Assembly (NCBI GenBank): GCA_030539395.1
Contig: JAUNSC010000035.1
Coordinates: 1-33,806, forward strand
Reading direction: 5' to 3'
Length of the DNA: 33,806 nt
From: Eubacteriales bacterium
GTDB taxonomy: Bacteria; Bacillota; Clostridia; Lachnospirales; Lachnospiraceae
Each line of letters opens with the position of its first letter. Position 1 is the stretch's first letter. Below are positions 1 to 33,806 of this stretch, one piece after another. A model generated the notes under the pieces. It was not told the origin of the DNA, did no database searches, and worked only from the letters and a program-made list of their open reading frames with translations. The position numbers and the translations under genes were made by a program.

Positions 1-48
1 GCATGTTCGGGACTTTCACCCGTTAGAGCGCGCCCATGGCGCGCAAAC
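1..48 (-). mobile_element. Group II intron, 5' end only (partial)
   Basis: Read on the minus strand, the window edge begins GTTTG, one mismatch from the group II 5' consensus GTGYG. It continues with a GC-rich inverted repeat around CCATGG and then CGGGTGAAAGTCCCG, a small stem typical of domain I in bacterial group II introns. Immediately before the proposed intron start lies a hairpin (57-80) followed by a T-rich tract, which is the target architecture of class C introns (insertion just after terminator-like hairpins). Only the first 48 bases are present, so the reverse transcriptase and domain V cannot be seen. The assignment rests on motif memory and context. Confidence 0.5.
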
Positions 49-56
49 AAAAATAA

Positions 57-80
57 TCAGCCAATCCACTGGTTGTCTGA
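57..80 (-). terminator. Hairpin with T tract, likely intron target
   Basis: Imperfect stem TCAGCCAA / TTGTCTGA with one mismatch. On the minus strand it is followed by TTATTTTTG, on the plus strand by TTTTAAC. It directly abuts the proposed group II intron boundary at position 48 and could be the terminator-like target recognised by a class C intron. No complete minus-strand gene ends close upstream of it, so its original transcript is unclear. Confidence 0.4.
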
Positions 81-789
81 TTTTAACAAACTCACAAAAT
101 CAATTATATGGTCTATTTCCTACTGCTCATCTTTCTTTGCGTATAATTCAGAGATGGGAGAAACTGAATATCATCTGCCTGATCTGAATTTTTACAGGAA
201 AGAGTTACAACGCCTTTACTATGCAGGAAATTATAAAGCATGCCGTATGTTCATTCAGGAACGCATATCTCAAATGCAGGCACAGCAAAAACATCCAAAA
301 GAAATTATTTATGCCGCCACTTCCGGTATACAAAACATTTTTTCAGAAGAATTATATATCAGCACACGGAATCAGCTTACTGAGGCCAAAACACCTTACG
401 AGATCAACACTCTCCTGGACGCATACTTCTCTTCACAGCCACCTGAGCAGACGGGCAGCCAATATTCCCGTCTCATCCAGTCTGCCATACAGTATATCCA
501 GCAGCATTATCAGGAACAGATCTCCCTCACTACAGCAGCTGAATCACTCTCCATTACCTCGCAGTACTTAAGTAAACTTTTTATGCAGGAAACATCACGC
601 ACCTTTATTGACTACCTTACCAATGTTCGGATTGATAAGGCGAAGGTCTATCTTACGGAAACAAATTTACAGATCAATGTTATAGGAGCACGAACAGGCT
701 ACACCGATCCCAAGTATTTTTGTACCGTTTTCAAAAAAATTGTCGGACTGACACCAAATCAATATCGCAAGGCAAATAATAATAAATAA
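73..789 (+). CDS. AraC-family regulator, C-terminal part (N-truncated)
   Basis: The C-terminal half (about residues 133-233) is a complete AraC/XylS DNA-binding domain with two helix-turn-helix units (about 152-171 and 199-222) and the family ending GLTPNQYRK. Residues about 40-120 resemble the linker found between receiver and DNA-binding domains of YesN-type regulators. No receiver or ligand domain precedes it. The reading frame stays open to the left window edge, through the proposed group II intron, which argues that the original 5' end was lost or displaced. The nominal start here is TTG at 73; ATG at 154 is an alternative, with a TATAAT-like hexamer just upstream, but neither has a good ribosome-binding site. 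Probably a remnant; target unknown. Confidence 0.6.
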   Translation: MSDFNKLTKSIIWSISYCSSFFAYNSEMGETEYHLPDLNFYRKELQRLYYAGNYKACRMFIQERISQMQAQQKHPKEIIYAATSGIQNIFSEELYISTRNQLTEAKTPYEINTLLDAYFSSQPPEQTGSQYSRLIQSAIQYIQQHYQEQISLTTAAESLSITSQYLSKLFMQETSRTFIDYLTNVRIDKAKVYLTETNLQINVIGARTGYTDPKYFCTVFKKIVGLTPNQYRKANNNK

Positions 790-865
790 TATTTGGTAAG
801 CATTTTGTCCAACACTGTTTTGCGCCTTCTGTTCCATTCCTGCCCGGTTAACCGTTTCGTTTCTT

Positions 866-1348
866 CTACACAGAAAGTGTAATCTCTCTTCCGGCTCTTT
901 CATACTTTCTGTACACGACCCCTGAGGCACGCATCATCCGCTTTGATGCAATCACAGAAGGAGTATCTGCGTATTTATCACAGTCATACACTACCTGTTT
1001 GATTCCTGCCTGAATAATGGCTTTTGCACATTCATTGCACGGAAACAGGGATACATAGAGCGTTGCCCCTTCCAGGCTGCCGCCCCGGTAGTTCAAAATA
1101 GCATTTAACTCACTGTGCGTTGTATACAGATACTTTGTATTTAAGGGCTCGCCTTCTCTGTCCCATGGAAACTCATCATCCGAGCATCCTATCGGCAATC
1201 CGTTATATCCCATGGATAGAATTTTATTGTCCCTGCTCACGATACAGCAGCCAACCTGTGTATTGGGATCTTTAGAACGCATCCCCGACAATTTGGCTAC
1301 TCCCATAAAATACTCATCCCAGGAAATATAATCCTCTCTCTTTGCCAT
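866..1348 (-). CDS. comEB: dCMP deaminase (ComEB-like)
   Basis: Cytidine/deoxycytidylate deaminase family protein of 160 residues, expected to deaminate dCMP to dUMP for dTTP synthesis in the cytosol. The zinc/catalytic motif HSE (H78, E80) and the second zinc motif PCNEC (C104, C107) are both present, as is the N-terminal WDEYFMGVA segment typical of dCMP deaminases. AGGAGG sits 7 bases before the ATG. It is the last gene of the tsaC-to-upp series, 49 bp after upp and behind a weak hairpin, so it is probably co-transcribed with pyrimidine salvage. The length fits the ComEB/dCMP deaminase class; riboflavin-type deaminases are longer fusions. Confidence 0.9.
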   Translation of the reverse strand: MAKREDYISWDEYFMGVAKLSGMRSKDPNTQVGCCIVSRDNKILSMGYNGLPIGCSDDEFPWDREGEPLNTKYLYTTHSELNAILNYRGGSLEGATLYVSLFPCNECAKAIIQAGIKQVVYDCDKYADTPSVIASKRMMRASGVVYRKYERAGREITLSV

Positions 1349-1367
1349 ATGTATCCTCCTGCTATAA

Positions 1368-1390
1368 AGGACTGCGTTTTCCGCAGCCCT
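1368..1390 (-). terminator. Weak terminator or attenuator after upp
   Basis: Nine-base-pair stem with one A-C mismatch and a 5-base loop between upp and the dCMP deaminase gene. On the minus strand it is followed by only TTTATAG, so it would at most reduce readthrough into the last gene. Confidence 0.45.
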
Positions 1391-1397
1391 CTGTCAC

Positions 1398-2027
1398 TTA
1401 TTTTGTCCCGAAAATACGGTCTCCCGCATCACCTAATCCCGGCACGATATAGCCATGATCATTCAGGTGATCATCTTTTGCACCAATATAAATATCTACA
1501 TCCGGATGTGCCGCTTTCATGGCCTCAATCCCCTCCGGAGCAGCAATAATACACATAAAATGAATATTTTTTACGCCCTTATCTTTCAGCATCTGGATGG
1601 CAGCCACGGCCGATCCTCCTGTTGCCAGCATCGGATCAACTACAAAAACCTCCCGTTCCGCACAATCCCCCGGCAGCTTACAGTAATACTCTACCGGCTT
1701 TAATGTGTCCGGATCACGGTACAGACCGATATGCCCCACCTTTGCAGCCGGTATAACAGCCAGAACTCCATCTACCATTCCCAGTCCTGCACGCAGAATC
1801 GGAACAACTGCCAGCTTTTTCCCCTGCAGTTCTTTTACTGTTGTTTTACAAATTGGCGTAGTAATCTCTACCTCTCTCAGTTTCAGATCTCTGGTTGCCT
1901 CATACGTCATCAGCATGCCGATTTCGCTGATCATCTGACGAAAGTCTTTTGAACTGGTTTCTTCTCTTCTTATAATTCCTATTTTATGCTGAATAAGCGG
2001 ATGATCCATTACAACAACTTTTGTCAT
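1398..2027 (-). CDS. upp: Uracil phosphoribosyltransferase
   Basis: Converts uracil plus PRPP to UMP (pyrimidine salvage, cytosolic). The 209-residue length matches the family. The PRPP-binding segment [12 protein letters not shown] is seen near residues 130-141, and the C-terminal [13 protein letters not shown] segment that forms the uracil site is intact. Start ATG is preceded by AAAGGGAT. It lies 20 bp downstream of rpiB. In Bacillus subtilis upp also lies at the end of the ywlC-ywlE-ywlF cluster, so this arrangement is conserved across Firmicutes. Confidence 0.95.
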
Positions 2028-2047
2028 CTTTTATCCCTTTCTGTCGT

Positions 2048-2479
2048 CTATTCTTCTTCAATCAGTGAAATTCTTCTTTTATGGCGCTCATCCTGTGAAA
2101 ATGGAGTGTCCAGGAAAGTATCCACAATTTTAAGGGCCAGCCCGGGTCCAACAACTCTTCCGCCCAGAGCAAGAATATTTGCATCATTGTGCAGTCTTGT
2201 AGCTTCTGCAGTGAAGCAGTCTGTACAAAGAGCCGCACGGATACCCTTCACTTTATTTGCAGCAATAGAAATACCAATTCCAGTACCACAGATCAGGATA
2301 CCGCTTTCACATTCTCCGGACAGAATCGCACCTGTCACCTTTCGTGCATAGACCGGATAGTCTACAGCTTCCTCGCTGTCACATCCAAAATCCTTATATT
2401 CAATTCCTCTTTTCTTCAGATGCTTCAAAATCTCCTGTTTTAAAGCATACCCGCCATGATCACACCCAACTGCTATCAT
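2048..2479 (-). CDS. rpiB: Ribose-5-phosphate isomerase B
   Basis: Interconverts ribose 5-phosphate and ribulose 5-phosphate in the pentose phosphate pathway. The 143-residue protein opens with GCDHGG (substrate-binding D and H), carries the catalytic-cysteine motif ICGTGIG around residues 63-69 and has the family segment LHNDANILALGGRVVG. LacA/LacB galactose-6-phosphate isomerases share this fold, but the neighbours (tsaC, phosphatase-like gene, upp) match the ywlF/rpiB context. Its first 20 bases overlap the 3' end of the phosphatase-like gene, implying translational coupling. Confidence 0.92.
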   Translation of the reverse strand: MIAVGCDHGGYALKQEILKHLKKRGIEYKDFGCDSEEAVDYPVYARKVTGAILSGECESGILICGTGIGISIAANKVKGIRAALCTDCFTAEATRLHNDANILALGGRVVGPGLALKIVDTFLDTPFSQDERHKRRISLIEEE

Positions 2480-2936
2480 CCTTTTCCTCCTCCTTTATCA
2501 CTTCTGCAAGTTTATCTATCACTTCATTTAAAATCATAAAACACTTACCATACTCCGGAATATCTTTCCCTATCGGATTAAAAATATCTCCTTCTTTTCC
2601 ACAGTATTCCATAACTGTATATACATTTTTTGCAAGGTCACCATATTCTTCCAGAATTTTTTCTTTTTCTCCCGCTTCCATAGTCAGCATCAGTGTTCTG
2701 TTATCAAAATCATCCTTTGTAAGGGGCGCTGCCTCGTGTCCCTCCATCGTCAGACCATGCTGTTTCAGTACCTCCTCTGCTTTCTGGTTTACCGGTTCCG
2801 GAAACAATACGATCATACCTCTTGAGTCAATAATAATATCCTCTAACAGCAGCTTGCCCTGCATCAATGCCTCTGCCATAGGTCCACGGCAGGTATCGCT
2901 GTGGCTGATAAATGTCAGTTTGTCATACTTTTTCAT
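2460..2936 (-). CDS. LMW protein phosphatase homologue, probably inactive
   Basis: A 158-residue protein with the low-molecular-weight tyrosine/arginine phosphatase fold, in the position of ywlE in the Firmicute ywlC-ywlE-ywlF cluster. Active family members carry a Cys-X5-Arg loop of the form CxxNxCRS. Here the loop reads SHSDTCRGPMAE (residues 11-22), so the nucleophilic Cys is Ser11 and the loop Asn is Asp14, while Cys16 and Arg17 remain. The second catalytic motif, normally DP, reads NP (N120-P121), so the general acid is also missing. The protein is otherwise full length and in an intact operon, which suggests a maintained non-catalytic (phosphoprotein-binding?) role rather than decay. 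The serine codon AGC was checked directly in the DNA. Confidence 0.8.
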   Translation of the reverse strand: MKKYDKLTFISHSDTCRGPMAEALMQGKLLLEDIIIDSRGMIVLFPEPVNQKAEEVLKQHGLTMEGHEAAPLTKDDFDNRTLMLTMEAGEKEKILEEYGDLAKNVYTVMEYCGKEGDIFNPIGKDIPEYGKCFMILNEVIDKLAEVIKEEEKDDSSWV

Positions 2937-2946
2937 TCTCTTCCCT

Positions 2947-3993
2947 CTAAACGTTAATAATCTGATGTCCGGCAGCTTTCACCAGCCGGTTCATAATGGC
3001 CTGTCCCATAGCAGGCGTATTAAACGCTTCAGAATATATAGTATCTACTCCAAGCGAATCAAATTCCCTGAGAACGCTATACAGTTTCTTTGAAATACTC
3101 AGTTCATCTTTCCTGCTTCCCATAGAACGAATCACACCTTTAGAATAACACTCTGTTGTCTCATCTGATGCGATCACACCTATTTTGCGTCCTTCTGTCA
3201 ATGCTTCCCCGATCTTCTCATTTATAAAGGAGATAACTTTGTTATCTGCTCCCTCGACAATTATCATATCCGCTTTTGGTGCATAGTGGCGGTATTTCAT
3301 GCCCGGAGCTTTCGGCCTGACACCACTTTCCACTGAAAACAGCGCCGGATCCACCATCACTTCCCCAATGGCTTCTCTGAGCATTTTTTCATTTATGTAA
3401 CCCGGGCGGAGTACCATTGGAATATCTTCACTCATATCTATGATCGTTGATTCCACTCCGATTCCCACTTCACCGCCATCAATGATCATCTCGATTTTTC
3501 CGTTCATGTCCTGAACAACATGTTCAGCTTTTGTCGGACTTGGCCTCCCGGAAGTATTAGCACTGGGAGCTGCCACAAAACCTCCTCCGGCTTCAATCAA
3601 CGCCAACGCAATGTCATCTTTTGGCATTCGGACAGCAACTGTTCCAAGACCGCCTGTCGTTCCATCAGGAACACATTCTTTTTTTCTGAATATCATCGTC
3701 AACGGCCCCGGCCAGAATCTCTCTGCCAGAGTCCGCGCTTTTAAAGGCACGCTTTCAGCTATTTTATATAAATCTTCTATTTTTGCAATATGAACGATCA
3801 ATGGATTATCGGATGGCCTTCCCTTCGCAGCATAAATCCTTTTTGCTGCCTGCTCATCCAGAGCATCAGCTCCCAGTCCATAAACCGTCTCTGTGGGGAA
3901 TGCCACCAGGCCGCCGTCTTTCAGGATACTTCCTGCTGTTTTTATAGCATCCCGGTCAATCCCCTGCTTCATATCCGCAATTACGGTTTCCAT
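2947..3993 (-). CDS. tsaC: L-threonylcarbamoyladenylate synthase (TsaC/Sua5)
   Basis: Makes threonylcarbamoyl-AMP from threonine, bicarbonate and ATP, the first step of t6A37 modification of tRNAs reading ANN codons. At 348 residues it is the long Sua5/YwlC form: a YrdC domain at about residues 15-205 (FPTETVYGLGADA, KGRPSDNPL, PSANTSGRPSPT) followed by a C-terminal Sua5 domain (about 220-345). It is the first gene of the operon, 72 bases behind the start of an extended -10 promoter, and 10 bp ahead of the phosphatase-like gene. The ATG has only a weak ribosome-binding site (CTGGGA). Confidence 0.94.
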   Translation of the reverse strand: METVIADMKQGIDRDAIKTAGSILKDGGLVAFPTETVYGLGADALDEQAAKRIYAAKGRPSDNPLIVHIAKIEDLYKIAESVPLKARTLAERFWPGPLTMIFRKKECVPDGTTGGLGTVAVRMPKDDIALALIEAGGGFVAAPSANTSGRPSPTKAEHVVQDMNGKIEMIIDGGEVGIGVESTIIDMSEDIPMVLRPGYINEKMLREAIGEVMVDPALFSVESGVRPKAPGMKYRHYAPKADMIIVEGADNKVISFINEKIGEALTEGRKIGVIASDETTECYSKGVIRSMGSRKDELSISKKLYSVLREFDSLGVDTIYSEAFNTPAMGQAIMNRLVKAAGHQIINV

Positions 3994-4055
3994 AAATTAT
4001 CCCAGTCTTTCTATTATACATATTCCGTAGTGCGCACTGCTTAACGCTTATGTGC

Positions 4056-4084
4056 ATTATACCATTTGCAGAGTATAATCGCAA
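4056..4084 (-). promoter_or_regulatory. Promoter of the tsaC-rpiB-upp operon
   Basis: On the minus strand: TTGCGA, 17-bp spacer, TATAAT, with an extended -10 TG one base upstream. It starts about 10 bases beyond the cwlD stop codon, so the housekeeping operon has its own promoter separate from cwlD readthrough. Confidence 0.75.
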
Positions 4085-4094
4085 GATAAAAGTC

Positions 4095-4817
4095 TTATTC
4101 CTCCATTTCCTCAACGTATTTTACAATACCTTTGCAAATTGCCTGTGCCACTTTTTCCTGATACTCATCCGTCACCAAAAGCCCTGCTTCTGCTGTATTG
4201 CTCAAAAAACCGCACTCAATAATCACTGTGGGATTCTCAGTCTTTCTCAACAGATAATAACTGTCATTCGCCTTTATTTCTCTCGGCCGCTCTATCTTTA
4301 ACTCCACATTCAACGATTCCTGAAGTAACTCTGCAATCCGCTGTCCCTGCTGAGAATTTTTATAATAAAATACCTGAGGTCCTTTCACAGATTCCTGAGT
4401 ATAACTGTTCTGGTGAATGCTCACAGCCATTACAGCCTTCGACTCATCAATCATGGTACACCGTCTCTTCATATCCTGCTGTTTTTTGTTTGCTTCCCCC
4501 TCATCATACAGTCCGGCATCACTTTCTCTGGTCATTACAACATGCATTCCCCGGTTTTCAAGAAGTTCTTTTAATTTCTGAGCTATAGACAAGTTTATCT
4601 CCTTTTCCAATGCCCCATTAATTCCTACTTTGCCCGAATCCGCGCCCCCATGGCCGGCATCCACAACAATAGTCGTATCCGCAGTAACAACTGTCCCTTC
4701 CTCGTTATTTATCGCAGCCGTTTCCACAAATTCTGCTCCCATCCTTCCAATATTAAATGAGACTGCCAAAATCATAATGGTCATTGCAACTTCTAATATC
4801 TTTTTGCTTTTTTTCAT
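4095..4817 (-). CDS. cwlD: N-acetylmuramoyl-L-alanine amidase CwlD
   Basis: Zinc amidase of the Amidase_3 family, 240 residues; CwlD removes the peptide from muramic acid during spore-cortex muramic lactam synthesis. Residues about 7-25 form a membrane anchor or signal segment. The catalytic domain starts at VVDAGHGGADSG (H56), then E71, SIHQN (H135) and ECGFLSN (E201), giving the full set of zinc ligands and catalytic Glu. The start chosen is the ATG at 4817, because the frame opens further upstream only with a TTG inside a hairpin. Its ribosome-binding site (AGGGG) lies in the 3' arm of a perfect 18-bp hairpin, suggesting controlled translation. Neighbour GH18 is also a wall/spore-type protein. 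Confidence 0.88.
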   Translation of the reverse strand: MKKSKKILEVAMTIMILAVSFNIGRMGAEFVETAAINNEEGTVVTADTTIVVDAGHGGADSGKVGINGALEKEINLSIAQKLKELLENRGMHVVMTRESDAGLYDEGEANKKQQDMKRRCTMIDESKAVMAVSIHQNSYTQESVKGPQVFYYKNSQQGQRIAELLQESLNVELKIERPREIKANDSYYLLRKTENPTVIIECGFLSNTAEAGLLVTDEYQEKVAQAICKGIVKYVEEMEE

Positions 4818-4820
4818 AAA

Positions 4821-4876
4821 ACAACCCCTGCTGCATATTCTTATTTCCAATATATGCAGCAGGGGTTGTCTTTTTT
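4821..4876. terminator. Perfect 18-bp hairpin upstream of cwlD
   Basis: Arms 4821-4838 and 4852-4869 are exactly complementary with a 13-base loop. On the plus strand it is followed by CTTTTTT, so it can terminate leftover antisense transcription. On the minus strand it is followed by TTTATG, where that ATG is the cwlD start and the 3' arm holds the cwlD ribosome-binding site. It could end GH18 transcripts, gate cwlD translation, or both. Confidence 0.75.
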
Positions 4877-4893
4877 ATTAACTTTTGGTTTAA

Positions 4894-4949
4894 GTGTCAA
4901 AAGTCCGAATTCACGCCATGCCTGCATGACAGTAAACCAGTTTTGACAC
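4894..4949. repeat. Inverted repeat GTGTCAAAA / TTTTGACAC
   Basis: Nine-base perfect inverted repeat (4894-4902 and 4941-4949) separated by 38 bases that themselves contain CATGCCTGCATG, a smaller palindrome. It lies between the GH18 stop and the cwlD hairpin. No T tract follows, so its role is unknown. Confidence 0.4.
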
Positions 4950-4983
4950 CTGAAGCACTTGTATCTTTGAATACTTTCACAAA

Positions 4984-6684
4984 TCAACTTACGTATTTAA
5001 GAATTACATCCCAAACCGAGTCATTCTCAAATCCAAGCTTCCAGGCCGCCACACCTGCCAGACCGTAATCTTTTACCAGTGTAACCTTCTCTTCAATTGA
5101 CTTATCGTCTTCCATCCAAATTTGATAAAGTGACCCGTCATCTCCTTCAAATTCAGCATAATTCTGTGAGGTCTGCTCATCCCATGTTGCTTCTACATTA
5201 TTGTTTTGCAAAATCTGCTCAGCTTCCCACATTCCCATAGCCTCACTTGTAACTGTCTTTGTTCCGTCAGCCTGCTCCTGGGTATTCCAAAGTCTCGTAT
5301 AAAACGGGATACCACTGATGATCTTCTCAGCCGGAACCACTTCTTTTGTGTCCAGTATTCCTTGATTTTCAAATGAGAGACTTGCTACGGATCCGGCTTC
5401 TTCCGAGCCATAATAATGCTCATCGTAACCCATAATGATCACATAGTCGCAGACTGTACCCAGTTCTTTTCTGTTATAATGCTCTGTAAACGGCATCGGC
5501 ACCGGCACATCAACTGAAAGTACCAACCCATTCTTTCTGCATTTCACAGACAGCTCTCTGATAAACTGTATGTAGCCGTCTGCGGCCTCTTCAGGAATAT
5601 TCTCAAAATCAACATTGATTCCGTCAAATCCATATTGAATCGCTGCCGCAATCAGCTGATTTTCCATTTTCTCTCTTGAAGCAGTAGAGTTTAACACGGT
5701 TGTTGTATCAATCGATTCGCTGAAATTATCTACCAGTGGCCATACTTCCATATCATTTTTATGCGCAGTTTCCACATAGTCCGCCAATGCCAGTGAATCT
5801 AAGGTTCCGTCATTTGACGCAATTGTAAACCAGGTCGGTGATATCGTGTTGACTCCCTTTACATTTGCAATATCATAAATAATATTATAATTAGAATCCA
5901 TATTGGCAATCTGATGCCATACAAGATTTATCTTATAATCTTTTGTCACACTGGTATATTCCGGTTCCTGGAAGTTTCGTTCAAAAGTTTCCGTCCGTTC
6001 ATCCTCAAGTCTGTCGTTTCTGATATATCCAAAATATCCGTCCTGAGTGAGAATTCCGGTCCAGTCTTCCATAGGTTCCAAAACTGTGACAATTTCATTC
6101 TTTTCAACTTCACGCAAAATCGGGCTTTTAATCCCACCCTGATAACGCACTTTGCCTTTTTTTCTGATACTTGCTACCGTCTTTTCTCCCCAGTCGCTGG
6201 TGATCACAATACGGTTCGGGTCTTTGAACATTTCGTATTCCAGATTTGTATACTTCTGAACAAAATCCAGTGCCAGATACGTTTTCGTCCCATCCACCCT
6301 GACAATTTCATACGGTGCACTTTCCGTCTTACCGGTCATAGTGTATTCTTTACTGCCAGCCGAAATTTTAATAACGTCATCCGGTGTGGTATACAGCATC
6401 AGGTTTGCTTCAGAATCCCAGTAAAATCGGTCATTCAGTTCTTCTTTCACTGCTTCAAAATCTATATAACAGGTGTCTCCTGACACAAGCCCTTTATAGT
6501 TTGAAACCGCATCATGCAAGATCAGCGCAGCTTCATCTTCTTCCTTAAGCCCAAAGTACTCTTTGCTGTCCATCACTTCTGATGCAGGGGTATATTTTTT
6601 CACAAGATTTGTAACAAGTCCGATTATCACTACCACAATCACAAGCACAGCAATAGGAAAAATCGGTGCTGTCTTCTTCTTCAT
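4984..6684 (-). CDS. Membrane-anchored GH18 glycosidase with SH3-like domain
   Basis: A 566-residue protein with one N-terminal membrane segment (about 8-27). Then comes a region resembling a copper-amine-oxidase-N-like wall domain (about 65-165), an SH3-like segment (about 170-228, ending DWTGILTQDGYFGYI) and a C-terminal glycoside hydrolase 18 barrel (about 250-566). The GH18 signature DGINVDFEN (D354, D359, E361) is intact, so hydrolysis of GlcNAc-containing glycans is possible. The closest known types are the YaaH/SleL/YdhD spore peptidoglycan glucosaminidases. Together with cwlD this points to cortex or wall remodelling on the outer membrane face. ATG is preceded by GAGAGGAG. A likely promoter lies at 7064-7072, giving a leader of about 370 bases made mostly of a tandem repeat. 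Confidence 0.85.
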   Translation of the reverse strand: MKKKTAPIFPIAVLVIVVVIIGLVTNLVKKYTPASEVMDSKEYFGLKEEDEAALILHDAVSNYKGLVSGDTCYIDFEAVKEELNDRFYWDSEANLMLYTTPDDVIKISAGSKEYTMTGKTESAPYEIVRVDGTKTYLALDFVQKYTNLEYEMFKDPNRIVITSDWGEKTVASIRKKGKVRYQGGIKSPILREVEKNEIVTVLEPMEDWTGILTQDGYFGYIRNDRLEDERTETFERNFQEPEYTSVTKDYKINLVWHQIANMDSNYNIIYDIANVKGVNTISPTWFTIASNDGTLDSLALADYVETAHKNDMEVWPLVDNFSESIDTTTVLNSTASREKMENQLIAAAIQYGFDGINVDFENIPEEAADGYIQFIRELSVKCRKNGLVLSVDVPVPMPFTEHYNRKELGTVCDYVIIMGYDEHYYGSEEAGSVASLSFENQGILDTKEVVPAEKIISGIPFYTRLWNTQEQADGTKTVTSEAMGMWEAEQILQNNNVEATWDEQTSQNYAEFEGDDGSLYQIWMEDDKSIEEKVTLVKDYGLAGVAAWKLGFENDSVWDVILKYVS

Positions 6685-6713
6685 TTTGTACTCCTCTCTT
6701 TGCTCATCACACG

Positions 6714-7014
6714 CCCGCAGTGCCGCTCGAAACCTCCGGTTTTCCGCTCACGGATTCCGCCCTGTGAAAATCGAATTAGCATCCTACGGGCAGAGCCTCG
6801 CAAAACCTTCGGTTTTCCTCGGTCGCTTCGCTCGTCAGATGCCCGTAAAAGCAACAGCCTGACCCCCGCAGTGCCATTCAAAAACCTCCGGTTTTCCGCT
6901 CACGGATTCCGCCCTGTGAAAATCGAATTAGCATCCTACGGGCAGAGCCTCGCAAAACCTTCGGTTTCCCTCGGTCGCTTCGCTCGTCAGATGCCCGTAA
7001 AAGCAACAGCCTGA
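6714..7014. repeat. Tandem repeat, two copies of about 150 bp
   Basis: Copy 1 covers 6714-6862 and copy 2 6865-7014, with a 151-152 bp period and only a few differences (around 6725-6731 versus 6876-6883, and one base in the TTTTCC/TTTCCC tract). Each copy contains short self-complementary elements such as AACCTCCGGTTTT and AAACCTTCGGTTT. The open frames through it differ between strands and show no protein-like character, so it is non-coding. It fills most of the 392-base gap ahead of the GH18 gene and would be transcribed as part of its leader. Confidence 0.85.
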
Positions 7015-7033
7015 GCAAGCTCGCTGTTGCTTT
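7000..7033. repeat. Hairpin capping the second repeat copy
   Basis: Eleven-base stem AAAGCAACAGC / GCTGTTGCTTT with a loop holding GAGC/GCTC. Copy 1 of the tandem repeat has only the left arm. On the minus strand it is followed by a short TTTTA, so it might act as a weak terminator or attenuator in the GH18 leader. Confidence 0.55.
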
Positions 7034-7063
7034 CCGGGGCACCTGACTCTGCCCTTTTCGGAC

Positions 7064-7072
7064 ATTATAACA
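7064..7072 (-). promoter_or_regulatory. Extended -10 promoter, probably for GH18
   Basis: Minus-strand TGTTATAAT is a full -10 hexamer with the extended TG element; no good -35 is seen 17 bp upstream. It overlaps the last bases of the remnant gene and precedes the tandem repeat and GH18. Confidence 0.45.
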
Positions 7073-7076
7073 TACT

Positions 7077-7529
7077 TTATGGCTTACTTCTAACATATTT
7101 CGACTTTTTCAGAAAATCTTCATAATTATTTAAGCTTTTTGCATAAGGGATTCCTGCTGTATTATAATTATCCTTTCTGATTCTGTCAAAACCTATTCCA
7201 CATACGCGATTCCCCATGTCTACATAATAGTCACGCATATAGTCTGTCTTTTCACAGACACAGTCCGCTATGCGGAAAGAATTGCTGCGTTTCCCATTCA
7301 GCCAAAGCTCCACTCCGGCTTCCTGATACTTTGTCAGTTCTCTGTACAAAGCACTGTTTTTGACTGTCTTTATCCGTTCCGGGCTGCTCCGTCTGTAAAA
7401 CTGCTCTTTTTTATTTTCGATAATCCTCCACTCACTTTCTGTACCTTTCGACAGACAATTCCTTATTATTTTTGTCCAGATTCGTGATATATTTTCGTCA
7501 AAGGCCTGTCCGTAAAAAGACTTTAGAAT
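7077..7529 (-). pseudogene. 3' remnant of an unrecognised gene
   Basis: The minus-strand frame is open for 150 codons from 7529 to a TAA at 7077 but has no ATG or GTG. The only plausible start is a TTG at 7349 (90 residues) without a ribosome-binding site. The C-terminal part (YRELTKYQEAGVELWLNGK, YMRDYYVDMGNRV, GIGFDRI) has real protein character and recalls a family of small, uncharacterised Lachnospiraceae proteins with a MRDY segment; I cannot name a function. Absence of a start, adjacency to a repeat array and the AT-rich sequence beyond it suggest a truncated gene. Confidence 0.4.
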
Positions 7530-7786
7530 TTAGTTCCAGAGAAGATACCCGATATATACGTGTATAAATAGTAAACATGCTTAGAATTTGAGATTTATGC
7601 GAAGAAAATCGCATCTGAGAAAAATTGCAGAAGAACCTGCGATAGTTTAAAATTAATCCTCCCTCCCCCGTTATTAAGTTTTTGTATCTTCTCTTATTGA
7701 TGATTATATATAATTTGTTTCAATTTTGCAAGTATTTTTTATACTTATGTTTATTTTTTTTTAAGAATGAACTCCATCCTTTTCCT
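7530..7786. other. AT-rich intergenic region, no gene seen
   Basis: Between the remnant gene and the mecA promoter. It holds a small perfect hairpin, ATGCGA / TCGCAT at 7598-7615, a pyrimidine-rich CCTCCCTCCCCC tract and T-rich stretches. No supported gene or RNA family is recognised. Confidence 0.5.
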
Positions 7787-7815
7787 TTGCATTTTCTGAT
7801 GAAGTAGGGTATACT
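7787..7815 (+). promoter_or_regulatory. Promoter of mecA
   Basis: TTGCAT, 17-bp spacer, TATACT, about 40 bases ahead of the mecA ATG at 7855 and its AAGGAAG ribosome-binding site. Confidence 0.7.
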
Positions 7816-7854
7816 GTGTTTATAAAAGGATATGATATACAAGGAAGTGATTTC

Positions 7855-8601
7855 ATGAGAATAGAAAAACTAAACGACAATCAGATTCGCTGTACCCTTA
7901 CCCGGGAAGATCTCGCCAGCCGTGAGATTAATTTAATGGAACTTGCCTATGGCAGTGACAAAGCGAAATCGCTATTTCGTGAAATGATGCAGCAGGCCGC
8001 ATATGAATGTGGATTTGAGGCCAACGATCTGCCTATCATGATAGAAGCAATTCCCATGTCCTCTGATTCCATCATTTTGATCATCACTAAGGTGGATGAT
8101 CCGGAAGAATTGGATACACGCTTTGCCAAATTCACACCGGGAAATGATACTTCGGGTACCAGTTCCGCATTCTCCTCTCTTAAAATGGAAGGTGCGGATG
8201 ATATTTTGAATCTGTTTAAAAAGATAAGGGAAGCACACAAAAATATTACTCAAAAAGCAGAGGAACCTGCGAAGGATTCTCCCGACCAGGAAACTTCTGT
8301 ACCGGATGTGACAAAGCTTTACTGCTTTTCTTCTCTGGATGATGTTATCCGTGCTGCAAAAATCCTTCATGGCAGTTATCAGGGAAATAACTCACTTTAT
8401 AAACATCCTGTCAGCGGAGAATACCATTTGATTTTAAGCAGCTCCGGTCATACTCCGGAAGAGTTTAACCGCATTTGCAACACACTGTCAGAATATGCCG
8501 GTACCATGAAATATTCAGTCGGAACTGCAGCTTATCTTTCCGAACATGGTACAGCGATTGTACTCCATCAGGCTCTCCAGAGACTGGGAGAAATCGGCTG
8601 A
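7855..8601 (+). CDS. mecA: Adaptor protein MecA
   Basis: Adaptor that delivers substrates to the ClpC unfoldase (ClpCP proteolysis) in Firmicutes, 248 residues. The N-terminal substrate-binding domain starts MRIEKLNDNQIRCTLTREDL. An acidic, flexible linker follows (about residues 95-150), then the C-terminal ClpC-binding domain (about 155-248; YCFSSLDDVIRAAK, SLYKHPVSGEYHLIL), the usual architecture. The ATG at 7855 was preferred over the TTG-type start 13 codons upstream because AAGGAAG sits at the right distance. Transcribed alone, between a promoter and a strong terminator. Confidence 0.9.
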   Translation: MRIEKLNDNQIRCTLTREDLASREINLMELAYGSDKAKSLFREMMQQAAYECGFEANDLPIMIEAIPMSSDSIILIITKVDDPEELDTRFAKFTPGNDTSGTSSAFSSLKMEGADDILNLFKKIREAHKNITQKAEEPAKDSPDQETSVPDVTKLYCFSSLDDVIRAAKILHGSYQGNNSLYKHPVSGEYHLILSSSGHTPEEFNRICNTLSEYAGTMKYSVGTAAYLSEHGTAIVLHQALQRLGEIG

Positions 8602-8638
8602 TACAACGGACAGGGTATAAAATCTTAACGTAAGCTGT

Positions 8639-8675
8639 AAACGCTATGCTCTCACAGTGCATAGCGTTTTTTATT
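8639..8675 (+). terminator. Terminator of mecA
   Basis: Perfect 11-bp stem AAACGCTATGC / GCATAGCGTTT with a 9-base loop; the right arm runs into TTTTTT. Confidence 0.9.
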
Positions 8676-8721
8676 TTCGCATAAAATTTCCTGCTGCCAG
8701 GTATTGGTATTTGATTTACAA

Positions 8722-8765
8722 ATTAGGAATTTCTTAATAAACGGACATGCAGAATCTGATACAAT
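8722..8765 (+). promoter_or_regulatory. vanR promoter with candidate VanR boxes
   Basis: TACAAT (8760-8765) serves as the -10; the -35 position has a poor hexamer, as expected for an activated promoter. Overlapping it is TTTCTTAATAAA (8730-8741) and, 11 bp upstream, ATTAGGAA (8722-8729), a direct-repeat pair as used by OmpR-type regulators. A near copy, TTTCTTAGTAAA, occurs upstream of vanY. Confidence 0.45.
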
Positions 8766-8810
8766 ATCAGCAGCGCAGATAAATTATCATGATTGAGGGA
8801 AGAATATGAA

Positions 8811-9506
8811 ATGAACGATAAAATATTGATTGTAGACGATGAAAAAGAGATAGCCGACCTGGTTGCCCTGTATCTGGAAAACGAAAACTTCACAGTATTC
8901 AAATTTTACAATTCCACAGAAGCATTGCAATGCATCGATAGCGAAACACTTGATCTGGCAATTCTTGACATAATGCTGCCGGGGACAGACGGATATCAGC
9001 TATGCCGCCATATCCGCAGGAAACATTCCTATCCCGTTATCATGCTGACAGCAAAAGGGGAAGAGATGGATAAAATCACCGGATTAACTCTGGGTGCAGA
9101 TGACTATGTAACCAAGCCCTTCCTTCCCCTGGAGCTGGTAGCCAGGGTGAAAGCACAGCTCAGAAGATATAAGCGGTACAACAACGACGCAGTCAAAGAA
9201 GGAGCTGTACTCACCTGCGGAGGGCTTATATTAAACATCGATACCCATGAGTGTATCTTAAATGAGCGCATACTTCCGCTGACGCCCACAGAATTCTCAA
9301 TTCTTGCCATCTTATGCCGTCAAAAAGGAAAAGTTGTCAGTGCCGAAGCGCTGTTCCATGAAATCTGGCAGGATGAATACTACAGTAAAAACAATAACAC
9401 TATAACAGTACACATTCGTCACTTACGTGAAAAAATGGGTGACTCCTTTGAGAATCCAAAATATATTAAGACAATATGGGGGCTGGGATACAAAATTGAA
9501 GCGTAA
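8811..9506 (+). CDS. vanR: VanR-type OmpR-family response regulator
   Basis: A 231-residue response regulator. The receiver domain (1-115) has acidic residues D9-D10, phospho-acceptor D53 and K102, and the C-terminal winged-helix domain (about 130-231) ends in the OmpR-type IKTIWGLGYKIEA segment. Start at ATG 8811 behind GAGGGA; an in-frame TTG six codons upstream is less likely. The 3' end overlaps the kinase start, as in enterococcal vanR-vanS, and the kinase is strongly VanS-like, so it probably controls vanY. Because no van ligase genes follow, its effector may be cell-wall stress rather than glycopeptide resistance as such. Confidence 0.85.
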   Translation: MNDKILIVDDEKEIADLVALYLENENFTVFKFYNSTEALQCIDSETLDLAILDIMLPGTDGYQLCRHIRRKHSYPVIMLTAKGEEMDKITGLTLGADDYVTKPFLPLELVARVKAQLRRYKRYNNDAVKEGAVLTCGGLILNIDTHECILNERILPLTPTEFSILAILCRQKGKVVSAEALFHEIWQDEYYSKNNNTITVHIRHLREKMGDSFENPKYIKTIWGLGYKIEA

Positions 9507-10605
9507 ATATATAACAATATTAAAAATTATTGCCATTATCATATCAGGCTTTGCCATGTGCCATGCCCTGATATATTTTTTCGACTATTTTTTAAACGGA
9601 GCTCTTGTAGACTGGTTTACCATGAATTACACTTTCTCGTCACTGACATCAGACGGACAGTATGTTTATGATATTAACTGGAGTGCAATGAAAGAACTGT
9701 TTTTCCAGATGCTGGTCTGTGTGACAGGGTTATGCATTGTAACAGCAAAACTGTATGCCGCCCGAAAGGTACGCGCATCTATCGCTGATACCGGGAAAAT
9801 GATTTATAACTATATGAACAGCGAGCAGGGTGCCGCAGACATTTTTCCACAGGAATATTCTGAAGTTTCCGCTCAGGTTGTGGAAATCAAAGCAAATATG
9901 CAGCATACTGCACAAATGCTGAAAGATGAGGCCGCACGAAAAAATGACCTGATCGTCTATCTGGCTCACGACTTAAAAACCCCCCTTACATCCATCATTG
10001 GATATTTAAGCCTTCTGGATGAAATTCCGGACATGCCTTTAGAACAGCGGGAAAAATATGTAAAAATCACCCGTGAAAAAGCGCTTCGGCTGGAAGCGCT
10101 CATTAATGAATTCTTTGATATTACCCGTTATAATCTGCAGCAAATTGTATTGGAAAAGGAGACGATTGATTTAAACTATATGCTGATTCAAATGACAGAT
10201 GAATTTTATCCACTCCTGGCCGCTCACGGGAACACAGCAGAACTGGCACTGGAAGACGGGCTGACCGTATCAGCCGACTCTGTAAAACTGGCCCGTGTCT
10301 TTAACAATATATTGAAAAATGCCGTGGCATACAGTTATCCGGATACAGCAATTGACGTAACTGCCAAAAAAGAATCAGATAAAATCCGCATAACCTTTTC
10401 AAACCAGGGGAAAACCATACCTCCTCACAAGCTCACGGCTATTTTTGAAAAATTTTTCCGTCTGGACGAAGCCCGCAGTACAAATACAGGCGGCGCAGGG
10501 CTGGGTCTTGCTATCGCAAAAGAAATTGTGGAGCTGCATGGCGGAACGATTTCTGCTGTCAGTGAAAATCAAAAAACAACATTTACCATAACGCTCCCCT
10601 CCTGA
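9496..10605 (+). CDS. vanS: VanS-type sensor histidine kinase
   Basis: A 369-residue kinase starting at TTG 9496, which overlaps vanR by 11 bp and follows a purine-rich GGGGGCTGGGA. Two membrane segments (about 10-30 and 68-87) flank a short extracellular loop. The dimerisation/phosphoacceptor motif YLAHDLKTPLTSIIGYLSLLD has H158, followed by an ATPase domain with N box (NILKN) and G boxes (GGAGLGLAIA). From memory the catalytic half closely matches enterococcal VanS, including DEFYP and the ITRYNLQ segment. It is expected to phosphorylate the adjacent VanR. The open frame extends 23 codons further upstream, but that part lies within vanR and is not membrane-like. Confidence 0.85.
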   Translation: MKRKYITILKIIAIIISGFAMCHALIYFFDYFLNGALVDWFTMNYTFSSLTSDGQYVYDINWSAMKELFFQMLVCVTGLCIVTAKLYAARKVRASIADTGKMIYNYMNSEQGAADIFPQEYSEVSAQVVEIKANMQHTAQMLKDEAARKNDLIVYLAHDLKTPLTSIIGYLSLLDEIPDMPLEQREKYVKITREKALRLEALINEFFDITRYNLQQIVLEKETIDLNYMLIQMTDEFYPLLAAHGNTAELALEDGLTVSADSVKLARVFNNILKNAVAYSYPDTAIDVTAKKESDKIRITFSNQGKTIPPHKLTAIFEKFFRLDEARSTNTGGAGLGLAIAKEIVELHGGTISAVSENQKTTFTITLPS

Positions 10606-10620
10606 ATATCATCTTTATCT

Positions 10621-10632
10621 TTTCTTAGTAAA
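10621..10632 (+). promoter_or_regulatory. Candidate VanR box upstream of vanY
   Basis: TTTCTTAGTAAA matches 11 of 12 bases of the element overlapping the vanR promoter. It sits just after the vanS stop, before the terminator hairpin and vanY. Confidence 0.35.
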
Positions 10633-10661
10633 TCATCAATCTAATATTAGCATTTCAACAG

Positions 10662-10704
10662 CCTGTATCTGATACGATAAATCATCAGATGCAGGTTATT
10701 TTTT
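10662..10704 (+). terminator. Terminator between vanS and vanY
   Basis: Twelve-base stem CCTGTATCTGAT / ATCAGATGCAGG (one T-G wobble), 10-base loop, then TTATTTTTT. It would separate vanRS from vanY, or reduce readthrough. Confidence 0.8.
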
Positions 10705-10725
10705 ATGTAAAGGAGTGCTTATATT

Positions 10726-11469
10726 TTGAAAAAGAAATGTTTAATACTGACTGCAGCCGCAGCACTGTTTGCGGCAAACATTCTCAGCGGGAAAGCCGTC
10801 ACTGTACCCGGGAAAGATGAAGCTCAAATCTTTCAGCCTCTGGTTGGCATGGAAACTCTGCTCAGCCCACACCAGAACATCGCCGGAAACAGGGGCTCTG
10901 CCGCTTCGGAAGCAGCAGAAGATAACAGCTGGCCGCTGATTTTAGTAAACCGCCAAAATCCCATACCGGCTGATTATGAAGTGACACTTACTGAACTGGA
11001 TAATGGTCATGCAGTAGACAGCCGAATTTATCCATATTTGCAGGAAATGTTTGATGCTGCAAGAGCGGATGGCATTTATCCGGCCATTTCTTCATCCTAT
11101 CGGACGCATGAAGCACAACAGGCAGAAATGGATGAAAAAATCAATGAATACCGCTCTCAGGGTTATTCTGATGAAGAATCCAGGCGTATGGCCCTGGAGT
11201 GGGTAGCACTGCCCGGAACCAGTGAACACGAACTGGGGCTGGCTGTGGATATCACAACTGCTGACTGGGAACAGCAGGGTGCGCAGATTGTATGGCAGTG
11301 GCTGAATGATAACAGCTATCGTTTTGGATTTATCCAGCGCTACCCCGAAAACAAAACAGACATCACCGGCATTGCTCATGAAGCATGGCACTATCGGTAT
11401 GTCGGATGTGAAGCGGCGGAAAAAATCTACGAAAGTGGTCTCTGTCTTGAAGAATACCTGGCAGCATAA
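10726..11469 (+). CDS. vanY: VanY-type D-Ala-D-Ala carboxypeptidase
   Basis: Zinc carboxypeptidase of the peptidase M15B family, 247 residues, which trims the terminal D-Ala of peptidoglycan precursors. The N-terminus (1-25) is a signal/anchor, followed by a linker of about 45 residues and the catalytic domain (about 70-247). Zinc ligands H168 and D175 (SEHELGLAVD) and H222 (EAWHYRY), with E219 as base and the SSYR substrate segment, are all present. TTG start with AAAGGAGTG upstream. Clustered with vanRS homologues but without vanH, vanX or a ligase, so a housekeeping wall-trimming role or low-level tolerance is more likely than full glycopeptide resistance. It ends 18 bp from the convergent GH31 gene with no terminator between. 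Confidence 0.85.
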   Translation: MKKKCLILTAAAALFAANILSGKAVTVPGKDEAQIFQPLVGMETLLSPHQNIAGNRGSAASEAAEDNSWPLILVNRQNPIPADYEVTLTELDNGHAVDSRIYPYLQEMFDAARADGIYPAISSSYRTHEAQQAEMDEKINEYRSQGYSDEESRRMALEWVALPGTSEHELGLAVDITTADWEQQGAQIVWQWLNDNSYRFGFIQRYPENKTDITGIAHEAWHYRYVGCEAAEKIYESGLCLEEYLAA

Positions 11470-11487
11470 CACTGCTAGGTATTGTCC

Positions 11488-13935
11488 TTACGCTGTAATC
11501 ACTTCGCATAATGCTCCAAATAAAGCCGGATTCATTCCCATCGCGGCAAGCGAAGCCACTGCGCCTTTGCCCTGCTTCTCCACGATGTCCATTACTCTGC
11601 TCTTTTCATTATACGGAGTCTGTGCTCTCTCCAGAATCTTATAGCAGCGTTCTGCCAGATTCGTCTCTGCCATCAAAAGCCCCTCTGCAAAGTCTACACA
11701 AATTTCCTTTGTCACCAAAGTATCCGGCACAATTACTGTCAACATAGATGTCTCTCTATCATAAGATGTGCTTACTTCTGTTTTTTCTCCATCCACAGTC
11801 ACTGTAGGAACACTCTTATCTACACCGACAAATACCAGTTTCCAGCTTCTGTTCTGCGGAATCACTTCCAGATTGCCTGCCGCTTTACTTATAACAAACC
11901 GGCTCTGTTCTCTGCAATAGTGAAGTTCCGTGGCTGCCCAGTTTTCTTCTTTGTCTTCTGCAGTATCGCCCGTGTCCTCCCAAAGAGTAAATCTGCCGTC
12001 TGCTGCCGGGAAAATACGCACTTCCATAGCGGACGGATTCTCCACGCTGTTGTCAAAGTCATCCATATTTTTCATGGGAACAATTGCTCCTGATTTCATA
12101 AGCACAGGATAATCCTCTACATTTCTCCATAGATTAATCATGCGGCCGCCCTGGTATACCATACCGTTAAAGAAATCCGCCCATACACCTTCCGGCAGCC
12201 AGGTCTTTGCACTTCCCACTCTTGCAACTCTGTCCTGCGGCTGTGTGATCGGAGATACCAGGAGCTCTGAGCCAAAGTAATATTCATTATGTACTTCGTA
12301 AGCCTCATTTCTGTCCGGTTCCGCATAGTACATCGGCTGAATCAGGGGCAGGTCATCCACATGAGCTCTCCGATTCATGGTATAGAGATAGGGAACCAGT
12401 CCATGTCGCAGTCGAAGATATTCTTCCATCACACTCTGCGTGATCTTATCAAATTTCCACGGTTCCTTTCCATTGAAAGGATTGTCTGTACTATGCAGAC
12501 GGTTAATAGGTGAAAAAACACCGTACTGCACCCAGCGGGCCATCAGCTCATCATCACGTATTCCCATCATATGCCCGCCGATATCATGGCTCCACCAGCC
12601 ATAACCAATATTGCTTGCCGTATTGGTGAAATAAGGCTGAAAATCCAGGCTTTCCCACGAAATCACTGTGTCCCCTGAAAAGCCAACCGGATATCTGTGA
12701 CTTCCAACACCTGCATACCGTGAAAATGTGATGGAACGTTTTCCTTTCCAGCTGCTGTCCAGATAATGATAATGGTTCAGCATCCAGAGAGGATCAAGTC
12801 CCGGCACTTTCGTCACAGTTCCCTGCTGCCAGTCAAGCCACCAGAAATCTACGCCTTCTTCTTCCAGCGGATGATGCAGGTCTTTGAGATATACTTCCAT
12901 AAAACAGGGATCTGCAGGATCAAACTGCACCGGAATTCCACTTTCCGGATCGATTCCCATTTTTTCGGCAATTCGTTCGTAGGGTTCTTCAAATGCACGT
13001 ATTCCGTCTGCCGGGTGTACATTCAGCGTAATTTTCATTCCATGTTCATGCAGCCACTTCATAAATGCTGCCGGATCCGGGAAAAAGTTTTTATTCCATG
13101 TATATCCGGTCCAACCGCTTCCATATTTCGGATCCACATCATCCACAAGATGCCAGTCCATATCCACAACCGCAACAGAAAACGGCAGTTTTTCTTTTTC
13201 AAACCGCTCTACCAGTTCTTTATACTCTTCTTCCGTATAGCGATGGTAACGGCTCCACCAGTTGCCCAGAGCATATCTTGGAAGCAACGGTGTTTTTCCG
13301 CACAGATAATAGAAATCCTTCAGGCAGTCCAGATAGCGGCTGCCATATCCAAAGAAATAATAGTCAATTACCCCCGCCTCTCTGGGTGCAATCCAACCAT
13401 CTTCCGTCAACACCATGGAACGGCTGTCATCAATTACGGAAAATCCACCTCTGGACATCAAACCATGCTCAATCGGCACACTTCCTTCTATTCTTTCATC
13501 TATCGGATTTTCCCCACGGCTTGAAAGCTTGTGATTGAGCATCTTTGCCCCGTCTGTCATATCCAGGGTACGGGCTGTTCCGCCAAGGTCCTCCGGTTCT
13601 TCACCGAAATGCCATGTCCGTCCCCATCCGCCTTCTCCTCCGCTTACTTTAATCATAAGCCCGTTCGCAGCAAAAGGTTTTCTGTTGTAGTGAAGTTCCA
13701 AAACCTCTGTATATACGGACAGTTCATCCTCCTCATCCACAATCTTAAATTCCGGAACCGGAAAATCCCTGTTCAGTACTGACTGGGTTGCCCTGTCTTC
13801 AAATATGCCGTCCTCACTGTACTCCAAACGAATCAATGCCGGTGTCAGCATTGTAATACGATATTTTTCTCCCTGAATCACAGCTTCTTTCCGGCACACC
13901 GGATGTGATTCAAATTTGTAGCCTTCCATTCCCAT
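11488..13935 (-). CDS. GH31 alpha-glycosidase
   Basis: An 815-residue family 31 glycoside hydrolase. The N-terminal beta-sandwich (about 1-215) is followed by the catalytic barrel (about 216-550), with nucleophile D368 in FWWLDWQQG and acid/base D422 in FSGDTVISW, then C-terminal beta domains. A segment of about 80 residues at the very end (from about 735) is extra. No signal peptide, so it acts on imported oligosaccharides. Family members cleave alpha-glucosides, alpha-xylosides or related bonds; the exact substrate cannot be read from sequence. AAGGAGGA precedes the ATG. Transcribed alone; a long inverted repeat surrounds its putative promoter. Confidence 0.88.
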   Translation of the reverse strand: MGMEGYKFESHPVCRKEAVIQGEKYRITMLTPALIRLEYSEDGIFEDRATQSVLNRDFPVPEFKIVDEEDELSVYTEVLELHYNRKPFAANGLMIKVSGGEGGWGRTWHFGEEPEDLGGTARTLDMTDGAKMLNHKLSSRGENPIDERIEGSVPIEHGLMSRGGFSVIDDSRSMVLTEDGWIAPREAGVIDYYFFGYGSRYLDCLKDFYYLCGKTPLLPRYALGNWWSRYHRYTEEEYKELVERFEKEKLPFSVAVVDMDWHLVDDVDPKYGSGWTGYTWNKNFFPDPAAFMKWLHEHGMKITLNVHPADGIRAFEEPYERIAEKMGIDPESGIPVQFDPADPCFMEVYLKDLHHPLEEEGVDFWWLDWQQGTVTKVPGLDPLWMLNHYHYLDSSWKGKRSITFSRYAGVGSHRYPVGFSGDTVISWESLDFQPYFTNTASNIGYGWWSHDIGGHMMGIRDDELMARWVQYGVFSPINRLHSTDNPFNGKEPWKFDKITQSVMEEYLRLRHGLVPYLYTMNRRAHVDDLPLIQPMYYAEPDRNEAYEVHNEYYFGSELLVSPITQPQDRVARVGSAKTWLPEGVWADFFNGMVYQGGRMINLWRNVEDYPVLMKSGAIVPMKNMDDFDNSVENPSAMEVRIFPAADGRFTLWEDTGDTAEDKEENWAATELHYCREQSRFVISKAAGNLEVIPQNRSWKLVFVGVDKSVPTVTVDGEKTEVSTSYDRETSMLTVIVPDTLVTKEICVDFAEGLLMAETNLAERCYKILERAQTPYNEKSRVMDIVEKQGKGAVASLAAMGMNPALFGALCEVITA

Positions 13936-13979
13936 GATCTTTCCTCCTTATCATTATTACTTTTTCCGGTATAACAAAT

Positions 13980-14049
13980 AAAATCCCCGGAATTTATATT
14001 ACATTTTTTCAGCTCATAACAACAATATAATATACTTCCAGGGGATTTT
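13980..14049. repeat. Long inverted repeat upstream of GH31
   Basis: Outer arms AAAATCCCCGGAA (13980-13992) and TTCCAGGGGATTTT (14036-14049), identical apart from one bulged base, plus inner arms TATATTA (13995-14001) and TAATATA (14028-14034). On the minus strand the arm ends GGGGATTTTATTTG, which looks like a terminator for the small peptide gene. A possible GH31 promoter (TTGTTG 14020-14025, 18-bp spacer, TAATAT 13996-14001) lies between the arms, so it could also be an operator. Confidence 0.6.
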
Positions 14050-14090
14050 CCTCTGTTAAATTCACTAAAAACTATACTATTTTGACTCTA

Positions 14091-14270
14091 TTATTTCTTT
14101 GAATCCGGCAGTGCTGAGCCACTTTCCCCGCAGGACGCACAGCCTGCGCAGCAGCGGTCACATTTTACACCACACTGAAGAGAAATACCGCTTTTCTTAT
14201 CCTTGTAAATTTTGCGGACCACGAGTCCTACTGTCACAATCAACACTACAAGTACTGCAAATGTTCCCAT
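14091..14270 (-). CDS. FeoB-associated Cys-rich membrane peptide
   Basis: A 59-residue protein too short for usual gene-length cutoffs. Residues 3-18 form one hydrophobic helix (FAVLVVLIVTVGLVV), followed by the basic stretch RKIYKDKK and a cysteine cluster (C33, C37, C40, C41, C44, C47; pattern CGVKCDRCCAGCASC). This is the layout of FeoB-associated Cys-rich membrane proteins that accompany ferrous-iron transporters. GGAGG lies 7 bases before the ATG, supporting the start, and the stop is TAA then TAG. No feoA or feoB is present in this window, so the gene is an orphan here, but it is divergent from a DtxR/MntR-type regulator, consistent with metal control. Role inferred from family only. 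Confidence 0.8.
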   Translation of the reverse strand: MGTFAVLVVLIVTVGLVVRKIYKDKKSGISLQCGVKCDRCCAGCASCGESGSALPDSKK

Positions 14271-14471
14271 TTCATCGCCTCCGGCTAATTCATGCTCAAT
14301 TTATGCTGATGCTTTTCTTTTTGTAATTATTATCTTTTATAATATTCAGAATAACATCCCCGCTCTTCCTGTTCAAGGAATTTATCATGTCTTCTTTCAG
14401 AAATATTTTTCTTTCTTTTCTCGTTGTGATATACTATACTGTAAGTAAATACAAAGGGATGGTGCAAAACT

Positions 14472-14846
14472 ATGAAAATAATGGCATCTGCAGAAGACTA
14501 TCTGGAGACAATTCTTATTTTACAGAACAGAATTGGAAATGTCCGTTCTATTGATATTGTACAGGAAATGGGATTTTCGAAACCGAGTGTCAGCGTTGCA
14601 ATGAAAAATCTTCGGGAAAACGGATATATCGCAGTAGATGAAAACGGACATATCACACTGCAGGATCCAGGACGGGAAATTGCAGAAAAAATCTATGAAC
14701 GTCACACGTTTTTGACAGACTGGCTGGTGCATCTTGGAGTAAATCCGCGGACGGCCGCCGAGGATGCCTGCCGGATTGAACACGTTATCAGCGAAGAAAG
14801 TTTTCAGGCTTTCAAAGATCATGTTCTGACCTATCATGAAATATAA
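14472..14846 (+). CDS. DtxR/MntR-family metalloregulator, short form
   Basis: A 124-residue protein with the N-terminal winged helix of the DtxR family (SAEDYLETIL at residues 6-15, recognition-helix region FSKPSVSVAMKNLRENGYI about 35-53) and a metal-binding/dimerisation region (about 70-124, including ERHTFLTDWLVHLG and EDACRIEHVISEE, which hold the usual His/Glu ligands). It lacks the SH3-like third domain of DtxR/IdeR, as MntR does. It likely represses metal uptake genes when Fe or Mn is plentiful. Divergent from the FeoB-associated peptide gene, so iron is favoured over manganese. ATG at 14472; ATG at 14481 is an alternative. Confidence 0.85.
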   Translation: MKIMASAEDYLETILILQNRIGNVRSIDIVQEMGFSKPSVSVAMKNLRENGYIAVDENGHITLQDPGREIAEKIYERHTFLTDWLVHLGVNPRTAAEDACRIEHVISEESFQAFKDHVLTYHEI

Positions 14847-14849
14847 AAG

Positions 14850-14879
14850 CGGTGCAACCCTACGGTTACACCGTTTTTT
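14850..14879. terminator. Bidirectional terminator, DtxR-like gene / GH3
   Basis: Stem CGGTGCAACC / GGTTACACCG (one C-A mismatch) with a 4-base loop, followed by TTTTTT on the plus strand; the minus strand reads CTTTTATATTT after the stem. It sits between convergent genes. Confidence 0.82.
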
Positions 14880-14934
14880 ATTTTAACAGAAAAACGTTAA
14901 TTTTTTCAGATACGCCCGGCTGTCTGCTCCATAT

Positions 14935-17361
14935 TCAAAATGTATATTTTTCCACCAGCTTTGCTTCCGAAGCATCAATTTTTTCCAGCTTTTCCAATAT
15001 TTCCCGATACAGTCCTTCTCTTCTTCCTTCCGGTACATATTTTGACATCATTGTATTCCACACGGTCTCAAGATTATGTCTCTGTCCAAAATAGGCCATA
15101 TTATAGAACTCTTTTTCTGAAATATATCCGTGCAGTGTTTCCAGTATGGCATCAGCCGCTCTCTGATCAAGACTGATTCTGGTAATCGGTGTCTGGGCAT
15201 GATAACCGTACAAATTAAAACCGTCTGCCCGAAAGCGCGCCGTCTGCATAATATTTCCGGAAGAATTGCCTGCCAGAATTTCAAAATTTCCCGGCTCACA
15301 GATCCATTTATGAAATTTTACATCAAACACTGACAAATCTTCTTTCGTGACAGTAAATACTGCTTCTTTACTTTCCCCCGGTTCAAGATATACTTTTTCA
15401 AAACCTTTCAGTTCCTTTTCCGGACGGTCAAGTGTGGACGCCACATCTTTTATATAAAGCTGAACAACTTCTTTTCCTGCCCGCTCTCCGGTATTCGTCA
15501 CTGTAACCTTTATTGTCAACACATCGTTCTTATGTATATTAAAAACCTGTTTATCCAGCCTCATATCTGATATTTTAAATGTCGTATAGGACAGTCCATA
15601 ACCAAAGGGAAACATTGGCTCAATTTTTCTGCTGTCATACCATCGGTACCCCACATAGATTCCTTCCCCGTAATATACCTTCCGGTCATATCCGGGAAAG
15701 TTTCCGTAAGACGGCACGTCATGATAATATCTGGGGAATGTATGCGGCAGTTTTCCGGAGGGGTTTATCCTTCCGAATAGAATATCCGCCGCCGCACGTG
15801 CTCCTTCCTGTCCCGGAAAATACACGTCCAGGCATCCGTCCAGCTCATCGATAAAATCTTCCATCTCAACAGGGGATGCAATATTCATTACCAGAATTAC
15901 CTTTATCCCTCTCGGTTTTGTCATATGAATCACTTCAGAAAGAAGCTTCAGATCTTTATTTTTCAAAGACATCGAGGTGCAGTCACCGCCTTCCTGTCCT
16001 TCCGTAGATACCACAATAATCGCAGCCTGTGTATCTTCCGCCAGCGCATCAACCGTAACATTTTCTTTCCCGACAATCTCTGCCACGCAGGAAATCAGGC
16101 TGCTTGTCTTATCCGTAAATACATGTCCGCTTCCGACTCCGCTTTCAATAAACTGTCCGGCACGTTCCCCAAAAACAGCCACCTTTTTATCTTTTTTCAA
16201 GGGAAGAGTCTCATCCTTATTCTTTAATAAAGTAATGCCCTCTGCCGCTGTCTCATAGGCCGTCCGCGCAGATGCCTCCCAGTCTATCGTATGATATTTT
16301 CGTCCTCTCACCGCCTGCATCTTTGTAAGTCCTTTTAAAAAGTTACCGACAGCCTTATCGAGTTCTTCCACAGACAATCTGCCCTCATTTACCGCATCTA
16401 TAATTTCCTGTTTATCCCTTGGTCCCGGCATGGCCAGATCATTTCCCGCCTTTACAGCTTCCACCAGATTATAAGCAGCTCTCCAGTCCGAAACCACAAA
16501 ACCTTCGTAATTCCATTCCCGGCGCAGCACATCGGTAAGCATCCATTTATGATGCGCACAGGGCGTTCCGTTGATCCAGTTATACGCCGACATGATACTT
16601 CCTGCCCTGCCCTCTTCCACGCATTTTTTAAAGGCCGGGAAATAGATTTCATACAGCGCCCTCTCCGGAATCATCTCATCGATAAACATCCTGTCCGTTT
16701 CCTGGTTATTGGCCGCAAAATGCTTGGCATTTCCCACAATTCCCTGCTCCTGGATCGCCTTTACAAATTCTGCAGAAAGTTCTCCTGTCAGGTACGGATC
16801 TTCCGAATAATTTTCAAAATTACGTCCGCCTTTCGGATCTCTTTGAATATTGATGCAGGGCGTTCCCAAAAGCACATCTACGCCATAAGCAGAAGCTTCC
16901 TTTCCAACAGCCGCAGCATTTTTATATACAGCTTCACGGTTCCAGGTAGCTGCAAGCAGACTATTGGACGGAAAGCAGCTTGGATACGCCTTCTCTGATA
17001 TCTGTTCCTGGATATGGTTCAGACAGGCATCGAGGAGCGCATTATCTGCTTCAGATAAATTCTCACGGGACAGAATATTACTGGCAATATGTCCGAAGCG
17101 TGCCATGGTGCCAATTCCCTCCGTGCCGTTATTCTCTTCTTTTGCCTCATCTTTTATGATTCCCAGATTATATAAAGCCTCCAGATACTGACGCAGATTC
17201 ACTCCGCATCCTGCATCTATAAAAAGTGCCGATGGGATTCCCAGTCTCTCAATTGCCTGTGAAGTATAAATACCGCCGCCCGATACCAGAGATGCCTTCT
17301 CTTCCAATGTTAACCGCGCCAATACGGCCGGTACAGAGTTTATATCCGATAATTTTACCAT
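14935..17361 (-). CDS. GH3 beta-glycosidase
   Basis: An 808-residue family 3 glycoside hydrolase. The (beta/alpha)8 domain (about 10-340) carries NAKHFAANNQE (K213, H214) and the nucleophile D292 in VVSDW. The C-terminal alpha/beta sandwich (about 375-590) and a fibronectin-III-like domain (about 635-705) follow, with about 95 extra residues at the end. The usual DGP-GLR entry motif near residue 50 is altered to DAGCGVNLR. No signal peptide, so it acts in the cytosol, probably removing terminal beta-linked glucose, xylose or similar from imported oligosaccharides. Last gene of the sugar operon, 13 bp after GH2, so the two enzymes likely act in sequence on one substrate. Confidence 0.88.
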   Translation of the reverse strand: MVKLSDINSVPAVLARLTLEEKASLVSGGGIYTSQAIERLGIPSALFIDAGCGVNLRQYLEALYNLGIIKDEAKEENNGTEGIGTMARFGHIASNILSRENLSEADNALLDACLNHIQEQISEKAYPSCFPSNSLLAATWNREAVYKNAAAVGKEASAYGVDVLLGTPCINIQRDPKGGRNFENYSEDPYLTGELSAEFVKAIQEQGIVGNAKHFAANNQETDRMFIDEMIPERALYEIYFPAFKKCVEEGRAGSIMSAYNWINGTPCAHHKWMLTDVLRREWNYEGFVVSDWRAAYNLVEAVKAGNDLAMPGPRDKQEIIDAVNEGRLSVEELDKAVGNFLKGLTKMQAVRGRKYHTIDWEASARTAYETAAEGITLLKNKDETLPLKKDKKVAVFGERAGQFIESGVGSGHVFTDKTSSLISCVAEIVGKENVTVDALAEDTQAAIIVVSTEGQEGGDCTSMSLKNKDLKLLSEVIHMTKPRGIKVILVMNIASPVEMEDFIDELDGCLDVYFPGQEGARAAADILFGRINPSGKLPHTFPRYYHDVPSYGNFPGYDRKVYYGEGIYVGYRWYDSRKIEPMFPFGYGLSYTTFKISDMRLDKQVFNIHKNDVLTIKVTVTNTGERAGKEVVQLYIKDVASTLDRPEKELKGFEKVYLEPGESKEAVFTVTKEDLSVFDVKFHKWICEPGNFEILAGNSSGNIMQTARFRADGFNLYGYHAQTPITRISLDQRAADAILETLHGYISEKEFYNMAYFGQRHNLETVWNTMMSKYVPEGRREGLYREILEKLEKIDASEAKLVEKYTF

Positions 17362-17374
17362 CTCTTTGCTCCTC

Positions 17375-19687
17375 CTAATAAACTTTTATATTCATATAAG
17401 ACGGTTCTATATCATCCGCCCATACCCTGACCAGCATATTTCCCGGTTCCTCTTTCGCCTTTACCGCAATTACCAGCCTGCCGTGGAACGCATTACAGTG
17501 AGGTTTGTTAAACGGGCGGAGACAGGTCTGGTCTCCCGCATCCGAAGCCAGATATTCTCCTGCACCCTCCACCTGAATATATACTTTGTTATCGGCATGC
17601 GGGCATACGGTTCCATGCTCATCTGCCACAGACACTTCGATATAACATACATCCGGACTTCCTGCGAGAAGCTCTTCTTTATCTTTTGACAAAATGAGCT
17701 TCACAGGTGCTTCTGCCGTGCGGACAGTATCCTCTGCCATCAGAATCTCCCTGCCATTTTCGAATCGGTATCCCATTGCATGAAGCTCTCCCTTTTCGAA
17801 TATAAGATTCTTAAACACAATCCTGTGATCTTTTCGCATCTGGTCTTTGATCTCTTTCCCATTTAAATATAATCGGACTCTGTCGAGATTCGTATAACAA
17901 TGGACATCCACCGCCTGTCCTTCTTCCCAGTTCCAGTGCGGAAACAGGTGAAGCACCGGTTTTTCCTGCCACTGTGCCGCAAAAGCATAATACCGGTCTT
18001 TTTTCAGTCCTGCCAGGTCTATGATCCCAAAATAAGAGCTGCGGCTTGGCCATTCCTCACGGTAAGGAGTCGGTTCTCCCAGATAATCATACCCGGTCCA
18101 GACAAACTGCCCAGCCACATAAGGAGACTTTTTCTGTGCCTCAAACTCGATATCCGGAATATAAGTACACGCCGCTGCACTGTAATCATACGAATTTACA
18201 TGCAAATTTTCATGCTTAACGGGCGGAACCTCTATTTTAGCCGGGAGAAAATATTCTCCTCTGGATGATACCGCAGACATGGTCTCTGTACCCAGTAGTT
18301 TCCAGTGCGGAAACTCTTCATGATATCTTTTATACCTGACCGCACAGTAATTCAGCCCCAAAACATCGACCTCTTCTGTCAGCCCGTTTACAGCAGCTTT
18401 CTCCGGTCTGTTAAATCCGCATGTCACAAACCGGTCCGGATCTTCTCTATGACAGATATCCGTCAGCCATTTGCAGGTTTCTTTCCCATCCGGCGTGGTC
18501 TGCTCCGGAATCTCATTACCGACTGAATACAGGATCACACTTGGATGATTTCTGTCCCTGTGTATCATATCTGCCAGATCCTTTTCAGCCCATCTGTCAA
18601 ATTCTGTTGCATAGCCATTGAGCACTTTCGTTACATGCCATTCATCAAAAGCCTCATCCAGTACCAGAATTCCAAGTTCATCACAGATATCCAATGTTTT
18701 AGGACACGGAGGATTATGAGTTGTACGAAGACTGTTGCAGCCCATTTCTTTTAAAGTCATAAGGCGCTTTCGCATCACATCTTCCCTGTACGCAGCTCCC
18801 AGCATTCCAAAATCGTGATGCATGCATACGCCCTGGATCTTTACATTTTTACCGTTTAAGAAAAATCCACTTTCATTGGAAAACTCTGCTTTGCGGATTC
18901 CAAAATTTGTATAAACCCGGTCTTTTACTTCTCCACCCACAATAATCTCAGACATCAGAACATATATCTGCGGAGAAGCAATATCCCAGACGCAGGGATT
19001 TTTCAGCGTACACCCGGCATCTTTTCCTTCCAGCACCATTACGCCCATGCCGCAAGGGTCAAAAACGGTATGGCGTACCTCTCCTTCTCCCTGCATACTG
19101 CACCTGATCCCAATCTGCGCCGTCTTACTCATCAAGTCATAATCAGAGCGCACCCAGATGCCGTTATACTCAAAATGCTGCGCTTCACACTCGACCAGTC
19201 TTGCAGGGCGGTAAATTCCGGCTCCCGGATACCAGCGGGAAGTTTTTTCCATGGAATTAACCTTTACTACAATTTCAGCCCTCTCCCCTTTTTTCACAAA
19301 CGGGGTAATGTCCACGGAAAACGAGCTGTATCCATAAGGTCTCTCCCCGGCTTTCTCACCGTTTACCCAGACCTCGCCATGATTCATGATGCCGTCAAAT
19401 TCCAGAAAAAACCTTTCATGCTCTGCAGAAATATACAGATTCATTTTGTACCAGCCGGTTCCGATAAAGGGAAGTCCCCCGGTACGCCCGATCTGGATCA
19501 TTCCTTCATGGTAATCCAGTACAGAGTTTTCCAGCGGCTGCGGATCATTTTCCGGTGAAAACTCTCCGTAAATCGCCCAGTCATGGGGAACCGTCACATC
19601 CTGCCACCCTTCTTCAGGCATTTTCTCTGTCCCAAAACCGGTAAGGCAAAATTTCCATCCTTTTTCCAGTTTTTTAATCTCGCGCAT
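17375..19687 (-). CDS. GH2 beta-glycosidase (beta-galactosidase-like)
   Basis: A 770-residue family 2 glycoside hydrolase. It has the N-terminal sugar-binding domain (about 1-165; SRWYPGAGIYR), an immunoglobulin-like domain (about 170-265), and the barrel (about 270-570) with acid/base E392 in SVGNEIPE and nucleophile E468 in LGTETMSAVSSRG, then C-terminal beta domains. The start is the ATG at 19687 behind AAAGGAGG; the frame extends 27 codons upstream into the permease gene but without a proper site. Cytosolic. Family activities include beta-galactosidase, glucuronidase and mannosidase; the residue pattern favours beta-galactosidase-like, but the substrate is not certain. Confidence 0.85.
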   Translation of the reverse strand: MREIKKLEKGWKFCLTGFGTEKMPEEGWQDVTVPHDWAIYGEFSPENDPQPLENSVLDYHEGMIQIGRTGGLPFIGTGWYKMNLYISAEHERFFLEFDGIMNHGEVWVNGEKAGERPYGYSSFSVDITPFVKKGERAEIVVKVNSMEKTSRWYPGAGIYRPARLVECEAQHFEYNGIWVRSDYDLMSKTAQIGIRCSMQGEGEVRHTVFDPCGMGVMVLEGKDAGCTLKNPCVWDIASPQIYVLMSEIIVGGEVKDRVYTNFGIRKAEFSNESGFFLNGKNVKIQGVCMHHDFGMLGAAYREDVMRKRLMTLKEMGCNSLRTTHNPPCPKTLDICDELGILVLDEAFDEWHVTKVLNGYATEFDRWAEKDLADMIHRDRNHPSVILYSVGNEIPEQTTPDGKETCKWLTDICHREDPDRFVTCGFNRPEKAAVNGLTEEVDVLGLNYCAVRYKRYHEEFPHWKLLGTETMSAVSSRGEYFLPAKIEVPPVKHENLHVNSYDYSAAACTYIPDIEFEAQKKSPYVAGQFVWTGYDYLGEPTPYREEWPSRSSYFGIIDLAGLKKDRYYAFAAQWQEKPVLHLFPHWNWEEGQAVDVHCYTNLDRVRLYLNGKEIKDQMRKDHRIVFKNLIFEKGELHAMGYRFENGREILMAEDTVRTAEAPVKLILSKDKEELLAGSPDVCYIEVSVADEHGTVCPHADNKVYIQVEGAGEYLASDAGDQTCLRPFNKPHCNAFHGRLVIAVKAKEEPGNMLVRVWADDIEPSYMNIKVY

Positions 19688-19701
19688 ATGTATTTCCTCC
19701 T

Positions 19702-20583
19702 TTATCCTTTTACGCCGCCGACCACAATACCTTTTACAAAGTACTTCTGGAAAAACGGATAAACACACAGAACCGGTACCGCTCCGACCACTGCAATCGC
19801 CATACGCACACCTGCCGACGGCAGTGTTACTGCTGCCCCGCCTACCGATCCGGCACTGGTTGCCAGAAACTGAATGTTGGTCAATATCGTGTTAAGCATT
19901 GCCTGAATGCTGAATAAGGATTCATCTGTCACAAAATAAAGACTGTTTGTCCAGTCATTCCAGTAGCCTAATCCCACCATCAATGAAATGGTCGCAATCA
20001 TCGGCTTAGACAGCGGCATTACAATCTTAAACAGAATACAAAATTCTCCGCCTCCGTCTATTCTTGCCGCTTCAATGAGCGAATCCGGTATGGAGCTCTG
20101 GAAGAAAGAGCGCATCATAATAATGTAAAAAGCATTCATCATCAGCCTTGGAATGATCAGCGCCCAAATCGTGTTCTTAATTCCAAATGTCTGTGTCCAC
20201 ATCATATATACCGGAACAAGACCTCCGTTAAAGAGCATGGTAAAAAATACATAAAACGAAAAAAACGAGCGAAACGGTAATTCTTTTCTTGATAACGGGT
20301 ATGCAAACAGGATCGTAAGCATTACATTTATAAACGTTCCCGCCGCAGTCACTATAACTGTGACCACACAAGCCCTTACCAGTTTATTGCTGCTCCGAAA
20401 CAGGTACTCATATGCTCCCAGAGAAAACTTTTTCGGCCAAAAATTGTATCCGCTTTGAAGGAGCTCTGCCTCATCGGTAAAAGAAGATGATATCAGGATC
20501 ACCAGAGGGGCTACCGCCATCACTACCAGTATCACAAAAATAATATTCAAAGCAATCTGACCTGATTTTTTACTTCCAGCCAT
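19702..20583 (-). CDS. Carbohydrate ABC permease, LplC/YtcP type
   Basis: A 293-residue inner-membrane subunit with about six hydrophobic segments and the ABC-permease EAA loop around residues 170-190 (LIEAARIDGGGEFCILFKIVMPLSKP), which contacts the ATPase. The end FFQKYFVKGIVVGGVKG is typical of the CUT1 LplC/YtcP branch. AGGAGG precedes the ATG. It is 11 bp downstream of its partner permease and 14 bp ahead of GH2. No ATP-binding subunit is encoded in the locus. Confidence 0.9.
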   Translation of the reverse strand: MAGSKKSGQIALNIIFVILVVMAVAPLVILISSSFTDEAELLQSGYNFWPKKFSLGAYEYLFRSSNKLVRACVVTVIVTAAGTFINVMLTILFAYPLSRKELPFRSFFSFYVFFTMLFNGGLVPVYMMWTQTFGIKNTIWALIIPRLMMNAFYIIMMRSFFQSSIPDSLIEAARIDGGGEFCILFKIVMPLSKPMIATISLMVGLGYWNDWTNSLYFVTDESLFSIQAMLNTILTNIQFLATSAGSVGGAAVTLPSAGVRMAIAVVGAVPVLCVYPFFQKYFVKGIVVGGVKG

Positions 20584-20594
20584 TTTTCCACCTC

Positions 20595-21524
20595 CTAAAA
20601 CAGCGCACTGTCTCTATCAACCCTGCGCACAATAAAGTTCACGGCTAATATCAGCGCAAATCCTAACATTGACTGTAAAAATCCTGCTGCGGAAGCGCGT
20701 CCGATATCATTTAACATAGACAGGTTCCGGTATACGAATACATCAATCGTATCTGTAACCGACGTGATCAGTCCGGAACGCATTGGCACCTGATAGAACA
20801 ATCCAAAATCAGAATAGAACATTTTGCCGATCTGAAGAAGCACCATGGTAATTATCGTGTTTTTCAAACCCGGCAGCGTCACATGCCATACCTGGCGCAT
20901 CCGGCCTGCGCCGTCTACCATCGCAGCTTCATACAGGGAAGAGTCAATACCGATTACGGCTGCATAATATAAAATGCTTGAATATCCGAAATTTTTCCAG
21001 ATAAATACAATCGTTAAAATGTACGGCCAGTATTTTGGACTGGTATACCAACTGATCTTGTCCTTCCCCATACTTACCAGAAGGCTGTTTAAAAATCCGC
21101 TTTCCTGACCGAGGAACGCATATACGATATAAGAAACGACTACGGTCGATACCAGGTAGGGCATCAGGATCAGCGTCTGATACACTTTCTTATTCATTTT
21201 CCCTTTTAAGAAATTCAGCATGACCGCAACTGCAACCGCAATCACATTCCCAAGAATAATAAACACCAGATTGTATCCCAGCGTATTGCGCACCATATTC
21301 AACGCATCCTGTGATTTAAACAAATAAGTAAAATTTGACAATCCTGTCCACGGACTGTCCCAGATTCCTTTCGAATAGTCAAATCTCTTAAACGCAATCG
21401 CCAGTCCCGGCAAAGGCATATAATTATTAATAAAAATATAAATAAAACCAGGGATCATCATGGCATAAAGCGTCAAAATATTTTTTCTGATCTTTTTTCT
21501 TTTTCGATATACTTTTGTTTCCAT
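20595..21524 (-). CDS. Carbohydrate ABC permease, LplB/YteP type
   Basis: A 309-residue partner permease. After a basic N-terminus (KVYRKRKKIRKN) come about six hydrophobic segments. The EAA loop is YEAAMVDGAGRMRQVWHVTLPG around residues 210-231. The ending FALILAVNFIVRRVDRDSALF is characteristic of the LplB/YteP branch. Start at ATG 21524, with AGGAGG 7 bases before it; the frame stays open 25 codons further upstream but that part overlaps a terminator hairpin. It forms the membrane channel with the LplC-type permease for the substrate delivered by the binding protein. Confidence 0.9.
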   Translation of the reverse strand: METKVYRKRKKIRKNILTLYAMMIPGFIYIFINNYMPLPGLAIAFKRFDYSKGIWDSPWTGLSNFTYLFKSQDALNMVRNTLGYNLVFIILGNVIAVAVAVMLNFLKGKMNKKVYQTLILMPYLVSTVVVSYIVYAFLGQESGFLNSLLVSMGKDKISWYTSPKYWPYILTIVFIWKNFGYSSILYYAAVIGIDSSLYEAAMVDGAGRMRQVWHVTLPGLKNTIITMVLLQIGKMFYSDFGLFYQVPMRSGLITSVTDTIDVFVYRNLSMLNDIGRASAAGFLQSMLGFALILAVNFIVRRVDRDSALF

Positions 21525-21570
21525 CTGATTTCCTCCTGCCCGTTTTAAATGTAATCCCATATAAAGGGTC

Positions 21571-21616
21571 AAAAAAGTACAGTGCCACCTAAACTGCACC
21601 TGACACTGTACTTTTT
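21571..21616 (-). terminator. Terminator between binding protein and permeases
   Basis: Perfect 13-bp stem (21572-21584 with 21604-21616), 19-base loop and TTTTTT on the minus strand. It lies just after the binding-protein stop and just before the first permease, so it should give high binding-protein and lower permease expression by partial termination. Confidence 0.85.
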
Positions 21617-21646
21617 ATCAACTGCTATTCGCTGCGTTTCAAACCC

Positions 21647-23092
21647 TTACTTTTCTGCCAGAAAAGCATCCAGCTGAGCCTGTTTTGCTTCAATGATTTT
21701 TGCCAGGCCGGATGACTCCAGTTCTGCGGCTGCCTGTGCAATAATCTCATCCGGGTCCACTGCTCCGGACATCAGCGCTTTGTAATACTTATCCATCACG
21801 CTGCTGCATGCCGTATATTCATCGATTACTTCCGTGTTATCAAACACAAATCCAAGACCTTTCGAATTCACTGCTGCCGCTTTCTGTTCTTTCATCTTGT
21901 CAAAGAAATCTGCGCCGCCGTTTACTTTAAGCGGATAAGTATTATACACATACGGCAGGAACCAGTGAGCTTCCATCAGATCATAGCCCGCAGAAGCACC
22001 GTCCATTCCTTCCGGATAGGAAGCCGTTCCGTCTTCATTAACTACATAAGTCTGTCCCTCAATTCCGTTTGTCAGAAGGATCTGTATATCCTTATCTGTA
22101 TAAAGAGCTTCCATAGCTGCCCAGGCTGCATCAGGATGACTGCTGTTTGCATTTATCGCATAGCTCACACTATGGTATGAATCTGTACTTGCATAGCAGG
22201 TATCCAGGTATACGGAAATAAGACCTTCATTTTTATTCACGCCGATGCTATTAATTGCCGCAATTGCTTTATCTGCCGCAAACATGCTCTTCCAGCCTTC
22301 TGAATTACTCAGAATATCCGGCATGGTGATTCCGTCCTCGTACCATTTTCTTGCCCAGCCTGTGAACTCCAGAAAATCCTCCGCCTCAAACAGCGGCACA
22401 ACAGTTGTTCCTGTAGAAGCATATCCGCCGTCTGCCAGCACGCCAAGATACTTTTTATCTCCCATACCGTCCCATGTCCAGTTGCTGATCAGAGCCGTAC
22501 CTCCTGTCGGTACCAGTCCGTAGCGCTCCGGATATTTTTCATGTGCCTTCTGAAGAAATTCATCCAGCTCTTCCCATGTAATCTCCTGCTCGTCCTCCAG
22601 CCCAAACTCTGCTGCGATTTCCGCATCAATCATTGTCGCAAGATGTTCGCCGATGCCGATTGTATTTGGAATCGCATATAATTTTCCGTCATAGCTCAGT
22701 GCAAGCAATTCATCCTCTGTCCACTCTGCTTTAAATTCTTCACTGGCATTTGCCCAGTAATCCGTCAGATCCAAAAGCTGTCCGTTATTGACAAAGGACA
22801 AAAATGGGGTCCCGAATACCGCAAACACATCCACCTCGTCACTTGTAAGCATCAGGTTTGTCTGCTGTGCCCAGTTGCCTGTCGCAATAAATTCCAGATC
22901 CATCTGAAATCCATATTTTTCTCCTGCAATTGCATTAATTGCTGCTTCCACATCTGCGGTTGCAGCCGGTGAATCATAATTCGGAATACATACTTTTACT
23001 GTGGGAAAGTCTTCCGCCTGTACACCTGCACCTGCCAATGTCACTGTGCCTAATGCAGCAGCCAGCATCATTGTCCACTTTGTTCTTTTCAT
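21647..23092 (-). CDS. Sugar ABC solute-binding protein, LplA-like
   Basis: A 481-residue extracellular binding protein. It has an N-terminal signal sequence (KRTKWTMMLAAALGTVTLAGAGVQA) with an A-x-A cleavage site, but no lipobox cysteine. The mature part carries the segments expected of CUT1 binding proteins paired with LplB/LplC permeases (EFIATGNWAQQTNLML, DVFAVFGTPFLSFVNNGQLLDLTDYW). AAGGAGG precedes the ATG. First gene of the transport operon, 168 bp downstream of the response-regulator gene, with candidate regulator sites in the gap. The ligand is unknown but is presumably an oligosaccharide processed by the GH2 and GH3 enzymes. Confidence 0.88.
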   Translation of the reverse strand: MKRTKWTMMLAAALGTVTLAGAGVQAEDFPTVKVCIPNYDSPAATADVEAAINAIAGEKYGFQMDLEFIATGNWAQQTNLMLTSDEVDVFAVFGTPFLSFVNNGQLLDLTDYWANASEEFKAEWTEDELLALSYDGKLYAIPNTIGIGEHLATMIDAEIAAEFGLEDEQEITWEELDEFLQKAHEKYPERYGLVPTGGTALISNWTWDGMGDKKYLGVLADGGYASTGTTVVPLFEAEDFLEFTGWARKWYEDGITMPDILSNSEGWKSMFAADKAIAAINSIGVNKNEGLISVYLDTCYASTDSYHSVSYAINANSSHPDAAWAAMEALYTDKDIQILLTNGIEGQTYVVNEDGTASYPEGMDGASAGYDLMEAHWFLPYVYNTYPLKVNGGADFFDKMKEQKAAAVNSKGLGFVFDNTEVIDEYTACSSVMDKYYKALMSGAVDPDEIIAQAAAELESSGLAKIIEAKQAQLDAFLAEK

Positions 23093-23195
23093 AAATAATT
23101 ACCTCCTTTTTTCTTATATTCCGCTCATTTCTGATGATTTTATTTTATCAGCGAGGTAATTGATATACCGCCGTTTTCATATGAGATTCTATCAT

Positions 23196-23266
23196 TTTTA
23201 TGATGTTTTTTATGATATGGCCGCCGTCTTTTACCGGTTTTATGATATTTCTTATCAGTTTTATGA
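23196..23266. promoter_or_regulatory. Direct repeats TTTTATGA, candidate YesN operator
   Basis: Four exact TTTTATGA copies at 23196-23203, 23208-23215, 23238-23245 and 23259-23266. The two distal ones are 21 bp apart, two helical turns, as in AraC-family half-sites. The last overlaps the response-regulator stop codon. They lie upstream of a plausible -10 for the binding-protein gene with a poor -35, consistent with an activated promoter. Confidence 0.45.
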
Positions 23267-24529
23267 CTCTTCTTCACCGCTCCTGCGATACTCCTGCGGC
23301 GTCATCCGGGTGTACGAACGGAACATCTGTGTAAAATGTGAAAAATTGCTGTAGCCAACCTTTGATGCGATAATGCCAATAGAAAGCCCTGTTTCCTTCA
23401 GAAGCTTTTTGGCCTCCTCCATTTTTACCATCTGCATATAATCTTTAAATGTATCGCCTGTTTCTTGCCGGAACAATCTGGAGAAATATTCCTCACTGAC
23501 ATTAACCGCTTTGGCGACCTCCGTTCTTGAAAGATTTTTATTCATATTATGATCGATATATTTCAGCGCCTCCCTTATGGCAGGATGAACAGATTTTCCG
23601 ATCTTTGTTCTTCGCATTTCCGTGTAAATGCCGGATGTCTTTTCTGCATTTTCCAAACGTATATTTTCCAGGCTCCGGTAAACCGATATGAAATCTGAAT
23701 CCACTTCCGCCGAAGAGGGATACACCGCAATGGAAAAATCCATATTCCGTTCCACAAATTCATAGAATTCCATAATTTTCTGTCCCCATATTTTTCTGGA
23801 AATGCTTCCCTTTTCCGTTAATATTAAAATCCAGTAACTTTCCTCCTTCGCCGGCATTACAGCCACACGGATCTTGTATTCATCAAACAGACTTAAAAAC
23901 GTATTTTCCAGTACTTTCTTTACTTCCTGCCGACGCTTCACATACAGAAGTCTTTTCCAGCGCACCACATCAACGATCATCTGAAACACAACGCATTTGT
24001 CAAACATATATTTACACAATTCCATATAATCCTGACATATCTTATCCGCTTCCTGTTCCAGATTCTGTTCATTTTTAGTAAGCATCAGCTCCAGTATTCT
24101 GTCACTGTGCTTCTCTGTATTCTCCACAATACCTTCAAGCCGGTGAAGCCTTCTGTTCTCCTCTATTTTCTTCTTAGCTTTCAGTAAAACTTTTTCCACC
24201 GCTTCAAATTTTACAGGCTGCAGCACATAGTCAAAGCTCCCAAGATGCATGGCTTCCATAATATAATCAAATTCCGCATGGGCAGTCAGAAAAATAATCT
24301 CTAATGATCCATCCTGCGATTTAGCCCAGGTCGCCAGCTCCAGTCCGTTTTCTTCCGGCATCTCAATATCGCACAACAGCACATCCACAGGGAAATTACT
24401 CAGCAGCAGCTTCGCTTCCTTCGCCGTACAGGCAGTATAGACCTTCGTCACACCCGCCGCTTCCCAGTTCACACCATTTTTTATACTTTCTACAATTGCA
24501 GGCAGATCATCCACAATTAATACTTTCAT
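23261..24529 (-). CDS. YesN-type response regulator, receiver-AraC
   Basis: A 422-residue regulator with an N-terminal receiver domain (1-120; D54 phosphoacceptor in LLCDIEMP, Q-P in place of the more usual K-P in YVLQPVKF near residue 107), a central linker and a C-terminal AraC DNA-binding domain (about 320-420) ending YTRMTPQEYRR. Start ATG 24529 behind AGGAGG; the first bases overlap the 3' end of the kinase by 23 bp, so the two are translationally coupled. It presumably activates the adjacent transporter operon. The receiver Lys that normally follows the phosphoacceptor appears replaced by Gln (LQPVKF), worth checking against homologues. Confidence 0.88.
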   Translation of the reverse strand: MKVLIVDDLPAIVESIKNGVNWEAAGVTKVYTACTAKEAKLLLSNFPVDVLLCDIEMPEENGLELATWAKSQDGSLEIIFLTAHAEFDYIMEAMHLGSFDYVLQPVKFEAVEKVLLKAKKKIEENRRLHRLEGIVENTEKHSDRILELMLTKNEQNLEQEADKICQDYMELCKYMFDKCVVFQMIVDVVRWKRLLYVKRRQEVKKVLENTFLSLFDEYKIRVAVMPAKEESYWILILTEKGSISRKIWGQKIMEFYEFVERNMDFSIAVYPSSAEVDSDFISVYRSLENIRLENAEKTSGIYTEMRRTKIGKSVHPAIREALKYIDHNMNKNLSRTEVAKAVNVSEEYFSRLFRQETGDTFKDYMQMVKMEEAKKLLKETGLSIGIIASKVGYSNFSHFTQMFRSYTRMTPQEYRRSGEEES

Positions 24530-26237
24530 CCTGTCTTTCCTCCTGTATTCCCGGCAGTATGCATTCACTGACTGCACCATCCTTATTGCAGAACGCAAAT
24601 TCCGCTTTGGCTCCGTATAAAATCTGGCACCTGCGTTTCAGATTCTGTATGCCGACGCATTTCGTCCCCACCTTTGGTTCTTTGTTGATCTCCTTTAGTA
24701 CTTCCTGCGGATACCCCTGTCCGTTATCACTGACAATAATATCCAGATAATCCCCTTCTTCTGTGCTCAGCACAGATACTCTGGCCTTTATGATCAGCGC
24801 TATATTATTGCTTCCTGTCTTTGCATATTTTATACTGTTTTCCACAAAGGTCTGGATGGTAAGCATCGGCACCATACAGTTTTCTGTCCCCAGGGCAGCC
24901 TCGATCAGGAACTGAATTGTCCTGCCTGTCATCTGATTTCGAAGATTAACATAGTTTTCTGTAAAGTCCAGTTCCTGACGCAGCGCTGTCATTTCATTTT
25001 CTACCTGGAGCAGATAACGCAGATGCTCCGAAAGACTGATGAGCAAAGTCTGGACCTTTCCTGTCTGCTTTTCCAATACCAGCGCATTTAAGGTCTTTAA
25101 TCCATTTAAATAGAAATGCGGCTGCATCTGAATCTGCAGATACTGCATCCTGGCTTTCTGTTTTTCGATATAAGCATCATAGGTCAATACTCTCTGATGT
25201 TCCAGCTTCGTGACCATTTCCTGAAGCGTCTCATTCATCTCTCTGAGCTCTGTAAAACGCAGATCCATGATCGGAACATTTTTCACCTGATCCCTTCGTA
25301 TCTTATCCATCTCATCACGCAGACCTTCCAACGGCATCATCAGATTCTTTTTCAAAAACAGATATACGGCAAATGCAAGGACAACCGAACATGCTGTCAA
25401 AATCAGCAGAAATATCTGGGGGATATTCATATAATCCTGAAATGCATTCTTATAAACCGCACATACCCATAATGAAGTATTTCCTATCTCTTCTCCGTAT
25501 ATGTGATTCTCAGAAGAAACATAATCTGTTTTTCCTTCTGCTGCCGAGATCCTTGATACAATGTCAAATTTTTCCGCCAGGTCTTTATTCAGGAGAGCTG
25601 TGCCATTATCAACCAGACATATTTGTGTATCCCTCTGTGCATCTGCTTCAATTACCCTTCCAGCATCACCAATATTTCTGATCCCATATACCGTAACCGC
25701 TCCCTTTTTATAAGAAATGACCAGAAAAACACTCTCATCCATCGTAACACAAAACCAGTTTCTAAACACCGTTTCCTGCCGGTTGCCCAACTGCTGCAGC
25801 GCTGTACACAACCGGCTGCCCTGTTCGGGTGTCACCTGACCGTTGTTAATCTGATATAGCGGATATGTTCCGTTTCCGTAAAATATATAAAAACCATGAA
25901 GTCCCCCGTCCACCAGCATGTTGCCTTTCAGACTCTCTCTCAGTTCCCAGGCATGACTGTATTTCTGCGCCTCACTCAGATTCTGCGACAGCCGCTCAAA
26001 GTCTTCATCATTCATATAAACATCATAAAGAACTTTGCGAATTTTATCCATTCCGTCTAACGTTTTCTGGACATAATAATCTACCGCCTGCTCTTTCTTC
26101 AGGCGCCTGCTCTCCTGATAGCCGTAAATCAGAAAGCAGTCCATACACACCAGCAGTATCATCAGCGTACAGTATCCAAACAGCATCATTGCCACAATCG
26201 TCCGGTTCAACGACAGTATCTTTTTGTGTGACTTCAT
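24507..26237 (-). CDS. YesM-type sensor histidine kinase
   Basis: A 576-residue membrane kinase. Membrane segment 1 (about 13-36) and segment 2 (about 274-296) enclose an extracellular sensor domain of about 235 residues, then a HAMP-like linker, a His_kinase domain with H374 in QIQMQPHFYLNGL and an ATPase domain with SDNGQGYP. It is the first gene of the sugar locus and reads into the response regulator. By analogy with YesMN and related systems it would detect an extracellular oligosaccharide directly or via a binding protein. ATG follows a GGAGAGAG site. Confidence 0.88.
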   Translation of the reverse strand: MKSHKKILSLNRTIVAMMLFGYCTLMILLVCMDCFLIYGYQESRRLKKEQAVDYYVQKTLDGMDKIRKVLYDVYMNDEDFERLSQNLSEAQKYSHAWELRESLKGNMLVDGGLHGFYIFYGNGTYPLYQINNGQVTPEQGSRLCTALQQLGNRQETVFRNWFCVTMDESVFLVISYKKGAVTVYGIRNIGDAGRVIEADAQRDTQICLVDNGTALLNKDLAEKFDIVSRISAAEGKTDYVSSENHIYGEEIGNTSLWVCAVYKNAFQDYMNIPQIFLLILTACSVVLAFAVYLFLKKNLMMPLEGLRDEMDKIRRDQVKNVPIMDLRFTELREMNETLQEMVTKLEHQRVLTYDAYIEKQKARMQYLQIQMQPHFYLNGLKTLNALVLEKQTGKVQTLLISLSEHLRYLLQVENEMTALRQELDFTENYVNLRNQMTGRTIQFLIEAALGTENCMVPMLTIQTFVENSIKYAKTGSNNIALIIKARVSVLSTEEGDYLDIIVSDNGQGYPQEVLKEINKEPKVGTKCVGIQNLKRRCQILYGAKAEFAFCNKDGAVSECILPGIQEERQDESINCG

Positions 26238-26298
26238 TGTCTCTCTCCTTTCTCCGGTTTTTCCTATTTTAGCAAATTTCCGCCCTGATTTCTATAAC

Positions 26299-26333
26299 AC
26301 AAAAAGGCCCTGTCCTCAAACAAAGCCTTTTGT
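26299..26333 (-). terminator. Terminator of the dehydrogenase-aldolase operon
   Basis: Stem ACAAAAGGC / GCCTTTTTGT (one bulge) with a 16-base loop right after the aldolase-like gene stop; on the minus strand the right arm gives a T tract. Confidence 0.65.
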
Positions 26334-26336
26334 ATC

Positions 26337-27326
26337 TTATTTTTTCATCTCCAGCGCAACTTCTTTCAGCAGGTCTTCTGACGGTGCCCTTTTATCTCTC
26401 GCCGTCACTGCCATAATATACGAATAAACCGGCACGCCATATTCCCGGGCCAGCTTTTCAATCTTCGGAGCAACGTTCGAATGGCATCCGGATAAACCAT
26501 AGATCAAATCTTTCGGACTGAGCGGGTTCACAAACCCGTATTTTTTCATTTCCGGTTCCAGCTCCTGATCAATATAATCCAACAGGCCGTACAGATCCAG
26601 TTCCGTGCATTTTCCCATTCTCTGCAGCAGCCCGATAAGCAATTCCGTAGAACAGTTTCCGGCAGACCTTGCCATTCCCATCAGACCACAGTCCAGTGAA
26701 TCCGCCCCGGCTTCCATGGCTGCCAGCGCATTGGCCGCAGCCATGCCAAGATTATTATGTCCATGAAATCCTATCGGAATAGAGACCCGTTTTTTCACCT
26801 CTCTTATGTAACCGGAAACCTCCTGCGCAAGCATGGTTCCAGCAGAATCCATCAATGTAATTTCATCCACACCCAGCTTTTCCAGCAATTCTGCTTCCTG
26901 TGCAGCCTCTTCTGCTGTCAGAAGATAAACTCTCATCATTGCATACCGGCATTTTAGGCCCGCCGCTTTCACCATAGCGATCGCTTTTTCAGATTGTGCT
27001 CCGTTTCCTGCCAGGTTTCCCACTCTGAGAAAGTCAAGTCCGCCTTCCTTCGCTTCCTTCACAGTCTCTTCTGATGCAGCCTTATTTTGCAGGAACATGC
27101 CGAACTGTCCCCGCCCTTTATACGGCCTGAAAACCTCCAGATATTCTTTATCTGTCAGGGGAACTCCCGGCTCATAGTCACAGCCGATTCCGTGCGCATT
27201 GCCAAATTCGATTTCTGTAATCCCGCACGCCAGCATTGCTTCTATCATTGAAACCGTCAGTTTTCTGTCAAATCCAAGTCCCGCTACATTTGCTCCGTCT
27301 CTTAACGTACAATCAAACAACCTCAT
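26337..27326 (-). CDS. DRE-TIM aldolase, 4-hydroxy-2-oxovalerate aldolase-like
   Basis: A 329-residue DRE-TIM metallolyase barrel. DCTLRDGAN (R9, D10) and the metal ligands H187 and H189 in FHGHNNLGMA are present. This places it with the HMG-CoA-lyase/4-hydroxy-2-oxovalerate aldolase group rather than citramalate or isopropylmalate synthases. In DmpG and BphI a His follows LRDGM and acts as base; here the corresponding residue is Asn13, so the true reaction may differ. A likely reaction is aldol cleavage or condensation of a 4-hydroxy-2-oxo acid. AGGAGG overlaps the stop of the aminotransferase gene. The last gene of a three-gene operon, which suggests a joint pathway. Confidence 0.75.
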   Translation of the reverse strand: MRLFDCTLRDGANVAGLGFDRKLTVSMIEAMLACGITEIEFGNAHGIGCDYEPGVPLTDKEYLEVFRPYKGRGQFGMFLQNKAASEETVKEAKEGGLDFLRVGNLAGNGAQSEKAIAMVKAAGLKCRYAMMRVYLLTAEEAAQEAELLEKLGVDEITLMDSAGTMLAQEVSGYIREVKKRVSIPIGFHGHNNLGMAAANALAAMEAGADSLDCGLMGMARSAGNCSTELLIGLLQRMGKCTELDLYGLLDYIDQELEPEMKKYGFVNPLSPKDLIYGLSGCHSNVAPKIEKLAREYGVPVYSYIMAVTARDKRAPSEDLLKEVALEMKK

Positions 27327-27336
27327 TGCTTTCCTC

Positions 27337-28503
27337 CTACAGTTTATCCATAGCCGCTTTGATCCTGTCTGCCGCTTCCATCAGTGCATCCATAGAATTT
27401 GCAAAGGAATAGCGCAGACATCCTTCTCCACCTTCTCCGTAAGAACTTCCGGGAACTCCCACTACTTTCGCTTCATTTAGCAGATATTCACACATCTCCT
27501 GAGAGTTCATATTATTTTTGCTGCATTTAATCCATGCATAGAATGCTCCCGGCGGTAACTCTGCCTCAATTCCGTCAACCGCATTTAATTTTCCGATAAA
27601 CGCATTTCTGCGTTCTTCATAGCATCTTACCATCTCATCCATTTCTTTCTGGCAGTCCAAAGCCACAATTGCCGCTTTCTGTACGAACCCGCTTACGCAG
27701 GAAAGACTGTGCTGAAACAATTTATATGTGGAAACAAGGATCTCTCTCGAAGCAGCTACATATCCTAACCGCCATCCTGTCATTGCCGCACTTTTGGAAA
27801 ATCCGTTTACCGTGACCACTCTGTCCCTGATAGCGGACCTTGATGCCGGACTCAAGCTTTTTTTACCGTCAAAAACAATCCGTTCATAGACTTCATCACT
27901 TAAAAGTATTACTTTTTGATTTTCAAGCATAAATTTTTCGATATCATCCAACTCTTCTGCAGACAGAATCTTCCCGGTCGGATTATTCGGATAATTTATG
28001 ATCAGCATCTTTGTCTTTTCTGTCACTTTTTCCTTCAGCGCCTCATAAGTCACGCGGTAATGATTTTCATACGATAATTTCACCGGAACCGGTACGCCTG
28101 CTGCCGTCTGAATAATCGGCACATAAGATACCCACGCCGGATCCAGGTACAGCGCTTCATCCCCAGGATTCAATATGGCACGCACCGCCAGATAAATCCC
28201 GTTCTTACCGCCCGGAGTCACCATGATCTCATCCGGACGGCAGAGAATATCGTTTTCCTCTTTTAATTTTACCGACAGTTTTTCCATAAGCTCCGGCAGT
28301 GCCTGTCCCACCGTATAATGGGTAAACCCGGCTTTCATCTGGCGGTATGCCTCCTCTATGATGGGCGCCGGGGTATCAAAATCCGGTTCGCCTCCTGCAA
28401 GATCTACTATGTCCAGCCCGGCTGCTTTCATTTCTTTTGCTTTTTTCATAAACACCAGAGATGCTGACGGTTTTAAATTCATGATATTCTGATTCAACTG
28501 CAT
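27337..28503 (-). CDS. PLP-dependent class I aminotransferase
   Basis: A 388-residue fold-type I aminotransferase. Features: GGEPDFDTP (about 37-44), NYPNNPTG (170-177), DEVY (203-206), Schiff-base K237 in NGFSKSAAMTGWRLGY, and a C-terminal Arg in GCLRYSF. It resembles the Iγ aspartate/aromatic aminotransferases (PatA/AspC group), so it would interconvert an amino acid with its 2-oxo acid using glutamate or similar as donor. AGGAGG 8 bases before the ATG. It sits between a 2-hydroxyacid dehydrogenase and an aldolase, each 10-13 bp away. Exact substrate not assignable. Confidence 0.85.
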   Translation of the reverse strand: MQLNQNIMNLKPSASLVFMKKAKEMKAAGLDIVDLAGGEPDFDTPAPIIEEAYRQMKAGFTHYTVGQALPELMEKLSVKLKEENDILCRPDEIMVTPGGKNGIYLAVRAILNPGDEALYLDPAWVSYVPIIQTAAGVPVPVKLSYENHYRVTYEALKEKVTEKTKMLIINYPNNPTGKILSAEELDDIEKFMLENQKVILLSDEVYERIVFDGKKSLSPASRSAIRDRVVTVNGFSKSAAMTGWRLGYVAASREILVSTYKLFQHSLSCVSGFVQKAAIVALDCQKEMDEMVRCYEERRNAFIGKLNAVDGIEAELPPGAFYAWIKCSKNNMNSQEMCEYLLNEAKVVGVPGSSYGEGGEGCLRYSFANSMDALMEAADRIKAAMDKL

Positions 28504-28516
28504 ATCTGTTTCCTCC

Positions 28517-29464
28517 TCATAATCCTTTGTAGTATGATTTTACGATATTTACCGATACTTCCAGATTTCTCTGCTCTTCTTCTGTAAGCTTAATTTCCAC
28601 GATCTCTTTTGCTCCTGTCCGGTTGATGATCGTCGGGACACTGATGTATACATCCCTCAGTCCGTATTCTCCTTCCAGATAAACCGTTACAGGGTAAATT
28701 CTGTTTTCATCAAACAATATGGCCTTTACAATACTTGTCACCGAAGCTGCAATGCCAAAGGATGTATTCCCTTTTCGGTGAAACACCTCCCATCCGGCCT
28801 GCACCGTTGCTTTTCGCAGTTCTTCCGGAGTCATGGCACCTGTACGCTGTGAATTATCCTGCATCACATCAATAAGATTTTTTCCTCCCACTGCTGCCGA
28901 GTTCCAGCAGACCGTCTCACTGTCTCCGTGCTCGCCAATCACATAAATATCCACGCTTCTGGCATCTACTTCAAATAATTCTGCCACGCTTCCTGCCATC
29001 CTTGCAGTATCAAGTGCAGTTCCGCTCCCTATCACCTGATTTTTCGGAAGGCCGGAAAGTTTCCAGGCATAATAGGTCATGATATCCACCGGATTAGAAA
29101 CTACCAGAAGAATCCCTGAAAAATGATTTTCCATGATACTGCCCACTATACTTTCCATGATCCGCTCTGACATTTCCAGCATCTTTAAGCGGTCATCGGA
29201 GTTTGGATCCATCGGGGCGCTGGCTGTAATGACTGCAATGTCTGCATCCTCACAATCTCTGTAATTTCCTGCCCGTACCCTGACATTCCGGCTCATGAAA
29301 AAAATGGAATGCCGAAGATCCAGCGCTTCACCCTCTGCTTTTTCTTTATTCTGGTCGATCAATACTACTTCATCACACAAGCCCTGCTGCACGATGGAAA
29401 AAGCAGCTGCTGCCCCCACATTTCCCGCTCCCACAATTACAACCTTTGTATTTTTACCGTTCAT
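28517..29464 (-). CDS. LDH/MDH-family 2-hydroxyacid dehydrogenase
   Basis: A 315-residue NAD-dependent L-2-hydroxyacid dehydrogenase. Rossmann motif GAGNVG (12-17) with D37 (favouring NAD), R92, N124 in VSNPVD, D152 and R155, and catalytic H179 in IGEHGDS are intact. The substrate-specificity loop differs from L-lactate dehydrogenase (Q-x-P-G-E-x-R) and from malate dehydrogenase (R-x-P-G-M-x-R): it reads SAPMDPNSDDR, closer to L-2-hydroxyisocaproate dehydrogenase, so larger 2-oxo acids may be used. First gene of a three-gene operon, with AGGAGG upstream of the ATG and a divergent LysR gene. Confidence 0.78.
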   Translation of the reverse strand: MNGKNTKVVIVGAGNVGAAAAFSIVQQGLCDEVVLIDQNKEKAEGEALDLRHSIFFMSRNVRVRAGNYRDCEDADIAVITASAPMDPNSDDRLKMLEMSERIMESIVGSIMENHFSGILLVVSNPVDIMTYYAWKLSGLPKNQVIGSGTALDTARMAGSVAELFEVDARSVDIYVIGEHGDSETVCWNSAAVGGKNLIDVMQDNSQRTGAMTPEELRKATVQAGWEVFHRKGNTSFGIAASVTSIVKAILFDENRIYPVTVYLEGEYGLRDVYISVPTIINRTGAKEIVEIKLTEEEQRNLEVSVNIVKSYYKGL

Positions 29465-29535
29465 GGTTTCTGCGCCTCCTCTTTACTTTTCTGATATTAT
29501 CATTTTGCAAAATCTCTCTTTTGCTATCCACCGTT

Positions 29536-29571
29536 TTTGTGTCATTTTCTACCATGTTTGTGACATTCTCT
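29536..29571. repeat. 21-bp direct repeat in the LysR divergent region
   Basis: TTTGTGTCATTTTCT (29536-29550) and TTTGTGACATTCTCT (29557-29571) are 21 bp apart and differ at three positions. They lie between the dehydrogenase operon and the LysR gene, the usual location of LysR-type binding sites. Confidence 0.45.
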
Positions 29572-29676
29572 CCTGCCAGATATCATTTTTCTGTTAAAGC
29601 TGAGCACAAAATCAGCAGATTTATGACCCAGGAAGCTGCAAAATAAAAAAAACATTCATTTTTTAAAGGAGCTGCT

Positions 29677-30573
29677 ATGGATACCAAAAATCTGATCACC
29701 TTTATCACATTTGCCCGGGAAAAATCTTATCTGAAAACTTCCCTGAAGCTGAATTACGCTCCCTCCACTCTGTCGGAACACATATCACAGTTGGAACAGG
29801 AGCTGCAAATTAAGCTGGTGGAGACCGTCAACCGAAAAAGTGTTCTTACCCGGCAGGGAGAAGCTTTCCTTCCTTATGCCCAGAATATTCTTAACAGCAT
29901 TACCATAGCAAAAGATGCGCTGGATAATACCGAAGCCCTAAAAGGTACTGTCACAATCGGAACCATCGAATCTCTGGCGGCTTATAAACTGGAATCACTT
30001 TTTCTTGATTTTTTAAATCATTATTCTCATGTCAATCTGATCATTAAATCCGCAAACAGCGCCACTTTGCCCCAGCTTTTAAAAAACAGAGAATTTGATA
30101 TTGTATTTCTTTATGACTGTCAGATCACCAGCGATCCCGATCTTAACAGTGAGCTTCTCTTTAAAGAAAATCTGTGTTTCTGCACCTCTCCCGGGCACCG
30201 TCTTAGCAAAAAAAAAGAGATCGTACCGGCAGATCTTCGGCATGAGACCTTCCTGTACCAACAGGAGGATTGCTGTTATTATGATATTTTTCAAAATTTG
30301 ATTGAAAAAGAGCATCTGCAGATCCGCCGCAGACTGCAGACGGATAATCCGACCCTGATAAAAAAGTATGTCGCTAAAGGCAAAGGTATCTCCCTCCTGC
30401 CCAAAAGCATGACAGAGGAAGATGTCCTTATGAATAAGCTTTGTTACCTGAACTGGACCGGAGAAAGGATGATCCTCAACGGGCAGATGCTGACTTTAAA
30501 AAACCGCTGGCAGTCTGCCGCTCTTGCAGAATTTATCCGCTTTTCCAGATCCTACTATCAGCAGATTCCCTGA
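29677..30573 (+). CDS. LysR-family transcriptional regulator
   Basis: A 298-residue LysR-type regulator. The winged helix-turn-helix (about 1-60; SYLKTSLKLNYAPSTLSEHISQLEQEL) is followed by an effector-binding domain (about 90-295). AAAGGAG is 6 bases before the ATG. Divergent from the dehydrogenase/aminotransferase/aldolase operon with a 212-base gap that holds a 21-bp direct repeat, so it probably controls that operon in response to a pathway metabolite. Its 3' end overlaps the convergent gdhA gene by 16 bp. Confidence 0.88.
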   Translation: MDTKNLITFITFAREKSYLKTSLKLNYAPSTLSEHISQLEQELQIKLVETVNRKSVLTRQGEAFLPYAQNILNSITIAKDALDNTEALKGTVTIGTIESLAAYKLESLFLDFLNHYSHVNLIIKSANSATLPQLLKNREFDIVFLYDCQITSDPDLNSELLFKENLCFCTSPGHRLSKKKEIVPADLRHETFLYQQEDCCYYDIFQNLIEKEHLQIRRRLQTDNPTLIKKYVAKGKGISLLPKSMTEEDVLMNKLCYLNWTGERMILNGQMLTLKNRWQSAALAEFIRFSRSYYQQIP

Positions 30574-31904
30574 CACAGCATGGCGTCTGCAACCTTTTCA
30601 AAGCCCGCCAGATTAGCACCTGCTACATAATTGCCAGGACAGCCGTATTTTTTTGCAGCCTTATCGATATTACAAAAAATATCTTTCATAATGTCATGGA
30701 GCCGTTCGTCTACTTCTTCTTTTTTCCATGATAAGTGTTCTGCGTTTTGCACCATTTCCAGAGAAGATACAGCAACACCGCCTGCATTAACTGCCTTAGA
30801 CGGCAATACCGTTACTCCCTTTTCCATCAAAAGATCCATAGCCTCCTGCGTCGTCGGCATATTTGCCACCTCAATCAGAATCCGGCTGTGCCCTTCTTCC
30901 AGAATTCTTTTTGCATCTTCTTCGTGTATTTCATTTTGCGTCGCACAGGGCATGTAAACATCTGCTTTTACTTTTCCCCACGGCTTTTCACCCGGGTAAA
31001 ATTCTGCATGGAACTTTTTTGCATAATCCTTTACACAGTCTTTGTTGGAAGTACGCATTTCCAACATATAATCAATTTTTTCTCCTGTCACTCCATCCGG
31101 ATCGTAGATATAACCGTCCGGACCGGACAGCGTAACCACTTTTCCGCCCAGTTCATCAATTTTTTTGACCACTCCCCAGGCAACATTTCCAAAACCTGAA
31201 ACAGCAAATACAGTATCTTTTATCTGTCTTCCGATTGTTTTAAAATATTCCTGAGTAAAATAAACCGCTCCGTATCCCGTTGCCTCCATTCTTCCAATAG
31301 AGCCTCCGTACGAAAGACCTTTTCCGGAAAGTGCACCTGCTTTATATGAACCACAGATGCGTTTATACTGGCCATACATATATCCGATTTCTCTCGCTCC
31401 GACTCCCATATCTCCCGCCGGACAGTCTGTATCCGGTCCGATATAGCGGAACAATTCTGTCATATACGACTGGCAGAATCTCATGATCTCGGCCTCTGAT
31501 TTCCCTTTGGGGTCAAAATCTGCGCCTCCCTTTCCCCCTCCGATTGGCATTCCTGTCAGAGAATTTTTAAATATTTGTTCAAATCCAAGGAATTTTATTA
31601 CACTGCTGTTTACATTCGGCTGGAAGCGCAGCCCTCCCTTATACGGACCGATACTGCTGGAAAACTGAATTCTGTATCCCCGGTTCACACGCACCCTGCC
31701 CTGATCATCTACCCACGGCACACGGAAAACCACTGACTTTTCCGGCTCTACCAGGCGCTCCAGAATTCCCGCTTTTTCATACTTCTCATCGCTTTCGACG
31801 ACAGGACGCAGCGAATTCAATACTTCTTTTACACATTGAAGAAATTCCGGTTCATCTCCGTCTTTTTCCTCTACCTGCTGAATAATCCGATCTACATATG
31901 ACAT
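30558..31904 (-). CDS. gdhA: NADP-type glutamate dehydrogenase
   Basis: A 448-residue hexameric glutamate dehydrogenase, class I, interconverting 2-oxoglutarate plus ammonia and glutamate. Signature residues: GGGKGGADFDP (catalytic K125) and CPAGDMGV (D165), with the nucleotide-binding segment VFAVSGFGNVAWG about residue 235. The ATG at 31904 was chosen over a GTG three codons upstream because GAGGTGG is 8 bases before it. Length and the GDMGVGARE segment match the NADP-linked bacterial form. Its product, glutamate, could feed the nearby aminotransferase. No terminator follows; it runs into the convergent LysR gene. Confidence 0.93.
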   Translation of the reverse strand: MSYVDRIIQQVEEKDGDEPEFLQCVKEVLNSLRPVVESDEKYEKAGILERLVEPEKSVVFRVPWVDDQGRVRVNRGYRIQFSSSIGPYKGGLRFQPNVNSSVIKFLGFEQIFKNSLTGMPIGGGKGGADFDPKGKSEAEIMRFCQSYMTELFRYIGPDTDCPAGDMGVGAREIGYMYGQYKRICGSYKAGALSGKGLSYGGSIGRMEATGYGAVYFTQEYFKTIGRQIKDTVFAVSGFGNVAWGVVKKIDELGGKVVTLSGPDGYIYDPDGVTGEKIDYMLEMRTSNKDCVKDYAKKFHAEFYPGEKPWGKVKADVYMPCATQNEIHEEDAKRILEEGHSRILIEVANMPTTQEAMDLLMEKGVTVLPSKAVNAGGVAVSSLEMVQNAEHLSWKKEEVDERLHDIMKDIFCNIDKAAKKYGCPGNYVAGANLAGFEKVADAMLCQGIC

Positions 31905-31959
31905 TTTATCCACCTCATTTGTTATTTGATATCTTTATTTTAAGATGGATAAAAATAAG

Positions 31960-32004
31960 CAGCTCCGGTATTTCCGAACACCATACCCGGAAATACCGAA
32001 GCTG
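31960..32004 (-). terminator. Terminator of the YitT-family gene
   Basis: Seventeen-base arms (31960-31976 and 31988-32004) with one mismatch and an 11-base loop, followed on the minus strand by CTTATTTTTATCC. It separates the YitT-family gene from gdhA. Confidence 0.8.
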
Positions 32005-32036
32005 AAAAAAATTTTTGTTTCACAATATCATATTTA

Positions 32037-32900
32037 TTATCCTATCTGTATATTCCGGAATCCTTCTCCGTGTACTTCACTGGATTCCATAATGATTACA
32101 AACGCCCTTTCATCCGCAGCTTTTGCCGCCTGTCTTACCCGGTACATTTCTTTTGTACTGCAGGCGCACATAACAACTTCTCTTTTTTCCCCGCGGTATC
32201 CACCAACAGCATTTATGATCGTACTTCCCCGATGACACGTCTCGTCAATTGCATCACACACTTTCTGACCGTAATCTGTCACGATCAGCGCCATCTTGCC
32301 TGCATTCATACCATACATTATTTTATCCATTACCGCTGCCAGCAAAAAGTTTACAATCATACCATAAATAATACCGTCAATATCCTTAAGCAAGATTCCT
32401 CCCAGCAGCACAATACCCATATCCGCAAAGAATACAATTCTGCCCATAGAAAGATACGGTTTCTTCTTTTTAATGGCCATTACAATAAAATCCATACCTC
32501 CGGTAGAGGTATTATTCATATAAATAACCGCAAATCCCAGTCCGTTAAACACACCTGTACACAATGCCGCCAGCATCCTGCTGCCCCCATAGACGGGAAA
32601 TAAAGGCGCAAGATAATCAATAAACAGAGAAGAAATCAGCATGCATCGTATGGAACTGATAAAAAATTTTTTCCCCAGAAGCCGAAAACAGACAAAGGCA
32701 ACCGGAATATTTATAAAAATTATGGAAAGGCCCACGGGAAGCCCTGTAAAACGGTACAAAATAATTGCCAGGCCTGTAAATCCACTCATTGGAAAATCTG
32801 CCTGAACCGCAAAATTATAGACACCTGCCGCAATAAAAATACTTCCGACAATTTCTGCCAGAAGCTGTCTGACTAATTGATTTGTATTCTTTCTATTCAT
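32037..32900 (-). CDS. YitT-family membrane protein (DUF161/DUF2179)
   Basis: A 287-residue polytopic membrane protein. Five or so hydrophobic segments (about 12-185) are followed by a soluble C-terminal DUF2179 domain (about 200-287; KMALIVTDYGQKVCDAIDETCHRGSTI). Function of the family is not settled; some members affect transport or stress responses. Start ATG 32900 behind AGGAG at 9 bases; a TTG three codons upstream is less likely. The gene has its own terminator and lies next to perR, but in the opposite direction. Confidence 0.85.
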   Translation of the reverse strand: MNRKNTNQLVRQLLAEIVGSIFIAAGVYNFAVQADFPMSGFTGLAIILYRFTGLPVGLSIIFINIPVAFVCFRLLGKKFFISSIRCMLISSLFIDYLAPLFPVYGGSRMLAALCTGVFNGLGFAVIYMNNTSTGGMDFIVMAIKKKKPYLSMGRIVFFADMGIVLLGGILLKDIDGIIYGMIVNFLLAAVMDKIMYGMNAGKMALIVTDYGQKVCDAIDETCHRGSTIINAVGGYRGEKREVVMCACSTKEMYRVRQAAKAADERAFVIIMESSEVHGEGFRNIQIG

Positions 32901-32978
32901 CCGTATCAACTCCTATTAGTATTTTTCCGCCTATTCCTAATATAACCTGAGATACCATAAAATACAACGTCTCTATGC

Positions 32979-33007
32979 TTGACAAAATATTTAATCTTTA
33001 TTATAAT
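32979..33007 (+). promoter_or_regulatory. Consensus promoter of perR
   Basis: TTGACA (32979-32984), 17-bp spacer, TATAAT (33002-33007): exact sigma-A consensus. The -10 lies in the 14-bp palindrome TTTATTATAATAAA (32997-33010). Confidence 0.88.
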
Positions 33008-33011
33008 AAAA

Positions 33012-33026
33012 CAGTAATAATTATCG
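33012..33026. promoter_or_regulatory. Candidate PerR operator of perR
   Basis: CAGTAATAATTATCG matches 12 of 15 bases of the operator core (CAGTAATAATTACTG) before the rubrerythrin gene and holds the TAATNATTA core of PerR boxes. It overlaps the expected transcription start, so it suggests autoregulation. Confidence 0.6.
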
Positions 33027-33039
33027 TTTTGGAGGATAT

Positions 33040-33429
33040 ATGGCAAACCTGAAATACAGCCGCCAGCGTGAGGCAATCAAGACTTTCTTATGCGGCCGCA
33101 AAGATCATCCAACAGCAGATACTATTTATACTGCTATTCGAAAACAATATCCAAATATCAGTCTCGGGACAGTTTACCGTAATCTGGGCCTTTTGACAGA
33201 TCTTGGTGAAATCCGCAAAATCAGTGTCGGCGACGGAGCTGAACATTTTGATTATGATACACGCCCGCATAGTCATTTCGTATGTACCCAGTGTCATTGT
33301 GTATCCGATTTTGAAACACAGATTCCGGAGCACATTGTGCAATCGGCTCAAAAAAACTTTGGCGGAACCATTGACGGCTGCTCTGTTTCCTTCCACGGTA
33401 TCTGTGAAAAATGTATGAAAAGATCATGA
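33040..33429 (+). CDS. perR: Fur-family peroxide regulator PerR
   Basis: A 129-residue Fur-family metalloregulator. The winged helix (about 1-65; HPTADTIY, SLGTVYRNL) is followed by the dimerisation domain. All five ligands of the Bacillus PerR regulatory metal site have counterparts: H23, D71, H77, H79 and D90 (Asp at the last position separates PerR from Fur, which has Glu). The structural zinc cysteines C82-C85 and C122-C125 are present. Expected to sense H2O2 through iron-catalysed His oxidation and derepress its targets. GGAGG precedes the ATG. A shared operator with the adjacent reverse rubrerythrin supports the peroxide role. Confidence 0.9.
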   Translation: MANLKYSRQREAIKTFLCGRKDHPTADTIYTAIRKQYPNISLGTVYRNLGLLTDLGEIRKISVGDGAEHFDYDTRPHSHFVCTQCHCVSDFETQIPEHIVQSAQKNFGGTIDGCSVSFHGICEKCMKRS

Positions 33430-33435
33430 CATCCC

Positions 33436-33464
33436 TTGACATTAAGGCGATGAGGTGATATATT
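33436..33464 (+). promoter_or_regulatory. Promoter of the reverse rubrerythrin gene
   Basis: TTGACA (33436-33441), 17-bp spacer, TATATT (33459-33464). The 29-bp palindrome begins at the last bases of the -10 and covers the transcription start. Confidence 0.8.
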
Positions 33465-33491
33465 TAAATCAGTAATAATTACTGATTTAAA
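33463..33491. promoter_or_regulatory. 29-bp palindromic operator, candidate PerR box
   Basis: TTTAAATCAGTAAT (33463-33476), one central A, then ATTACTGATTTAAA (33478-33491): a perfect 14-bp inverted repeat with odd symmetry. The TAATAATTA core matches the classical PerR box core. It overlaps the start site of the rubrerythrin transcript, so occupancy would block transcription. Confidence 0.75.
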
Positions 33492-33522
33492 AAAATTTAT
33501 TTAAAAAGGAGTAGAAAATATT

Positions 33523-33806
33523 ATGGCAAAATTTGTATGTAATGTATGTGGCTACGTTTATGAAGGAGATGCTGCTCCGGCACAATGTCCGGTTTGTAAA
33601 GCTCCGGCTGAGAAGTTTACAGAGCAGTCTGGAGAAATGACATGGGCTGCTGAGCACGTTGTAGGTATTGCTAAGGGCGTATCTGAAGATATCCTTGCTG
33701 ACCTTCGTGCAAACTTCGAAGGTGAATGTTCAGAAGTTGGTATGTACCTTGCAATGGCAAGAGTTGCTCACAGAGAAGGTTATCCGGAAATCGGCCTGTA
33801 CTGGGA
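33523..33806 (+). CDS. Reverse rubrerythrin, partial (3' end cut)
   Basis: Only the first 94 complete codons are in the window. The protein starts with a rubredoxin-type iron site (CNVC at 6-9, CPVC at 22-25) and continues into a ferritin-like diiron domain with ligand segments [16 protein letters not shown] and the start of the next helix (GLYW). Rubredoxin first and diiron second is the reverse-rubrerythrin order of Clostridia, NADH-dependent peroxide and oxygen reduction in anaerobes. AAAAAGGAG precedes the ATG. Controlled by the adjacent palindromic operator, most likely PerR. The stop lies beyond the window. Confidence 0.88.

What the first reader, a model, noticed from the sequence alone, without database searches (positions are those of the whole stretch)
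26337..29464. Three-gene dehydrogenase-aminotransferase-aldolase operon, a candidate new pathway
Tight spacing (10-13 bp), a shared terminator and a divergent LysR gene make this a unit. Chemically the three could link an aldehyde plus pyruvate, a 4-hydroxy-2-oxo acid, its amino acid and its 2-hydroxy acid, for example synthesis or breakdown of gamma-hydroxy amino acids such as 4-hydroxyisoleucine, 4-hydroxyglutamate or homoserine. I know of no described operon with this exact combination.
Basis: inference. Interest (0 to 1): 0.75.

Follow-up and report, generated by a model that had tools for sequence, protein, structure and literature searches.

The report
Dehydrogenase, aminotransferase, aldolase operon
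A bacterium of the Lachnospiraceae kind carries a compact three-gene operon that probably strips the amino group from an unusual hydroxylated amino acid, splits it to pyruvate and an aldehyde, and re-balances redox, using an aldolase with an altered active site; the exact trio was seen in no other genome examined.

Summary
In detail: three tandem minus-strand genes (28517-29464, 27337-28503, 26337-27326), gaps 13 and 10 bp, ribosome sites, a terminator-like hairpin, a divergent LysR gene. An extra glutamate dehydrogenase (30558-31913) adjoins. The trio was not found in other genomes searched (396 of the family, 7 of the genus, 370-390 of the class), so literally the genes do not stay together. 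But each half recurs with non-homologous partners. The aldolase belongs to a DmpG-like subfamily whose catalytic H21/Y291 are N/H; a 2-hydroxyacid dehydrogenase of another fold is next door in 7 of 11 other members, against 0 of 73 control loci. The three closest aminotransferases (54-57%) share a gene run with an RraA-fold pyruvate aldolase, one also with glutamate dehydrogenase and divergent LysR. The dehydrogenase is lactate-dehydrogenase-like with Met at specificity position 102. Best reading: breakdown of a gamma-hydroxy amino acid to pyruvate plus aldehyde, NADH re-oxidised by the dehydrogenase. Substrate, direction and activity are untested. Rivals: aspartate to lactate via oxaloacetate; synthesis (6 of 73 control loci, some with polysaccharide genes, hold a sister aldolase and a distant aminotransferase). 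No structure model could be obtained.

The parts
28517..29464 (-). First gene: Ldh_1-family NAD-dependent L-2-hydroxyacid dehydrogenase (LDH-like, Met at position 102)
   Evidence: TIGR01771 367.7 bits against cut-off 303.55; PF00056/PF02866; catalytic R109, D168, R171, H195 kept, Q102 -> M85, A236 -> G224 (position numbers by the recalled LDH convention)
27337..28503 (-). Second gene: class I PLP aminotransferase, aspartate-aminotransferase-like subgroup
   Evidence: PF00155 6.6e-64; closest solved chains are aspartate/aromatic aminotransferases; three closest relatives share a gene run with RraA-fold pyruvate aldolases
26337..27326 (-). Third gene: DRE-TIM class II pyruvate aldolase, N/H subfamily of the DmpG/BphI-like family
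   Evidence: PF00682, and DmpG communication domain just under its cut-off, 26.1 of 27; TIGR03217 and PRK08195 below cut-off; metal residues D10, H188, H190 and R9 kept; H21 -> N13, Y291 -> H282
29677..30573 (+). Divergent LysR-type regulator
   Evidence: PF00126/PF03466; intergenic space 29465-29676
30558..31913 (-). Glutamate dehydrogenase, a second copy in this genome; possible functional partner (2-oxoglutarate recycling), separated from the operon by the LysR gene on the other strand
   Evidence: PRK09414 662.7 bits against cut-off 536; the other copy, G000:C41, is 60% identical, and one copy in each of the 7 other genus members is 54-60% identical
26302..26331 (-). Terminator-like hairpin after the aldolase gene
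   Evidence: fold

Best explanation
An accessory catabolic operon. The aminotransferase moves the amino group of a gamma-hydroxy amino acid (most likely one with an acidic side chain, of the 4-hydroxyglutamate kind) to 2-oxoglutarate, giving a 4-hydroxy-2-oxo acid and glutamate. The metal-dependent aldolase splits the 4-hydroxy-2-oxo acid through a pyruvate enolate into pyruvate and an aldehyde (glyoxylate in the 4-hydroxyglutamate case). The neighbouring extra glutamate dehydrogenase regenerates 2-oxoglutarate from glutamate, yielding NAD(P)H, and the LDH-like enzyme re-oxidises NADH by reducing pyruvate (or another 2-oxo acid of the pathway) to a 2-hydroxy acid. The divergent LysR protein probably controls the operon. 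Shown: gene order, operon-like signals, families, residues, neighbour patterns. Inferred: every reaction, the substrate, the direction and the regulation.
For: Operon-like signals. Aldolase subfamily: a 2-hydroxyacid dehydrogenase gene (PF00389/PF02826 or PF02615; in the window PF00056/PF02866) is the next gene in 7 of 11 other members and lies in the cluster in one more (L115), against 0 adjacent in 73 control loci of sister aldolases; the sister sequence L034 also has a PF02615-like gene beside it (33% match). In three of the 11 loci a 2-hydroxy-3-oxopropionate-reductase/HIBADH-like gene and in two of these a glycerate kinase is present, as if to dispose of a C3 product of aldol cleavage; L112, L115 and L032 carry what look by eye like tripartite or TRAP transporter genes, i.e. 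uptake. Aminotransferase: the three closest relatives (54-57%, two genomes) lie in same-strand gene runs with an RraA-like aldolase (PF03737, 3.2e-38 to 2.3e-46), next to it in L154 and L155, one gene away in L153 with an SDF dicarboxylate symporter between; L154 also has glutamate dehydrogenase, divergent LysR, 5-oxoprolinase genes and a D-2-hydroxyacid dehydrogenase. In the tree the window enzyme lies among these (weak, 88/77). Aldolase, aminotransferase and LDH-like gene have no close relative in the 7 other genus members (some only 78-81% complete), and the glutamate dehydrogenase is a second copy. At the position of BphI Leu89, towards which the alkyl chain of the aldehyde extends (PMC3962088, passages), the window has Gln80 by the alignment; Arg132 and Arg220 stand where His/Tyr-type enzymes have Met and Ala, though the Tyr/His group shares Lys132 and Arg220. 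Both fit a polar or acidic aldehyde.
Against: The trio occurs once; the two neighbour patterns come from different loci and were combined by inference. None of the 11 other N/H aldolase loci has a close relative of this aminotransferase (the broken locus L119 has a 27% class I aminotransferase about 1.3 kb away on the other strand). Seven aminotransferases at 44-53% identity (L156-L161, L164; L161 and L164 with only 3-4 kb seen) have no RraA-like or N/H aldolase beside them; L160 has a 32% aldolase about 8 kb off. In 6 of 73 control loci a Tyr/His-type sister aldolase shares the locus with a class I aminotransferase (34-38% to the window's; next gene in L049 and L051), and those of the six I looked at (L037, L044, L047, L049, L051) hold what look like polysaccharide or nucleotide-sugar genes, a biosynthetic setting. 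Both catalytic positions H21 and Y291 are changed, so aldolase activity itself is not assured. The glutamate dehydrogenase scores as NADP-type, usually biosynthetic (recalled). No transporter gene was recognised in or beside the operon. Met102 does not favour a charged 2-oxo acid for the dehydrogenase.
Confidence: 0.42

Rival explanations
1. Aspartate fermentation: the aminotransferase turns aspartate into oxaloacetate, the aldolase-like enzyme only decarboxylates oxaloacetate to pyruvate, the LDH-like enzyme makes lactate, and glutamate dehydrogenase recycles 2-oxoglutarate.
For: The aminotransferase is closest to aspartate aminotransferases and keeps the Lys (VTPGGK) that is recalled as a side-chain carboxylate contact in Thermus AspAT. 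[quoted passage not shown] The scheme is redox-balanced.
Against: Relatives of the aldolase lie with glycerate kinase, tartronate-semialdehyde-reductase-like and 2-hydroxyacid dehydrogenase genes, which oxaloacetate decarboxylation does not need. The NF041091 aspartate aminotransferase cut-off is not reached (357.4 of 550).
Confidence: 0.18
2. Biosynthesis: the aldolase adds pyruvate to an aldehyde, the aminotransferase makes a gamma-hydroxy amino acid and the dehydrogenase a 2,4-dihydroxy acid, for export, a surface polymer or a secondary metabolite.
For: The aldol-addition plus transamination sequence works in vitro with other enzymes (PMC8482765, abstract). Six of 73 control loci hold a Tyr/His-type sister aldolase and a class I aminotransferase (34-38%), in five inspected cases among polysaccharide-like genes. 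The dehydrogenase loop (Met102, Gly236, one-residue insertion) suggests bulkier 2-oxo acids than pyruvate.
Against: No peptide-synthetase, sugar-transfer or export gene was recognised among the 8 proteins of 23261-32909 scanned. The nearer relatives of both enzymes lie with uptake and catabolic genes, and none of the six polysaccharide-type loci has a 2-hydroxyacid dehydrogenase beside the aldolase.
Confidence: 0.2
3. The three genes share regulation but not a pathway: for example the LDH-like enzyme is simply the cell's fermentative lactate dehydrogenase, co-transcribed with two amino-acid genes.
For: Its 57-64% relatives show no aminotransferase or aldolase gene beside them in 8 loci (flanks of at most 1.5 kb), and the only other match in the genome listed has Arg at position 102, i.e. 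malate-dehydrogenase-like, so no other L-LDH of this family was seen (assembly 93.9% complete).
Against: Tight spacing and a stop overlapping the next ribosome site; recurrence of 2-hydroxyacid dehydrogenases beside this aldolase subfamily.
Confidence: 0.15

Closest known systems
4-hydroxy-2-oxovalerate aldolase DmpG/BphI (PDB 1NVM, 4JN6)
   Same: DRE-TIM barrel with R17, D18, H200, H202 equivalents, match over nearly the whole length including the C-terminal domain
   Different: H21 and Y291 replaced by Asn and His; below TIGR03217 and PRK08195 cut-offs; no aldehyde dehydrogenase among the neighbours scanned
Aminotransferase gene runs with an RraA-fold (HMG/CHA-type) aldolase: L153, L154, L155
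   Same: Same aminotransferase type with a class II pyruvate aldolase, in one case with glutamate dehydrogenase and divergent LysR
   Different: The aldolase has another fold; no LDH-family gene
Tyr/His-type DmpG-like aldolase with class I aminotransferase in polysaccharide-like clusters (L037, L044, L047, L049, L051)
   Same: DmpG-like aldolase and class I aminotransferase in one cluster
   Different: Other aldolase subfamily, aminotransferase only 34-38% identical, no 2-hydroxyacid dehydrogenase, biosynthetic-looking company
Canonical bacterial L-lactate dehydrogenase (TIGR01771; PDB 4LMR)
   Same: Family score above cut-off and all catalytic residues
   Different: Met instead of Gln at specificity position 102, Gly at 236, loop one residue longer
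Hydroxyisocaproate dehydrogenase (HicDH) clade
   Same: Position 102 neither Gln nor Arg and an insertion in the 102-109 loop, the two hallmarks given in PMC4109310 (passages)
   Different: Passes the L-LDH model; no chain named hydroxyisocaproate dehydrogenase is among the 60 best shown of 151
In vitro aldol addition-transamination cascades to gamma-hydroxy-alpha-amino acids (PMC8482765, abstract)
   Same: Same two-step chemistry, read backwards in my best explanation
   Different: Assembled from other enzymes in the laboratory, not a natural operon

Membership tests
4-hydroxy-2-oxovalerate aldolase (TIGR03217 / DmpG) | score above curated cut-off | tested here: not met
   173.3 of 286, and PRK08195 195.4 of 229; the five other N/H members scanned are also below both
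4-hydroxy-2-oxovalerate aldolase (TIGR03217 / DmpG) | Arg17 and metal ligands Asp18, His200, His202 (roles recalled) | tested here: met
   R9, D10, H188, H190 invariant in the 35-row alignment; equivalence
4-hydroxy-2-oxovalerate aldolase (TIGR03217 / DmpG) | catalytic His21 (recalled) and Tyr291 (BphI Tyr290, PMC3962088 passages) | tested here: not met
   Asn13 and His282; all 10 rows with Asn13 and a readable second position have His; 36 of 91 rows are His,Tyr and 37 Tyr,His
4-hydroxy-2-oxovalerate aldolase (TIGR03217 / DmpG) | partner acylating acetaldehyde dehydrogenase | tested here: not met
   none among the 8 proteins of 23261-32909 scanned; the contig ends at 33806, and the rest of the window was judged by eye only
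L-lactate dehydrogenase | TIGR01771 score and catalytic R109, D168, R171, H195 | tested here: met
   367.7 against 303.55; residues
L-lactate dehydrogenase | Gln at position 102 | tested here: not met
   Met85; also Met in 7 of 7 aligned relatives at 57-64%, of 9 listed
HicDH clade | non-Gln/Arg 102 plus loop insertion | tested here: met
HicDH clade | phylogenetic place with HicDH | not tested
   no tree with HicDH was made
Class I aminotransferase, aspartate type | PF00155, PLP lysine and carboxylate arginine | tested here: met
   PF00155 6.6e-64; NGFSK and CLRYSF motifs (roles recalled)
Class I aminotransferase, aspartate type | aspartate aminotransferase equivalog cut-off | tested here: not met
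   NF041091 357.4 of 550
Gamma-hydroxy amino acid catabolic module | activity on a gamma-hydroxy amino acid and its oxo acid | not testable with these tools
   needs enzyme assays

The most novel reading that the evidence does not exclude
A dedicated fermentation route for gamma-hydroxy amino acids in a Lachnospiraceae-like bacterium, in which a DRE-TIM aldolase of an uncharacterised subfamily with a changed catalytic pair (Asn/His instead of His/Tyr) stands in for the RraA-fold aldolase of sister loci, coupled to a Met102 2-hydroxyacid dehydrogenase and an extra glutamate dehydrogenase that keep it redox- and nitrogen-balanced.
Probability: 0.28. Interest if true: 0.62.

Novelty: new variant of a known kind. 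Interest (0 to 1): 0.42.

Why it matters
If right, it gives a testable genetic basis for the breakdown of hydroxylated amino acids by anaerobes of this family, and it sets out a pyruvate-aldolase subfamily whose active-site pair differs from that of DmpG and BphI. Such aldolases are of use for making 4-hydroxy-2-oxo acids. The presence of aldolases of two unrelated folds beside the same kind of aminotransferase would be a case of non-orthologous replacement.

Tried and rejected
A second copy of the trio: not found in the 397-genome family draw, own genome included, in 8 genus genomes, in class draws of 391 (aminotransferase) and 371 (aldolase), nor among the 80 loci kept of 384 found in the species-genome scan (checked by BLAST). 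Limits: the class draws share genomes with the family draw; listings are capped; at most 4 to 5 candidates per genome were scored in the large draws; the scan used six short peptide patterns. Nearest things to a pair in the family draw: G322 (32% aldolase and 47% aminotransferase about 8 kb apart) and G253 (44% LDH and 54% aminotransferase about 20 kb apart).

Genera of G253 and G136 searched for more aminotransferase-RraA loci: none beyond those known (2 and 3 genomes). DmpG-DmpF style meta-cleavage pathway: rejected for lack of a recognised partner and for the changed catalytic residues. Idea that the RraA-associated aminotransferases and the window form their own clade: not supported; the tree puts the non-associated group L156-L159 among them. 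Idea that the genus has an ordinary LDH: the 33-35% hits that were aligned carry Arg102. Literature searches that showed no natural operon of this kind: (listings only, except the four papers named). The engineered broad-specificity LDH that I recall (Q102M, A236G) was not found.

It also led me to correct 'adjoin' to 'share a gene run' for L153.

A structure model was wanted (alignment A1) to see the pocket, but none could be obtained.
Full report
Observation. I take the operon as real by anatomy; transcription is not shown.

Enzymes. The first gene passes the L-lactate dehydrogenase model (367.7 bits, cut-off 303.55) and keeps the catalytic residues, but carries Met at position 102 and Gly at 236 (window residues 85 and 224), with one extra residue in the loop compared with the LDH chain 4LMR. 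Seven of seven aligned relatives at 57-64% share Met and Gly; nine such relatives were listed, two of which did not enter the alignment (one was dropped by my simple ORF caller, one had no locus). PMC4109310 (passages) states that canonical LDHs have Gln102 and MDHs Arg102, and that the HicDH clade has other residues plus insertions there. That engineered LDHs with Met102 and Gly236 accept branched 2-oxo acids is recalled; the search did not find it. The second gene is a class I aminotransferase close to aspartate aminotransferases but under every NCBIfam cut-off among the 25 of 74 families shown. The third is DmpG-like: it matches solved 4-hydroxy-2-oxovalerate aldolases over nearly its whole length (4JN6 7.8e-31, 1NVM 3e-27) but lies under the cut-offs of both NCBIfam models.

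An aldolase subfamily. In an alignment of 91 distinct rows of the aldolase and its relatives, the two positions equivalent to DmpG His21 and Tyr291 split the family: 36 rows His/Tyr, 37 Tyr/His, 5 His/Phe, 1 His/His, 10 Asn/His (the window among them), and two rows readable at the first position only (one Asn, one Tyr). The Asn rows form one clade (11 rows, 100/96), with the Desulfofustis sequence L034 as sister (100/100, 29 of the 91 rows). Subfamily members share Arg220 and Lys132 (Arg in the window), where His/Tyr rows have Ala and mostly Met; the Tyr/His rows share Lys132 and Arg220 too. The window departs from otherwise nearly fixed positions such as 49, 104, 108, 132, 167, 285 and 289. 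At the positions of BphI Leu87 and Leu89, which line the aldehyde pocket (PMC3962088, passages), the window has Phe78 and Gln80 by my reading of the alignment. I read this as a pyruvate aldolase with a changed, more polar aldehyde site; no activity is shown.

Neighbours of the aldolase subfamily. Eleven other members were at hand: L111-L119, L031, L032 (L116 and L033 are the same place; L113 and L114 come from one genus and are near-identical; L111 and L116 come from one genome; L118 and L119 are broken). A 2-hydroxyacid dehydrogenase of other families (D-isomer type PF00389/PF02826, or PF02615) is the next gene in 7 of 11 (L111-L114, L116-L118) and lies in the cluster in one more, L115; none in L119, L031, L032. 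As a control, of 73 loci with sister aldolases (34 Tyr/His, 34 His/Tyr, 4 His/Phe, 1 Tyr with the second position unread; 73 of the 76 loci L035-L110) 0 have such a neighbour, and 1 of 1030 ORFs matches at all (the queries came from the first group, so distant dehydrogenases may be missed, and the control genomes are mostly from other phyla). A tartronate-semialdehyde-reductase/HIBADH-like gene occurs in three loci and a glycerate kinase in two of these. None of the 11 has a relative of the window's aminotransferase above 27% identity.

Aminotransferases with sister aldolases. Of the 73 control loci, 6 hold a class I aminotransferase (34-38% to the window's), all with Tyr/His aldolases; it is the next gene in L049 and L051. 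The five whose neighbours I printed (L037, L044, L047, L049, L051) show, by eye, sugar-nucleotide, aminotransferase and methyltransferase-like genes of surface-polymer clusters; L051 also has what looks like an RraA-like gene. So an aldolase-aminotransferase pairing is not unique to the window, and this counts for the biosynthetic rival.

Neighbours of the aminotransferase. Its three best relatives (57, 56, 54%; two genomes) each share a same-strand gene run with an RraA-like gene (PF03737), of the family that holds HMG/CHA class II pyruvate aldolases, though two of the three reach only the unnamed PRK06201 cut-off and the third none. L154 reads aminotransferase, RraA-like, glutamate dehydrogenase, with a divergent LysR gene followed by 5-oxoprolinase subunits and a D-2-hydroxyacid dehydrogenase; L155 has the RraA-like gene next to the aminotransferase and an Nramp-like transporter; L153 has GntR, RraA-like, SDF dicarboxylate symporter, aminotransferase. 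Seven relatives at 44-53% (L156-L161, L164) lack an RraA-like gene in the stretch seen, L160 having a distant aldolase 8 kb away. The tree puts the window among the RraA-associated ones but not as a clean clade (88/77).

Distribution. The aldolase, aminotransferase and LDH-like gene have no close relative in the 7 other genus members; the best there are 28-29%, 41% (partial) and 35%, and three of the seven are only 78-81% complete. The glutamate dehydrogenase is a second copy, 60% identical to the genome's other copy. In the family draw of 396 other genomes I saw no two of the three genes side by side (judged from listed places; the nearest were G322 and G253, named under Tried and rejected). 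The locus is thus accessory, and the trio is a singleton in what I could search.

Mechanism. I favour breakdown: transamination to a 4-hydroxy-2-oxo acid, aldol cleavage to pyruvate and an aldehyde, glutamate dehydrogenase recycling 2-oxoglutarate, and the LDH-like enzyme re-oxidising NADH. For an acidic substrate speak the AspAT-like aminotransferase, the RraA/SDF/5-oxoprolinase company of its relatives and the cationic residues of the aldolase; 4-hydroxyglutamate is my guess, not a result. The rivals are aspartate to oxaloacetate to pyruvate to lactate, since class II pyruvate aldolases decarboxylate oxaloacetate (PMC5065237, passages), and synthesis of a gamma-hydroxy amino acid. Sequence alone cannot separate them.

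Novelty. All three enzyme kinds are known; this combination and an Asn/His aldolase subfamily were not found in my literature searches, which cover open-licence papers only and were read mostly as listings. I rate it a new variant of a known kind, of moderate interest.

Noticed in passing
relatives in the alignment (L035-L110 and others): Across the DmpG-like family the two catalytic positions swap reciprocally: His/Tyr in 36 of 91 rows, Tyr/His in 37. The Tyr/His group (in polysaccharide-like clusters in the loci inspected; several ORFs of about 650 aa suggest fusions) looks like a class with an exchanged dyad.
   Followed up: partly
L154 (G253:C43), 6826-14620: Aminotransferase, RraA-like aldolase and glutamate dehydrogenase run, divergent LysR, then 5-oxoprolinase subunits PxpB, PxpC, PxpA and a D-2-hydroxyacid dehydrogenase: a candidate pathway for a 5-oxoproline-like compound.
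   Followed up: partly
L112:7068-7892 and L115:10102-10974: DUF6282 proteins (PF19799) in clusters with N/H aldolases, D-2-hydroxyacid dehydrogenases and transporter-like genes: a functional clue for DUF6282.
   Followed up: no
L156, L157, L158: The 45-53% aminotransferase relatives lie near a gene that looks by eye like a prephenate-dehydratase-like protein; a second neighbour pattern of this aminotransferase group.
   Followed up: no
window 29536-29569: Between the LDH-like and LysR genes a direct repeat, TTTGTGTCATTTTC at 29536 and TTTGTGACATTCT at 29557 (positions checked): a possible LysR operator.
   Followed up: no
window 30558-31913: A second glutamate dehydrogenase, only 60% identical to the genome's other copy, convergent with the LysR gene.
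   Followed up: partly
window 11488-26237: Looks by eye like a carbohydrate locus: large glycosidase-like ORFs and sugar ABC transporter parts, with a histidine kinase and an AraC-type response regulator (Pfam); ordinary.
   Followed up: no
window 31960-32004: Long hairpin (20 pairs counted) followed by T-rich DNA between the YitT and glutamate dehydrogenase genes, minus strand; likely terminator.
   Followed up: no
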